Shown: piece by piece, positions 1 through 57,793 of the stretch
How positions within the stretch are numbered: the stretch's first letter is position 1
Layout: each line of letters starts with the position of its first letter
Source of the DNA: Lactobacillus johnsonii ATCC 33200
GTDB taxonomy: Bacteria > Bacillota > Bacilli > Lactobacillales > Lactobacillaceae
Length of the DNA: 57,793 nucleotides
Direction: 5' to 3'
Assembly: GCF_000159355.1 (NCBI RefSeq)
Contig: NZ_GG670121.1
Coordinates: 1-57,793 of the forward strand
Position numbers and translations under genes: made by a program
Notes under the pieces: generated by a model
Databases searched by the model: none
Told to the model about the DNA's origin: nothing
The model's input: only the letters and a program-made list of their open reading frames with translations

Positions 1-83
1 CATTTAATTAATAATTTAATTGTTCAGATTTATATTTTTTCATTCTTATTTTAATTGAGATTTAAGTTTTAAAATTCGGATAT

Positions 84-120
84 AAAAAATAAAGTGTTAA
101 GTACTACTGCTTAACACTTT
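84..120 (-). terminator. Intrinsic terminator of the S1-domain gene
   Basis: Arms AAAGTGTTAAG (91-101) and CTTAACACTTT (110-120) form an 11-bp stem. Read on the minus strand, the stem is followed by a T-rich run (84-90). Positions 1-83 are AT-rich and show no gene. Confidence 0.85.
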
Positions 121-123
121 ATT

Positions 124-495
124 TTAATCTTTTTTTGAATATCTAATTTTAGCTTCTTGAATTTGCTTATTCAAAACTTCTTTTAATGGCATGAAACCCT
201 TTTTAGCTCTTTTTGAGGTCCAAAAATGAACTCTCTTTTTTCTCGCTTCTTCGACTTCTGGAAGTACCGCTCGTCGAGATAGGCTAATTTGATTAGAATA
301 TGGATCTATATCAATGACTTGTACCTTTATAGTTTCTCCAACTTGGTATTCTCTTCCTATATCTTTTACGTAGCCACCATGAATCTCAGAAATATGAATT
401 AATCCTTCTATCTGACTGTCCAATCTTACAAAAATTCCGTATTGTTGTATACCGCTAATTTTTCCATGAACTATATCACCAATTTTAACTTGCAT
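124..495 (-). CDS. S1 RNA-binding domain protein (YugI/general stress protein 13-like)
   Basis: This 123-residue protein has a single S1 (OB-fold) domain over about residues 1-75, starting MQVKIGDIVHGKISGIQQYGIFV and containing the typical GLIHISEI segment. A basic tail (KKRVHFWTSKRAKKG) follows. Proteins of this family, such as YugI/GSP13 and CvfD of Bacillales and lactobacilli, bind RNA or ribosomes and act in post-transcriptional control; that role is family knowledge. It is monocistronic, diverges from the reductase gene on its right and has its own terminator. The exact RNA target cannot be told from the sequence. Confidence 0.85.
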   Translation of the reverse strand: MQVKIGDIVHGKISGIQQYGIFVRLDSQIEGLIHISEIHGGYVKDIGREYQVGETIKVQVIDIDPYSNQISLSRRAVLPEVEEARKKRVHFWTSKRAKKGFMPLKEVLNKQIQEAKIRYSKKD

Positions 496-594
496 ACTAT
501 CTCATCCCTTACTAATATTAATTATAACTGTCTTTTTAATTAACGCTAAAGACATGACTTCTAGATTAATTCTTATGGAGGATTGCTTATTACA

Positions 595-1551
595 ATGGAA
601 AAATATGATTTAGCTATTATCGGCGCTGGGCCGGTTGGTCTATTTGCTGCTTCTTTTGCTAATTTACATGGATTAAAAACTATTACCTTTGACGCGTTAG
701 ATGAAGTTGGTGGTCAAATTAATATGCTTTATCCACAAAAATATATTAAAGATGTACCAGCTTTTTCTTCTATTAAAGGAAAAGAATTAGTTTCTCGATT
801 ATTTGAACAAACCGAGAATACTAAATTAACCCTCTCACATAAAGTAAAAAAAATCTCTTTCTCAACAGGAGAAGATATTATCATTGATGATGATTATCAA
901 GTGAAAAGTCTTCTTATTGCTACAGGTTTAGGAGCATTTAAGCCAAAAACTCTGCCTTTATCTACTACTCCAGAGCTCCAAGCCCATATTCACTATTCCA
1001 TGCAACATCCCGAAATCTTTTCTAATAAAAAAATCGCCATTCTTGGTGGTGGCGACTCTGCGCTTGATTGGGCAGTGGAATTAAGTAAAACATCTGATGT
1101 ATATGTAGTACACCGTAGAAATGAATTTCGTGGACTTGAAAGTTCTGTTAGTCAACTTAAAAGTTTAAAAAATGTTGAACTTTTAACTCCTTACCTTCCA
1201 AAAGAACTTCACTTAAACAATAATAGAATAGAATTAGTTTTGCATAGAGTTGGTGCAAGTCACGATTTTATTACTAAAGACGTTGATGAAATTCTAGTTG
1301 CATATGGTTTCAAAAGTGATAATCGTCAATTACGTAAGTGGGGCATTGAATTAGAAAATAATTTAATTTCTGTTTCTCAAACAATGCAAACAAATTTGCC
1401 TCATGTTTACGCAATTGGTGATGCTATTACTTACCCAGGCCGGGTACCAATGATTGCTCTAGGTTTTGGCGAGGCTCAAATTGCAATTAGCAGCATTATG
1501 CAAGACCTATTTCCAGAAAAAACAATGACTTTTCATTCTACGAGTATCTAA
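595..1551 (+). CDS. Ferredoxin/flavodoxin-NADP+ reductase, thioredoxin-reductase-like
   Basis: This flavoprotein of about 318 residues moves electrons between NADPH and ferredoxin/flavodoxin, by analogy to Bacillus YumC. The N-terminal FAD Rossmann motif is GAGPVGLFAASFANLHG, and the central NADPH motif is GGGDSALDW near residue 150. The redox-active CxxC of true thioredoxin reductase is absent, which separates FNR-type from TrxB. The C-terminal FAD motif IGDAITYPG is present. I chose the ATG at 595: GGAGGA lies at 577-582, so the upstream in-frame TTG at 583 would have no spacing. Confidence 0.9.
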   Translation: MEKYDLAIIGAGPVGLFAASFANLHGLKTITFDALDEVGGQINMLYPQKYIKDVPAFSSIKGKELVSRLFEQTENTKLTLSHKVKKISFSTGEDIIIDDDYQVKSLLIATGLGAFKPKTLPLSTTPELQAHIHYSMQHPEIFSNKKIAILGGGDSALDWAVELSKTSDVYVVHRRNEFRGLESSVSQLKSLKNVELLTPYLPKELHLNNNRIELVLHRVGASHDFITKDVDEILVAYGFKSDNRQLRKWGIELENNLISVSQTMQTNLPHVYAIGDAITYPGRVPMIALGFGEAQIAISSIMQDLFPEKTMTFHSTSI

Positions 1552-1577
1552 TTTTTGAAAGGAATATATAGTTATTT

Positions 1578-2228
1578 ATGGGACTTATTGATTTTATTCT
1601 TCATATTGATGACCACCTAGTCACAATTGTGAATATGTTTGGAAACTGGACATACTTAATTCTGTTTGCAATTGTTTTTATTGAAACAGGTTTAGTTATC
1701 TTTCCATTCTTACCAGGAGACTCACTTATATTTGCAGCTTGTGCAATGGCAGCAACACCAAAATACAATCTTCACTTTTGGATTTGCTATTTAGTTTTTC
1801 TTGCAGCTGCTGTTTTAGGCGATACAATCAATTATGAAATCGGTCGTTGGTCACAAGCTGAAGGTGCTAAACACAGTTGGTTTAATAAGTTGATTAATCA
1901 AGATAAACGAAAAGCTGCCGAAAATTTCTTCGACAGGCATGGCGGTATTACTATTGTAATTGGAAGATTCATTCCATTTATTCGTACTTTTGTTCCATTT
2001 GTATCTGGTGCAAGTAAAATGCACTATGGCACTTTTATCCGCTATAACTTTCTTGGTGGTTTTCTCTGGGTAACTTTATTTGCTGCTCTAGGATTCTTCT
2101 TTGGAAATATTCCAGTTGTTCAAGAACACTTCTCATTAATTGTCCTAGCAATCATCTTAATCTCCGTGGTACCAGTATTGATCATTTGGATAAAGAAAAA
2201 ATTAGTATTAAAAAAGGAGCTTGGTTAA
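1578..2228 (+). CDS. DedA family membrane protein
   Basis: This 216-residue integral membrane protein belongs to the DedA/VTT family, whose members are linked to lipid carrier (undecaprenyl phosphate/phosphatidylethanolamine) flipping and envelope homeostasis. Family hallmarks are visible: FPFLPGDSLIFAACAMAA near residue 45 and the GRFIPFIRTFVPFVSGASKMHY segment near residue 130. About five hydrophobic segments occur, followed by a lysine-rich C-terminus. It lies 26 bases after the reductase gene, so the two may be cotranscribed. The specific substrate cannot be decided. Confidence 0.9.
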   Translation: MGLIDFILHIDDHLVTIVNMFGNWTYLILFAIVFIETGLVIFPFLPGDSLIFAACAMAATPKYNLHFWICYLVFLAAAVLGDTINYEIGRWSQAEGAKHSWFNKLINQDKRKAAENFFDRHGGITIVIGRFIPFIRTFVPFVSGASKMHYGTFIRYNFLGGFLWVTLFAALGFFFGNIPVVQEHFSLIVLAIILISVVPVLIIWIKKKLVLKKELG

Positions 2229-2246
2229 AGCTCCTTTATTTTTTTG
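2213..2246. terminator. Shared convergent terminator
   Basis: AAAGGAGCTT (2213-2222) pairs with AAGCTCCTTT (2228-2237), followed by a T run. It overlaps the stop codons of both the DedA gene (2226-2228) and the convergent DUF1461 gene (2236-2238), so it can serve both strands. Confidence 0.85.
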
Positions 2247-2853
2247 TCAAAATAAAACATGAAAAATATAATTCATAAATTATCCCACCAGTTGCAAAGC
2301 ATCCTGCAAAGAATTCCTCTGTTAGTACATTAATAATGGGATCGGTAGTAGGATCAAAAAGCCAATCACTATTGTTAAATAATAAATGATGAAAAGAAAT
2401 AAAAAATTCATCAAAATTCATTAAAGCAAAAGGCAAAATAATTACAGGTAAAATCATAAAGATTAAGGCTGTAGTTTTCGAAATATAGATATAATTCATT
2501 CTCTTTCTCATTTTTAAGAAGATAAGAATAATTAATCCAACAATAAAGACAATTATTGCTAATTCAAACAATAATTTACACTCATAAAAATGGCGTGCTG
2601 CACTCGGAGAAGTAGGAAAATCAGACATTTGCAATTTATTTTTAAAGGGGAGCAACAAATAATCCAAAAGTTGAGTATAGTTTTTCATTATTGTTCCCAG
2701 TGACTTTCTTACTATTAAATCAGTCTTTTGAGCCTTTACAAAAATTGCTAGTAAGGGCCAGCTCAAAACAACTGCTCCTAAAGCCGCGGTAGCAAGCGCC
2801 ATCATTAAATTGTAAACAACTGCAATTATTGGTTTTCTTTTCATAGTTTCCAT
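2236..2853 (-). CDS. TIGR01906/DUF1461 family integral membrane protein
   Basis: This 205-residue membrane protein has four or so hydrophobic segments, at about residues 10-38, 92-113, 124-145 and 180-200. A conserved family stretch FHHLLFNNSDWLFDPTTDPIINVL sits before the last helix. The family (TIGR01906) is found in lactic acid bacteria, typically next to the TIGR01457 HAD phosphatase and yutD as here, and its function is unknown. The start overlaps the upstream phosphatase gene by 13 bases, implying translational coupling. It is the last gene of the operon that runs leftward from about 5883. Confidence 0.85.
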   Translation of the reverse strand: METMKRKPIIAVVYNLMMALATAALGAVVLSWPLLAIFVKAQKTDLIVRKSLGTIMKNYTQLLDYLLLPFKNKLQMSDFPTSPSAARHFYECKLLFELAIIVFIVGLIILIFLKMRKRMNYIYISKTTALIFMILPVIILPFALMNFDEFFISFHHLLFNNSDWLFDPTTDPIINVLTEEFFAGCFATGGIIYELYFSCFILTKK

Positions 2854-3623
2854 TCATCTAGATTCTCTACAATATATGTCGGCTTTTTATCTTTTCCTTT
2901 TAACTGCTCCTTATTTGTTACGCCTGTCAACGTTAAGAGTGAATCAATATTGCAGTTAATCCCCGCCATAATATCGGTATCGTAGTTATCTCCGACTAAA
3001 ATTGCATCTTGTCCTTGTGCATTCAACATTTTCAATGCACTCGCTACAATAATCGATGAAGGCTTGCCGATGTAAGTTGGCTTAACCCCCGTTGCTACTT
3101 CAATCATCGTGCAAAGGGCGCCGTTTCCAGGTAGTAGCTCATCTCCAGAAGGTAAATTTTTATCTGCATTTGTTCCAATAAACGTTGTACCATTTCTAAT
3201 TGCTCGAGTTGCTATACGAATTTTGTGGTAGGTTAAATCTGTATCCATCCCTACAACCACATATTTTGGATTTCGATCATCATAGTAAAAACGTTCATTT
3301 TTTAATAAACCTTGTACTAAGCCAATTTGACCAATAATATAAATTGGTATTTTAGTTGCATCTGGATTTTGAGAAAGTAAATAAGACTCTGTAGCTAAAA
3401 CTGGCGTATAAACATGGTAAATATCAGTATTAACGCCATGTCCTCTAAGCTTATCAACTACCATTTGTGGTGTACGAGTTGAATTATTAGTTAAAAATAA
3501 GTGTGGAATATTTTTTTCTTGGAGACGATGTACAAATCTCACACCACTTTCAATCGTATCGCTGCCACGGTAAATAGTTCCATCTAAATCAATTAAGTAA
3601 CATTTATAGTCTTTATGTTCCAC
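2841..3623 (-). CDS. HAD-superfamily phosphatase, TIGR01457 (NagD/AraL-like)
   Basis: This 260-residue haloacid-dehalogenase hydrolase has motif I LIDLDGTIYRG near the N-terminus with both catalytic aspartates. Motif II LFLTNNSTRTP and a C-terminal motif ILVGDNYDTDIMAG (Mg2+ site) are also present. A C2 cap lies between motifs II and III, as in NagD and p-nitrophenyl phosphatases. The likely role is dephosphorylation of small sugar phosphates or nucleotides (house-cleaning). It sits 2 bases from yutD and overlaps the downstream DUF1461 gene, so it is in the middle of an operon. Confidence 0.88.
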   Translation of the reverse strand: MEHKDYKCYLIDLDGTIYRGSDTIESGVRFVHRLQEKNIPHLFLTNNSTRTPQMVVDKLRGHGVNTDIYHVYTPVLATESYLLSQNPDATKIPIYIIGQIGLVQGLLKNERFYYDDRNPKYVVVGMDTDLTYHKIRIATRAIRNGTTFIGTNADKNLPSGDELLPGNGALCTMIEVATGVKPTYIGKPSSIIVASALKMLNAQGQDAILVGDNYDTDIMAGINCNIDSLLTLTGVTNKEQLKGKDKKPTYIVENLDEWKL

Positions 3624-3625
3624 AA

Positions 3626-4165
3626 TTATCCCTTTCTCTTCTTAATTACAAAGCTTTTATTTTTATGATTTCCACGTTGAAATTTTACTGCTGTCTTATG
3701 ACTGCCAATCTTTGTTTTATGAACGCGTCTTTCTTTAAAGTAAGGACGCTTTGCACGGTAGCGGTTATTGTTTGTGCTCTTTCTCTTATTTTGCCTACCA
3801 AAAGCAATTTTTTTAATTTGGTTTTCTTGAGCTAAACGCAAAATAAAATATGCACTACCAGGATTACAGTATTCTTCTAAATAATCCACAATTGCATTAG
3901 CTTTTTTATCAATTGCAACGCGATCATTCTCATCATAAAAGCCCTTTAATCTCAAATGCTCACTTGATACATCCCCTACTAAATAATCATATTGATCTAA
4001 ATAAGGGTCATACTTCTCCTTAAGCATTTCAATGTCTAGAACATCTTTTACGTTAGCTATAATTTCATACTCTCGCCCGTTAATCATTACAATATCTTCA
4101 TTAATAATGACATGAGCTAAAGGATGGTATAGCGGCTGGTCTTTATCTGCTTCTTTATACTCCAT
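3626..4165 (-). CDS. yutD: YutD family protein
   Basis: This 179-residue cytosolic protein of the YutD (DUF1027) family has unknown function. The conserved N-terminal part (INGREYEIIANVKDVLDIEMLKEKYDPYLDQYDYLVGDVSSEHLRLKGFY) is intact. The last 60 residues are very basic (KRKSTNNNRYRAKRPYFKERRVHKTK and onward), suggesting nucleic-acid contact; that is inference. Its stop overlaps the upstream nucleotidase by one base and its downstream neighbour is the TIGR01457 phosphatase, an arrangement conserved in lactobacilli. Confidence 0.85.
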   Translation of the reverse strand: MEYKEADKDQPLYHPLAHVIINEDIVMINGREYEIIANVKDVLDIEMLKEKYDPYLDQYDYLVGDVSSEHLRLKGFYDENDRVAIDKKANAIVDYLEEYCNPGSAYFILRLAQENQIKKIAFGRQNKRKSTNNNRYRAKRPYFKERRVHKTKIGSHKTAVKFQRGNHKNKSFVIKKRKG

Positions 4166-5544
4166 TATTTTTCTTTCTCTTTATTTATTGGGTATTTCTT
4201 TTTTAAATAGTTTCCTATTACGGTTCTTAGATAATCGGGGAATAAAAATTTATTTTTACCCATAATTGAAATTGTAGGAAAAAATGGAATCAAAACATAG
4301 TGATCAAGCAAGGCAAGTGTATATTCTTTTTCAGGGTCAATTTCTTTTCCATTAATGTAAACTGTTCTACTTGCATGATCAACTTGTATTCCCTTATATA
4401 CAAGATCTCCAAAAATCTTACCTCTAAAACTCATTCCCTTAAGTGCAAATTTACTTAGAAAATGACGATTTTTTTCCATCTCCATTACCATGCGCCAAAC
4501 ATCACTTCCAAGCAGCTTAGTTTGTACCACATGCATTGGATGAGGCAAAGCAGCTTGTAAGTCAGCTTCCGTTAAAACTCCCTGATGAAATGGTTTTAAA
4601 AATAAACCACTATTCAAGACAGCAACATCAGTTCCAGCAAATTCACTAATTGCATCAAGTGAAACTTGAATTGCTGCCATCTTGTCATGATCAAATTTAC
4701 CTGGTAAATAAGCAATTTTTCGTGCTTTAAGCATCTGCTCACCTTTTTGATGCCAATCTACAATTTGCTTTTGATCGGAATCTAAACTTGGTAAGTCATC
4801 ATTAGTGACAGTGTTTGGTTTAATTGATAATACTTGATGCTCATCATTTAATTCAACACTAATGTCACCAATATGTTGACCCCATTTTCCTGTCTGAGTG
4901 ATCCAAGTATTGTTTACTTTTTCACCTTTTGCTAAATAGTCATGACTATGTCCGCCAACAATCAAGTCTACTTCAGGATAATGATGTGCTATATATCGAT
5001 CCACCCTTAAACCAATATGACTAACAATAATTAACATATCATATTGACCCTTTATCTTCGGCAGTAATTTATCTAAAGTATCAGAAATCAAATTCACGTG
5101 CCAATGATTGGGACCATAGGTCATTGGATATGCAGCTGTTAAACCAACAACTGCAATTCTAGTCTTCTTTTTGGTTTCAAATATTTTATAGGGAGTACAC
5201 CACTTTGGCATACTCTCATCTTCCTCACGTAGGTTAGCTAATACAACGGGAAAATTAGCGTGATCAAATAATTTTTCTAAAACTGCATGAGAATTTGAAA
5301 TACCTTCATTATTTCCAATGGTAATTGCATCATAATTAAATTCATTCATTAATTTAATGTTAGCCTGTCCTTCTGTTGCGTCAGTCAAAGGATGTGATCG
5401 ATCCATAAAATCACCAGCATCAAAAGTAAATGTTTGATCAACGCTCTTATCGTTTTGAGCTTTATGCAAGTATCTTTTTATTTTAGGAAATTGTTCAAAA
5501 TGTGAATGTAGATCATTAGTATGAACAATACGTAATTTTTCCAT
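4165..5544 (-). CDS. 5'-nucleotidase / 2',3'-cyclic phosphodiesterase family metallophosphatase (YunD-like)
   Basis: This 459-residue protein has an N-terminal calcineurin-like metallophosphatase domain. Metal-ligand motifs are all present: VHTNDLHSHFEQ, DAGDFMDRS, GNNEG, SHIGLRVD and GGHSHDY. The C-terminal 5'-nucleotidase substrate domain follows from about residue 290. No signal peptide or LPXTG anchor is visible, so this is probably a cytosolic enzyme like Bacillus YunD rather than a surface nucleotidase. It is in one operon with the 108-residue gene upstream (12-base gap) and yutD downstream. Confidence 0.88.
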   Translation of the reverse strand: MEKLRIVHTNDLHSHFEQFPKIKRYLHKAQNDKSVDQTFTFDAGDFMDRSHPLTDATEGQANIKLMNEFNYDAITIGNNEGISNSHAVLEKLFDHANFPVVLANLREEDESMPKWCTPYKIFETKKKTRIAVVGLTAAYPMTYGPNHWHVNLISDTLDKLLPKIKGQYDMLIIVSHIGLRVDRYIAHHYPEVDLIVGGHSHDYLAKGEKVNNTWITQTGKWGQHIGDISVELNDEHQVLSIKPNTVTNDDLPSLDSDQKQIVDWHQKGEQMLKARKIAYLPGKFDHDKMAAIQVSLDAISEFAGTDVAVLNSGLFLKPFHQGVLTEADLQAALPHPMHVVQTKLLGSDVWRMVMEMEKNRHFLSKFALKGMSFRGKIFGDLVYKGIQVDHASRTVYINGKEIDPEKEYTLALLDHYVLIPFFPTISIMGKNKFLFPDYLRTVIGNYLKKKYPINKEKEK

Positions 5545-5556
5545 ACTTTTCCTCTT

Positions 5557-5883
5557 CTAACCAATATGATTGGCTTTTAATACTGTGTTATAGGCATCTA
5601 ATACTTTTCCTTTAGGTTTTTCCCACTCCACCCATTGTGGGTCTTTCCAATCATCCTCATTAGTTAAGGTCTCTAATTGGTAGGTTTTATTAATATATTC
5701 TTCATATAGTTGTAGTGATTTAGTTCTAGCTAAATTCAACTGCAGGATTCGAACTTTTTTAATTAACCCACGGTCTACAGCTAGTTCAGCAATTCCGTTT
5801 TGATCGATATTTGAAATTTCATAATATTTCGATCCGTCATTGCGAGTAACTTCTTCAATCAAGTCTAGTTGCTCATAAGCCAT
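5557..5883 (-). CDS. Hypothetical protein, 108 residues
   Basis: I do not recognise the family. The predicted product is soluble, acidic and without membrane segments. The C-terminal half is rich in Trp and Lys (DDWKDPQWVEWEKPKGKVLDAYNTV). It is the first gene of the leftward nucleotidase-yutD-HAD-DUF1461 operon and is probably expressed with it. Start ATG 5883 is plausible; the divergent GDPD gene begins 100 bases away, so promoters for both must lie in 5884-5982. Confidence 0.75.
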   Translation of the reverse strand: MAYEQLDLIEEVTRNDGSKYYEISNIDQNGIAELAVDRGLIKKVRILQLNLARTKSLQLYEEYINKTYQLETLTNEDDWKDPQWVEWEKPKGKVLDAYNTVLKANHIG

Positions 5884-5982
5884 ATTTCAGCATCTACTTT
5901 CTTAAAATGATTTTAACTACTATGTTAATTATAGAAAAAAGTATACATCCATGCTATTGTTAAAAAGAATAGAGGTGTACAC

Positions 5983-7365
5983 ATGAAAACAAGCCGGCTT
6001 TACTTTTTAGCCCTTTTTTTTAGTTTAATTTTTATTTTTGAATCTGGATTTCTGGTTATCGGACACCGAGGCAACCCCAGTAAATATCCGGAAGAAACAA
6101 TTCAAAGTGACAACTCAGCTTTCGCAGATGGTGCAGATTATGTTGAACTTGATCTTCATGTTTCAAAAGATAACGTCTTAGTCGTTTCTCATGACCGCGA
6201 CTTAAGCCGAGTTATTGGATCACCGGTTATTGTATCACAAAATAATTTTTCCTATTTAAATACCTTAAAACAAGCTAACGGTGAGTCAATCATTTCGCTA
6301 GATCAATTATTTGATTATTATAAAGATAAACCTAATACTAAGTTCCTTCTTGAAACGAAAAAGACTAAACATAATAGCCCTAAAAATATGGAGGAGCTTC
6401 TTGCTAGCAGTATCAAAAAATATCATATGCAAGATCGGGTCATGATCCATAGCTTTTCTGCCCCTAGTCTAAAGACTATGAGTCAATTATTACCTGATGT
6501 ACCTAGAATTTTTATTGTTGGCTCCTTGCAAAGAATTAATTTTGATGTATTAAGCTATGTAAATGGAATTAACATTTCATCTGATTTAGTCACCCAAAAT
6601 CCTAAACTTATCAGTCAGCTTCATGCTCTACATCAAAAAGTATTTGTTTGGGCCGAAATGAATGAATCACCTAAATTATGGAACTGGTTAATTAACAATG
6701 ATGTAGATGGTGTTGTAACAAACTTTCCTGCAAGAGGCTATAAATATAAATTAGCTAAGAGTGGTACTAAAAAATATACTGTTAATAAAGATGGTATTTA
6801 CTTTGGTCGTACTCCGACTGGAGTTAGCGTAAATCCATATCTAAAAGTGAAAACTTCAAAGCAAATTAGTTTCTTACAACCTGTCCATGTTTCTTCAGCT
6901 GTTATTGCATCAGGACAAACTTTTTATCAAATTGGTGATAAGGAATTTGTTCCTGCAGATCTAGTTAGCTTAGATTTGCAGCCTGAATGGATTTTGCCAT
7001 ATTGGAATTTAAGTATTATTAATCCTACCCAAAATCCGATTTTCACTTATAATAAACCTGATAGGCAGTCTGGTAAAAAAGCCCAACTCATGCCTAATAA
7101 ACGCTATAAAATATTAGGTGTAAGTGGCGGAGTCAATGATTTATGGCTTCTTACTGACTATGGCTGGGTAAAATCTTCTAATATCTTATATTATGGTCTA
7201 TTCAATAAGAACACTTTTGCCTATAAGAATTATCGAAAACTTGATCTAGCTTATCGTCAAACCAACGTTGCACTATTTCCTTATTTACCAGTAGAAAAAG
7301 TCCCAATTAAAAACTTTTGGTCGACTTATTCTGATGTAAATGCTGTAATATTTAATCAGAGATAA
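5983..7365 (+). CDS. Membrane-anchored glycerophosphodiester phosphodiesterase with C-terminal extension
   Basis: This 460-residue protein begins with a hydrophobic signal/anchor (about residues 5-27). The GDPD TIM-barrel motifs follow: GHRGNPSKYPEET, the acidic metal site VELDLHVSKD and SHDRDL, and the C-terminal DGVVTNFP. It would hydrolyse glycerophosphodiesters, perhaps teichoic-acid-derived, on the outer face. Residues from about 260 form an extension (YTVNKDGIYFGRTP, then SFLQPVHVSS...YQIGDKEFV) that resembles a lactobacillus SLAP/SH3-like wall-binding module; this is inference. SD GAGGTG lies just upstream of ATG 5983. Confidence 0.85.
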   Translation: MKTSRLYFLALFFSLIFIFESGFLVIGHRGNPSKYPEETIQSDNSAFADGADYVELDLHVSKDNVLVVSHDRDLSRVIGSPVIVSQNNFSYLNTLKQANGESIISLDQLFDYYKDKPNTKFLLETKKTKHNSPKNMEELLASSIKKYHMQDRVMIHSFSAPSLKTMSQLLPDVPRIFIVGSLQRINFDVLSYVNGINISSDLVTQNPKLISQLHALHQKVFVWAEMNESPKLWNWLINNDVDGVVTNFPARGYKYKLAKSGTKKYTVNKDGIYFGRTPTGVSVNPYLKVKTSKQISFLQPVHVSSAVIASGQTFYQIGDKEFVPADLVSLDLQPEWILPYWNLSIINPTQNPIFTYNKPDRQSGKKAQLMPNKRYKILGVSGGVNDLWLLTDYGWVKSSNILYYGLFNKNTFAYKNYRKLDLAYRQTNVALFPYLPVEKVPIKNFWSTYSDVNAVIFNQR

Positions 7366-7384
7366 AAATTAAAGGAGTATATTT

Positions 7385-8782
7385 ATGGAAGAACTAGATT
7401 ATAAAAAATTAGCTCAGGAAAAAAAGAACGCTATTTTAAATGATTTAAAAGAATTAATCGCAATTGATTCTTCTGAAGATTTAAACAACACCAGTAAAGA
7501 ATACCCAGTTGGTCCTGGCCCAGTTAAAGCAATGAAGAAATTTTTATCTTTTGCTAAACGCGATGGTTTCGACACTGAAAATTTTGATAACTATGCAGGT
7601 CGAATCAATATGGGTTCTGGTGATAAACGTGTAGGTATTATTGGACATATGGATGTTGTTCCTGCTGGCGAAGGCTGGAAGACTGATCCATTTAAGATGA
7701 CTATTAAAGATGGAAAAATCTATGGTCGTGGTAGTGCTGATGATAAAGGACCTTCTTTAGCTGCTTACTACGGAATGCTTATCTTAAAGGAACATGGATT
7801 TAAGCCTAAAAAGAAGATTGATTTTGTCCTTGGAACTAATGAAGAAACTAATTGGGTAGGAATTGATTACTACCTCAAGCATCAACCAGCTCCTGATGTC
7901 GCCTTCTCACCTGATGCTGAATTTCCAATTATCAACGGTGAACAAGGAATTGTTACTCTAAAGCTTGACTTCAAATTTGACCCAAGCCAAGGTGACGTTA
8001 AGCTTTGGACATTCCAATCCGGTATTGCTACTAACGTCATCCCTCAAACCGCTCATGCCCAACTTGAAGGCGATATTGACGGCATTAAAGAAAAATTTGA
8101 TCTTTTCCTTAAAGAACACAAACTTGAAGGTAAGGCCGAAATGCTTAGCGGTCGCCTTGCCTTAACATTAATTGGTCATGGCGCTCATGCATCAGCTCCT
8201 GAAACTGGTAGAAATGCTGCTACTTACCTTGCCCTCTTCCTTGATGGTCTTAACTTTGATGGCCAAACAAAGAACTTCTTACACTTCCTAGCAACTGTTG
8301 AACATAAAGACTTCAATGGTAAGAAATTAGGCATTTTCCACCATGATGATTTAATGGGTGATTTAACCAGTTCACCAAGTATGTTTAACTTTGAAGGTCA
8401 AAATGCATACCTCTTAAACAATGTTCGCTACCCTCAAGGTATTGAACCAGAAGAAATGGTGAAAAATATCAACGAAAAGTTTGGTGATATTTTAGATGCT
8501 AGAGTTGAAGGCTCTGCTGAAGCTCCACACTATGTTCCTGGAGATGATCCAATTGTTAAGACACTTCTTTCTGTTTATGAAAAACAAACTGGTAAGAAGG
8601 GACATGAGGTTATCATTGGTGGTGGTACATACGGTCGCCTATTCAAACATGGTGTAGCCTTTGGTGCTCAACCAGAAGGTGCCCCACTTGTTATGCACCA
8701 ACCAAATGAATACATGAAGGTTGATGATTTAATTAATTCAATTGCTATTTACGCCGAAGCAATTTATGAATTAACTAAGTAA
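7385..8782 (+). CDS. pepV: Dipeptidase PepV (M20 family)
   Basis: This 465-residue zinc-dependent dipeptidase of the M20 family cleaves dipeptides in the cytosol as the last step of casein or peptide use in lactobacilli. Metal and catalytic motifs are present: [12 protein letters not shown] (first His and catalytic Asp), [10 protein letters not shown] (bridging Asp), and [10 protein letters not shown] (catalytic Glu and ligand). The late [18 protein letters not shown] segment carries the last His ligand. It lies 19 bases after the GDPD gene with SD AAAGGAG, so readthrough from that gene is possible. It ends at a strong terminator. Confidence 0.95.
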
Positions 8783-8809
8783 ACCAAAAATATTAATAAA
8801 TTCGTAAAG

Positions 8810-8839
8810 AAGGACTGCATCAATGCTAGTCCTTTTTTT
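8810..8839 (+). terminator. pepV terminator
   Basis: AGGACT (811-816 of this block), GCA, a 4-base loop, TGC and AGTCCT form a hairpin followed by seven T. The pbp -10 box starts three bases later. Confidence 0.85.
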
Positions 8840-8841
8840 GC

Positions 8842-8847
8842 TATAAT
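8842..8847 (+). promoter_or_regulatory. -10 box for the PBP gene
   Basis: A perfect TATAAT lies directly after the pepV terminator and 33 bases before the GTG start of the PBP gene. No good -35 hexamer is visible at 17 bp; the terminator hairpin occupies that position. Confidence 0.55.
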
Positions 8848-8880
8848 AGGTGAAAAGTAATTAACAAAGGATCCTGATCT

Positions 8881-11709
8881 GTGAAAAATTTAAAAGAGAA
8901 AATCAGAAAGTTCCTAACTGCGGGGCCAGAAGTTAAAACACTGCAAAGCGAATCAGATGAAAGCCAGTGGAAATTTTACAGTGGTATCGTCTATTTAACT
9001 TTTCGCCGTGTTTTTCATTATTTTATCTTAATTGCATTTTTCGGTTTATTTTTACTAATTGGTTTTGGCGGCGGTTATGCACTTGGTATTGTTCGTAATC
9101 AACCTATTCCAACTATTAGCGAATTAAATCATCAAATAAATCATGCTCAAAATTCAGCTACACTCTACTATGCTGGTAATAAAAAAATTGCTACTGTTCG
9201 ACCAGATACAGTTACTAAAAAGGCGAGTGAAAGTGAATTAACTCCCCTCGTTAAGAATGCTGTAACAGCCACTGAGGATGAAAACTTTTATATTCATAAG
9301 GGTGTTTTACCTAAGTCTTTAGTTAGAGCTGTACTTTCTGAATTAACAGGTGTTGGTGTGCAGACTGGTGGGTCAACTTTAACTCAGCAGTTGGTTAAGA
9401 TGCAATTCTTAACTAGCCAGACAACTTGGAGAAGAAAAGTGACTGAAATGTTTTATGCTCATAAGATCGAAAAACATTTTTCTAAAGAAGACATTCTCCG
9501 TGCATATTTAAATGCTGCTCCTTATGGTAAAAATAATCGCGGAGAAAATATTGTCGGCATTAAAACTGCTGCTGAAGGTATATTTGGTAAATCAATTTCT
9601 GAACTTAATTTACCGCAAGCTGCTTTTATTGCCGGTCTACCTCAAAGTCCGTCTGTATATACTCCATATCGCTTAAATGGAAAAGTTAAAAGTGATCTTG
9701 ACTTAGTAATGCGGCGAAAAGACATTGTTTTATTCCGTATGTACAGAAATGGCGACATTAGTAAAAAAGCTTATCTTGCAGCTAAAAAATATGATTTGCG
9801 CGCTGACTTCCTTGCTCCTGAAAAAGCACCGAAGCAAAAGAAACAAAGCGGTTATTTATACAATCTAGTAATGAATAAGAGTGCCAGTCTTTTAGCCGAA
9901 AACTTGATTGAACAAGATGGTTTAAAAGTATCTGACGTTAAACAAGATACAAACCGCTATAATCAGTACCTAACTAGTGCAACTGAGCTTTTTCATCAAA
10001 AAGGCTATCACATCAAAACTACAATTAGAAAGCCACTATACCAGACTATGCAACAGGTTGTTAAGCAAAACAAGTATGGTCAAGACCGAACTTCTCGTGA
10101 TTTTGATTCTTCTACTAACAAGTGGGTTAATACCACCGAACACGTGGAAAACGGTAGTGTCGTAATTGATAATGCAACAGGTAAAGTTTTAGCATTTAGC
10201 GGTGGGGTTGACTTTAAAAATTCTCAAATTAACCATGCCTTTGATACTTACCGCTCTCCTGGTTCTTCAATTAAGCCATATTTAGTTTATGGACCAGCTA
10301 TAGAGCATAAGCTTATTTCAAGCCAAACTGCAATTTCTGACTTCCCTACCAGATTTGGTAACTATATTCCAACTGACTATAACTCAACTGTTGAAAACAG
10401 ATTTATTTCAGCTCAGGAAGCTTTAAGTAAGTCTTATAACCTTCCTGCTGTAAATTTATACAGTAAGCTAGTTAACGATAAAAATATCAATCTGCGTCAA
10501 GATATGAAGAAATTAGGCTTAAATTTAAGTAAGAGCGAATTTGAAAACTTAGGATTATCTCTTGGTGGTACTGATTACGGTTTTTCAGTAGCTGATAATG
10601 CTAGTGCCTTTTCTAACTTCTATAACAATGGTAAACGTGCCGATCCATACTATATTGAAGAAATTCAAGATCCATCAGGTCGAGTAATCTATAAGCACAA
10701 ACAAAATCCACAGAAAGTCTTCTCTACAGGCACTTCCTACATTATGCAGAAGATGCTACACCAAGTAGTAACTAAAGGGACAGCTTCAAGCTTAACGGGT
10801 ACCTTGAAGTTTGACTATAAGAACTTAATTGGTAAAACTGGAACCAGTAATGATTATCGTGATATTTGGTTTAATGGATCTACTCCTGGAATTACAATTT
10901 CTAGTTGGATGGGCTATGATAACTTCTACGGTCATTCATACAACTTAGATTCTAATTCTAGTGAGACTAATTTAAATCTATGGGCCAATATTGCTAATGC
11001 ATTATATAAGGAAGATCCATCGATCTTTAAATTAAATGATGCGCCTAGCCGTCCAAGCTCTGTTTATAAAAATAGAGTCTTAACAAGAACAGGAACATTA
11101 CCTGGAACAGTAAGCTACGATGGCGATAATATTAATCTTAGTGGCAAAAAAACTACTGCATTAAGTCTTTCACCAGCACCAAATGCAACTGCTAGATTTG
11201 GTATTGGTGGCTCAACTAAAGACTACAACCTCTTCTATGATTACTTAGAAGGTAAAAATAATGACTATGGTAAAGTCTTAATCTACACTGGTAAGACGAT
11301 TTCTAAGAAAAAGAATATTAATAGTCTCTTTGCTGTAGCTGATGGATCAACTTCAGAAAATGCAAAAAATTATTATGGCAAAAACCATGAAGTTTATCGT
11401 GAATCTAATAATAATTCTTCTTCCTCAACTAATCGGAATGTAGGAGCCAATGATGAACAAGCTAGGAGTACAGGACAAGGTGGAAACAATAATTCTTCCT
11501 CAACTACGAGAAGTACCACTTCTACTCGTGAGTCTCCTTCTTCATCTCAAAATAACAGATCAGAAAGTAGTAACGCTAATGAAGCTAATGAAGCTAATGA
11601 AGTAAATTCAAATATTAGTCCAAGTGAAAGTGCTCCTACTAGCGGATCTGCTAGCACAGAAGCTACTGCAGGTGATACGGCAGCAGATAATGCTCCTACT
11701 GCTCCATAA
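8881..11709 (+). CDS. Class A penicillin-binding protein (PBP1A/2A family)
   Basis: This 942-residue bifunctional peptidoglycan synthase has a cytosolic N-tail, one membrane helix (about 45-70), then a GT51 glycosyltransferase domain (TATEDENFYIHKG, GGSTLTQQLVKMQ). The transpeptidase domain has SPGSSIKPY (catalytic Ser), SYN and KTGTSNDY. The last 110 residues are Ser/Thr/Asn-rich and probably disordered in the wall; they include a run of EAN repeats encoded by a 9-bp tandem repeat. Start is GTG 8881 with AAAGGA upstream. It stands alone between two terminators. Confidence 0.93.
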   Translation: MKNLKEKIRKFLTAGPEVKTLQSESDESQWKFYSGIVYLTFRRVFHYFILIAFFGLFLLIGFGGGYALGIVRNQPIPTISELNHQINHAQNSATLYYAGNKKIATVRPDTVTKKASESELTPLVKNAVTATEDENFYIHKGVLPKSLVRAVLSELTGVGVQTGGSTLTQQLVKMQFLTSQTTWRRKVTEMFYAHKIEKHFSKEDILRAYLNAAPYGKNNRGENIVGIKTAAEGIFGKSISELNLPQAAFIAGLPQSPSVYTPYRLNGKVKSDLDLVMRRKDIVLFRMYRNGDISKKAYLAAKKYDLRADFLAPEKAPKQKKQSGYLYNLVMNKSASLLAENLIEQDGLKVSDVKQDTNRYNQYLTSATELFHQKGYHIKTTIRKPLYQTMQQVVKQNKYGQDRTSRDFDSSTNKWVNTTEHVENGSVVIDNATGKVLAFSGGVDFKNSQINHAFDTYRSPGSSIKPYLVYGPAIEHKLISSQTAISDFPTRFGNYIPTDYNSTVENRFISAQEALSKSYNLPAVNLYSKLVNDKNINLRQDMKKLGLNLSKSEFENLGLSLGGTDYGFSVADNASAFSNFYNNGKRADPYYIEEIQDPSGRVIYKHKQNPQKVFSTGTSYIMQKMLHQVVTKGTASSLTGTLKFDYKNLIGKTGTSNDYRDIWFNGSTPGITISSWMGYDNFYGHSYNLDSNSSETNLNLWANIANALYKEDPSIFKLNDAPSRPSSVYKNRVLTRTGTLPGTVSYDGDNINLSGKKTTALSLSPAPNATARFGIGGSTKDYNLFYDYLEGKNNDYGKVLIYTGKTISKKKNINSLFAVADGSTSENAKNYYGKNHEVYRESNNNSSSSTNRNVGANDEQARSTGQGGNNNSSSTTRSTTSTRESPSSSQNNRSESSNANEANEANEVNSNISPSESAPTSGSASTEATAGDTAADNAPTAP
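11575..11601 (+). repeat. 9-bp tandem repeat inside the PBP gene
   Basis: Three exact copies of GCTAATGAA encode Ala-Asn-Glu in the low-complexity tail. Changes in copy number would stay in frame. Confidence 0.85.
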
Positions 11710-11727
11710 TTAGAAATTTTCATATTA

Positions 11728-11767
11728 AAAAATCCTCTTAGGTTGAATTCAACCTAAGAGGATTTTT
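11728..11767. terminator. Bidirectional terminator between pbp and ccpA
   Basis: A perfect 40-base palindrome centred on GAATTC with A/T tracts on both sides. It can end both the rightward pbp and the leftward ccpA transcripts. Confidence 0.9.
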
Positions 11768-11781
11768 GGTATAACTATACT

Positions 11782-12777
11782 TTATTTAGTAGAACGAGAT
11801 TGCTTTAAAGTATATGGCAAGATAACATGAGCTTCATCTAGTTCTTCGTCACCCATTAATTTAGTTAACATTCTCATTGCAACAGCACCGATATCATAAA
11901 GCGGTTGTTGAACAGTGGTTAATTGTGGACGAACAATTTTAGCCACATTAGTTGAAGCTGCAGAGATAATTTCTAAGTCATCTGGAATGGATACGCCCGC
12001 ATCAACTGCTGCATTAATAATACCTGCTGCAGTTACATCACGAGTAGCAATAATTCCATCTACTTTATCTGCTTTAATTTTTTCGAATAATTCATAGCCA
12101 TCTTCGTAAGTTTTAGCATCTTCATAGATATGAACATTATCTAAATTATGTTCTTCCATAAAATCTTTATAAGCTACAAAGCGATTGTTCTTATTAACAT
12201 AAGCTTTTCCATCATCAACAACTAAAGCAAGATTTTTCTTACCATTCTTTAATAATAAGCCTAAAGCTTCTTTTTCAGCTGCCTTATAGTCAATTGTTAC
12301 GCTAGGAAAATCTTGATTTGCATCAGCAGTACCTGCCAAAACAACTGGTGTATTAGTGCGCTTAAAAATCTCTTGTGCACTTTCACTCATTAAGTTTGAC
12401 ATGTAAATTACACCATCAACTTGCTTATTAAGTAAGTTTTGGATCACTTGATCTTCATTTAACAAAGTATTACCAACGCTAGAAAGTAAGATATTGTACT
12501 TATACATAGTAGCAATATCGTCAATTCCTTTAGATAATTCTGCAAAGTGCATATTCGTTAAATCGGGAACAATCAAACCAACTGTTGTAGTTCTCTTTGA
12601 AGCTAATCCTTGAGCTACAGCATTAGGTTGGTAATGCAAACGATCAATGACAGCTAATACCTTTTCACGTGTTTCTTTACGTACATTATTATTTCCATTT
12701 ACTACTCTTGAAACAGTAGCCATAGAAACTTTTGCTTCACGAGCAACATCATAAATAGTTACTTCTTGTTTTTGCAT
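11782..12777 (-). CDS. ccpA: Catabolite control protein A
   Basis: This LacI/GalR-family global carbon regulator of about 331 residues binds cre sites with HPr-Ser-P. The N-terminal HTH is VTIYDVAREAKVSMATVSRVVNG, followed by the hinge NAVAQGLASKRTTTVGLIVPD and a periplasmic-binding-like core. I chose ATG 12777 (MQKQEVTIYD) over the upstream in-frame ATG because the family starts here and AGGAGTG lies upstream. It is divergent from pepQ with a cre-like site between them, the conserved ccpA/pepQ arrangement of lactic acid bacteria, which suggests autoregulation. Confidence 0.95.
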   Translation of the reverse strand: MQKQEVTIYDVAREAKVSMATVSRVVNGNNNVRKETREKVLAVIDRLHYQPNAVAQGLASKRTTTVGLIVPDLTNMHFAELSKGIDDIATMYKYNILLSSVGNTLLNEDQVIQNLLNKQVDGVIYMSNLMSESAQEIFKRTNTPVVLAGTADANQDFPSVTIDYKAAEKEALGLLLKNGKKNLALVVDDGKAYVNKNNRFVAYKDFMEEHNLDNVHIYEDAKTYEDGYELFEKIKADKVDGIIATRDVTAAGIINAAVDAGVSIPDDLEIISAASTNVAKIVRPQLTTVQQPLYDIGAVAMRMLTKLMGDEELDEAHVILPYTLKQSRSTK

Positions 12778-12836
12778 AAATTTCTCACACTCCTGTAAAA
12801 ACACTCTTTTATAACTTATCAAGAATATCAAGACAT

Positions 12837-12850
12837 TGCAACCGTTTACG
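12837..12850 (-). promoter_or_regulatory. Candidate cre site between ccpA and pepQ
   Basis: On the minus strand CGTAAACGGTTGCA matches the cre consensus TGWAANCGNTNWCA at 12 of 14 positions. It lies in the ccpA 5' region and upstream of pepQ, where a cre is expected from other lactobacilli. Confidence 0.65.
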
Positions 12851-12880
12851 ACTAAAAACTAATTATTTTACCATATTATA

Positions 12881-12889
12881 TGGTATACT
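12881..12889 (+). promoter_or_regulatory. Extended -10 promoter of pepQ
   Basis: TGG followed by TATACT forms an extended -10, 31 bases before ATG 12921. It partly overlaps a 15-base palindrome, ACCATATTATATGGT (12870-12884), of unknown use. Confidence 0.6.
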
Positions 12890-12920
12890 CCCAGTATATG
12901 TTAAAAAAGGAGTTAAAATT

Positions 12921-14027
12921 ATGAACTTAGATAAGTTACAAAATTGGCTAATTTCAACCAATAATGATGTTGCCTACATCTCTGATCCAATTAGTATTAA
13001 TTACTTTACCGGCTACAGTATGGATCCTCATGAAAGAATTTTTGCTTTACTTGCTTTTAAAGATAAGGCAGCCTTTATTTTTGCACCTGAGTTAAACGTT
13101 GAAGAAGCTAAAAATTCGGCCTGGGATGGAGATGTTTATGGCTATCTTGATCACGAAAATCCATGGTCAAAAATCGCTGACTTGGTAAATCAACGTATTG
13201 GTACTCCAAATAATGTTGCTATTGAAAAAGCCCATCTTTCAGTTGATCGCTTAGAAGCATTAAGAATCGCCTTTCCTGATTCTTCATTTACAACTAATGT
13301 ATCCCCATTTGTTGCTGAAGCACGCTTACGTAAAACACCAGAGGAAGTTGAACAATTAAAGGCTGCTGGTGCAGAAGCAGACTTTGCTTTTCAAATTGGC
13401 TTTAATGCACTTAAAAATGGTGTAACTGAACGCTACGTTGCTGGTCAAATTGATTACCAGTTAAAACTTCAAAAAGGTGTAATGCACACTAGTTTTGAAA
13501 CAATCGTTCAAGCTGGTAAAAATGCTGCTAACCCTCATCTTGGTCCAACCATGAATAAAATCGAACCAAATGAATTAGTTCTTTTTGACCTTGGAACAAT
13601 GCATAATGGCTATGCTTCTGACTCAAGTAGAACTGTTGCTTACGGAGAACCAACTGCTAAAGAAAAAGAAATATACGAAGTTGATCGTGAAGCTCAACAA
13701 GCAGCGATTGAAGCCGCAAAGCCTGGTATTACAGCTAGCGAACTTGATGCTGTTGCTAGAGATATCATAACTAAAGCAGGCTATGGTGAATACTTCATCC
13801 ACCGTCTTGGTCATGGTATCGGGATGAACGTTCATGAATTTCCACAAATTATGGAAGGAAATGATGTTGTTCTTGAAGAAGGCATGTGTTTCTCAATTGA
13901 GCCAGGTATTTATATCCCTAACGTAGCTGGTGTTAGAATCGAAGACTGTGGGGTTGTAACAAAGAATGGTTTTGAGACTTTTACTAAAACAAGCAAAGAA
14001 TTGAAATACATTCCCGTTAAAGACTAA
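12921..14027 (+). CDS. pepQ: Xaa-Pro dipeptidase (prolidase) PepQ
   Basis: This 368-residue M24 metallopeptidase splits X-Pro dipeptides in the cytosol. It has a creatinase-like N-domain and a pita-bread catalytic domain. All dinuclear metal ligands are visible: [14 protein letters not shown] (two Asp), [15 protein letters not shown] (His), SIEPGIY (Glu) and RIEDCGVV (Glu). SD AAAGGAG precedes ATG 12921. It is transcribed divergently from ccpA and probably under CcpA control through the shared cre. Confidence 0.95.
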
Positions 14028-14040
14028 TTTATACTAAATT

Positions 14041-14076
14041 AACTGGTGATAGATTATCTCTATCACCAGTTTTTTA
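14041..14076 (+). terminator. pepQ terminator
   Basis: AACTGGTGATAGA and TCTATCACCAGTT form a 13-bp perfect stem with a 5-base loop and a T tract. Confidence 0.9.
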
Positions 14077-14077
14077 T

Positions 14078-14110
14078 ACAAAAAAGAACCAAGTGAAAAC
14101 TTGATTCTTT
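14078..14110 (-). terminator. YtxH/DUF948 operon terminator
   Basis: On the minus strand AAAGAATCAAG pairs with CTTGGTTCTTT followed by a T run, immediately left of the YtxH stop. Confidence 0.8.
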
Positions 14111-14118
14111 AATATTAA

Positions 14119-14451
14119 TTAATTTTTTTCAGCGTTATTTAGATCACTAACAGCTTCTTTGTCAGATTTTTCATCTTCACCAAGATCTTTGTTAGTATCA
14201 TCAATTACGATATCATCAAAATCTTTCAATTCTGAATCATCTTCAACTGATTTAGGGAATGAGGCTAATTGATTCTTAATTGCTTCAGTTCCCTTGTCAT
14301 ATTTTTCTTTTAAGTCTTGTAACTTTTCGTTTTCAGCTAGCTTTTTCTTTACATCATCAGTTGTTTCTTCTGGTAATAATAATGAGCCAGCAATCAAGCC
14401 AACACCTAAACCGACAACGCTACCTAATAAAAATCCACCTAATTTACGCAT
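14119..14451 (-). CDS. YtxH domain protein
   Basis: This 110-residue small protein has an N-terminal glycine-rich membrane segment (GGFLLGSVVGLGVGLIAGSLLL, residues 5-26), the hallmark of YtxH. The rest is charged: a Lys/Glu-rich helix, then a very acidic tail. YtxH proteins are envelope-associated with unclear function, some being general-stress genes. It follows the DUF948 gene by 22 bases, the usual pairing in Firmicutes, and SD AAAGGAG precedes the start. Confidence 0.85.
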   Translation of the reverse strand: MRKLGGFLLGSVVGLGVGLIAGSLLLPEETTDDVKKKLAENEKLQDLKEKYDKGTEAIKNQLASFPKSVEDDSELKDFDDIVIDDTNKDLGEDEKSDKEAVSDLNNAEKN

Positions 14452-14473
14452 AATTGTTCTCCTTTAATAAATA

Positions 14474-14905
14474 TTAGTCTTCCCCACGACGACGCTTACG
14501 TCTTGCGAACATTCGACTAACTAGAGATGAAAAGATGCCAATTCCAGCTCCTCTAATACCCATACCAGAGAAGCGCTCAATCATTCTTCTTGATGAAGAA
14601 TTAATATCTGACACACTTTCACCTAAATCTGCAGCTGCTTTTACAACTGGTTCTAATTCAGTTACTTTACCATTTACATCGGCTAGAAGAGCATTACTTT
14701 TTTCTAATAAATCTTCACTTTGTTTCATCAATACTGCAGTCTGCTTAGTTAAGTCATCAACAGCTATATTAACGCTATCCATAGTTGAGTCAACTTTCTT
14801 CATTGTCTTAGTTGCTCTAACAATTAAAGGCAAAGTAAATAAGACTAAGATTAAAAAGGCAACTGCTGCAATCAAGCCAGCTAATGCACCATATGAAATT
14901 GACAT
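14474..14905 (-). CDS. DUF948 domain membrane protein
   Basis: This 143-residue protein has one N-terminal membrane helix (about residues 7-30, GALAGLIAAVAFLILVLFTLPLIV). An amphipathic coiled-coil-like region follows (MKKVDSTMDSVNIAVDDLTKQTAVLMKQSEDLLEKS), then a basic C-terminus (RRKRRRGED). It is typical of DUF948 (YtxG-like) proteins. It is the first gene of a two-gene operon with YtxH and has an SD upstream of 14905. No enzymatic motif is present. Confidence 0.85.
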   Translation of the reverse strand: MSISYGALAGLIAAVAFLILVLFTLPLIVRATKTMKKVDSTMDSVNIAVDDLTKQTAVLMKQSEDLLEKSNALLADVNGKVTELEPVVKAAADLGESVSDINSSSRRMIERFSGMGIRGAGIGIFSSLVSRMFARRKRRRGED

Positions 14906-15027
14906 AATCTATCCTCCATTAATTATTCCTCTCATAAAAAGTCTAGCATTATTCCTCCCTTCAAGCAATGAAATAGTACCTTACTTTTTGATATACTATC
15001 TAAAGAAATTGCTAAGGAGATGATGTT

Positions 15028-15924
15028 TTGAACTGGTCAACGATTTTAAAAGGAACATCTACAACTAAAAAAAATAGTAATGTTGATTCTCTAATTGATT
15101 GGAATAGTGTACTTCATACGCTCTTAAGTCGTGGTACTCAAATTCTAATTACAACTGGAATCTTTTTCTTGATTTGGCGTATAGGTAAACGCTTATTAAC
15201 TCGCTACTTACTGAAAAATCCAAAGTTTCAAGAAAACATGACTGGTCGAAAAAGGACCTTAGCTCAACTTGGTGTTGCTCTTTTTCAATATACAATTCTT
15301 TTGTTTTATTTATACAGTCTTTTAACACTTCTAGGTATTCCAGTTGGCACTCTTATCGCTAGTGTGGGACTTGTTTCTCTTGCTTTAGGGATGGGAGCAC
15401 AAGGCCTAGTAAGTGACGTAATAACGGGAATAAATATTTTCAGTGAGGGCGAATATAACATTGGTGATACTGTCAAGATTGGAACCTATACTGGAACTGT
15501 TCTTTCTTTTACTTTACGTAATACTCGTCTTAAAACTACCAATGGGGCAGTTATTTATATTCCCAATCGCAATATTACTATTGTAGAAAATTTAACTCAT
15601 GGTTCACATTCTGGATGGAGTATGAACATTGATTTGAATTTATCTGTTGATAACGATCTTACAACCGTTAACCATGCAATTAACACAGTAAATGCAGCAC
15701 TCAAAGATAAGTTTAAAAATCAAATTAAAAAGGGACCACAAATTATTGGCATTATCAATCAAACCGGTTCAAGTATTACTTACCAGATTCATTTTCAAGT
15801 AGTGACTAACAGTCAAAGCCAGGTAAAAAATGCTTATCTGGGCGCCTATATCAAAGAGTTTAATCAACAAGATATAAAATTTAGTTCTATACCTACAAAA
15901 CAAGAAAATACTACTACTTCTTAA
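15028..15924 (+). CDS. Small-conductance mechanosensitive channel, MscS family
   Basis: This 298-residue MscS-type osmotic-relief channel has three hydrophobic segments, at about residues 30-55, 75-100 and 105-130. The pore-lining helix and beta domain are recognisable: LALGMGAQGLVSDVITGINIFSEGEYNIGDTVKIG, followed by IPNRNITIVENLTH. The start is TTG 15028, fixed by AAGGAG at 15014-15019 with 8-base spacing; no ATG fits. It is divergent from DUF948 and convergent with ackA. Confidence 0.9.
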   Translation: MNWSTILKGTSTTKKNSNVDSLIDWNSVLHTLLSRGTQILITTGIFFLIWRIGKRLLTRYLLKNPKFQENMTGRKRTLAQLGVALFQYTILLFYLYSLLTLLGIPVGTLIASVGLVSLALGMGAQGLVSDVITGINIFSEGEYNIGDTVKIGTYTGTVLSFTLRNTRLKTTNGAVIYIPNRNITIVENLTHGSHSGWSMNIDLNLSVDNDLTTVNHAINTVNAALKDKFKNQIKKGPQIIGIINQTGSSITYQIHFQVVTNSQSQVKNAYLGAYIKEFNQQDIKFSSIPTKQENTTTS

Positions 15925-15968
15925 AAGATTAAGTAGTTAGACCTTTGTCTAATCCTACTTAATCTTTT
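15924..15968. terminator. Convergent terminator between mscS and ackA
   Basis: A long inverted repeat (AAGATTAAGTAG...CTACTTAATCTT) with an inner TAGAC/GTCTA stem and a T run. It lies between the two convergent stop codons. Confidence 0.85.
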
Positions 15969-15969
15969 T

Positions 15970-17148
15970 TTATTGCAAAACTCGCACTACCTCACGAGCA
16001 ATCATTAATTCTTCGTTGGTAGGAACAATCATTGCTTTTACTTTTGAATTAGGTTTAGAAATAAACTTTTCTCCATCTGTCCGATTAGCTTTAAAATCAG
16101 GATCTAGTCCTAAATATTTTAATGATGCCATCACTCCTGCTCTAATGCCAGGATCATGTTCTCCAATTCCAGCAGTAAATATAATTGCATCAACACCATT
16201 TAATTCAGCTGCATATGCACCAACATACCTAACTACACGATTAATAAATATCTTTCGAGCTAGCTTTGCACGTTTATCTTTGCTCTCAATTAAATCTCTC
16301 ATATCTGAAGATATACCTGAAATCCCCAATAATCCTGATTTATAGTTCAAAACTTTAACAGCTTCATCGATATTCATTCCAGTTTTATGCATTAAACGTT
16401 GTAAGGCAGCTGGGTCAAAGTCACCACTTCTAGTTCCCATTGTTACCCCAGTAAGTGGACTAGTTCCCATTGAAGTATCATAAGATTTTCCATTTTTTAC
16501 TGCGGTAACAGAAGCCCCAGATCCTAAATGACAAACAATCAGATTGACTAAGTTAGGATTCTTATTAAGCATTTTTGCCGCACGTTGTGCCACATAAGAA
16601 ATTGAAATTCCGTGCGCACCATACTTTCTAATACCATATTTTTGATAATACTCATAAGGAATGGAGTAAAGATAATGAATCTGATCTAAAGTTTGATGAT
16701 ATGAAGTATCAAAAACTGCTACTTGAGGTACATTAGGAATGATCCTCATGAATGTCTTAATACCATTTGCTTCTGGAATATTATGCAACGGTGCTAGCTC
16801 TCCCAGATCAAATATTTCCTGTAGTTCCTTTTCTTTAACATGGACGGATTCTTTAAAAATTTCTCCTCCATTTACTACTCTATGACCAACACCACTAATT
16901 TCTCGCAAATCTTCAACTACGTGAAATTTTTTTAAATCCTCAATTAATAATTTAACTGCCTCTTCTTGATTATGAATAGGCAGATTTTTTATATATTCTT
17001 GACCATTACTCAATTTAATTTTAAAGACAGCATTTTCTTTTCCTACTCTATCGGCCATTCCCGAAGCAATTACTTTTTCATTAGGAAAAGAAAATAACTT
17101 ATATTTGAAAGACGAACTTCCAGAATTAATCGCCAGAACTTTTTTCAT
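15970..17148 (-). CDS. ackA: Acetate kinase
   Basis: This 392-residue ASKHA-fold enzyme makes ATP and acetate from acetyl phosphate. N-terminal phosphate-binding NSGSSSFKYKLF is present, with catalytic-region motifs GHRVVNGG, CHLGSGASVTAV and GTRSGDFDP, and the C-terminal adenine loop GIGEHDPGIR. Length is normal for AckA. No pta lies nearby. It is monocistronic, with promoter sequences in the 160-base gap to its right. Confidence 0.95.
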   Translation of the reverse strand: MKKVLAINSGSSSFKYKLFSFPNEKVIASGMADRVGKENAVFKIKLSNGQEYIKNLPIHNQEEAVKLLIEDLKKFHVVEDLREISGVGHRVVNGGEIFKESVHVKEKELQEIFDLGELAPLHNIPEANGIKTFMRIIPNVPQVAVFDTSYHQTLDQIHYLYSIPYEYYQKYGIRKYGAHGISISYVAQRAAKMLNKNPNLVNLIVCHLGSGASVTAVKNGKSYDTSMGTSPLTGVTMGTRSGDFDPAALQRLMHKTGMNIDEAVKVLNYKSGLLGISGISSDMRDLIESKDKRAKLARKIFINRVVRYVGAYAAELNGVDAIIFTAGIGEHDPGIRAGVMASLKYLGLDPDFKANRTDGEKFISKPNSKVKAMIVPTNEELMIAREVVRVLQ

Positions 17149-17252
17149 ATGCTATAACCTCGAAATCTACTTAAACTTATATAACTATTCTTTCATTTTT
17201 AGTATAGCGCTTTCATATATAAATAAAAGATATTATTTAACATATAAATAAC

Positions 17253-17295
17253 AAAAAGACTTAATTCCAATAAAATATCAGAACTAAGTCTTTTA
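17253..17295 (-). terminator. Terminator after the murI/XTPase operon
   Basis: AAAAGACTTA (17254-17263) and TAAGTCTTTT (17285-17294) form a 10-bp stem with a large loop. It lies just left of the XTP pyrophosphatase stop. Confidence 0.7.
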
Positions 17296-17307
17296 AATAA
17301 CTATTAA

Positions 17308-17931
17308 TTATTCATTTTCCATTTTTTTCCACCAAGTTGGTAGCTCAGCAAGTAATTTTCTTAAAGCTTGGCCACGGTGAGAAATAGCATTTTTTTCATC
17401 TACTGTCATTTCAGCAAATGTCTTCCCCTTATCAGGAACAAAGAAAAGTGGATCATAGCCAAAATTACCATCCCCCCGCGGATAAGTCAAAATTTCGCCT
17501 CTAATTTCACCTTGCGTTACTAAATCATCATCAAATCTACCAGGCCAAGAAACTACCATAGTTGTATGAAAGGTAGCTTGTCTTTTCTCTTGAGGAACAC
17601 CACCTAGTTCAGCTAACAATTTTGCATTATTTAAGGCATCATTATGAGCTTCTCCTCCATAGCGAGCAGAATGAACTCCAGGAGCTCCGTTTAATTTATC
17701 AACTGATAAACCTGAATCATCAGCAAGAGTTGGCAAATTACTGAACTCTGCCATTTTATGAGCTTTTAGTTTTGCATTAGCTAAAAATGTTGTCCCAGTT
17801 TCTAAAACATGAGGAGGATCAGTTAGATCCTGATTAGTAATTACATGAATGGGAAAATTTATTTTCTTTAAAGCCTCTTCAACTTCTCTAGCCTTATTTT
17901 TATTGTTAGTTGCAAATAATAAAGTATCCAT
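17308..17931 (-). CDS. XTP/dITP diphosphatase (RdgB/HAM1 family)
   Basis: This 207-residue house-cleaning nucleotide pyrophosphatase hydrolyses XTP, ITP and dITP to keep deaminated purines out of nucleic acids. Family motifs are LLFATNNKNKAREVEEAL at the N-terminus, PTLADDSGLSVDKLNGAPGVHSARYGG in the centre, and FGYDPLFFVPDKGKTFAEM plus ISHRGQAL near the C-terminus. It lies 2 bases downstream of murI, a common Firmicute pairing. Confidence 0.93.
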   Translation of the reverse strand: MDTLLFATNNKNKAREVEEALKKINFPIHVITNQDLTDPPHVLETGTTFLANAKLKAHKMAEFSNLPTLADDSGLSVDKLNGAPGVHSARYGGEAHNDALNNAKLLAELGGVPQEKRQATFHTTMVVSWPGRFDDDLVTQGEIRGEILTYPRGDGNFGYDPLFFVPDKGKTFAEMTVDEKNAISHRGQALRKLLAELPTWWKKMENE

Positions 17932-17933
17932 TT

Positions 17934-18734
17934 TTAATCCTCAGCATCTACATGATGACCAACTATCGTGTCGTCATTCATCCATTGACGGGTAATTTCA
18001 GTAAACTTCTTTGCTTCTCCAGTTGTATAGTAGTCATGTTTTACCAGAGCAGTACTCTCAGCAAATAAATCATCACGTCGCAAAACATTATATGTATATT
18101 GTGCCACTTGATCAGCTGGATCTACAATTTTTTTATCTTGACCCACCACAGCCACAATTTCGTCTCTCAATAAAGGATAATGTGTGCAGCCCAAAACTAA
18201 GGTATCATAATCAGCATTTTTCAATGGGGTTAAACTTTCACTAACCACTGCATTCTTAGTATCTTCATCGGGATCTTCTTCAGCTAGTGGTGCCAATTTA
18301 GGCTGAGCAAATTCACTGACCTTAATTTCTGGATCACGATACTGAATTTCCTTTAAATAAGAATGACTATCCACAGTAGCCTTAGTACCAATTACAGCTA
18401 CATTTTTAGTCTCTGTAGTTCTTGCTGCAGCTAAAGCACCAGATTGAACAACACCAATTATCTGTAGTGGTATTTCTTTCTGAATAGTTGACATTGCTAC
18501 AGCGGTTGCTGTGTTACAACCAAAAATAATAATTTTTACATCTTTACTTAATAAGAAGTTTACACTATCGCGAGTTAGAGAAATAATTTCTTCTCTTGAG
18601 CGATCCCCATACGGCATATTAGCCTGGTCGCCAATAAAAATTGTTGACTCATTAGGCATTTTTTCAATTACTTTTTTTAAAACGGTTAAGCCGCCTAATC
18701 CTGAATCTAAAACTCCAATTGGTCGATTATCCAT
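17934..18734 (-). CDS. murI: Glutamate racemase
   Basis: This cofactor-independent racemase of about 266 residues supplies D-Glu for peptidoglycan. Both catalytic cysteines are visible in their motifs: FGCNTATAVA and LGCTHYPLL. The N-terminal PIGVLDSGLGGLTV motif is also present. I moved the start to ATG 18734 (MDNRPIG) because AAAGGAG lies just upstream and family proteins begin there; the longer in-frame start adds 7 unlikely residues. It is first in the operon with the XTPase gene. Confidence 0.93.
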   Translation of the reverse strand: MDNRPIGVLDSGLGGLTVLKKVIEKMPNESTIFIGDQANMPYGDRSREEIISLTRDSVNFLLSKDVKIIIFGCNTATAVAMSTIQKEIPLQIIGVVQSGALAAARTTETKNVAVIGTKATVDSHSYLKEIQYRDPEIKVSEFAQPKLAPLAEEDPDEDTKNAVVSESLTPLKNADYDTLVLGCTHYPLLRDEIVAVVGQDKKIVDPADQVAQYTYNVLRRDDLFAESTALVKHDYYTTGEAKKFTEITRQWMNDDTIVGHHVDAED

Positions 18735-18830
18735 TAAAAAAACTCCTTTAAACAAATGATGATTAAATTCTCTTTTCTACTCCACCTATTTTAAGTTAAA
18801 ATGATATAGAAGACAAAAGGAAATGAAAGC

Positions 18831-19226
18831 ATGGAACATACAAACGAACATCTTTATTTTTTAAATTCATTATATCGTGATTTTATCTTACCTACCATTT
18901 TAGGTAGCGAAGATAAAGAAATTCTTTACTGGGCCGGAAAACATGTTAGTCGTAAATATGATTTATCAGATATCGATGATTTAATCGAATTTTTCGATAT
19001 GGCTCAATTTGGAACTTTAAAAGTACTTAAAGATCGCAAACATACCGCAGTTTTTGAATTATCCGGCCAAGTCGTAACTGATCGACTGGATAGCCAAAGT
19101 GATGAATTTTCACTTGAAAGTGGAATTATTGCGGAATGTTTAGAGCGCCAAAATGGTACTCCAACTGAAGCTTCAGCTACTGTTACTAAAAAGCATGTAG
19201 TTCAAATCACTGCGCAATTTGACTAA
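18831..19226 (+). CDS. YslB family protein (DUF2507)
   Basis: This 131-residue soluble protein matches the Firmicute YslB/DUF2507 family, which is distantly related to the 4-vinyl reductase ligand-binding fold. Key features are the LPTILGSEDKEILYWAGKHVSRKYDLSDIDDLIEFF segment and a C-terminal strand-rich ESGIIAECLERQNG region. Its function is unknown. It is divergent from murI and convergent with trxA. Confidence 0.82.
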   Translation: MEHTNEHLYFLNSLYRDFILPTILGSEDKEILYWAGKHVSRKYDLSDIDDLIEFFDMAQFGTLKVLKDRKHTAVFELSGQVVTDRLDSQSDEFSLESGIIAECLERQNGTPTEASATVTKKHVVQITAQFD

Positions 19227-19256
19227 CTATTAACCAAGTAAGAGAATAGCAATAAT

Positions 19257-19298
19257 AAAAACCGGGTAAGTCTCAATACAGAGGCTTACCCGGTTTTT
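19257..19298. terminator. Convergent terminator between yslB and trxA
   Basis: AAAAACCGGGTAAG and CTTACCCGGTTTTT form a perfect 14-bp stem flanked by A and T tracts, so it can act on both strands. Confidence 0.92.
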
Positions 19299-19308
19299 GT
19301 TATTTATA

Positions 19309-19620
19309 TTAGTCAGTATATTGATCTAAAATTTGTTCAAGTTTTTCCTTAGGAGTATAACCAGTTAAACGGTCAACAATCTTTCCATCTTTCTTAATTA
19401 ATAAAGTTGGGATTGCCATAATTCCTAAGTTACGAGCAGTTTCTTGGTTTTGATCAACATCCATTTTGGTGAATTTTACATCATCCATTTCTTCAGAAAG
19501 TTGGTCAATAACTGGTGATTGCATCTTACATGGACCACACCAAGTTGCCCAAAAATCAATTAAAACAACGCCTTCGCTAGTTTCTTCTTCAAAAGTTGCA
19601 TCTGTAATTTCATCAACCAT
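19309..19620 (-). CDS. trxA: Thioredoxin
   Basis: This 103-residue canonical thioredoxin has the active site FWATWCGPCKMQSP and the cis-Pro segment IPTLLIKKDG. It reduces disulfides in cytosolic proteins such as ribonucleotide reductase and peroxidases. It follows mutS2 on the same strand by about 80 bases, the common Firmicute mutS2-trxA order, and probably shares readthrough. Confidence 0.96.
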   Translation of the reverse strand: MVDEITDATFEEETSEGVVLIDFWATWCGPCKMQSPVIDQLSEEMDDVKFTKMDVDQNQETARNLGIMAIPTLLIKKDGKIVDRLTGYTPKEKLEQILDQYTD

Positions 19621-19698
19621 TGTTATTACCTCACAAATAAATTCTTTAAATTATAAGTATAGTTTAGTAGAACGACTTACTTTTTGCAAGTATATTGC

Positions 19699-22065
19699 TT
19701 ACTGTAACTGAACGATTGTCGCTCCAGTTCCACCCTGGTTAGCAGGCGCATAACTATAGCTCTTTACATGCCTATTTCGCTTCAAGTATTGTTGCACACC
19801 ATTTCTAATTGCCCCAGTTCCAATTCCATGGATAATTGTGACGGTATTTAAACCAGCTAAGAGGGAAGAATCGATGTAGCGATCTAAGTTAGTTAGAGCC
19901 TCTTCATAGCGTTGTCCCCTTAAGTCAAGCTCACTACTTGCACGCGTAGAACGAAGGCCACGACTCGAGCGAACAGCTCTTTCTGCCTTCTTAGGAGCAG
20001 CTTGTGTACTAATCTTTTCAACATCCCGATCAGTGACTTTAACTTTCAAAATGCCAATTTGAACTTCAAATTCATGATCAGCAAGTTTCTTTGTAATTAC
20101 ACCTTGTTGTCCATAAGATAGAACTTTCACAGTATCACCAACACTTACATCATGACGCCGCTTTTCACGTTGCAAGACCTTGTTCTGGGCCAAGTTTTGA
20201 TTTTCACGCTCAAGTTTATTTAAAGCACCTTTAGCTTCAATAACTTTATTGGTTCTAACTTGACCACCAGCTCTTCTTTGTTCTTCAAGATCATTGATGA
20301 TCTTATCAGCTTTTTGACGCTTTTTAGCAAGCATTTCATCAGCTTTTTCTTGAGCTTTTTCAAGTTGCTTTTGTACTTGTTGATTATACCAGTCAAGACC
20401 ATTCTGGAGTTGACGCTTCAAAGTGATACTTTGGTCAACATTTTGCTTTAAAGTTTCATGAAGTTGCTCAGCAGCCTTAGTCTGCTCCGTCAATCGTTCA
20501 ATCATCTTATTAATATCACTATCTTCGTCATTCATCAAACTTCTAGCCTTGTTGACTACAGTTTCATTCATCCCTAATTGATGTGCAATGGCAAAGGCAT
20601 TACTTTGTCCAGGGATACCAATTCTCAAACGATACGTTGGAGCAAGTTTCTTTAAGTCAAATTCCATTGAGGCATTCGTAGTTCTTGCACGATTATAGCC
20701 ATAGAGCTTTAATTCCGGATAGTGTGTAGTAATCGCAATTTTAGCTTGTGCTCCCCGTAAATCATCTAAAATAGCGATCGCTAGACTAGCTCCTTCTTCA
20801 GGATCAGTTCCGGCTCCCAATTCATCAATTAAAACCAAATCATCCTCAGTTACATCTTTCATTATTTTTATAATTTGGTCCATATGTGATGAGAAAGTAC
20901 TTAATGACTGTTCAATAGATTGCTCATCCCCAATATCGGCGTAAATTTCATTAAAAACAGTTAATTGACTGCCTTCTTCAGCTGTGATGAATAATCCCGC
21001 TTGAGCCATCAATTGTAGCAGCCCTAAAGTCTTCAGCGTGATAGTCTTACCACCTGTGTTAGGGCCCGTAATCAGCATGGTATCAAAGCTAGTTCCTAGT
21101 TCAATATTATTAGGAACAACTTTTTTAGGATTAATTAATGGGTGTCGAGCCTTTCTCAACTTAATGACATGATCTTGATTTAAGACTGGTTCTGTAGCTT
21201 TCATTGCTTTAGCTAATTTGCTTTTAGCACTTAAAAAGTCTAATTGTGTTAATGCATCCGCATTATTTTTTATTTCTTTTTGATACATACCAGCAAGTTC
21301 TGATAATTCAATTAAGATACGGTTGATTTCCTGACGCTCTTGAGCCATTAAATTTTGCTGTCGGTTATTAAGAACTAAAACTGCTTGTGGCTCAACAAAT
21401 AAAGTCTGTCCACTGGCACTTTGATCATGAACAACTCCACCGAATTTATTCTTATATTCTTGTTTTACAGGTAATACATAGCGACCATCTCTGATGGTTA
21501 CGATATTTTCTGACAAATATTGTGTATGCTTTCCACTGATATAATCATTCATGTGATTTTTAATATCAGTTTCATTGCTTTGAATATCATGTCGCAGCTG
21601 CATTAACTTAGAAGAAGCTGTATCCTTAACAGTTCCGTCATATTCAATTGCCTGATTCAACTTCTTAAATAAGTCTTCTGGAATTGCTAAATTTTTAAGA
21701 GTTTTTTCAATCGGTCGGATATCAATTTCACGCTCTTCTAAGTCATCAGTAAACTGAGAAACATCTTTAGCTAAGCTAAGAATTAGAAAAATATTACCTA
21801 ATTCTTCCCCATTTAAATTTGCCTTGACCTTCAAACGCTTCAAACTAGCTCTAACATCTTTAAAGTCAGTTATCGGCATTGGTCCTTTAACTCGTAAAAT
21901 ATTAGAAAGGACCCTAGTTTGATCAATTGATTTTTTTACTTCATCAAAATTACTACTTGGCATTAACGTTAAAGCCTGCTCTTTTGCAGGTGCTGTAATA
22001 GCCAAATCACTTAATTGTTTAATTATGCGATTATATTCTAATTTTTCAATAATTTTAGAGTTCAT
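19699..22065 (-). CDS. mutS2: MutS2 (Smr-domain ATPase/endonuclease)
   Basis: This protein of about 788 residues has a MutS-like clamp and ATPase (Walker A GPNTGGKTI, Walker B LVLIDELGAGTDPEEGASLA) and lacks the mismatch-binding N-domain of MutS. A long coiled coil follows at about 510-630. The C-terminal Smr domain has LDLRGQRYEEAL and HGIGTGAIRNGV. It limits homologous recombination and, in Bacillus, acts on collided ribosomes. ATG 22065 is preferred because AGGTGG at 22071-22076 is its SD; the in-frame GTG 22074 lies inside that SD. Confidence 0.93.
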   Translation of the reverse strand: MNSKIIEKLEYNRIIKQLSDLAITAPAKEQALTLMPSSNFDEVKKSIDQTRVLSNILRVKGPMPITDFKDVRASLKRLKVKANLNGEELGNIFLILSLAKDVSQFTDDLEEREIDIRPIEKTLKNLAIPEDLFKKLNQAIEYDGTVKDTASSKLMQLRHDIQSNETDIKNHMNDYISGKHTQYLSENIVTIRDGRYVLPVKQEYKNKFGGVVHDQSASGQTLFVEPQAVLVLNNRQQNLMAQERQEINRILIELSELAGMYQKEIKNNADALTQLDFLSAKSKLAKAMKATEPVLNQDHVIKLRKARHPLINPKKVVPNNIELGTSFDTMLITGPNTGGKTITLKTLGLLQLMAQAGLFITAEEGSQLTVFNEIYADIGDEQSIEQSLSTFSSHMDQIIKIMKDVTEDDLVLIDELGAGTDPEEGASLAIAILDDLRGAQAKIAITTHYPELKLYGYNRARTTNASMEFDLKKLAPTYRLRIGIPGQSNAFAIAHQLGMNETVVNKARSLMNDEDSDINKMIERLTEQTKAAEQLHETLKQNVDQSITLKRQLQNGLDWYNQQVQKQLEKAQEKADEMLAKKRQKADKIINDLEEQRRAGGQVRTNKVIEAKGALNKLERENQNLAQNKVLQREKRRHDVSVGDTVKVLSYGQQGVITKKLADHEFEVQIGILKVKVTDRDVEKISTQAAPKKAERAVRSSRGLRSTRASSELDLRGQRYEEALTNLDRYIDSSLLAGLNTVTIIHGIGTGAIRNGVQQYLKRNRHVKSYSYAPANQGGTGATIVQLQ

Positions 22066-22078
22066 ATATTCCACCTAG

Positions 22079-22102
22079 CAAAAAGGCCCCAGAGTTGGGA
22101 CC
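22079..22102 (-). terminator. Hairpin between cvpA and mutS2
   Basis: On the minus strand GGTCCC-AACTCT-GGGGCC is followed by TTTTTG. It looks like an attenuating terminator inside the operon, because mutS2 starts right after it. Confidence 0.6.
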
Positions 22103-22107
22103 ATTTT

Positions 22108-22650
22108 TTATATTGTTGTAATGAATAAATTTATAAAAACTTGGGAAATTACAGGAGAAAAATGCAAGATACCACTTGCTAAAATAGAATGCCCTAGCAT
22201 ATTTTGCAAACCATCATTAGGAATTGTGGCTAAAATAAACAAAAGCAAATAAACACTAATCTGTGTCACAATAAAAGAAATAATTAAACTTCCCCAGAGA
22301 TTTAGGTTAGAGTTTACCGTAACATATCTTAATTGATTAAACCCTAGCATCACAAAACGCCATAAGCAACAAACAATCAACAAAATAATTGAAAAAGCAA
22401 TTGCTGCATAAAATGATTTATCTAAGGTTAATCCCGTAGTTTTATCAAAGAAAGCAAAGCTGCTTCGATCATTTGCGGATGGATATGGAACCCACAAATT
22501 TAAAAAGTTACTAAATGGTTTATACATTAAAGTGGCTAAAATTAGCCCGATTACATATCCACCAGCTGCTAAGCCTTCATATACTACACCACGCCGATAG
22601 CCTACATAACAACAATAGATAAAAATTAATAAAATGAAAAAAGAAATCAT
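22108..22650 (-). CDS. CvpA family membrane protein
   Basis: This 180-residue protein has four hydrophobic segments (about residues 1-20, 28-46, 80-103 and 122-147) and belongs to the CvpA (colicin V production) family. It carries the family's early YRRGVVYEGL segment, the usual G-x-R-G loop after helix 1. Its exact function is unknown. It sits upstream of mutS2, as in many Firmicutes. Confidence 0.82.
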   Translation of the reverse strand: MISFFILLIFIYCCYVGYRRGVVYEGLAAGGYVIGLILATLMYKPFSNFLNLWVPYPSANDRSSFAFFDKTTGLTLDKSFYAAIAFSIILLIVCCLWRFVMLGFNQLRYVTVNSNLNLWGSLIISFIVTQISVYLLLFILATIPNDGLQNMLGHSILASGILHFSPVISQVFINLFITTI

Positions 22651-22669
22651 TGCTCATCCTTGATTAAGC

Positions 22670-22702
22670 AAAAAAGACTAGCTTCAATCGCCAGTCTTTT
22701 TT
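22670..22702 (-). terminator. Terminator after ireB-ruvX-DUF1292
   Basis: On the minus strand AAAAAAGACT and AGTCTTTTTT arms flank a 13-base loop, ending in T residues, 5 bases after the DUF1292 stop. Confidence 0.8.
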
Positions 22703-22707
22703 GAAGA

Positions 22708-23022
22708 TTATTCGCCGCTTAAGCGATCGTCTGACAAAAATGTATTTAAAACTCCTTGTACCATGTTCCACTCATCATCATCTGTGATTTCATGTAAGTC
22801 AGAACTAGTTACATCGCCATCTGCATCTGCATCATAGCTGAAAGCTTGTACTTCAACATCATCATCGTCACTAACAGCTGCTGGATATAGTAAAACGTAA
22901 GATTTACCATAATCTTCAGATGTAAAAGTAAATAAGATTTCAAATAATTCTTCATTACCTTGTTCGTCAACTAAAGTAATTTGACGATCATTATCTTGGT
23001 TAGCGTTAATTTTTTCACTCAT
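22708..23022 (-). CDS. DUF1292 protein (YrzB-like)
   Basis: This 104-residue very acidic soluble protein of the DUF1292 family has the core ITLVDEQGNEELFEILFTFTSEDYGKSYVLLYPA. Its function is unknown. It is the third gene of the conserved ireB-ruvX-yrzB block, starting 1 base after ruvX. Confidence 0.88.
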   Translation of the reverse strand: MSEKINANQDNDRQITLVDEQGNEELFEILFTFTSEDYGKSYVLLYPAAVSDDDDVEVQAFSYDADADGDVTSSDLHEITDDDEWNMVQGVLNTFLSDDRLSGE

Positions 23023-23023
23023 T

Positions 23024-23455
23024 TTAATTATCCTTTCTGGTTGCTTCTAAATAGTTTTGCAAGATTAAAACAGCAGCCATTTGGTCAATAACTTTTTTTC
23101 GTTCAACACGATCATGGACGCCAGCTTCTTCAACTAAAATTCGATCAGCTTGCACTGTTGTAAGGCGTTCATCCATGTAATAAACAGGTAGGTCAAACTT
23201 TTCTTTCAAGCGCTCACCATACTGTTTACTTCTTTCTACCGAACGTCCACTACTACCATCCATGTTTTTAGGTAAACCTAAAACAAAGCCTTCAACATCA
23301 TATTTACGTACAATTTTTCTAATCTGACGCAGACCAAAGCTAAACTTGCTTTCGTCAATCTTAATTGTTTCAAGCTCTTGAGCGGTAATTCCCAAAGGGT
23401 CACTGATTGCAACACCGACAGTTTTAGAGCCAACATCAAGTCCAAGTAATCGCAT
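23024..23455 (-). CDS. ruvX: Holliday junction resolvase RuvX (YqgF family)
   Basis: This 143-residue RNase-H-fold nuclease has catalytic acidic residues in [16 protein letters not shown], in [17 protein letters not shown] and in [13 protein letters not shown]. YqgF proteins process the pre-16S rRNA 5' end and may resolve junctions. The ATG overlaps the ireB stop by one base. The operon pairing with ireB and DUF1292 is conserved. Confidence 0.93.
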
Positions 23456-23712
23456 TATTTATTTTTACCTAAATAACTCTTAACCAATTCCTCAATAATT
23501 TCATCACGCTCATGTTTCAAGATCAAATTACGTGCATCATTATGCCGAGGAATATATGCAGGGTCGCCTGAAAGTAAATAACCAACAATTTGATTAATTG
23601 GGCTATAGCCCTTTTCCTCAAGTGCATTGTATACGTCTTGTAGAGTATCGTATACATTCTTACCCTTATTTTGGTTAAAGTCAAAATGCATTGTTTTATC
23701 TAGCGAACTCAT
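23455..23712 (-). CDS. ireB: IreB family regulatory phosphoprotein (DUF965)
   Basis: This 85-residue protein, starting [14 protein letters not shown], is the substrate of the PASTA-type Ser/Thr kinase (IreK/PrkC/Stk) in Enterococcus and a regulator of cephalosporin resistance. A Thr at residue 7 is available for phosphorylation. The conserved [34 protein letters not shown] stretch is intact. ATG 23712 is chosen because AGGAGGA lies 8 bases upstream; the longer in-frame start is spurious. Confidence 0.92.
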
Positions 23713-23766
23713 AATAAAATTCCTCCTATTCTTCTTAATTTTACTTGAAATATCGAACGAACTCAA

Positions 23767-26415
23767 TTAATTTTGTTTTTCTTCAACTTCTTGTAACACT
23801 TTAGCGATAGCAGCTTTTAATCCTGCCGGATTCTTACCACCGGCTTGTGCCATATTTGGACGGCCGCCACCACCACCACCAAAGATTGGAGCAGCAGTTT
23901 TAATCAAATCGCCAGCCTTAAGGCCTGCTTTAATAGCCTTATCATCTAAGCTAATTACCATATTAGCTTTACCATTCACTTCAGCAGCTAAAACTAAAAC
24001 ATCAGATTTATTGCTGCTCTTCCAGTTGTCAGCAAGTTCACGTAAATCATTCATGCCTTCAACATCAGCTTGCGCAGCAATTACAGTTAAATCTTTAACT
24101 TGCTTAATGTCATTAAAGAGATCGCCAGCTTTTGCCTTATTAATTTGAGCCTTTAATTGTTCAGCTTCTTTTTGGCTTGCACGTAAATCAGCTTCGATAG
24201 AAGAAATCTTATTAACTACGTCTTCAGCCTTAGTTGCCTTAACTTCATCTTGAACTTCTTTCAAGATTTCGTCACGGTCTGTTACATACTTGTAAGCTTC
24301 TGGGCCGGTAACAGCGATAATTCTACGAGTGCCAGCACCAACAGCAGACTCAGAAACAATCTTTAGCATACCGATTTGATCAGTATTTTCACAGTGTGTA
24401 CCACCACAAAATTCAGTGGAGAAGTCATCGATTTGAACAACACGAACTGTGTCACCATATTTTTCACCAAATAATGCTAAGGCGCCCATCTTTAAACCAG
24501 TATCTGGGTCGGTAACAGTGGTCTTGACTGGAATTTCTTCCCAAATCTTTTCGTTAACTAACTTTTCAACACTGGCAATTTCTTTCTTAGTCATTGGCTC
24601 TAAGCTTGTAAAGTCAAAACGTAAGTAATCTGGTTCAACTAAAGATCCAGCTTGGTGAGTATGAGTACCTAAAACTTCACGTAAAGCTGCATGCAATAGG
24701 TGAGTAGCAGTATGGTTATGCTTTAAGCCGCGACGACGTTTTTGATCAACTTTCAAGACATACTCTTGTCCCTTTTCAAGTGGCAAAATAACATCTACAA
24801 AGTGCAAGTTTTGATCATTTGGTGCATGTTGTACATCAGTTACACGAGCAACTAATTCACCATTTTGGTTCAAAATTTCACCGTGATCAGCAACTTGTCC
24901 ACCACGCTCTGCGTAAAATGGAGTTTTATCAAAGATTAAAGTTGCATGTTCACCATCTGCCTTATCAACTAACTTGTCATCAACAACAATATCGATTAAT
25001 TTGGCATGCTTTTCTTCTAAAGTACCATATTCAAATTCGCTCTTATCTTTGATATTCATCAAAGTAACATCTTGTGAACCCATTGATTGCAAGTTACCAC
25101 GAGCTTTACGAGCACGTTCCTTTTGAGCTTTCATTTCTTCATCAAAGCCCTTTTTATCAATCTTAAGACCTGCATCTTGAGCAGCTTCAAAAGTTAATTC
25201 ATATGGGAAGCCGTAAGTATCGAATAACTTGAAGGCATCTTTACCAGAAATAGTCTTATCATCGCTCTTCTTAGCTTCAGCAATGATATTATCAAGTAAG
25301 TTTAGACCAGATGAAAGAGTTACTTGGAATCTTTCTTCTTCGTTCTTAATTACTTTTTGAATGAATGCTTGTTGTTCAACAACTTCTGGATAGTGGCTCT
25401 TCATAATTTCGCCAACTACAGGTACTAATTTGTACAAGAATGCCCCTTTAATACCTAAACGTTGACCGTTTAAGTCAGCACGTCTAATTAAACGACGTAA
25501 AACATATCCACGTCCTGAGTTTGAAGGAAGTGCACCGTCAGCAATCGCAAAGCTTACTGCACGAACATGGTCAGCAATAATCTTAAATGCAACATCATCT
25601 TCTTTATTTGCGGCATACTTCTTGCCATCACTTAACTTTTCAGTTTCCTTAATGATTGGCATAAATAAATCAGTTTCGAAGTTAGTTGGAGCATCTTGAA
25701 TAATTGATACTACACGTTCTAATCCCATACCGGTATCAATATTTTTATGTGGTTGGTCAACATATTTACCATTTGGTAAGTGGTTAAATTGTGAAAATAC
25801 GATGTTCCAAATTTCAAGGTAGCGAGCATTTTCTCCACCTGGGAAGTTTTCTGGATCATCTTCAGCCACATCGTTATTTTCTTGACCACGATCATAGAAA
25901 ATTTCTGAGTCAGGACCACATGGACCTTCACCAATATCCCAGAAGTTATCTTCTAGCTTAACAATATGGTCTTCAGGTAAACCAACAACATCGTGCCACA
26001 TGTGGTATGCTTCAGTATCCTTAGGATAAACAGTTACGTAAAGCTTATCTGGATCAAGACCTAACCATTTTGGACTAGTCAAAAATTCCCAAGCCCAAGG
26101 AATAACTTCTTTTTTAAAGTAATCCCCAACTGAGAAGTTACCAAGCATTTCAAAGAAAGTTTGGTGACGAGCGGTTTTACCAACGTTTTCAATATCGTTA
26201 GTTCTAATTGATTTTTGAGAAGAAGTAATTCGGTGATTCTTAGGCACAACGGAACCATCAAAGTATTTCTTCATTGTAGCAACACCAGAGTTAATCCATA
26301 ACAAGGTTGGATCATCTTGTGGAATTAATGATGCACTTTGCATAACCATGTGGCCATGCTCTTTAAAAAAGTCCAAGAACATTTGACGTACTTGTGAACT
26401 AGTCAATTGTTTCAT
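23767..26415 (-). CDS. alaS: Alanyl-tRNA synthetase
   Basis: This class II synthetase of about 882 residues charges tRNA-Ala. It has the N-terminal catalytic core, an editing domain with HTATHLLHAAL and CGGTHCENT zinc/editing motifs, and a C-terminal coiled coil with C-Ala domain (GGGGGGRPNMAQAGG). I use ATG 26415 (MKQLTSSQVRQMF) with AGGAGA upstream; the upstream in-frame start lies in the leader. It is preceded by a T-box leader responding to uncharged tRNA-Ala. Confidence 0.96.
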   Translation of the reverse strand: MKQLTSSQVRQMFLDFFKEHGHMVMQSASLIPQDDPTLLWINSGVATMKKYFDGSVVPKNHRITSSQKSIRTNDIENVGKTARHQTFFEMLGNFSVGDYFKKEVIPWAWEFLTSPKWLGLDPDKLYVTVYPKDTEAYHMWHDVVGLPEDHIVKLEDNFWDIGEGPCGPDSEIFYDRGQENNDVAEDDPENFPGGENARYLEIWNIVFSQFNHLPNGKYVDQPHKNIDTGMGLERVVSIIQDAPTNFETDLFMPIIKETEKLSDGKKYAANKEDDVAFKIIADHVRAVSFAIADGALPSNSGRGYVLRRLIRRADLNGQRLGIKGAFLYKLVPVVGEIMKSHYPEVVEQQAFIQKVIKNEEERFQVTLSSGLNLLDNIIAEAKKSDDKTISGKDAFKLFDTYGFPYELTFEAAQDAGLKIDKKGFDEEMKAQKERARKARGNLQSMGSQDVTLMNIKDKSEFEYGTLEEKHAKLIDIVVDDKLVDKADGEHATLIFDKTPFYAERGGQVADHGEILNQNGELVARVTDVQHAPNDQNLHFVDVILPLEKGQEYVLKVDQKRRRGLKHNHTATHLLHAALREVLGTHTHQAGSLVEPDYLRFDFTSLEPMTKKEIASVEKLVNEKIWEEIPVKTTVTDPDTGLKMGALALFGEKYGDTVRVVQIDDFSTEFCGGTHCENTDQIGMLKIVSESAVGAGTRRIIAVTGPEAYKYVTDRDEILKEVQDEVKATKAEDVVNKISSIEADLRASQKEAEQLKAQINKAKAGDLFNDIKQVKDLTVIAAQADVEGMNDLRELADNWKSSNKSDVLVLAAEVNGKANMVISLDDKAIKAGLKAGDLIKTAAPIFGGGGGGRPNMAQAGGKNPAGLKAAIAKVLQEVEEKQN

Positions 26416-26433
26416 AAAAAGTTCTCCTACAAA

Positions 26434-26624
26434 TATAAAAAACACTATTGCATAAAACAAGGACGCTCCCAGCGCGGTACCACCTTGATTGCAACAGTGT
26501 TTGTTACCTCTTTAAATATTTATTTCTCTAATTATCTTAGGTAGCATTACTAAATATTTTCTAGACCTTCTCACCAAGCAGTCCTCTCTTTGAAGAAAAT
26601 ACTTTAATAATATGTCCTAAACGT
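26434..26624 (-). promoter_or_regulatory. T-box riboswitch leader of alaS
   Basis: On the minus strand the conserved T-box sequence AAGGTGGTACCGCG is at 26473-26486. A terminator stem (AACACTATTGCA at 26441-26452 with TGCAACAGTGTT at 26490-26501) ends in a T-rich stretch. An Ala specifier codon GCT followed by A is a good candidate at 26543-26545, downstream of an AGAGAGGA-type stem I segment. Uncharged tRNA-Ala should favour the antiterminator and alaS expression. Confidence 0.92.
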
Positions 26625-26629
26625 GCTTT

Positions 26630-26657
26630 ATTTTACTACAAATTTTCTAGTTGTCAA
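26630..26657 (-). promoter_or_regulatory. alaS promoter
   Basis: A perfect -35 TTGACA (26652-26657) and -10 TAAAAT (26630-26635) have 16-bp spacing. The -35 lies inside the last codons of the DEAD-box gene, so the alaS leader starts almost at that gene's stop. Confidence 0.75.
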
Positions 26658-28032
26658 AATTACTACGTGCTTGCTCACGTTCACGCTTACGTTTACGCTT
26701 TGCTTTTCGAATTTGATGACGTTCTTCAAGCTTACGTTTTTGCTGACGATCTTTTTGAATGGCCTGCTTAATCTTCTTCTTGTAGCCTGGCTTTACTTTT
26801 TTCTTAGTTTTCTTAACCATACCAATCATGCGGTTATCAAGTTTATGGTTGCGCGTTTGACGATTATCTCTTCTGTGATAGTGAGTTCTTTCAACTAATT
26901 CACCATTTCTAAGATCTTTAAAGTCAAAATGAATACCCAATTTTTCTAAGTCCTCAATCTGACTCATTTCATCATCATAGATTAAGGTAATGGCATGTCC
27001 TTCAAGCCCGTTTCTGCCTGTTCGACCAATTCGGTGAATTACAAATTCTAAGTCTTTTGGAATTTCATAGTTAACAACTAAGCTAACACCGGGTACATCA
27101 ATTCCACGAGCAGCTAAGTCACTAGCTACGACGTATTGATATTGTCCTTCTCTAACTTGACGAATAATTCTCTTTCGTTCGCGTTCAGTAATTCCACCAT
27201 GAATTTTTGCCACTTTAAGGCCTTGTTCTACAAGGTAGTCCGTTAATTCATCAACAGTCTTTTTCGTATTAGCAAAAACAAGGGCTAAATATGGCTGTCC
27301 CATTGTTAATAACTTATACAAAATTGATTTCTTGTCTCTTGAACCTACGTCAATTAAATCATTTTGAATCGTTGGCGCAATAATTGCCGGATTGTCAATA
27401 ACGATAAATTCTGGCTTTGACATGTACTTTCTTAAAAAGTTTTCGAGCTTAACAGGGATCGTGGCTGAAAATGCACCTAAGACTGCTTTTTTGTCCAACT
27501 TAGACATAATTTCATCCATTTGACTTAAAAAGCCCATATCTAAAGTCATGTCAGCTTCATCGATAATAAAAGCTTTTACATTCTCCAAGTTAATAAACTT
27601 TTTGGATGCAAAATCATGTAAACGACCAGGGGTTGCAATAATTAATTGTGGAGCTCTACTTTCAGCCTTTTCAATTTGGCGATTACGGTCATTTCCACCG
27701 CCTAAATATTCAATTGAAATATTTAAACCACTAGCATCCCTTAACTGACGCGCAACTTTATATAATTGATTAGCCAATTCACGACTCGGTGCAGTAACAA
27801 TTGCTTGTGTTACAGGTGCGTTCTCATCAATCATATTCAAAATTGGAATCAAATAAGCATGAGTCTTTCCAGATCCCGTTGCAGCTTGCACTACAACATT
27901 CTTTTTATTTAAAAGTGCTGGAATAACCGAAGACTGTACTTTAGTCGGTTTCTTAAAATTAATTTTTTCTAATCCGGCTTGTAGTTCTGGCCGGATTTTT
28001 TCATTTTGAAATATACTACTTGTTTGTGCCAT
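26647..28032 (-). CDS. DEAD-box ATP-dependent RNA helicase (CshB-like)
   Basis: This 461-residue helicase has both RecA lobes: Q-motif FKKPTKVQSSVIPAL, Walker A AATGSGKT, PSRELANQ, TPGRLHDF, the DEAD box as DEAD (IIDEADMTLDMG), SAT, and HRIGRTGRNG. A very basic C-terminal tail from about residue 395 should bind RNA. The family remodels ribosomal RNA or mRNA, often in the cold. Its start overlaps nrnA by 17 bases, implying coupled expression. No terminator follows before the alaS leader. Confidence 0.92.
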   Translation of the reverse strand: MAQTSSIFQNEKIRPELQAGLEKINFKKPTKVQSSVIPALLNKKNVVVQAATGSGKTHAYLIPILNMIDENAPVTQAIVTAPSRELANQLYKVARQLRDASGLNISIEYLGGGNDRNRQIEKAESRAPQLIIATPGRLHDFASKKFINLENVKAFIIDEADMTLDMGFLSQMDEIMSKLDKKAVLGAFSATIPVKLENFLRKYMSKPEFIVIDNPAIIAPTIQNDLIDVGSRDKKSILYKLLTMGQPYLALVFANTKKTVDELTDYLVEQGLKVAKIHGGITERERKRIIRQVREGQYQYVVASDLAARGIDVPGVSLVVNYEIPKDLEFVIHRIGRTGRNGLEGHAITLIYDDEMSQIEDLEKLGIHFDFKDLRNGELVERTHYHRRDNRQTRNHKLDNRMIGMVKKTKKKVKPGYKKKIKQAIQKDRQQKRKLEERHQIRKAKRKRKREREQARSNFDN

Positions 28033-28981
28033 GTTCTTCTTTATACTTCTTTGTTACTTCTACTACTTCATTAAAGACTTGTTTTACTTCATCCATGTCT
28101 TTTGCATTAGCTCCAGATGCTAGGGCATGACCTCCACCATCGTGCTGTTCAGCTAAATGATTAATAACAGGTCCCTTTGAACGATAATGAACGCGGAAAG
28201 TTCCATCTGGCTTTTCTACAAATACATTCCAAGCTAAAACATCTTTAATTCGACCAGGAGTTGAAACAGCAACATTTGCTTGATCGTCAGTTAACCCCAT
28301 CTTCTTCAAATCATCTTGCATCAAAATTGTATAAGCAGCCCCAACTGGATCAATATCCATCTTATCCATTGCTAAAGCTTGTAATTTCGCTTCATCAAAA
28401 GTAACATCAGCAATTTCTCTAGCAATATCGGTAATATTAATTCCAGTTTTAGTTAATTCAGCTGCAACATCAAAAGTATGAGCTGAAGTTTCAGGATACA
28501 TAAATCTTCCCGTATCACCTACAATACCTGCATATAAAGCTGCTGCAACTTCCTTAGTAATTGGTAAGTTTTCTGCTTTTAAGAAATCAAAAATAATTTC
28601 AGAAGCAGCTGGTGCATCTGGATCAACATAGCTCATATCTGCATATGGATCTACATCTGGGTGGTGGTCAATCTTAATTAGAAGATCACCTTTGTCATAA
28701 TTTTTGTTAGAAATACGAGGAGTATTTGCAGTATCGGTTGTAATAACTAAAGCACCCTTGTAGTCTTCTGGCTTAACCTCATCCATCTTGTTAATCCAAA
28801 TTAAGTCACCTTCATCATTTTCACCAGCACAAAGGATTTTTTTATCAGGGAAAGCTAGTCTCAAAGATCTAGCCAAACCAGCTTGAGAACCAATTGCATC
28901 TGGGTCTGGACTAGTGTGACGGTGCAAAATAATTGTTGGATATTCTTTTATCTTTTCATAAATTTCATCAAAAGTTGCCAT
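28016..28981 (-). CDS. nrnA: DHH family oligoribonuclease / pAp phosphatase
   Basis: This 321-residue DHH-DHHA1 phosphoesterase degrades 2-5 nt RNAs and dephosphorylates pAp in the NrnA family. Motifs are HRHTSPDPDAIGSQ, TTDTANTPRIS, IKIDHHPDVDPY and the DHHA1 end DGGGHALASGA. It is first in an operon with the DEAD-box helicase, a sensible RNA-turnover pairing. Confidence 0.92.
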   Translation of the reverse strand: MATFDEIYEKIKEYPTIILHRHTSPDPDAIGSQAGLARSLRLAFPDKKILCAGENDEGDLIWINKMDEVKPEDYKGALVITTDTANTPRISNKNYDKGDLLIKIDHHPDVDPYADMSYVDPDAPAASEIIFDFLKAENLPITKEVAAALYAGIVGDTGRFMYPETSAHTFDVAAELTKTGINITDIAREIADVTFDEAKLQALAMDKMDIDPVGAAYTILMQDDLKKMGLTDDQANVAVSTPGRIKDVLAWNVFVEKPDGTFRVHYRSKGPVINHLAEQHDGGGHALASGANAKDMDEVKQVFNEVVEVTKKYKEEHGTNK

Positions 28982-29018
28982 TAATTTTTTCTCCTAAATT
29001 TTTCTTTTTATTTTATCA

Positions 29019-30140
29019 TTACTCATTATCAAAAATTTCTAGCGATATATTCTCAACGGGATGCTCTTCAAAATCAGTAACAGTAAGGCCTAAAAGCCGG
29101 ATTCCAGTTGAAAGCATGCTTTTTTCTGTCGCAAACAAAGCACGCCCAGTATCGTAGATAACAATTTTATCATTAGTGCCCTGCTTTAGCTTCCTTCTTT
29201 TAGTAATTGTCTTAAAATTAGCATCGCGTACTTTTAAGACAACACAATTTGCAAGAAAGTGGCGCTCCTTTAAGCTTTTTTCAAGTTCTCTACTATATGA
29301 CCGCAATTTTGTTAAAGCAGTATTTTCATCAAATAAATTTTGATGAAAAGTACGTTCAATGCCAATTGACTTTCTATTTCTTTCTGAATCAGTCACGACA
29401 CTTCTTAAGTCGATACCATGCGCATGCTGCGCCATGAGATAACCCATTCGATTAAATTTTTTAATTAAAATATCAGTTGGAATTTTTCTTAGATCGGCCC
29501 CAGTATAAACCTCCATCTCTGCCAGTTTTTCTTGGGTCTTTGGTCCAATACCAGGGAAGTTCTTTATTGGTTGTTTTGCCAAAAAATCGCGAGCACCTTC
29601 TGGTTTAATTACAGTTCTCCCAAAAGGCTTGGCATATTCTGAGCCCATCTTAGCTAAAAACTTGTTATAAGAGACCCCAAATGAACTAGTCAAACCAATT
29701 TTTTGATAGATTCTTTCCTGAAGTAAAGCGGCAATACGAACTGGATCGGTTAAATTAAGCTTATTTTCAGTAACATCTAAATATGCTTCATCTAACGCAA
29801 CAGATTCTACGCGATCAGTTATCTTATGCATCAATTGATGAATTTCAGCTGATACAGCACGATATTTTTCAAAATTTGGTTGAATAATTACCAACTTCTC
29901 TGCTGGTATTAATCTTACCGCCTTAGCCGTCGGCATCGCTGAATGAGCTCCATAACGCCGGGCAATATAATTCGCTGTCGCTACAACCCCATGACCCTTA
30001 TTTTTCTTCGGATCTCCACCAATTAAGACAGCTTTATTTCTAATTGATGGATTATCCCGCATTTCTACTGAAGCATAGAAGGCATCCATATCAATATGAA
30101 TAATCTTACGGCTCGTATTGTTTTTAGGCAGTAAATCCAT
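29019..30140 (-). CDS. dinB: DNA polymerase IV (Y family)
   Basis: This 373-residue translesion polymerase has catalytic acidic motifs DMDAFYASVEM and SVALDEAYLDVTE, a HhH thumb (KNFPGIGPKTQEKL) and the little-finger domain. No beta-clamp motif is obvious except the C-terminal LRLLGLTVTDF segment. The ATG overlaps the stop of zwf by one base, so it is cotranscribed with zwf. The stress link of that pairing is inference. Confidence 0.93.
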   Translation of the reverse strand: MDLLPKNNTSRKIIHIDMDAFYASVEMRDNPSIRNKAVLIGGDPKKNKGHGVVATANYIARRYGAHSAMPTAKAVRLIPAEKLVIIQPNFEKYRAVSAEIHQLMHKITDRVESVALDEAYLDVTENKLNLTDPVRIAALLQERIYQKIGLTSSFGVSYNKFLAKMGSEYAKPFGRTVIKPEGARDFLAKQPIKNFPGIGPKTQEKLAEMEVYTGADLRKIPTDILIKKFNRMGYLMAQHAHGIDLRSVVTDSERNRKSIGIERTFHQNLFDENTALTKLRSYSRELEKSLKERHFLANCVVLKVRDANFKTITKRRKLKQGTNDKIVIYDTGRALFATEKSMLSTGIRLLGLTVTDFEEHPVENISLEIFDNE

Positions 30141-31588
30141 TAGCGGTAAATCCAGTGCTCGCTATCTTTTTCAAAAATATGATTATTTGATTCCGTACCG
30201 AACTTACCACTTGGATATTGTTCAAGCTGCTTAACATCTTTATTTTCATCTTGCCAAGCATCTTCAACTGCATCCACGAACTTCCAATATTGCTTCAATT
30301 CTGACCAATGAGTAAAGTTAGTTCTATCTGCTACAAACACATCATGAAGCAATCGTTCATAGCCATCTGGAACTTGCTCCATTTCTTCCTTAGAAAACTT
30401 ATAACTAAGGTTTTCTCTTTTTAACCCTTCAGAGGTAATCTTCTTTCCATTAATTGTGAAATAGATTTCACTAATCGGATCAATAATAATTGAGATATTA
30501 TTTGAATGTGCACTACCGTATAAATTATTCATATGGTGAAGAACAATATCAATGCGAGAAACCTTATCCTTCATTTTCTTACCAGTTCTAAAGTAAATTG
30601 GCACATCAGCTACTGGACCCTTTTTGAATTTAACTTCTCCAGCTACAAATGTTTCCACTTTAGAGTCTGGTGCAACTTGATCAGCCTTTAAATACTCTAC
30701 TTCATTATCATCAGCCAAATATTGTCCCCGTGAGAAATGCCTTTTAACCATTTCTGGAGTTGGAATTACTAGGCTATCTAATAATTCTTGTTTAGCTTGG
30801 TGAATATGGTCTGAATCAAGTCCTTTAGGCTCAGGCATAGCTAAAAGTGTAATAATTTGGAAAATATGGTTTTGAACCATATCACGTAAAGCACCAGATG
30901 TTTCGTAGTAACCACCACGAGTCCCTACTCCTAGACTTTCTGCTAAAGTTACTTGCATATTTGCGATATAGTCATTATTCCAGATATTCTTAACAATTGG
31001 ATTAGTCATTCTTAGAGGCATAATATTTTGAACCATTTCTTTTCCAAGATAGTGGTCAATTCGATACACCGACTCTTCATCAAAACTTTCGCCAATTTCT
31101 CGGTTTAACTTTTCTGCTGAAGCTAAGTCATGACCAAATGGCTTTTCAATTACTAAACGGTTAAAGCCGCTACCAAGCAATTTTTGATCATTAATGTGAG
31201 TAGCAATTGTACCAAAAAATCTTGGTGCCATAGCCATGTAGAAAATTCGATTTCCTTCTGCTTGATATTTTTCATCAAGTTTAGCTGCTAATTCCTTCAA
31301 GGCAATGTAGTGGCCAATATCAGTTACATCGTGAGACTGGTAATAAAAATGTGAAGCGAATTCTTTTGCTTCTTTTTCATCAAAGTTGTCACAGCTTTCT
31401 TTAACAGCTTCAACTACTTGTTCTTGCAAATATTCATGGCTCCAAGGTCTTCTAGCTGTACCAATTACAGCAAAATGATCATGAATTAAACCTTTTTGAT
31501 ACAAATTAAATAAGGCTGGATAAAGCTTTCTATGAGCTAAATCCCCGGAGCCACCAAAAATAATCATAACAACTGGAATATTTTTCAT
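30140..31588 (-). CDS. zwf: Glucose-6-phosphate 1-dehydrogenase
   Basis: This 482-residue enzyme starts the oxidative pentose phosphate route and makes NADPH. The NADP-binding GGSGDLAHRKLYPAL is at the N-terminus. The active-site RIDHYLGKEMVQNI holds the catalytic His-Asp region. Length is normal. It is followed by dinB with a one-base overlap. Confidence 0.95.
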   Translation of the reverse strand: MKNIPVVMIIFGGSGDLAHRKLYPALFNLYQKGLIHDHFAVIGTARRPWSHEYLQEQVVEAVKESCDNFDEKEAKEFASHFYYQSHDVTDIGHYIALKELAAKLDEKYQAEGNRIFYMAMAPRFFGTIATHINDQKLLGSGFNRLVIEKPFGHDLASAEKLNREIGESFDEESVYRIDHYLGKEMVQNIMPLRMTNPIVKNIWNNDYIANMQVTLAESLGVGTRGGYYETSGALRDMVQNHIFQIITLLAMPEPKGLDSDHIHQAKQELLDSLVIPTPEMVKRHFSRGQYLADDNEVEYLKADQVAPDSKVETFVAGEVKFKKGPVADVPIYFRTGKKMKDKVSRIDIVLHHMNNLYGSAHSNNISIIIDPISEIYFTINGKKITSEGLKRENLSYKFSKEEMEQVPDGYERLLHDVFVADRTNFTHWSELKQYWKFVDAVEDAWQDENKDVKQLEQYPSGKFGTESNNHIFEKDSEHWIYR

Positions 31589-31653
31589 TCTAACTACCTA
31601 CTTAATAAAAATTAACTTTACCAATTCTATTTTACAATACTAGTCATGACAAT

Positions 31654-31687
31654 AAAAAAATAAAAAACGTCCTTGCGGACGTTTTTT
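31654..31687 (-). terminator. yajC terminator
   Basis: On the minus strand ACGTCC-GCAA-GGACGT is followed by TTTTTTATTTTTTT. It overlaps the yajC stop. Confidence 0.9.
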
Positions 31688-32126
31688 ATTTATCTTCTGA
31701 ATTAGTGTTTTCAGTTGTATCAGTAGCTTTTTCTTCTGGCTTACTGTCTTTTTCAACAGTCTTTTCTTTAGTTTCAACTTTTTCTTCTTTAGCTTCATTA
31801 GACTTAAGGTCTTGTGTAGGAGCTGCAGCAGTTGGAAGAACACGACGAATAGCCATTCTTTCAAATGTTAAAAAGATTCCGTCTGCATCAATAACGACAG
31901 TCTTATCACTATCATTAATTGAATCAACTTTACCATGAAGACCATCAACCATAATTACTTGGTCGCCCTTCTTAAGTTCAGACATCATCTTCATACGTTC
32001 TTGTTGTTGCTTTTTTTGTGGCTTGATCATTGAGAAATAGAAGAAAACAAAAATTGCAATCATTGCAATGATCATAAAAATATTATTCATACCAGCAGCA
32101 CTTTGTGCTAAGAAAAATGTATTCAA
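31686..32126 (-). CDS. yajC: Sec translocase accessory subunit YajC
   Basis: This protein of about 146 residues has one N-terminal membrane helix (IFMIIAMIAIFVFFYFSMI), then the conserved KPQKKQQQERMKMMSELKKGDQVIMVDGLHGKV region. A charged, low-complexity tail of alternating Lys/Glu follows. It partners SecDF in protein export. I prefer the TTG at 32126: GAGGTG (32134-32139) sits 7 bases before it, while the in-frame ATG 32141 overlaps that SD. Confidence 0.88.
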   Translation of the reverse strand: MNTFFLAQSAAGMNNIFMIIAMIAIFVFFYFSMIKPQKKQQQERMKMMSELKKGDQVIMVDGLHGKVDSINDSDKTVVIDADGIFLTFERMAIRRVLPTAAAPTQDLKSNEAKEEKVETKEKTVEKDSKPEEKATDTTENTNSEDK

Positions 32127-32201
32127 AGTATTACACCTCATTGTTTTTATTAATTAACTTTCAAATAATAATTATACCGTATTTTTAGCTTAACTAAAAA
32201 C

Positions 32202-33221
32202 TTACTTTTCATCTTTTGGCGGATAACCTAATTGTAGATAAGCTTTTTGTGTAACGCTTCTGCCTCGAGGAGTTCGAGTAATAAAACCTTTTTGCAGTAA
32301 GTACGGTTCATATACTTCTTCAATTGTATCTGTATCTTCCCCTACATTAGCTGCAATTGTCTTAATTCCAACTGGACCGCCGCCATAGTTTTCAATCATC
32401 ATTCTTAAAAGTTTCCGGTCTGTCTGATCTAGTCCTTCATCGTCAACTTCTAACAAATGAAGTGAATGCTTAGTTGTTACTAAAGAAATAGCTTCTTCAC
32501 CCTTTACTTCAGCAAAATCACGAACACGTTTAAGCAGGCGGTTAGCAACACGAGGCGTTCCACGAGAGCGACGTGCTAGTTCAATTGCTGCTTCAGGATC
32601 AATCTTTGTATTAAAGACTACACTAGATCTTTGAATTATTTTTTCTAAATCTTCAACAGAATAATACTGCATGTGTTCAATAATTCCAAAACGATCTCTT
32701 AGCGGTGCAGACAATTGACCGGCTCTAGTGGTTGCCCCGATTAAAGTAAAAGGAGGTAGCGGTACATGTACTGCATGTGTTGTTTGACCTTCTCCAACAA
32801 CAATGTCGATATAAAAATCTTCCATTGCGGAATAGAGAACTTCTTCCACGGGTTTTGCTAAACGGTGGATCTCATCAATGAATAAGACATCCCCAGGATT
32901 CAATTCTGAAAGCAGCGCTACTAAGTCTCCAGCCTTTTCAATTGCTGGTCCGGATGTACTCTTTAAATGAACCCCCATTTCATTAGCAATTACAAAGGCC
33001 AAAGTAGTCTTACCTAATCCAGGAGGTCCATACAAAAGAACATGATCTAAAGCTTCATCACGTTGTTTTGCTGCCTTAATGTAGATTTTCATCTCGCTCT
33101 TAACTTTATCTTGTCCAATATATTGAGCAAGTAGTTGCGGACGCAGCGATAATTCGATTGTTTCATCTTCTTCACTGCTTTCTGCTCCTATAATTCGTTC
33201 TTCCTCGTTCACATCTTTCAC
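32202..33221 (-). CDS. ruvB: Holliday junction branch-migration ATPase RuvB
   Basis: This 339-residue AAA+ motor drives branch migration with RuvA. It has Walker [10 protein letters not shown], Walker [10 protein letters not shown], sensor [18 protein letters not shown] and the C-terminal winged helix ([17 protein letters not shown]). It lies 28 bases downstream of ruvA. No ruvC is seen, as usual in Firmicutes, where RecU serves. Confidence 0.96.
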
Positions 33222-33249
33222 TTCCCTATCATCAATTAATTTCTAACTT

Positions 33250-33828
33250 TTATTTCTTAAGTAGTAAAGCTAATGCTTCCTTAACGTAACCATCAGCAGT
33301 ATTTTCAGGTAATTTTGCTAATTTTGGCGTAATTCGATCAACTTCTTTTTGGGTATAACCAAGTGCTACTAAGGCAAGTAAAGCATCTTGCAGACTTGGA
33401 GTAAGATCGGCAGCAGCTGCTGATTTTTTTACATAGTCGCCTAGTTTTCCCTTCAAGTCTAAGACAATCTGGGAAGCAGTCTTTTTTCCTACTCCTGGGA
33501 AACGAGTCAGGTATTTTACTTCACCATTTTGAATTGCACTAGCCAAAGAATCAGTATCTTCAGCAGCCATAATTGCCACAGCAGACTTAGGTCCAATTCC
33601 TGAAACGCTTAATAATTTTAAAAATAATTCTTTATCTTCTAAAGACAAAAAACCATATAAAGTAATTCCGGTATCTCTTACAACTTGCTCAACGTAAATT
33701 GTTGCCGGTTGATTTTCATCATAACTATAAGGAGTGGGACAAAGAATCTTATAGCCAACTCCGTTTACATCTAGAACGATATAAGCTGGATAAATTTTTG
33801 TTACTATTCCCTTGAGATATTCAAACAT
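33250..33828 (-). CDS. ruvA: Holliday junction DNA helicase subunit RuvA
   Basis: This 192-residue protein has an OB-fold N-terminus ([28 protein letters not shown]). Two helix-hairpin-helix motifs follow ([16 protein letters not shown] and [23 protein letters not shown]), then a C-terminal RuvB-binding domain. It is translated right after mutL and before ruvB. Confidence 0.95.
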
Positions 33829-33833
33829 TTTAC

Positions 33834-35726
33834 CTACTCATCTTTTTTAAACATCTTGTTAAGATCATTTTTGCTTAACTGGATAATAATTATTTTTCCT
33901 TCAAAATCTTGATAAGGATCACTGCTATTTCTTAATTCTTTTAACAACTCTTGTGCTTCAACTGGATTGAGCATTCTTCTTCTAGCACTTTGACGCATAG
34001 TTATTTCGCCAGCAATTTGCGCTTTAAGCTTAGAAATATCATGCTCAGTTTGATTTAAATATAAGTCCAAAATCATCCGGACATTTTTTTCCACATCTGG
34101 CTGAAGCCACATAGGATATGTTCTCAAGATCAGGCTATTTTGACCAAAATCTTCTAAAAATAAGCCAAATTCTTGAAGATTTTCTAGATTTTCTTTTAAT
34201 TTCAAATAATCAACATTGCTAAAGTCCAAAATTAAGGGACTAAGAAGACCTTGCTGAGAAATATTTTCACTATTTAAATCTTGAAGAATTTGATCATAAG
34301 CCAAACGACGATATGCGTTAACCTGATCAATTAAATACAGATCTTCCTCATGGTGAGCAATCAAATAAGACTTAGTTTGTCCCATATAGGTCAATTCAGG
34401 TAGATTATTAGCTAAAATTTCATCTCCAGATAGGATAATACTATCATCTTTTCCTTGAATATCTTTTTCTTCATCAAAAGGACTCAATTGTATTTGTTGA
34501 TCTACGTTGTCATCCCACGTTGACGTAATCACATATTTATCATCATTACGCACCTGGTCTAAGCTAACAAAATCAGCAGCAGTTTCATGCACTTCGGCAC
34601 TTTGGTCAGGTTCAACTCGCGGAGTAAATTCAACAGGACGAGCAGTATTAACTACATCTTTATTTAAGTTGAATTTCAATTGATCAATATTAGTTGATTT
34701 TTTAGGCGCTAATAAATTATTTAACCCTGAATCAATCTGATTATTTTGTTCTAAAGCTTCAGAAATACTAGTAGTTAACAGACGCTCTAACTCTTGTTCC
34801 TTTGACAAACGCACTTCTTGCTTAGTTGGATGAACATTGACATCAACTAGAAGTGGATCAAGTTCAATCTTTACTACTGCAATCGGATAACGACGCGGTC
34901 TTAATTTATTGCCATAGCCAGCCATAATTGCTTGGGTTAACCGGTAGTTTTTGATATAGCGTCCATTTAATAATAAGGAAATAAAGTTACGATTTGAACG
35001 AGTAGTATTAGGGTCAGAAATTAGGCCGCTAATCTCAAAGTCTGGGCTCTTTCCCTTAAGGATGTCCATTTTTTCAGCAAGCTGCCGACCATAAATATTA
35101 GCTATATCTTGCCTTAAATCATCACGTCCATTAGTCTTTAACAAGATTTTTCCATTATTGGTTAACGTAAACGAAACATCTGGATGTCCTAAAGCTAAAC
35201 GGTTAACAATATCAACAATCTTTAAAATTTCAGTTCTTTCAGAGCGCAAATATTTTAAACGAGCTGGCGTATTAAAAAATAAGTCGCTAACTGTAATTTT
35301 GGTTCCTTTAGGCGAAGCTGCATCTTCTTGAAGCTTCTTTTCACTACCTGAAAAAATTGCCCGTACGCCACCTAAATTATCATTATTTGTCGTTACTTCT
35401 ACATGAGAAACAGCTGCAATTGAAGCCAAAGCTTCTCCGCGAAATCCTAAAGTAGAAATATTAAATAGGTCTCGTTCAGTCGCAATCTTACTAGTTGCGT
35501 GACGAGTAAAGGCTAAATCAATTTGATCTTTAGCAATTCCGCTACCATTATCTTGAACTGTAATTTGCTTTAAACCAGCGTCAATAAAGTCAATTCTGAT
35601 TCGCTTGCTTCCTGCATCAAGAGAATTTTCACATAGTTCTTTTACAACACTCGCCGGTCTTTCAATAACTTCACCAGCTGCAATCTGATTAGTTAGTTCA
35701 GGTGACAGTTCATGAATTTTACTCAT
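33834..35726 (-). CDS. mutL: Mismatch repair protein MutL with degenerate C-terminal domain
   Basis: This 630-residue protein has an intact GHKL ATPase N-terminus ([47 protein letters not shown]). The C-terminal dimerisation domain is unusual. Where endonuclease MutLs have DQHA(X)2E(X)4E, residues about 467-479 read [13 protein letters not shown]. Where they have ACR and CPHGRP zinc motifs, this reads QSARRR and YQDFEGK near residue 602. It therefore probably cannot nick DNA. It lies 5 bases from mutS and precedes ruvAB. Confidence 0.93.
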
Positions 35727-35731
35727 GATTC

Positions 35732-38305
35732 TCAGTCCTTATCTTTCAATTCCTGCTGCCACTGAGCCACTAATTCCATAACTTGGAGAGGTGTCTTGTC
35801 AGCAAGATACACATTTTGAATCTCATCTAATACATCTTTTTCATCATCTGAAATTGCTGGCACACTCGTTTCTTCAGGAACAAAGAGATCAAGTTGTTCA
35901 CTAGCTGGTTGCAATTCACTAGCGCCTTGCTTTTCTAACCGCTTAAGCATTGTTGTTGCTTCACGCAAAACCTTGTGTGGTAAACCTGCTAATTGCGCAA
36001 CATGAATACCATAAGATTGATCGGCAGGTCCTGGAAGAATCTTGTGTAAGAAAATTAACTTTCCATTTTCTTCTGTTGCTCCTACATGAATATTCTTCAA
36101 ATGCTTGAGCGTTTGATCTAAATCAGTTAATTCATGGTAGTGTGTAGCAAACAAGGCCTTTGCGCCAACCTTATCATGAAGGTATTTAACAATTGCACCA
36201 GCAAGTGCCATTCCGTCATAAGTAGCTGTACCTCGGCCAATTTCATCAAACAAAACTAGCGACCGCTTAGTTGCATGTTGCAAAGCGTCGTTTGCTTCGC
36301 TCATTTCTACCATAAAAGTACTCTGGCCAGAAATCAAATCATCTGCTGCACCAATTCGAGTAAAAATTTGGTCAAAAATTGGTAAGGTTGCACTATCGGC
36401 TGGAACAAAAGAACCAATCTGCGCCATGATTGCTATTAAAGCCATCTGACGCATATAGGTTGATTTACCAGACATATTTGGTCCCGTAATCAAGAAAATA
36501 TTAGTATCTTGATCCATCTTCACGTCATTTGGAATGTAGCTACCTGCAGTCATAACTTGTTCAACAACTGGGTGGCGTCCATTAACTACATTAATTTCTT
36601 GCTTATCAGTCGCAAAGTTAGGGCGAACATAATTATTTTGTTCACTGACTGTCGCAAAATTAGTTAAAACATCTAGACTTGCAATTTGTTTAGCTAGTTT
36701 TTGCAAGGCAGGGATGTATTTTTTAACATCTTCTCTCAGCTTTACAAATAAATCATATTCTAGACCAGTTGATTTTGCCTCAGCTTCTAAAATTAAAGCT
36801 TCATGTTCCTTTAAATCAGGCGTAATGTAACGTTCTGCATTGGTTAGAGTCTGCTTTCTAGTGTAGCGATCAGTTGGCACCTTACTCTTATTCGAATTTG
36901 TAACTTCAATATAGTAGCCAAAGACCTTGTTATAACCAACTTTTAGATTATTGATTCCAGTTACTTCACGTTCATGACTCTCCATTTCAGATAGCCACTT
37001 CTTACCATTATTCATGGCATCGCGGTAGCGGTCTAATTGTTCTGAAACGCCCTCTCTAATTAATCCACCTTCTGTAGTTGGAAGTGGTGGATTATCCACA
37101 ATGGTGTTGACGATTAGGTCATGAATCCCTTTTAGTGGGTCAATTTGTTTAGCATAGTTTTGCAGATGTGGATTACTTGTTTCAAGCAGTGCATTCAAAA
37201 TTTCAGGAATTGCACCTAAAGAATGCGCTAATTGAAGCATTTCACGTGCATTAACTGAACCAAAGGCAATTCGACCAGTTAATCGTTCTAAGTCATACAC
37301 ACCTTTTAAGCTGTCGATAACTTTTTCACGGGTAAAGTAATCATCAAGAAGGGCTTGAACCATTTCTTGACGACGCGTAATTTCTGTAACTGAAAGAAGT
37401 GGTCGTTCAATCCAAGATTTTAATAACCGTCCACCCATGGCAGTACTAGTCTTATCTAAAAGCCAAAATAAAGAACCCATCTTCTTAGAGGTTTTAGCTG
37501 ACTTAATTAACTCTAAATTAGTTTGAACCGTGTGAGACATTTGCAAGTATTGCGTTGGTTCATAGCTTTGAGCCACTTGTAAGTGTGCTAAGCTACGCTT
37601 TTGGGTTGAAAGAAGATATGCGACTAGTTGCTTAGTAGCTTTAATTTCTGCATCATTAGTTAAGTTTTGAGCTACGTAAGAGATTTCTGCATGTTCACCT
37701 TCAACTTCAACAGGCTCAGAAACAGTAATATTAGCCTTCTTCAAAAAATCCTTATTTAAGTCAGTTAAGCGGCCGTTATACACAACTTCTCGTGTTTGAA
37801 GGGATAATAATTCGTTTGCTACTCCTTCAAAGTCAGTTAGATGAGTAGAAAAAGTTTCCCCAGTGGATAAGTCACTGTAGGCTAAACCGAAGCCAGAATT
37901 TGTAGAAATAACAGAAGTTAAATAGTTGCTGTCTTTTGCTTGATCTGGCCGCTCTTGCATCATGGTACCTGGCGTAATTAATTGAATAATTCCGCGTTTA
38001 ACCATCCCTTTAGCTTTTTTCGGATCTTCAAGTTGTTCACAAAGCGCTACTTTATAGCCTTTTTCTACTAAAGTATTAACGTAAGTATCCACAGCTAAAT
38101 GAGGCACGCCTGCCATTGGAATTGGATTTTTAGTTTTATTTGAACGATGAGTTAAGGTTAATTCTAGAATTTGTGCACCTTTGATTGCATCATCTTCAAA
38201 TAATTCATAGAAATCACCAACACGATAAAACAAAAACGCATCGGGATATTGTTCCTTAATTTCGTAATATTGCTTCATCATTGGTGTCGTATCTTTTTTT
38301 GCCAT
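35732..38305 (-). CDS. mutS: Mismatch recognition ATPase MutS
   Basis: This 857-residue protein has the mismatch-reading Phe-x-Glu in [13 protein letters not shown], connector, lever and clamp domains. The ATPase has Walker [27 protein letters not shown] and THYHELTDL. The C-terminus has the usual acidic linker before the last helix. It leads the mutS-mutL-ruvA-ruvB operon. A -10 TATAAT (minus strand, 38345-38350) lies 40 bases upstream. Confidence 0.96.
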
Positions 38306-38388
38306 TCGTTACCAAATATCCTTTCTTCCAAAAACCTATGTTCTATTATAACGTAAAAATCACTTAAAAATGTTAACTCTTGTGGCGC

Positions 38389-38426
38389 AAAAAAATTCTC
38401 CATGCCTAATTGCATGAAGAATTTTT
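38389..38426 (-). terminator. Terminator of the Rgg-linked ABC operon
   Basis: On the minus strand AAAAATTCT-CATGC arms pair with GCATG-AGAATTTTTTT around a short loop, just after the exporter stop. Confidence 0.85.
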
Positions 38427-38432
38427 CTAACA

Positions 38433-40196
38433 TTAAATATATGCATTTTTCTGTAAGTTATACATTTCTTGATATTTTGCATTTTTATTCAATAAATTAG
38501 CATGAGTATCAAAGCCACTAACTTTTCCACTATCAAGAAAGAGTACTTTATCAGCAAACTTAACTGCAGATAGTCTGTGCGTAACAAAGAAGATCGTCTT
38601 TTGGTTGTTTTCTCTTAAAAAGCGCTCATAAATTTCTGCTTCACTCTTAGCATCTAACGCTGCTGTCGGTTCATCTAAAAATTCAATCTTACCATTTGCA
38701 TATAAGTCTCGTGCTAAAGCAATCTTCTGCCATTGACCACCAGATAAGTCAGTTCCATTTTCAAAATCTTTAGCAAGAATCATGCTTAGTTGCAGATGAT
38801 CATTAGCCAGCAAATTCTCTAGGCCTGCTGCTTTTAAAACATTATTTACTCGCTCTTCATTAAATGAATATCCCGTAATCACATTTTCTTTAAGCGTTAA
38901 CTTAAAATGAGAAAAATCTTGGAAAGTAGCTGATAAATTTTTATGTAGGTCAAAAATATTAAAATCTTTTAAATTATCATCATCAATTGAAATAGCTCCA
39001 GTAGTCGGGTCATAAAATCGCATTAACAACTTTACTAAAGTAGATTTTCCTGATCCATTTTCACCAACAATTGCGATCTTTTCACCATTTTTTACTGAAA
39101 AACTAACATTGTGTAAAACTTCATCATCAGAAAATGGGTATGTAAATGAAAGATCCTTAACTTCAATCTTCTTAAACTCATCAGGAAATTCTTGCTTTCC
39201 ATTTTCAAAATTATCGTGATATTCAAGAAAATTAAAGTACTTTTCAATCCACAGTAAAGAATCATAGAGCAGACTGCTATCTTCCACTACTCGTGCCATA
39301 CTTGTGGAAATATAACCAATTACAGAAACAAACATTAACAAAACGCCAACTTCTAGAGCACCTGTTCTTACCGAGTTAGTAAACCAATAAAAACCGTAAC
39401 CAAACACTCCAACAGTTAGAAGAACAAATGCTGAACTAACAGCAAGTTGCTTTTTACGAATTTGATTTACATCCCTTTTAGTCTGTTCAAATAAGGTCGT
39501 ATACTTTTTAATAATTTTAGGAAACATATTGAAAAGTCGAACTTCTTTAGCATCCCTGCGGTCTAACAACAAACTACTATAGTAATGTAAGTATCTCGCA
39601 TTCTTGCTTCTTTCAACCATTGTCTCAAATGATTGCTGCTGAATACGGTAATAAGAAATACTCTGCGGCACCATTACAACTAATAATAAGAGCGCCAGCC
39701 ACCAATTATAACGAGCCAAATACACTAACATAAAAGCTAACGTTAAAAACGACTGCAAAACTGATACTCCAAAAACAATTAAATTAACTGGACGCCAGCT
39801 TGCATCATCTCGAAGCATTTGTAAATCATCAAAGTATTTACTGTCGTCAAAAATCCTAATTGACTGTAAATCTTCAGATTTCTTCATCAAACTAATGTTA
39901 ATAAAACCTGTTAATTTATCAGTTAAAATTCCCTGCACCATTGTTGATAAAGATGGTAAAAACTGTTGAAACGCAGTCGCTACAATCCATACAATGATCA
40001 TTTCCATAAAGGGAGAATGATTAGTAACCTGGTCAATTACCTTTTGTCCGGCTGCCACGGCAATTAACGGAACTACCGCTTGCAAGGGTGCTAATAATAA
40101 AACGCAAGTCGCAATTAGAGGTGCTGATTTAAAGAACAAATGATAGGTTCTAGCTAATTCGTTGAAGTACTGATTTAATTTTTTAACGTGCTTCAT
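38433..40196 (-). CDS. ABC exporter, fused permease-ATPase
   Basis: This 587-residue half-transporter has hydrophobic segments at about 22-48, 63-84, 130-175, 250-275 and 280-303. A complete ATPase follows from about 345: Walker A GENGSGKST, Q-loop FQDFSH, signature DLSGGQWQKIALAR, Walker B and catalytic Glu EFLDEPTAALD, and H-loop FVTHRL. No C39 peptidase domain is present, so it would not cleave double-Gly leaders. It is last in the operon with the FecR-like gene and a 7-codon peptide ORF, downstream of an Rgg regulator. Peptide export is inferred from context. Confidence 0.88.
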   Translation of the reverse strand: MKHVKKLNQYFNELARTYHLFFKSAPLIATCVLLLAPLQAVVPLIAVAAGQKVIDQVTNHSPFMEMIIVWIVATAFQQFLPSLSTMVQGILTDKLTGFINISLMKKSEDLQSIRIFDDSKYFDDLQMLRDDASWRPVNLIVFGVSVLQSFLTLAFMLVYLARYNWWLALLLLVVMVPQSISYYRIQQQSFETMVERSKNARYLHYYSSLLLDRRDAKEVRLFNMFPKIIKKYTTLFEQTKRDVNQIRKKQLAVSSAFVLLTVGVFGYGFYWFTNSVRTGALEVGVLLMFVSVIGYISTSMARVVEDSSLLYDSLLWIEKYFNFLEYHDNFENGKQEFPDEFKKIEVKDLSFTYPFSDDEVLHNVSFSVKNGEKIAIVGENGSGKSTLVKLLMRFYDPTTGAISIDDDNLKDFNIFDLHKNLSATFQDFSHFKLTLKENVITGYSFNEERVNNVLKAAGLENLLANDHLQLSMILAKDFENGTDLSGGQWQKIALARDLYANGKIEFLDEPTAALDAKSEAEIYERFLRENNQKTIFFVTHRLSAVKFADKVLFLDSGKVSGFDTHANLLNKNAKYQEMYNLQKNAYI

Positions 40197-40228
40197 TTAC
40201 TTTTCCTCCAATTGTCAAGTGCCAAAGC

Positions 40229-40900
40229 CTACCGCCAATTTACTGGATTAACAAAATAACTATATATTTTATTAATTTCCAAATTTGTCATTTCTCTTTG
40301 TTTAATTACACTATACCTATTTCTCATAGGTGTATTTTTATCTTTCTTCAGTTCTGTTACTATAAGTTCACCGGAAATAAACAATGGAAATTTTTTACCA
40401 GATTCATCATATTCATAAATTACGGTTTCTTCATCTAGTCCATAGTATGCATCTACATCGTCAGAAACATTCATAATCAATAAATTAATACCTGGCTTAA
40501 TGTCGTTATAACAACTAGTACGATATTTACCACCATCTACAAACTCATTATTTGAAGTTCCAAAGATATATACTTTGCCATAATAAACTGGTACTACTCC
40601 TGCAATCGTTCGTTCAATACTAAATTCACTATTTTTGTCTAATCTAAATGTAATACCAGATGAAGCTCTAATTTCAAGTCTTTGATTATTAGTCTCTAAC
40701 AATCCTCCTTCTGAGATTGCCATTCCCGATCTAAGTTTATGCACCACTCCGCTTAAATCCGTAAAAATTGCTTCCTTACCATTATTATTTGATACAAAAG
40801 TTACTACATATGATACATTTGAGCTTTGATGACCTAATTTTTTATGTTGATCATGTGTATTAAACTCTGTTTTATCTTTATATTTTAATAATAAACTCAT
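40229..40900 (-). CDS. FecR-like soluble protein of the Rgg locus
   Basis: This 223-residue protein is unrecognised by overall identity. Residues about 25-100 (FTDLSGVVHKLRSGMAISEGG, LLETNNQRLEIRASSG, ITFRLDKNSEFSIER) have the spacing of a FecR domain: G-V-x..L..G..I then a strand and a 'G..v.l..nS' turn. The rest is strand-rich with a GTSNNEF turn. No membrane helix or signal is present. Start is ATG 40900 with GGAGG at 40910-40914; the upstream TTG is spurious. It sits between the 7-codon ORF and the ABC exporter, 32 bases before the latter. Confidence 0.6.
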   Translation of the reverse strand: MSLLLKYKDKTEFNTHDQHKKLGHQSSNVSYVVTFVSNNNGKEAIFTDLSGVVHKLRSGMAISEGGLLETNNQRLEIRASSGITFRLDKNSEFSIERTIAGVVPVYYGKVYIFGTSNNEFVDGGKYRTSCYNDIKPGINLLIMNVSDDVDAYYGLDEETVIYEYDESGKKFPLFISGELIVTELKKDKNTPMRNRYSVIKQREMTNLEINKIYSYFVNPVNWR

Positions 40901-40940
40901 GTTGATATACCTCCACAAATATTATCATAAAAGCTAATTC

Positions 40941-40964
40941 TCAAAAGGGAAACAATGGATACAT
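40941..40964 (-). CDS. Candidate leaderless signalling peptide MYPLFPF
   Basis: A 7-codon ORF (ATG 40964, TGA ending at 40941) has an SD of GAGGTGAT (40969-40976), a full match to the anti-SD core with about 8-base spacing from the GAGG. The peptide MYPLFPF is hydrophobic and aromatic with no leader. Size and place resemble SIP (MWLLLLFL), the leaderless pheromone of RopB in S. pyogenes. It lies 40 bases before the FecR-like gene and downstream of the Rgg gene. Translation and function are inferred. Confidence 0.6.
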   Translation of the reverse strand: MYPLFPF

Positions 40965-41018
40965 GACTATCACCTCATATTTTTTATCTTTAATTTAATT
41001 TGTTTTTTTATATTTATA

Positions 41019-41024
41019 ATTATA
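41019..41024 (-). promoter_or_regulatory. -10 box of the peptide/ABC operon
   Basis: TATAAT on the minus strand, about 55 bases before the peptide ATG. The matching -35 position (41042-41047, TTTCTT) is poor and touches a palindrome, which fits an activator-dependent promoter. Confidence 0.5.
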
Positions 41025-41046
41025 TTCACATTAATACACAAAAGAA

Positions 41047-41070
41047 AAAAGTGTCTAAATTGACACTTTT
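41047..41070 (-). promoter_or_regulatory. Perfect palindrome at the rgg 3' end: terminator and/or Rgg operator
   Basis: AAAAGTGTC-AATTTA-GACACTTTT is fully symmetric. It contains the last codons and stop (TAG) of rgg and is followed by T residues, so it can terminate rgg. It also sits just upstream of the -35 region of the peptide operon, where an Rgg activator would bind. Confidence 0.6.
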
Positions 41071-41888
41071 AAAACTTCAGCAATTTTGTTCATATCGTTA
41101 TTACTCAAAAAAGATAATATATCTTGTATCTTTCTCTTATCTTGCTCTAAATATGCTTGATAAAAATTCTTCATGATTTTATTAAAACAATTAGCAGGTT
41201 CAATAGGTAAGCGGTCTAACAAATTAAATATCTCACCTATAAATTCTACATTTTGATAGGAAGACCTGATCATGTGAGATAAATAATTGACCATAATAGA
41301 AGAAACCAAAACTTGAGTTGAACGAGGAAAGTTCTCAATATTATTATATTTTTTGATAAATGAAGATAGCAATGTTTTCATTTCTCCATCTGTCCAAAAG
41401 GATAGGCTTAATGAGAACAGTCTTAATTTATCTTCATTCCACTCACCTTCAAGTATTAAAGCTTTTATTTGATCTCTTTTTTTATTTGGAATCTGATCAA
41501 TTTTTCTACTTATAATGAACTCAGCCAAAATAGCATTGGCCTCTAAAATTTTTTGCAAAGATTCGCTCCCTTTAACTTCTACTATTTTACCTTTTAAGCT
41601 TTTTACTTGTTCTAAATCTTGGCCATAATATGCTTGGCGTAATTTAGACATCCATTGATCTTTATCAATTCTATTATCCTTAACCCCGCATTTTACTAGA
41701 AATTCACTAATATCAACATCATGCATTTCTAAAATCTTAATTAAATCACTGGCATTAATCTCGTGGATTCCTCGTTCAATTTTAGAATAATAAGATTTCG
41801 TTAGAATAGGATATGCCATCTCGGTTTGAGATAATCCTAGATTTTTTCTAGTTTCTTTTAAAGCTTCGCCAATGGTCATCACTGTCAT
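41055..41888 (-). CDS. Rgg/RopB-type transcriptional regulator
   Basis: This protein of about 277 residues has an N-terminal HTH (IGEALKETRKNLGLSQTEMAYPILTKSYYSKIERGIHEINASDLIKIL). An all-helical TPR-like C-terminal domain follows, typical of the Rgg/GadR/MutR branch of RRNPP peptide receptors. These bind short hydrophobic peptides in the cytosol. The start could be ATG 41888 or ATG 41879; the SD is weak (AGAAAG). A -10 TATAAT lies at 41933-41938. It is directly upstream of, and codirectional with, the 7-codon peptide ORF, FecR-like gene and exporter. Confidence 0.88.
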   Translation of the reverse strand: MTVMTIGEALKETRKNLGLSQTEMAYPILTKSYYSKIERGIHEINASDLIKILEMHDVDISEFLVKCGVKDNRIDKDQWMSKLRQAYYGQDLEQVKSLKGKIVEVKGSESLQKILEANAILAEFIISRKIDQIPNKKRDQIKALILEGEWNEDKLRLFSLSLSFWTDGEMKTLLSSFIKKYNNIENFPRSTQVLVSSIMVNYLSHMIRSSYQNVEFIGEIFNLLDRLPIEPANCFNKIMKNFYQAYLEQDKRKIQDILSFLSNNDMNKIAEVLKVSI

Positions 41889-41948
41889 CTTCTTTCTTAA
41901 CAAAAAATTACAGTTTAATTTTTTATTAAGATATTATACTCTACTACA

Positions 41949-41989
41949 CAAAAACACTCCATGATCATCAAAAATCATGGAGTGTTTTA
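41949..41989. terminator. groESL terminator (bidirectional)
   Basis: AAAACACTCCATGA and TCATGGAGTGTTTT form a 14-bp perfect stem with a 10-base loop. Confidence 0.92.
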
Positions 41990-42027
41990 TCAATCTATTA
42001 AATTAGTAAATGTAATTAGTTTCTAAA

Positions 42028-43674
<1,647 letters not shown>

Positions 43675-43689
43675 TTATTTCAAATTTTA

Positions 43690-43974
43690 TTACTTAACGA
43701 CAGCTAATAAGTCGCTTTCACGAAGAACTAAGTACTTTTCGCCTTCGTACTTCAAGTTAGTGCCAGAGTATTTATCAAAGAATACAGTTTCACCTTTTGC
43801 AACTGACATAGGAATTAAGTCGCCATTTGCGTTGCGCTTACCATTTCCTACGGCAATAATTTCGCCCATTTGAGGCTTTTCTTTAGCGTTAGAAGCCAGG
43901 ACAATGCCTCCAACTTTTTCTTCTTCTTCGTCTTTTACTTTAACGATCACGCGATCACCGATTGGTTGTAACAC
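43690..43974 (-). CDS. groS: Co-chaperonin GroES (Hsp10)
   Basis: This 94-residue lid of the GroEL chamber ([35 protein letters not shown]) has its mobile loop at VGGIVL. The start codon is GTG 43974, fixed by AGGAGGG 6 bases upstream. It is first gene of the heat-shock operon, with 30 bases to groEL. Confidence 0.96.
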
Positions 43975-44017
43975 GTTAGTCCCTCCTGTACATAATTTAA
44001 ATCTATAATTATATTAC

Positions 44018-44044
44018 TTAGCACTCATATATTATAAGTGCTAA
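44018..44044 (-). promoter_or_regulatory. CIRCE element 1 of groESL
   Basis: TTAGCACTC-N9-AAGTGCTAA (plus-strand reading) has one mismatch to the HrcA operator. It lies 12 bp downstream of the -10, covering the transcript start region. Confidence 0.93.
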
Positions 44045-44056
44045 CTTACAATTACG

Positions 44057-44085
44057 ATAGTACATTGTTTATAAAAGAAAAGCAA
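44057..44085 (-). promoter_or_regulatory. groESL promoter
   Basis: -35 TTGCTT (44080-44085) and -10 TACTAT (44057-44062) have 17-bp spacing on the minus strand, between the two CIRCE elements. Confidence 0.75.
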
Positions 44086-44102
44086 GTATTTAGACACAAA
44101 AA

Positions 44103-44129
44103 TTAGCACTTTTATCATCAGAGTGCTAA
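44103..44129 (-). promoter_or_regulatory. CIRCE element 2, overlapping the att core
   Basis: TTAGCACTT-N9-GAGTGCTAA has one mismatch to CIRCE. Its N9 and right arm (44112-44129) are the 18-bp repeat that bounds the integrated element. It is upstream of the groESL -35. Confidence 0.85.
44112..44129. repeat. Left attachment core (attL)
   Basis: TTATCATCAGAGTGCTAA, an exact 18-bp direct repeat of 52212-52229, 8100 bp away. It sits next to the integrase gene, as expected for attL. Confidence 0.9.
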
Positions 44130-44187
44130 TTTTTTTCTGATTATTGATATATCAACGCTTTAGACTACTTTCAAACAATAAAAAAAT

Positions 44188-44200
44188 AATATTGCTCCTA
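44188..44200 (+). repeat. Possible integrase arm site, left end
   Basis: AATATTGCTCCTA recurs twice near the right end (52081-52106). Position between core and int suggests an arm-type binding site. Confidence 0.4.
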
Positions 44201-44219
44201 ATTTTGTTCTTAGTAGTCC

Positions 44220-45380
44220 CTAACCCTCCATAAATCTAGCAAACTTTTCAGCAGTTTTCTTCTTTTCGGATTTAGTGACGTGAGTATATACGTTCATTGT
44301 TGTTGTGATATCTGAATGCCCTAAACGTTCTTTTACGTCCTGCATTGGTGTTCCAGCCTCGAATAATAAAGAGGCGTGAGTGTGGCGAAAGCCGTGTACA
44401 GTAATATGTTTAAGTCGTGCGTCTTTTGCTATTGTTTTATTCCAATATTGAACTAACCACGGTCTTATTAACTGATTATTGCCGTTGCTAAAAAGTAACT
44501 GGTCGTCTGTTAGAGCATTAAACCCCACCTTAAACAACTCTTTACGTTGCCTCTTTCTCCATTCTTGCAAGTAATAAATAGTCTGTTCATCTACTTGTAT
44601 AGTTCGATTACTTGCTTTTGTTTTAGGCGTACCAATCACTAAAGAGTTATGCGTTCCTAAAGATAAAGTTTTATTAATCCTTATTGTTTCATTTTCAAAA
44701 TCTATATCACTCCACTTTAATGCTAGCGCCTCGCCTTTTCGCATCCCTGTATAAGCCAAAAGTCTAAAGAATAAATACACTCTAGGATTTTTCTTCTGCT
44801 TGCAAGCGTCTAAATATTTATTTAACTCTTCTTTTGAGTAAAAATTAGTAAACTCCCGCTTATCTTTTTGCATTTTGGGTTTAATTACCCTTTTCATTGG
44901 ATTTTTAACAATCAAGTCATTATTAACGGCATAATCCAAAACTTTAGAAGACAAGCTATAGACTTTCCTATACATTTTTGGCAAGTCACTAAACCACTTG
45001 TTAAGAGCTTTCTGGCATCTAAATGTACTTATCTTTTCTACATATAACTCGCCCAATACAGGCAAAATATGATTTTTAAAACATGCTTTAGTATTCAGCA
45101 AAGTAGTAGGCTTTACCGTTAACTCATAATTAGCAAGCCACATCTCATAAATCTTTTTAAATTTATGTTTCTTGTTTTCTTTACCTGTATAAGTTCCCTT
45201 TGCTATTTTGTCTTTAATTTCAAAGTAAGACTTTAGGGCATCATCATAGCTTTTAAAGCCTTGCTTTCGTGCTTGTATGCTATTGCCTGTTTCTTCGTCC
45301 TTGCCTACATAAATCTTAAACTTATAACGAACTTGACCGCTAGGTGTTTTGTATTCGCTTATATCCTTGTTTCTTTTCAT
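44220..45380 (-). CDS. int: Tyrosine integrase
   Basis: This phage-type integrase of about 386 residues has an AP2-like arm-binding N-terminus (YKTPSGQVRYKFKIYVGKDEETGNSIQARKQGF) and a SAM-like core-binding domain. The catalytic domain has Arg in TGMRKGEALAL (about 212), HGFRH (about 328-332) and Tyr in MNVYTHVT (about 363). ATG 45380 is preferred, with AAGGGTGG 5 bases upstream; GTG 45389 is within that SD. Its stop is 90 bp from the att core. Confidence 0.95.
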   Translation of the reverse strand: MKRNKDISEYKTPSGQVRYKFKIYVGKDEETGNSIQARKQGFKSYDDALKSYFEIKDKIAKGTYTGKENKKHKFKKIYEMWLANYELTVKPTTLLNTKACFKNHILPVLGELYVEKISTFRCQKALNKWFSDLPKMYRKVYSLSSKVLDYAVNNDLIVKNPMKRVIKPKMQKDKREFTNFYSKEELNKYLDACKQKKNPRVYLFFRLLAYTGMRKGEALALKWSDIDFENETIRINKTLSLGTHNSLVIGTPKTKASNRTIQVDEQTIYYLQEWRKRQRKELFKVGFNALTDDQLLFSNGNNQLIRPWLVQYWNKTIAKDARLKHITVHGFRHTHASLLFEAGTPMQDVKERLGHSDITTTMNVYTHVTKSEKKKTAEKFARFMEG

Positions 45381-45407
45381 GTTTACCACCCTTATTTTTT
45401 GCTACAA

Positions 45408-45429
45408 GCGTAAATGTGCTAATCAAAGG
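45408..45429 (+). repeat. Dispersed 22-bp motif, copy 1
   Basis: Begins GCGTAAATGTGCTA and ends ATCAAAGG; a close copy is at 49275-49295 and an inverted copy with one mismatch at 52053-52074. Here it is in the int upstream region, a candidate Xis/repressor/arm site. Confidence 0.6.
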
Positions 45430-45495
45430 CTTTTAACACAAACATTAGCAATAGCAGTTACTAATATTTGAAACATGCTTTTAACAAGAAAATTG

Positions 45496-45846
45496 TCAAG
45501 TTTTGTCAGGTTCTGAGATGCACACTTTTTAGTTTAGTTGCAGTCAGTAAGTAGCAAGATATAGGCAACAAGAGCCGTTAAAGTCGGGGTATAATGCTAG
45601 CTTTTGCTAACATCAATTAACTACATCCCTTTGAGGGATGTTTTTTATTTATCTGTATCAGTCAACATTTACATTTCAAGGCGTATTTGTAGCTACTCGT
45701 TGCTAGCTTGTATTTTTAAGTATTCTCTACCAGCGTATGTAAAAGTACGTAGGTACAGCCGTAATTATGATTACACCTGTAAAATTTAATAAGCGTAGTT
45801 ACAGCTACGGACATCATGACACCCTAAAAAGAAAAGTTTCAGGGAT
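45496..45846 (+). repeat. Non-coding module A (paralog of module B)
   Basis: The order is a TCAAGTT/TCAGGTT pair with 10-bp period (45496-45512), AGAGCCGTTAAA, TATAAT (45590-45595), a GCTAGC/GCTAAC pair with 10-bp period (45596-45611), and a CATCCC-TTTGA-GGGATG hairpin followed by T6 (45624-45646). A variable palindrome-rich stretch comes next. The end is AAGCGTA hairpin, CGGACATCATGACACCCT and an AGGGAT closing arm. No convincing ORF is present. The hairpin could end a transcript of about 45 nt. Confidence 0.7.
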
Positions 45847-46017
45847 GAACAAAACGTTCAGACCTGCACTACCAAACTAGTACCGCAGACTAGATAAAAA
45901 ACAAGCGTGCAGAGTGTACGGTTGTTATAAGTCCTTTTCTTTTGTATTTAATATCGGATTATCAGAAATAATTTTAGTTAATGACGCATCCATTTTTGGA
46001 TTGGTTAAAATTACTAA

Positions 46018-46057
46018 ATGCTAGCTTTTGCTAACATCGTTCAGGTTTTTTCAGGTT
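46018..46057 (+). repeat. Partial third module copy
   Basis: ATGCTAGCTTTTGCTAACAT is identical to module A, then a TCAGGTT pair at 46041 and 46051 (10-bp period). It lies between modules A and B. Confidence 0.65.
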
Positions 46058-46084
46058 CAAATACTAATAATTCAGCAAAAAAAG

Positions 46085-46420
46085 TCAGGTTTTGTCAGGT
46101 TCAAAGGTGCAACTCGCTTTATTTTATGTGCAATCAGCAAGTAGCAATCTATAGACACTAAGAGCCGTTGAAATTATCGGTAAAATGATAACTTTTGATA
46201 ACATCAATTAATTACATCACTTTGAGGGATGCCAATATTTTTAATTCAAAGCAACTTGTTAACAACAACGAGGTAACTTATAAGTTACTTCGTTCAAGGT
46301 AATCTATTAATTATTCGTTTATCTTTAATATTGAACATTTGCAGTTATAACTGCAGTTGTTAACAAGCGTAACCGCAGTTGCGGACATCATGACACCCTA
46401 AAAAAGAAAGTTTAAGGGAT
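46085..46420 (+). repeat. Non-coding module B (paralog of module A)
   Basis: It has the same block order as module A: TCAGGTT pair (46085-46101), AGAGCCGTTGAA, TAAAAT (46181-46186), GATAAC pair (46187-46202), CATCAC-TTTGA-GGGATG, and an AAGCGTA hairpin (46365-46384) with CGGACATCATGACACCCT and AGGGAT. The middle holds a CTTGTTAAC/GTTAACAAG outer pair enclosing GTAACT-TATA-AGTTAC and GCAGTTATAACTGC hairpins. Stem sequences differ from A but pairing is kept. Confidence 0.7.
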
Positions 46421-46425
46421 ACGAG

Positions 46426-47232
46426 TTAATGTTCAGTTTTAGAATACTTATTTATAAAACTTTTCAGGTTTTTATTTATATCATTATCGTTTAGTAACTC
46501 CTTTAAAATTTCGTTGTATTCTTTATAAATTCCTGTTGGTTGTGGGTTTTCAGGTAGATATTTAAGTTCTTTTTTTATTTTTTCTAAATTACCTTGAATA
46601 ATCTCAATAAATAATTTCAAATCTTTTTTATCAGCTATTCTTGAATATTCTAATAAGGCATCGTTGATATTTAATTTAATTAAATTTTTATCTATCATTT
46701 TGCTAATTGGCGTGCTAGTAACATCTAAACGATGCTTTTTTATTACTAACTTCAAATTCTGTTTTAGTTCTTCACTAGCTCCACCAGCATAAAATATATT
46801 TTTAGCTATTAAGATTTTAACTAGTTCGCTTTCACTGAATATAAAATTAAAATTCTTTTGCCAATAATCAACAACTTCAAGTGGATATTCTTCTAGTTTT
46901 TCTTTTTTAAATTTGGTTAGAGGTAATTCTTTGTTTTGTGACTTTAAATAAATTTCTATTTCTTTACCTAGTTCATCATTGGATAAATAAGCATTATTTA
47001 ATATCTTTAGTATCTCTTTTTTTGAAAAACCGTTCATTCCTTGCAAGTATGGCACAGAAACCCCGAAAAAGTCGGCTAGCTTTTGCCAAGTCTCCAATTT
47101 TGGTTCACGGTCGCCCCGTTCATATTTTGCTAAGGCATCAGGAGAAATTTTTAAATTATTTTGTTCTAATTGAGAGCTAACTTCTTTAAGAGTTAGCTTT
47201 TTTTCTTTGCGCAATTCTCTTAATCTGTTCAT
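46426..47232 (-). CDS. XRE-family element repressor (Stl/CI-like)
   Basis: This protein of about 268 residues has an N-terminal HTH (MNRLRELRKEKKLTLKEVSSQLEQNNLKISPDALAKYERGDREPKLETWQKLADFFGV). A long helical C-terminus follows that lacks the Ser-Lys peptidase of LexA/CI repressors. RecA-driven self-cleavage is thus unlikely; derepression by a helper-phage antirepressor, as for SaPI Stl, would fit. ATG 47232 is chosen, with AAAGGGGG upstream. It faces the AlpA-like gene across an operator region. Confidence 0.85.
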   Translation of the reverse strand: MNRLRELRKEKKLTLKEVSSQLEQNNLKISPDALAKYERGDREPKLETWQKLADFFGVSVPYLQGMNGFSKKEILKILNNAYLSNDELGKEIEIYLKSQNKELPLTKFKKEKLEEYPLEVVDYWQKNFNFIFSESELVKILIAKNIFYAGGASEELKQNLKLVIKKHRLDVTSTPISKMIDKNLIKLNINDALLEYSRIADKKDLKLFIEIIQGNLEKIKKELKYLPENPQPTGIYKEYNEILKELLNDNDINKNLKSFINKYSKTEH

Positions 47233-47287
47233 TTTCTCGCCCCCTTTATTAAAGAATATTAACACAAAATATTATTATTTAATACAT

Positions 47288-47350
47288 ATTGTCTTGACAA
47301 TACAAAATGTATAATTTAATATTTGCTTTGTTAAAAGATACAAAACGTAT
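47288..47350. promoter_or_regulatory. Divergent operator/promoter region of the element
   Basis: Palindrome ATTGTC-TT-GACAAT (47288-47301) covers the rightward -35 TTGACA (47294-47299). Next is ATACA-AAA-TGTAT (47300-47312) and a related ATACAAAACGTAT (47338-47350). A -10 TAATAT lies 17 bp from the -35. These are likely repressor sites switching between the repressor and early genes. Confidence 0.7.
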
Positions 47351-47373
47351 TTTTATAGAAAAGAGGTTAGAAA

Positions 47374-47568
47374 GTGGCTATTGAATATTTAACGTTCAAA
47401 GAGGCAATGAAGTATTTGGGGATGAAGTCCCCGATTACTTTAAGAAGTTACATTGATGCAGGTTTACCAGTTATTGAAGTAGGTAAATCTAAGAAGATAA
47501 GTAAAAGCGATATTGATGAGTTTATGAGTAAGCACAAAAGGACGGCACAACATGAAACGACTGTATAG
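47374..47568 (+). CDS. AlpA/excisionase-like helix-turn-helix protein
   Basis: This 64-residue MerR-type winged HTH (YLTFKEAMKYLGMKSPITLRSYIDAGLPVIEVGKSKKISKSDIDEFMSKHK) is of the kind used as excisionase or early regulator in phages and satellites. The start is GTG 47374 with AGAGGTT upstream. It is first gene to the right of the operator region, the cro/xis position. Its end overlaps the 54-residue membrane ORF by 17 bases. Confidence 0.8.
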   Translation: MAIEYLTFKEAMKYLGMKSPITLRSYIDAGLPVIEVGKSKKISKSDIDEFMSKHKRTAQHETTV

Positions 47569-47716
47569 AGCCTTTAAGAACTGGCTTTACTTACCAGATG
47601 GAGCAAGCAACGAAATATTTAATTTATTGCTGTTTGGCATCCTTGCCTTATCGTCCATTGTGGCAATCGTAAGCTTTACCAGAACACTAGGTATCTTCCT
47701 AGCATTGTTTAGATAG
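47552..47716 (+). CDS. Small membrane protein, 54 residues
   Basis: ATG 47552 has AAAGGA 10 bases upstream. The sequence is MKRLYRAFKNWLYLPDG, then a hydrophobic helix at about residues 24-43 (NLLLFGILALSSIVAIVSF) and a short second hydrophobic end. I do not recognise it. It overlaps the AlpA-like gene, so it is translated from the early transcript. Size and place recall small accessory membrane proteins of phage early regions. Confidence 0.65.
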   Translation: MKRLYRAFKNWLYLPDGASNEIFNLLLFGILALSSIVAIVSFTRTLGIFLALFR

Positions 47717-47731
47717 ATTGGAGTTTAAAGA

Positions 47732-47785
47732 ATGAGGTACACAGAAAACAATTTCAACAAGAAAATGAATATACCAACAAAATAA
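47732..47785 (+). pseudogene. 5' fragment of a frameshifted gene
   Basis: ATG 47732 has GGAG 8 bases upstream but stops after 17 codons (MRYTENNFNKKMNIPTK). One extra A in the A4 run at 47745-47748 would read MRYTEKQFQQENEYTNKIKFLKRST and join in frame to the ORF at 47806, giving 93 residues. The start for the intact gene is thus probably here. Confidence 0.6.
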
Positions 47786-47805
47786 AATTTTTAAAGCGGT
47801 CTACT

Positions 47806-48012
47806 ATGTTTGCTGAAAATGAAGGTAATTACAACATTGATGGTACTAATTACCCTATTTCTACTATCTGGCGTGAAGTTGCATCTACTGCGTTAGCATT
47901 AGCAGATTTAGCAGATTGGTTCGATAGATACGATAAGGACGGGCAAAACGATAACGATGAAGTTGTATTTGTGCGTAAAAATAGTTTTGAGGATGGTTTA
48001 GACAATGAATAA
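47806..48012 (+). CDS. Small acidic element protein (3' part of a frameshifted gene)
   Basis: The 68-residue ORF MFAENEGNYNIDGTNYPISTIWREVASTALALADLADWFDRYDKDGQNDNDE is acidic and soluble and I do not recognise it. Its ATG has no good SD, while a well-placed ATG with GGAG lies in another frame at 47732 and reads into this frame after a one-base insertion. Its last codons overlap the start of the next gene (48005). It is either a broken gene, a sequencing indel or a shifted product. Confidence 0.6.
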   Translation: MFAENEGNYNIDGTNYPISTIWREVASTALALADLADWFDRYDKDGQNDNDEVVFVRKNSFEDGLDNE

Positions 48013-48355
48013 GCAATTAACTAAGTTTGAAAAACAAGTTTTTGAGTGCATCCCTGCAGGTAAAGAACACCCTATTAGTCAACAGGATTTAGCATTAGCT
48101 AACGACACAACAAGACGCAATATTACTAGCACCGTTAGAAAGCTAAGGCTAAAAGGCCGTCTAGTTGGTTCAAGTCGTTCATCTATTAACGGCTATTACA
48201 AAATCAAAACCACCGAGGAATTTTTTGAAAATATAGGGATGCTGACAAGTCAACGAGATACTTTAAGCAAGACAATAACGGCAATGATGGAAACTTTTAA
48301 CGAAAAAGAGCCGTTAATAGGTCAACAATCTTTATTTAACCAAGTTAACGAGTAG
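48005..48355 (+). CDS. Winged-helix DNA-binding protein, 116 residues
   Basis: The N-terminal 65 residues form a winged HTH (LTKFEKQVFECIPAGKEHPISQQDLALANDTTRRNITSTVRKLRLKGRLVGSSRSSINGYYKI). The helical tail ends QQSLFNQVNE. Similar small proteins lie in early regions of Lactobacillus prophages. The start overlaps the preceding ORF by 8 bases. A hairpin AGCCC-ACTAA-GGGCT (48365-48379) follows the stop. Confidence 0.75.
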   Translation: MNKQLTKFEKQVFECIPAGKEHPISQQDLALANDTTRRNITSTVRKLRLKGRLVGSSRSSINGYYKIKTTEEFFENIGMLTSQRDTLSKTITAMMETFNEKEPLIGQQSLFNQVNE

Positions 48356-48417
48356 CAAAATAAAAAGCCCACTAAGGGCTATTAGATTTAACGAACTAAA
48401 AAGAAAGAGTGAAAACA

Positions 48418-48834
48418 ATGAATATTATTTATCCACCTTTAGTTGAACAGATGTATAAATTCATGCACGAAATAGATAAGAATGTAACTAAACAAGACGT
48501 TTACAAGAAAGCTATTGAGGCTAATATGATTGACTATCAAGGCAATCCCACTAAGTGGGCTATTAAACATGGATATATTGCAGAAATCCCAACAGTAAAC
48601 GAAAGACAAGCCAAACTAAATAAAACTAGTTCTACAACAAGTAGCGAAAAAGATTTAGATGCTGTTTTTAGTAGAATGCCACCTAGTGCTTTTACATGGA
48701 TAGAAAATCAAGGCAGTTATGCAATGGATACAGCCGAACTTAAAAAGGCTATCTTATCAGCTTTAAAAGATGGGAGCTTATCCCCTGTTGGTCGTAAACA
48801 TTGGTTAGAGGTTTTAGCAAAAATTAGAAACTAG
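48418..48834 (+). CDS. Hypothetical element protein, 138 residues
   Basis: I do not recognise the family. It reads MNIIYPPLVEQMYKFMHEIDKNVTKQDVYKKAIEANMIDYQGNPTKWAIKHGYI, then a Ser/Thr linker and a helical end. It is soluble. ATG 48418 is favoured with GAAAGAG upstream; GTG 48409 is in frame but has no spacing. The N-terminal part (NPTKWAIKHGYI) resembles short phage domains found on antirepressors and DNA-binding proteins; that is a weak inference. Confidence 0.65.
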   Translation: MNIIYPPLVEQMYKFMHEIDKNVTKQDVYKKAIEANMIDYQGNPTKWAIKHGYIAEIPTVNERQAKLNKTSSTTSSEKDLDAVFSRMPPSAFTWIENQGSYAMDTAELKKAILSALKDGSLSPVGRKHWLEVLAKIRN

Positions 48835-48849
48835 AAAGGAATAATCACA

Positions 48850-49149
48850 ATGGAAATTAAGCTAGATGCAGACCAAGAAAAGGAATTAACAAACCGTATT
48901 ATTAATTTAGTCAAAACAAGCGTTAAACAAGCTATAGGTAGCCAAGGCAAGCCCTATTTAAACCGTAAAGAGACCGCAAAATATTTTGGAGTTGCCGAAA
49001 GTACTATAAGATATTGGGCTAGTTTAGGGATGCCAGTTGCAAATATTAATGGTCATAAGTTATATGGCAAGCAAAGCATCACTGAATGGCTCAAAAGCAA
49101 AGAAGAGCCTAAAAAAGAACACAAAAAAAGCCCACTAAGGGGCATCTAA
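48850..49149 (+). CDS. Excisionase/MerR-type DNA-binding protein, 99 residues
   Basis: A basic helical N-terminus (TNRIINLVKTSVKQAIGSQG) is followed by a HTH_17 domain (PYLNRKETAKYFGVAESTIRYWASLGMPVANINGHKLYGKQSITEWLKSKE). It could be the excisionase or a second regulator beside the AlpA-like protein. It has SD GAAAGGA. A GC-rich hairpin (GCCC-ACTAA-GGGGC) lies at its 3' end. Confidence 0.78.
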   Translation: MEIKLDADQEKELTNRIINLVKTSVKQAIGSQGKPYLNRKETAKYFGVAESTIRYWASLGMPVANINGHKLYGKQSITEWLKSKEEPKKEHKKSPLRGI

Positions 49150-49157
49150 CAAATCTA

Positions 49158-49300
49158 AAGCATTAAAAAATCAAAAAATGTCTTTGACTATAGCAGTAAT
49201 CAAAGACTAGAGAAATAGCCGTTTAACACCTTTGGTTTATATTCTCTTTTTTGATTATAGCAGATTTTAAACAAGCGTAAATGTGTTAATCAAAGACTTT
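49158..49300 (+). repeat. Hairpin and second copy of the dispersed motif
   Basis: GTCTTTGA (49181-49188) and TCAAAGAC (about 49201-49208) form an 8-bp stem. The ACAAGCGTAAATGTG-type motif of the int upstream region recurs at 49271-49302. No ORF is seen here. Confidence 0.6.
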
Positions 49301-49322
49301 TAATATTTGAATGAGGTAAGCA

Positions 49323-49643
49323 ATGAGTGAAGAATATTTTTACAATATCACGTTGGCAGAATTAAGGACAAAATTAATAGCAAGAAAAGAAGAATTAAAA
49401 CTTAATTACACCGAATTATCCGCAATGACAAATGTTTCACGTGGAACTTTAATGCGCTTTATTAGCGGTAATAACAGCATTCAAGCTGATACATTTAGAA
49501 AATTATTTGAATGGATACATCTTCAAATTATGCCTATTACCTACCAAAAGACCTATAAAGATATAACTATCTTTTTACAACAAGTTCCAAACATTCAGCA
49601 TATAACTACCAAAGAGCCAGCAAAAACGGGGATGCTTAAATGA
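49323..49643 (+). CDS. XRE-like HTH protein, 106 residues
   Basis: A Cro/CI-type HTH lies in residues 8-65 (TLAELRTKLIARKEELKLNYTELSAMTNVSRGTLMRFISGNNSIQADTFRKLFEWI). A short tail without known domain follows. It is probably a regulator of the replication gene just downstream. It starts after ATGAGGTAAGCA, with GAGGTA as SD. Confidence 0.78.
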   Translation: MSEEYFYNITLAELRTKLIARKEELKLNYTELSAMTNVSRGTLMRFISGNNSIQADTFRKLFEWIHLQIMPITYQKTYKDITIFLQQVPNIQHITTKEPAKTGMLK

Positions 49644-49677
49644 TTAATCTTCCAAGTAATGTGAGGTGGTGTTATAT

Positions 49678-50196
49678 GTGACAAACAAAAGAAACTGGTT
49701 TCAATATCAATTAACAAAAAGCATATTTAAAAAGGGCTTAACACCAATTGAGTCATTAATATTAAGGTCGATTGAGGCACTAGACAATGGTAAAGGTTGC
49801 TTTGCCACTAATGAATATTTTGCAAGTTTTTTTGAAATTAACGTCTACACTGTTTCAAGAAATATAACTAAATTAAAAGATAAAGGATATATAACGGTGC
49901 GGTTAGAGCGCAAAAACAATAACAAGACTAAACGCATATTGAAAGTAAAACGTGCATCCCACTATACAGAACAAAGCGAAATAAATGGAGTTATCAATTA
50001 TATAAACGGCATGTTTAAAGAAGAACATGATTTTGAACCAATCAAGCCAACAACAGAAATAAAAAAAGCTATTCAGCAAAAAATAAAAGAATACCATTCA
50101 CAAAAAGAATTAATACAATACTTAAAAATGCACCGTGATAATTTTTTAAGTACGCACGGGGTTTCCTTATGGTTAAAAGGTCAATTAAATATTTAA
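49678..50196 (+). CDS. Replication-initiator-like winged-helix protein
   Basis: This protein of about 172 residues has an N-terminal HTH_36/RepA-N-like winged helix (FKKGLTPIESLILRSIEALDNGKGCFATNEYFASFFEINVYTVSRNITKLKDKGYITVRLERKN). The C-terminus is helical. GTG 49678 is chosen, with GAGGTG at 49663-49668. Iterons with 22-bp period and an AT-rich stretch lie just downstream, so a Rep or primase-loading role is likely. Transcription regulation is the alternative. Confidence 0.7.
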   Translation: MTNKRNWFQYQLTKSIFKKGLTPIESLILRSIEALDNGKGCFATNEYFASFFEINVYTVSRNITKLKDKGYITVRLERKNNNKTKRILKVKRASHYTEQSEINGVINYINGMFKEEHDFEPIKPTTEIKKAIQQKIKEYHSQKELIQYLKMHRDNFLSTHGVSLWLKGQLNI

Positions 50197-50291
50197 TATA
50201 TTGTTGTACCGTCATGATCTATGACGGTATTTTTATACCGTCTAAATTAAATTTATATCGTTAAAAAGTTATTAACAGCCTTGATAATTTA

Positions 50292-50365
50292 GCAAGTGGG
50301 TATTGCTAAAAGCGCAAGTGGGTATTGACGATTTAGCAAGTGGGTATTGCTAAAAGCGCAAGCAG
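50292..50365 (+). repeat. 22-bp iterons, candidate replication origin
   Basis: GCAAGTGGGTATTG starts at 50292, 50314 and 50336, and a partial GCAAG unit at 50358, all exactly 22 bp apart. An AT-rich stretch (50366-50420) follows. Position after a Rep-like gene is typical of theta-type iteron origins and PICI origins. Confidence 0.82.
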
Positions 50366-50454
50366 ATAAAAATTATTTATAAAAATTAATTATTAAAATT
50401 ATTTATTAAAACTCTATTGAGAAATAAACAGCAAAAAACTAACTTATCGAATTA

Positions 50455-50596
50455 CTATTCAACATGATAAAATTTAAACGTAAAGCTTAGACCAAAGTTT
50501 TACTCATTTTCAAATTTAATTAGTTCTAACAAATAAGACCGTTTAAGGTGGTTCAGGGATGCAATAACTACTAGATACCACTTTAGACGGTCTTTA
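50455..50596 (+). ncRNA. Putative small RNA C
   Basis: -10 like ATGATAAAAT (50464-50473), a GTAAA...TTTAC hairpin, then an 18-bp stem (AAGACCGTTTAAGGTGGT with ACCACTTTAGACGGTCTT) around a 24-base loop carrying AGGGATG, ending in T residues. Module D has the same layout. No ORF is seen. Confidence 0.5.
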
Positions 50597-50811
50597 TTGT
50601 TTATAGGGCTTATTTTGGTTTATAGGGATGATTTAGCACTAAACCAATACATCTAACTCTATTTATCTATCTAAATTAAGCCAGCATCCCTTTTATGCTC
50701 TAATTTAACTTCTAAGAGCTTTAATTATGCTTTAGTATGATTACACGTTAATCAAATAAAAATAGCTTAGCATTGAAATATTTAGCAAAAAAGTTAAGTA
50801 AATTGATTAGT

Positions 50812-50957
50812 ATTAAATTCATTATGATAAAATAATTTTGCAGGCGGAAAACTGCAGACTTAAATTATTGATTTATTTCAATGTGATTAGATTTTGACTA
50901 ATTCAAACAAAAAGCCGTTCAGGTAGTTGTTAAGTACTACTTGGACGGCTTTTTTAT
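50812..50957 (+). ncRNA. Putative small RNA D (paralog of C)
   Basis: ATGATAAAAT (50824-50833), a GCAG...CTGC hairpin, then AAAAAGCCGTTCAGGTAGT pairing with ACTACTTGGACGGCTTTTT and a T tract. The final stem also serves as terminator for the convergent ArpU-like genes. Region 50597-50811 between C and D has no gene. Confidence 0.5.
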
Positions 50958-51391
50958 GCTACTTCTTTAATTTTTGTGAGGTCAATAATATCTTTATCTT
51001 CAATGCCTAATCGTGCTTGCATTGCAAAGAACCTAATAGCAAACTCTTTCAGCATTTTATTTTTTGAGTTAGCTATTGTGCGTTCAGCATATCCAATTTG
51101 TTGTGCTATTTGAAACATTTTTAAATGTTTAAAGTACGTCAATTCTATTACTTGTTTATATAGCGGTGGCATCGTGTTTAAAGCTAATTTAATAGCCTGA
51201 ACATACTGCAGAGACATATCAACCCTAAATATAAGACTTTCAGCACTGTTTTTATTGCTACTGCTCACTTTAGGGGCGCTTAAATCATGACTAGATATCA
51301 ATACACTTTCACTATAGCCAGCATACGCCAATAGTTCAGGGACTTTATTCTTAAAAAACTTTCGTGTGTTGTTTGCTACTTGGTCTTTCAT
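50954..51391 (-). CDS. ArpU-like late transcription regulator 1
   Basis: This 145-residue protein has a sigma-70 region-4-like HTH in the C-terminal half (LALNTMPPLYKQVIELTYFKHLKMFQIAQQIGYAERTIANSKNKMLKEFA). The whole matches the ArpU family of phage late-gene activators. SD GGGGGATG precedes the ATG. It is downstream of a second ArpU-like gene by 16 bases. In prophages ArpU controls packaging and lysis genes, which this element lacks. Confidence 0.8.
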   Translation of the reverse strand: MKDQVANNTRKFFKNKVPELLAYAGYSESVLISSHDLSAPKVSSSNKNSAESLIFRVDMSLQYVQAIKLALNTMPPLYKQVIELTYFKHLKMFQIAQQIGYAERTIANSKNKMLKEFAIRFFAMQARLGIEDKDIIDLTKIKEVA

Positions 51392-51407
51392 TCTGCATCC
51401 CCCTTAA

Positions 51408-51773
51408 TTAAAAATCACGCTTAATCTTTCTAAATTCAGGTAAAAAGATATCAGCAAATAAAGTAATAGCTTTTTTCCTGTAGTCATACATCCTACTTCT
51501 AGACTTGCCTATTATTTCAGGTAAATCTTTTAAGCGTACCTGCTCGGCATATTCAAATAAGAGAATGCTTTTATACGGCGTTGGTAAAGTATGAATTGTC
51601 TTAATAACAATTTTTATCACTGTACTTGCATAATCTACTCTTTTATCAATTCCATTACTATCAAAGGGCTTATAATCTTTATTTTTTAATTCTATTGCCT
51701 TAGTTCCTGAAAAATTTAAATAATGCTGTAAGCAATAATTTAAAAAGTAATATCCTAGCTTGTAATTATCCAC
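51408..51773 (-). CDS. ArpU-like late transcription regulator 2
   Basis: This protein of about 121 residues has the same sigma-factor-like end (TIHTLPTPYKSILLFEYAEQVRLKDLPEIIGKSRSRMYDYRKKAITLFADIF). Its N-terminus is only weakly like the first copy. GTG 51773 is preferred, with AGGTGG 5 bases upstream. It is first in the two-gene minus-strand operon at the right end of the element. Tandem ArpU-like genes are unusual. Confidence 0.72.
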   Translation of the reverse strand: MDNYKLGYYFLNYCLQHYLNFSGTKAIELKNKDYKPFDSNGIDKRVDYASTVIKIVIKTIHTLPTPYKSILLFEYAEQVRLKDLPEIIGKSRSRMYDYRKKAITLFADIFLPEFRKIKRDF

Positions 51774-52052
51774 TTTGACCACCTAAACAACGATACATTT
51801 AAAATTATTAAAATTTTTCCTGTTTAAGATAATTTTATTTATCTTAGTGTAATTATACTAAATCAACTAAAAAACTGATTTCAACACGTAAATTTTAAAT
51901 ATTAGGCATATTATACAGGCTATTAAAAGCTTTTTATTTTTAGTGATGCAAAGAACTTAAAGCAAAATAAAAACGACCTGCTAAGGTCGTTAGGGTAATA
52001 AATAAAAAAAGATTTTCTTAAACAAGGTAAGTCAATTATATCATGCTAAAAC

Positions 52053-52074
52053 CCTTTGAATAGCACATTTACGC
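52053..52074 (-). repeat. Dispersed 22-bp motif, inverted copy
   Basis: Matches the int-upstream copy (45408-45429) in inverse orientation at 21 of 22 positions. It lies about 140 bp from the right att core. Confidence 0.7.
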
Positions 52075-52080
52075 AAAATA

Positions 52081-52106
52081 AAATATTGTTCCTAATATTG
52101 CTCCTT
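52081..52106 (+). repeat. Possible integrase arm sites, right end
   Basis: AATATTGTTCCTAAT followed by AATATTGCTCCTT, overlapping direct copies with 13-bp step. A third copy is at the left end (44188-44200). Confidence 0.45.
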
Positions 52107-52211
52107 TTTAGTTTAATTCAACTTAATTTTTGAAAATCACTAAGAGACAAAAAGCTTATATTACTAGCTTTCTAAACTACTTTAGCTATATCTAAAATTA
52201 TATTGTTCAGA

Positions 52212-52229
52212 TTATCATCAGAGTGCTAA
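52212..52229. repeat. Right attachment core (attR)
   Basis: Exact copy of the 18-bp core at 44112-44129. Bases on both sides differ, so the repeat is exactly 18 bp. Confidence 0.9.
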
Positions 52230-52397
52230 AAAGGTGCTAATTTACTGATAAATGTAGATTAATTTTGGTAATTTTTTGATAAAATTAAACAAACACAAAA
52301 AGTTAAATATGCGGTGGTACTTTCGTTTGAGAGGATGATGCCAATGGTGTAATAACTGTTGTTCAGAGTCTTACTGAAGGGAGGTACACTTTGCTTT

Positions 52398-52550
52398 ATG
52401 ACAGCCTTTTTTGGTGCTGTCCTTGCCTTTATTGGTTTCTTGGATTGTGTAGTGGTAGCTTTTATCAAACTAACCAACGATACAAACAAGTTAGCGGAAG
52501 CTGTAAAACAACTAATAGAGACTCTCCACGATTTGTGGAAGAAAAAATAG
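52398..52550 (+). CDS. Small hydrophobic protein, possible type I toxin
   Basis: A 50-residue ORF, MTAFFGAVLAFIGFLDCVVVAFIKLTNDTNKLAEAVKQLIETLHDLWKKK, has one N-terminal membrane helix and a basic amphipathic tail. AAGGGAGGT (52377-52385) is 12 bases before the ATG. Long inverted repeats follow (AAGCCGCT 52561-52568 with AGCGGCTT 52632-52639), then a terminator. This recalls holin-like or Fst-like type I toxins of lactobacilli, but I do not recognise the family. Its long leader (52230-52397) is untranslated. Confidence 0.45.
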   Translation: MTAFFGAVLAFIGFLDCVVVAFIKLTNDTNKLAEAVKQLIETLHDLWKKK

Positions 52551-52647
52551 AGCAGATTAAAAGCCGCTTGATAACTTTTGGCGGAGTTGATAGCGACTTT
52601 TAGTTTGTTATTAATCTTGCCACCGCATTTTAGCGGCTTGTGCTTCA

Positions 52648-52677
52648 AGAGAGCTATTAGGAGTAGCTCTCTTTTTT
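52648..52677 (+). terminator. Terminator of the small-toxin-like locus
   Basis: AGAGAGCTA-TTAGGAG-TAGCTCTC then T6 on the plus strand. Confidence 0.88.
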
Positions 52678-52727
52678 ATGCTATAACTAGTTTACTTCTT
52701 TTTTATTCAAATTGAAACAATAATATA

Positions 52728-53486
52728 TTAAACTCTTTTAACAGTAATATCTCCCATATTGGCGCGGCCTTGAAGCACTAAGGTTGGACCCTCTGCTGGT
52801 TGATCACCATCAATAGTAATATCATTGAATCCTTGATTTAATTGATTATCCACCCGCCAAGAGGTTGGAATGTAGAACGTTAAATCTCCCATTGACATAT
52901 TTACATTAGCAATCACTTCATCCCCAGCTGGTTTTGCTGAATCAAGGTAGACATTAACGTCTCCCATTGAAACATTTATCGTTACTGTCTCTAAATGCTG
53001 TGAATGAACATAACGTGAAGTAGACGACATTTTTTCGCTAATTACAATATTGTCACCATTATCTGAACTTGTTGTATCAGAAAATACATGTTCAGCCTTA
53101 AATTTATGAGGTGCCTTTAAGTCAGACCAATTAGTACTGACTTTTTCACCATTAATAATTACAGTTGGCTTCCAACTTTTTTTGAAGATTAATCTTAAAC
53201 CTCCCCAAACCAAAAATGCTGCTAAAAGCACTGTCCAAGGAACAATACTTTCAATATGAAGAGGCTTTGCATAGATAATTAATAAAAATGCAATTGAAAA
53301 AATTGTTCCACCTAAACTTCTATTAATTAAGGAAGTAATTAATGTTGCCGCAAATACTACGGTCCAAAAAATTGTCCAGAACCCTAATTCTACTGGAATT
53401 AAATGCAACTGATCTAAAACTAAAAATGCTGCTGCTGCAAGCAGGCCTAAGCCCCAAAGAACCCTTCCAAAACTGGCTTTTCTCAT
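52728..53486 (-). CDS. LiaF-like cell-envelope stress membrane protein
   Basis: This 252-residue protein has four hydrophobic segments in the first 105 residues. A C-terminal soluble domain follows with repeated strands (VTINVSMGDVNVYLDSAKPAGDEVIANVNMSMGDLTFYIPTSWRV), as in the LiaF/DUF2154 domain. In LiaFSR systems LiaF restrains signalling; here no LiaS/LiaR is adjacent. Instead it overlaps a LytTR regulator by 4 bases, so the pair likely forms one signalling unit. Confidence 0.85.
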   Translation of the reverse strand: MRKASFGRVLWGLGLLAAAAFLVLDQLHLIPVELGFWTIFWTVVFAATLITSLINRSLGGTIFSIAFLLIIYAKPLHIESIVPWTVLLAAFLVWGGLRLIFKKSWKPTVIINGEKVSTNWSDLKAPHKFKAEHVFSDTTSSDNGDNIVISEKMSSTSRYVHSQHLETVTINVSMGDVNVYLDSAKPAGDEVIANVNMSMGDLTFYIPTSWRVDNQLNQGFNDITIDGDQPAEGPTLVLQGRANMGDITVKRV

Positions 53487-53950
53487 GATAATGCCCTTCT
53501 CTCTTTTAATCTATCATTTAAATCTCGATAATATCGTCTAGAAACATAGACTGTCTTATATGAATCATGAAATTTAATCTGACAATTAGAGATCGATTTA
53601 GTAATAGCATAAATCTGATCTAAATTTAAAATTGTCGATTTTGATATTCGCATGAACTGTCCACCTAATAAGTTTTCTAATTCATATAATTTATATTTAA
53701 CAAAATATGCATTCCTAGTCGTGTGCGCCATTACTTGCTTAGCATCTGTTTCAAAAAACAAAATATCATTAATACTTAAATAGTAGGAAGTGTTGTCCAT
53801 CATTCCTTCAATTTGGTCAGGATGATCGGAATCCATTTGAAGCTGTTGATAAATTCTTTCTATTTCAGGCGTTAACTGACCAGCATGAATGGTTATTTCT
53901 GTTTCCTTCTGATCTGGATCAAGTTCAAGCTTAACTTTCACAATTCTCAC
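53483..53950 (-). CDS. LytTR DNA-binding regulator
   Basis: This 155-residue protein has a C-terminal LytTR domain (YYLSINDILFFETDAKQVMAHTTRNAYFVKYKLYELENLLGGQFMRISKSTILNLDQI). The short N-terminal part has no receiver domain. Such stand-alone LytTR proteins often pair with a membrane partner that inhibits them, here probably the LiaF-like protein downstream. It is first of a two-gene operon. Confidence 0.9.
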   Translation of the reverse strand: MRIVKVKLELDPDQKETEITIHAGQLTPEIERIYQQLQMDSDHPDQIEGMMDNTSYYLSINDILFFETDAKQVMAHTTRNAYFVKYKLYELENLLGGQFMRISKSTILNLDQIYAITKSISNCQIKFHDSYKTVYVSRRYYRDLNDRLKERRALS

Positions 53951-54046
53951 TTCCTTGTTTCATTTTCGATAATTATATTAAACATGAATGTAAGATTAAA
54001 ATCTAGTGAAATTAACTAAGCGGTCATTTTATAGTTCTAAGTGGTC

Positions 54047-54096
54047 AAAAAAAGAAGTATGAATCAAGAGGGTGATCTTGTTTCATACTTCTTTTA
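54047..54096. terminator. Strong bidirectional terminator
   Basis: AAAAGAAGTATGAA and TTCATACTTCTTTT (14 bp) enclose an inner CAAGA/TCTTG stem. It lies just left of the decayed PTS gene. Positions 53951-54046 hold only the upstream region of the LytTR gene. Confidence 0.9.
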
Positions 54097-54100
54097 AGCT

Positions 54101-54346
54101 TTATCCTAGTAATCGCTCGGCTTGGGCAATTACATTTTTACCATTCATTGTGCCATAGTCTTGCCCCCAATAGTTTCTAAGGGAATATTATGCTTATTTG
54201 CATCCGCCTTAAGATGGTCTTCCATATACTTAATTTATGGTCCAATTAAGATACAATCTGGTGCATCTTTTTCAATAATATCTTCCACTTGAGCTGCTGC
54301 GATAGCTTTAATTTCATACTTTTTCTCTACCTTAGTCAGTCTTTTA
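54101..54346 (-). pseudogene. Decayed PTS lactose/cellobiose-type IIB gene
   Basis: Translated pieces NKRLTKVEKKYEIKAIAAAQVEDIIEKDAPDCILIGP, then IKYMEDHLKADANKHNIPLETIGG and QDYGTMNGKNVIAQAERLLG match the C-terminal two thirds of a cellobiose-family IIB. The N-terminus with the phospho-Cys is missing. A TAA replaces an expected Gln codon (about 54236-54238), and a frameshift follows before QDYG. It directly abuts the LOG gene stop. Confidence 0.85.
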
Positions 54347-54913
54347 TTAATACTTCCGATAAGCAGGTGCTTGATAGTCTTCCATAAATTGCAGAATTTT
54401 ATCAAAATCGGTTCCAAAATAAATTGCATCTAAATAGATATTCTCCAAAAAATCATCTTGATTCATTCGCTTAAGGAGCTTATCTAAATAATCATAGAAA
54501 CCTTCATAATTATAAAAAGCTACTGGCTTAGCATTGTCACCAATTGCGGTCCAAGAAATAGCCTGACTTATTTCTTCTAAAGTTCCAATACTTCCAGGTA
54601 AAGCTACCATTCCATCTGATAGATTCATCATGGTATCTTTTCGCTTATCCATATTAGGTACTACACGAAAATCCTGTACTTCGTCGTAAGCAGCTCCGCG
54701 ATTCTTTAATTCTTCAGTAATAATGCCGTGGACGATACCACCATTTTCTAAAACACCGTCTGCAACTGCCCGCATTAAGCCGAACTTTCCGCCACCATAG
54801 ACTAATTCAATTTGGTGGTCGGCCATTTTCTTACCAAAATTATAGGCAGCCTTGGTGTATTCAGGACGATTTCCAGCCCTGGCACCACAGTATACTGCAA
54901 GTTTTTTAATCAT
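54347..54913 (-). CDS. LOG family (TIGR00730) Rossmann-fold nucleotide hydrolase
   Basis: This 188-residue protein has the LOG motif GGGKFGLMRAVADG (PGGxGTxxE region as LPGSIGTLEEISQAISW). The family removes the base from nucleoside monophosphates (cytokinin riboside monophosphate phosphoribohydrolase in plants); in bacteria the role is nucleotide house-cleaning. Note the PGSIGT for the usual PGGxGT. The start ATG 54913 lies 86 bases after the rex terminator. Confidence 0.88.
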   Translation of the reverse strand: MIKKLAVYCGARAGNRPEYTKAAYNFGKKMADHQIELVYGGGKFGLMRAVADGVLENGGIVHGIITEELKNRGAAYDEVQDFRVVPNMDKRKDTMMNLSDGMVALPGSIGTLEEISQAISWTAIGDNAKPVAFYNYEGFYDYLDKLLKRMNQDDFLENIYLDAIYFGTDFDKILQFMEDYQAPAYRKY

Positions 54914-54999
54914 TTTATCTACCTGATTTCTATCTCATTACTTTGTCTATCTCATCTATCTTAAAATTATTTTCTCTTTAATTACAAATAAAAGCGCAT

Positions 55000-55029
55000 A
55001 AAAAATACACAAGCCTACCTAAACTTGTG
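55000..55029 (-). terminator. rex terminator
   Basis: CACAAG and CTTGTG arms (minus strand) with a 10-base loop, followed by TATTTTTT. Confidence 0.75.
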
Positions 55030-55042
55030 CAAAAGGACTATA

Positions 55043-55696
55043 TTATAGTAAATTATTTTTGTTCTTATCTTTATCTGAATCCAAAAAGTAAATTAAAGTT
55101 TGCAGTTCAGTTGCTAAGTCAACATTTTGAACCCGAACACTAGATGGAGCAGATAAACGAAGCGGCGTGAAGTTCATAATTCCCTTAATTCCAGCGTCAA
55201 ACATTTCATTCGCTGTCTTTTGGGCTGCCGTTTGGGGAACACAGAGAATAGCAATGGTAATCTGTTGTTCACGCAATTGCTTCTTCATCTCACTCATGTC
55301 ATAAACAGGCACACCTGACATAATTGTGCCAGTAATTTCAGGATTAATGTCAAAAGCGGCACTAATTCTGATATTATTAGTACGCTTAAAGTTATAATTT
55401 AAAAGCGCATGACCCATGTTACCAACACCAACTAAGGCAACATTGGTTAAAGTATCTTGATTTAAAATCTTTTTAAAGAAATTAAGTAAGTTCTTAACGT
55501 CATAACCGTATCCACGCTTACCTAAAGCACCAAAATAAGAAAAGTCTCGACGAATTGAAGCACTATCTACCTGAACAGCTTCAGCAAGTTCAGTTGAAGA
55601 TACTTTTTCTTTTCCTTCATCATTCAAAAATATCAAATAGCGGTAATAAAGTGGCAAACGTCTAGCGGTAGCCTTAGGAATCTTAATTTCATCCAT
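55043..55696 (-). CDS. rex: Redox-sensing repressor Rex
   Basis: This 217-residue NADH/NAD+ sensor represses fermentation genes. It has an N-terminal winged helix ([35 protein letters not shown]) and a Rossmann domain ([18 protein letters not shown]). The ABC-F gene is divergent to its right, and the groESL side order matches B. subtilis ydiF-rex-groESL. A Rex-like site lies upstream of its start. Confidence 0.95.
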
Positions 55697-55724
55697 GAGA
55701 GGCCTCTTTCTTTCATAAAATAAA

Positions 55725-55742
55725 ATGTGAAATATTTACTAA
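55725..55742. promoter_or_regulatory. Candidate Rex operator
   Basis: ATGTGAAATATTTACTAA matches the TTGTGAAATATTTCACAA type consensus at 14 of 18 positions, about 30 bases upstream of the rex start. It could autoregulate rex. Confidence 0.5.
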
Positions 55743-55859
55743 TCAAACTAATAATAGGCATTCTTCAAGGATAAATCAAGAAACAATTTTCACAAAGATA
55801 ATATTTTCATAAAATTTAAAACATTTGCTATGTTAAAATAAGTTCTAGGAGAACAAACT

Positions 55860-57785
55860 ATGATTATTGCACAAGCTCAAGACCTCGAACAACGTTTCGG
55901 AGGCAATACTATTTTCAGTAACATTTCTTTTTCTGTTCCTGATAATGCCAGAATCGGTCTGGTTGGTCCTAACGGAGCCGGAAAAACTACCTTATTAAAG
56001 ATTATGACTGGCCAGCAAGAACCTACTAGTGGTCAATTTACCATTAATAAGGGATTAAAAGTCGGTTATATCGCCCAGGAAAATGCCCTAGATGAAGATA
56101 AGACTATCTGGGATGAAATGCTTACTGTCTTTGATAATTTAATTGAAAAGAATAAGCGCATCACTAAAATGCAGGAACAAATTGCTGAACATCCTGAAGA
56201 TGAAGACCTGCTCAAGCGCTATGACCAGCTTGCATACGACTTTGAACAAGAAGGCGGCTTTACTTATCAAGCTGAAATTAAGAGCATTCTTAACGGTTTT
56301 AATTTTAAAGAAAATACCTGGCAGAAAGTTATCGGAACTCTTTCCGGTGGTGAAAAAACGCGCCTTGCTTTTGTGAAATTACTGTTGCAAAAGCCACCAG
56401 TTCTCTTGCTAGACGAACCTACTAACTATCTTGACTTAGATACTTTAGATTGGTTAGAAGCATTTTTGAAGAACTACCAAGGCGCAATTATCACTGTTTC
56501 TCACGACCAGTACTTCTTAGATCACTTAGCTAACCAAATCTTTGAATTAAACTTTGGAAAACTAACTACCTTTAAAGGTAACTATAGTCAATACGTTAAA
56601 GAACGTGAATTGATGAATAACCAGCAAGAAGCTGCCTATGAGAAGCAACAAGAAAAGATCAAAAAAGAAGAAGAGTTCATCCAAAAGAACTTAGTTCGTG
56701 CTTCGACTACTAAACGTGCTCAGAGTAGACGTAAGGCTTTAGACAAGATGGAGCGAATTAAGCCACCTAAGCACAAGCAAAAAGTTCGTATTAACTTTAC
56801 TAGTGACCGTCCTTCAGGAAAAGAAGTCTTAATTGCCAAAGACTTAACTATCGGTTATCCAGACAAAACAATGGTTTCTGACATTGACTTTCAAGTTAAT
56901 AAAAATGACCGTGTTGCAATTATCGGACCAAACGGAATTGGTAAGTCTACCCTACTTAAAACAATTATGAAAAAAATTGAACCTAAAGATGGTTCAATTA
57001 AGTATGGTGCTAGTTTAGACATTGGTTATTACGACCAAGAACTTCAAAGTCTTGATCCTTCAAAGACTGTTCTTGATACCATTTGGGATCGTCACAAGAC
57101 GATGCCAGAAAAAGACGTTCGCTCAATCTTAGCTTCCTTCTTATTTACTGCTGAAGATATTGATAAGACTGTTGGTCAATTATCTGGTGGACAAAAAGCT
57201 CGTTTAACTTTAACTGTTTTGTCTCTTGAAAAAGACAACTTCTTGCTAATGGACGAGCCAACTAACCACTTAGATATTGAAGCAAAAGAAGTGCTTGAAC
57301 AAGCCTTAAATACTTATGACGGCACTCTTCTTTTTGTTTCTCACGACCGTTACTTTATTAACGAGTTAGCTAATAAGATTATTTCAGTTCGTGATGGTCA
57401 CGCTAAGATCTATAATGGTAATTATTCTTACTACTTAGATGAAAAAGCTAAACAAGCTGCTGCAGTTCAAGAAGCAGAAGCTGAACAAACTGAAAGTACT
57501 ACTAGTGCTAATCAAAATAAGGGTAAACTTTCCTATCAAGAGCAAAAGGCTCGTGATTCACAAAAACGTAAGTTAGAACGCGCTGTTAGTGATGCAGAAG
57601 CTAGAATTGAAAAATTAGAAAATGAAGAACAAGAGATTCAAACTGAAATGGCTAATCCAGATATTGCTGCTTCTTTTGAAAAGCTTGGACCTCTTCAAGA
57701 AAAATTATCTGCTGTTCAAGAGCAACTAGATCAAGCAAATACTGACTGGGAAAATGCTTTAGAAGCACTAGATGAATTTGAATAA
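55860..57785 (+). CDS. ABC-F family ATPase (YdiF-like)
   Basis: This 641-residue protein has two ATPase domains and no membrane helices. Domain 1: GPNGAGKTT, LSGGEKTR, LLLDEPTNYLDLD. Domain 2: GPNGIGKST, LSGGQKAR, LLMDEPTNHLDIE. A charged linker (about 245-310) lies between, and a C-terminal coiled coil (KRKLERAVSDAEARIEKLENEEQEIQ). ABC-F proteins act at the ribosome E site; a resistance role is not implied. SD AGGAG precedes ATG 55860. It is divergent from rex. Confidence 0.93.
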   Translation: MIIAQAQDLEQRFGGNTIFSNISFSVPDNARIGLVGPNGAGKTTLLKIMTGQQEPTSGQFTINKGLKVGYIAQENALDEDKTIWDEMLTVFDNLIEKNKRITKMQEQIAEHPEDEDLLKRYDQLAYDFEQEGGFTYQAEIKSILNGFNFKENTWQKVIGTLSGGEKTRLAFVKLLLQKPPVLLLDEPTNYLDLDTLDWLEAFLKNYQGAIITVSHDQYFLDHLANQIFELNFGKLTTFKGNYSQYVKERELMNNQQEAAYEKQQEKIKKEEEFIQKNLVRASTTKRAQSRRKALDKMERIKPPKHKQKVRINFTSDRPSGKEVLIAKDLTIGYPDKTMVSDIDFQVNKNDRVAIIGPNGIGKSTLLKTIMKKIEPKDGSIKYGASLDIGYYDQELQSLDPSKTVLDTIWDRHKTMPEKDVRSILASFLFTAEDIDKTVGQLSGGQKARLTLTVLSLEKDNFLLMDEPTNHLDIEAKEVLEQALNTYDGTLLFVSHDRYFINELANKIISVRDGHAKIYNGNYSYYLDEKAKQAAAVQEAEAEQTESTTSANQNKGKLSYQEQKARDSQKRKLERAVSDAEARIEKLENEEQEIQTEMANPDIAASFEKLGPLQEKLSAVQEQLDQANTDWENALEALDEFE

Positions 57786-57793
57786 TAAAAACC

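Follow-up and report, generated by a model that had tools for sequence, protein, structure and literature searches.

Does a seven-codon open reading frame (ORF) behind the gene of an Rgg-type regulator in Lactobacillus johnsonii encode a signal peptide that needs no leader, and what would such a signal control? Members of Lactobacillus are common commensals of humans and animals as well as probiotics, and in culture they often leave their bacteriocin loci silent. If a peptide of this kind did act as a signal, a synthetic version of only seven residues that switches on such a locus would be cheap to test and to use. We analysed the locus in a stretch of 57,793 nucleotides, which is called the window below, and compared it with related loci in other genomes.

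Gene layout and the proteins of the locus

The genes of interest lie on the minus strand of the window in the order groEL, rgg, the ORF encoding MYPLFPF, a FecR-like gene, an ABC exporter gene and mutS, with groEL and mutS identified by eye from their translations. The gene order, the strand and the coordinates are as first proposed in a sequence-only reading of this DNA. The single terminator that the same reading had assigned to all these genes was replaced by two, as a scan revealed one terminator-like hairpin at the rgg stop codon (41047..41070, minus strand; a fold of -11.4 kcal/mol for a 45-nt stretch) and another one behind the exporter gene (38388..38429, minus strand; -20.7 kcal/mol for a 65-nt stretch). 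Since rgg has its own hairpin, an operon with one terminator was ruled out, and the peptide unit is probably transcribed from a promoter of its own instead of forming one operon with rgg.

The regulator ORF is listed from a TTG codon at position 41903, and its first ATG, at 41888, gives a protein of 277 aa ending at 41055 (41055..41888, minus strand), with an N-terminal helix-turn-helix (HTH) domain and a C-terminal domain of the ligand-binding type. Its designation as Rgg was upheld for the HTH part, which matched the Pfam family HTH_3 above the cut-off, and came out just under the curated cut-off for the C-terminal domain, with 36.2 bits against 36.9 for TIGR01716 and 22.4 bits against 27 for Rgg_C (PF21259); the latter family is present in the Rgg relatives P0020 and P0025-P0030 according to precomputed annotation. 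The Rgg cluster P0015 (277 aa, clustering at 90% identity) comprises 238 member sequences, and a 63% identical Rgg occurs in L. taiwanensis DSM 21401 and in an uncultured Lactobacillus. Of 395 Lactobacillales genomes, 13 had a match to the Rgg at E 1e-20 or better, and 10 of these 13 belong to Lactobacillus. A plasmid or viral origin was considered and rejected, as the FecR-like protein had no match in the plasmid collection, the Rgg matched there only at less than 60% identity (31 records), and a viral scan revealed no relatives.

The FecR-like protein (223 aa; 40229..40900, minus strand) bears its name on weak grounds. The window protein matched no Pfam or NCBIfam family at the thresholds applied: it stayed under the cut-off of the FecR family (PF04773) and scored 12.2 bits with NF033682, the cut-off of which is 50. 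Two of the 13 members of its own family touch PF04773 (best E 0.0011). Resemblance to proteins of the FecR/LapA-retention type (PF04773, NF033682) is thus confined to weak profile matches of a few members of the family, and the window protein differs from that type in its scores below the cut-offs, its length of 223 aa and its position next to an ABC exporter. The family has 21 invariant columns, including KY-TSC and YDE-G, and a relative of the FecR-like protein with 90% identity is named L. paragasseri by its source. Candidates for a solved relative of the family were set aside, being only weak profile matches (best E 0.043), most of which were to an outer surface protein. Matches to the FecR-like protein were present in 7 of 349 other Lactobacillaceae genomes, one of them partial and one with a stop, and five of these seven genes have an exporter gene in tandem; at one of the five tandem loci, L035, the upstream gene encodes a different HTH regulator, unmatched by the Rgg profile.

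The exporter (38433..40196, minus strand) consists of a permease and an ATPase. As first proposed, it has no recognisable peptidase domain, C39 being absent from the 23 Pfam families listed for it (E <=1), and this distinguishes it from the peptidase-containing bacteriocin exporters, in which C39 is N-terminal. The identity of related exporters to that of the window is 97.8% in G023, 88.2% in L. taiwanensis and 60.8% in L091.

The short ORF and its relatives behind other rgg genes

The predicted leaderless signal peptide MYPLFPF is encoded by ATG TAT CCA TTG TTT CCC TTT TGA (40964-40941, minus strand), preceded by the Shine-Dalgarno (SD) sequence GAGGTGAT (40969..40976, minus strand) at a spacing of 4. 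Its composition (M, Y, L, F, F and two Pro) is in line with the aliphatic and aromatic residues of leaderless communication peptides (LCPs), and so is its origin from an ultrasmall ORF, here of seven codons, with a strong SD beside the receptor gene.

In a chance test, ORFs of 6-20 codons with an ATG and an SD were counted between +30 and +135 of the gene end in the fetched loci. They were present behind 18 of 50 rgg genes, as compared with 3 of 121 other genes (Fisher p 1.3e-8); when an SD of at least 6 bases was demanded, 13 rgg genes and one control gene remained, and after the grouping of proteins at 85% identity the counts were 17/45 for rgg and 3/101 for the controls (p 9.5e-8). The DNA pattern for PW[FY]PL followed by a stop, searched without reference to Rgg, had nine matches in 75 Lactobacillus genomes. 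Five of the nine have an in-frame ATG at a distance of at most 6 codons, and each of these is preceded by an rgg gene on the same strand, with 72-112 nt from the end of rgg to the first Pro codon. However, this pattern was written after the motif had been seen at rgg-linked loci, which are therefore not independent of it, and two of the five come from almost identical loci of two genomes. Across 397 genomes of the family the pattern had 49 matches, 30 with loci that were read and 19 without; among the 30 loci read, the only one outside the genus with a near ATG was L057, and it does not adjoin an rgg gene. The pattern M-x-P-x-[FY]-P-[LF]-stop had 11 matches in the genus, of which nine are true 7-codon ORFs, five behind rgg and four within large ORFs. 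It is unlikely that the tiny ORF arose by chance.

Peptides that are intact and have an SD are MYPLFPF in the window, MYPWFPL in G073, MFIPWYPL in G021 and also in G069, MDPWYPL and MGPWFPL, both in G016, and MGPCFPL in G059; the SD of MDPWYPL is weak (AGGA). MFIPWYLL (G070), MFIPCYPL (G071) and MIPWYPC- (G073) are remnants, in which a usable SD or stop is missing. The expectation that a short ORF with an SD would recur in the same gap behind related Lactobacillus Rggs was borne out for six of the 13 receptor groups formed at 85% identity; one further group has a remnant only, and six have none. MYPLFPF is the furthest from the common motif, with Leu in place of Trp and a terminal Phe. Across the family, Pro is encoded by CCA, CCT or CCC, and the DNA around the ORFs differs, which indicates that conservation is at the level of amino acids.

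In the receptor tree, the window Rgg joins G073 and the orthologues of G023 and L. taiwanensis with a support of 99/99, and the two MGP- peptides belong with one supported receptor pair. The six groups without a peptide, as well as sister lineages that have a near-identical exporter and no ORF, would fit a tiny ORF that is accidental or a relic, with an Rgg that senses another ligand or acts without any. However, the statistics of motif, SD and position speak against this, as does the receptor of MYPWFPL on the same supported branch, and we regard it as very improbable.

The genes behind the related peptides encode diverse products. MFIPWYPL (G021) precedes a class III lanthipeptide synthetase that is split into RamC_N with a kinase, on the one hand, and a LanC-like protein, on the other; these exceed the Pfam cut-offs, and the match to the full-length NCBIfam model falls short of its cut-off. 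A 45-aa ORF that has a Cys close to its end and an ABC exporter belong to the same cargo. MYPWFPL (G073) is followed by a 57-aa ORF and ABC transporter genes, together with a protein that resembles ATP-grasp peptide maturases and matches TIGR04187 with E 1.4e-30, yet below the cut-off. Behind MGPWFPL (G016) there are a bacteriocin of the lactococcin 972 family, above the cut-offs, and an ABC ATPase, together with a bacteriocin-associated membrane protein that matches TIGR01654 below the cut-off. The cargo of MGPCFPL (G059) is a 46-aa ORF without family matches and an ABC exporter, and that of MDPWYPL (G016) is a 33-aa C-terminal piece of a FecR-like protein, the full-length relatives of which are P0011 and P0012, and an exporter 60.8% identical to that of the window. 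Across these loci, the peptide thus accompanies its Rgg, and the cargo is what varies. As RiPP and bacteriocin operons are headed by Rggs and peptides related to those of the window, its FecR-like/exporter pair is, by analogy, probably a module for the export of an antimicrobial or another small product.

The tiny ORF could also be a regulatory upstream ORF of the FecR-like gene, acting in translation or as an attenuation leader, and its peptide would then be no signal. The next gene is indeed close, with 40 nt between the stop of the tiny ORF and the ATG of the FecR-like gene, and Pro-rich codons could slow ribosomes. However, the motif recurs before the unrelated lanthipeptide, ATP-grasp, lactococcin 972-like and ABC genes, and all intergenic copies that were read sit behind an Rgg gene, apart from the 6-codon candidate of L057 in another genus. 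Moreover, none of the six non-partial FecR-like genes of other genera has an ORF of 5-20 codons with an SD in the 250 nt upstream. A role as a leader ORF is thus quite unlikely.

The palindrome at the rgg stop codon and the replaced block

The rgg hairpin contains the palindrome GTGTCAATTTAGACAC (41051..41066, minus strand), of the form GTGTC-N6-GACAC, which spans the rgg stop codon. It is followed after 26 nt by a perfect TATAAT (41019..41024, minus strand), the predicted -10 element of the peptide unit; no good -35 was seen there by eye. The palindrome or a variant of it (GTGTTA/TAACAC or the GTCATATATGAC-AC form) is present at all 19 rgg genes of the clade, defined by a profile score over 230 and comprising the 13 groups at 85% identity, and it starts between 12 nt before and 24 nt after the end of the stop codon. 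The copies in G023, L. taiwanensis and G073:C3 are identical to that of the window. In L079 and L080, the palindrome is kept and the T-tract of the terminator is not, which argues for an operator.

A -10-like element (at least 5/6) is located 25-28 nt past the palindrome in 8 of the 13 receptor groups, as compared with 1.16 groups expected from dinucleotide shuffles, the maximum being 6 in 2000 shuffles and none reaching 8, at an offset that was picked after viewing the loci. At this fixed offset the element is missing in five groups, including those of MYPWFPL (G073) and MGPCFPL (G059), which have an intact peptide (in the group's first member). When the palindromes at 75 rgg 3' ends were tested against plain shuffles, p was below 0.05 for 16 of 25 close genes and 8 of 50 others; as significance is found mainly in the close set, the operator function is proposed for the close clade. 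Within it, the palindrome is probably the Rgg operator and the TATAAT probably the promoter of a separate peptide unit, as judged from their sequence and spacing. For peptides too short for routine annotation, these features offer a search rule, namely a Pro-aromatic-Pro short ORF with an SD about 70-110 nt behind rgg and, as its second part, a GTGTC palindrome at the rgg stop codon.

Comparison with G023 and L. taiwanensis by blastn and by sliding identity delimited a replaced block between near-identical flanks (40198..41659, minus strand), which comprises the part of rgg for the ligand domain, the gap, the tiny ORF and the FecR-like gene. Window and G023 are 98% identical from 42900, in groEL, to 41659, within rgg past the HTH, and 96.5% identical again from 40198 through the exporter gene; mutS has 97% DNA identity. 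Of the residues compared, 64/64 are the same in the HTH and 110/206 in the ligand domain, and the operator is identical. In G023, other DNA takes the place of the tiny ORF and the FecR-like gene; it includes a 79-aa ORF whose product looks membrane-like by eye. The pattern was the same with L. taiwanensis (HTH 62/64, ligand domain 109/206, exporter 84% at the DNA level), and the Rgg clusters of the protein database contain the same two types of ligand domain on near-identical HTHs (e.g., P0015 and P0023/P0025).

The sequence-only reading had held that loss of the ORF from close homologues would count against a signal function. Formally, this is what we observed: a tiny ORF with an SD of at least 5 bases is absent in all four nearest orthologues (G023, G071, G069 and G059), which have weak candidates (MINIKNNCLEI type, SD GTGA) that are not hydrophobic. 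However, in the two orthologues that were aligned, the replacement extends to the ligand domain and the FecR-like gene, and as the ligand domain was exchanged along with the ORF, the loss does not refute their pairing. In G059, the orthologous rgg is present as two overlapping pieces in different frames and may be broken.

The block resembles a swap of pherotypes, which would be expected if a ligand domain must match its peptide. Alternatively, the allele of the orthologues simply has no peptide, and the block results from ordinary recombination. On the reading as a pherotype-like swap, we lean, by a modest measure, towards a Lactobacillus-own clade of Rggs in which leaderless signals of the form P-[W/L/C]-[FY]-P-[LF] would command interchangeable antimicrobial operons, and which would evolve by exchanging ligand domain, peptide and effector together while the DNA-binding domain, the operator and the exporter stay fixed. 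So sharp a swap within one regulator gene is a natural experiment on the signal-reading part of Rgg.

Relation to known peptide systems and the proposed switch

The RopB/SIP system, which the sequence-only reading took as its model, remains a valid comparison and is not the sole one, since the LCP class, including an LCP of L. reuteri, has already been described (Aggarwal et al. 2023, PMC10518010). The label RopB was on none of the solved chains listed, several of which are labelled just 'Transcriptional regulator', and a SIP-like pattern, searched to reach a RopB reference, had no match in 395 genomes. As in the LCP/RopB systems, an Rgg-type receptor gene is found here beside an ultrasmall ORF with an SD, encoding an apparently mature hydrophobic peptide, with the target genes downstream. 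The position of the predicted operator would also be alike: the S. salivarius receptor binds directly ahead of the -35 element in the LCP promoter (PMC10518010), and here the palindrome precedes TATAAT by 26 nt. Moreover, the LCP targets predicted in the main text of that paper include RiPP clusters and ABC-type transporters (PMC10518010).

The differences concern orientation, peptide and operator. According to the main text of PMC10518010, the reported LCP genes are predominantly, not absolutely, divergent from the receptor gene, whereas rgg and the tiny ORF are codirectional here, with the ORF 3' of rgg. The published LCPs mostly have 8-10 aliphatic or aromatic residues, and those that contain Pro deviate from the typical signature (PMC10518010); in contrast, the peptides described here have 7-8 residues with a P-x-[FY]-P code. 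The predicted operator is fused to the rgg terminator, and the GTGTC-N6-GACAC palindrome is unlike the published half-sites GTTACGTNT and ATGTAACATATT (PMC10518010). The pair RopBlr/LCPlr of L. reuteri, as presented there, is likewise a Lactobacillaceae system, in which the LCP induces an ABC-type transporter, with a divergent arrangement and a peptide of 8 residues as its own features (PMC10518010). Streptococcal Rgg/SHP systems also combine an Rgg receptor with a neighbouring hydrophobic peptide gene, but SHPs have leader sequences, which are described as needed for processing and secretion (PMC13361665), and the window peptide, with its 7 residues, has none, which rules out a precursor of the SHP type. 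No paper on the P-x-[FY]-P peptides of Lactobacillus was among the literature matches listed, and none of the six peptide sequences occurs in the main texts of the literature searched. Judged by its sequence features, the cassette would work like leaderless communication peptides, and new in it would be the codirectional arrangement, the length of 7 residues and the Pro-aromatic-Pro motif.

A cassette of an Rgg and its leaderless peptide is the best reading of the locus, as first proposed, and is supported by the peptide motif, the geometry of palindrome and -10 element, and the joint replacement. We consider a positive-feedback switch for the FecR-like/exporter unit to be the most likely mechanism, and a fairly probable one. 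MYPLFPF would be translated from its own 24-nt ORF, leave the cell, perhaps via the adjacent exporter, re-enter it and bind the neighbouring Rgg at its C-terminal domain. With the peptide bound, Rgg would then attach to the palindrome on the stop codon of its own gene, directly ahead of the predicted peptide promoter, and turn on the peptide, which would close the positive feedback loop, along with the FecR-like protein and the ABC exporter.

Instead of passing through the medium, the peptide could bind Rgg solely inside the producing cell, as a means of self-sensing its expression, with no export or re-import. The cassette encodes neither a leader nor an importer, and a peptide of mature length would arise directly in the cytosol. 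In contrast, the LCP characterised in S. salivarius is described as acting from outside the cell (PMC10518010), and an ABC exporter gene is part of the operon of the window and of related ones, so that self-sensing is unlikely as compared with the proposed switch. As for a route of re-entry, Opp is reported not to be needed for the S. salivarius LCP in the main text of PMC10518010, and the OppA-type binding-protein family has four matches in the genome that carries the window, one of them with internal stops.

A second rgg and its tiny ORF

At two loci orthologous to the window cassette, a second rgg gene was observed 3' of the exporter gene (L001, positions 8300-10813; L112, positions 5000-6501). 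In both, it is followed by a tiny ORF preceded by a Shine-Dalgarno (SD) sequence, MIIVTLPVLPKSN. At L001 this pair is followed in turn by a gene for a lantibiotic dehydratase (PF04738). MIIVTLPVLPKSN is a candidate for a further leaderless peptide, encoded in L001 ahead of a RiPP cluster.

Apparently altered cassettes in other genomes

The loci L093 and L077 are apparent remnants of the lanthipeptide cassette found behind rgg/MFIPWYPL in G021: their tiny ORF has no usable SD, their ORF lists contain no synthetase genes, and the exporter gene and a Cys-rich precursor-like stretch (judged by eye) are still present. The rgg orthologue of G059 (L008) may be inactive, as its sequence seems to be split into two overlapping pieces in different frames.

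Other observations

Directly upstream of groES/groEL, integrase, phage-type repressor and replication-initiation-like genes occupy 44220-50196 of the window, probably a small integrated phage-like element.

Other leaderless-looking tiny ORFs with an SD lie at a similar offset 3' of more distant Lactobacillus rgg genes (L108, L103, L031, L032, L029, L101, L109, L115, L083, L027, L021 and L020), encoding, for example, MDLLRNVIIILPEP, MDLLRDVIVVMPQR, MVIIVLPVLPHDFNK, MVIEFPILV and MYPTIPNF; some are preceded by short palindromes.
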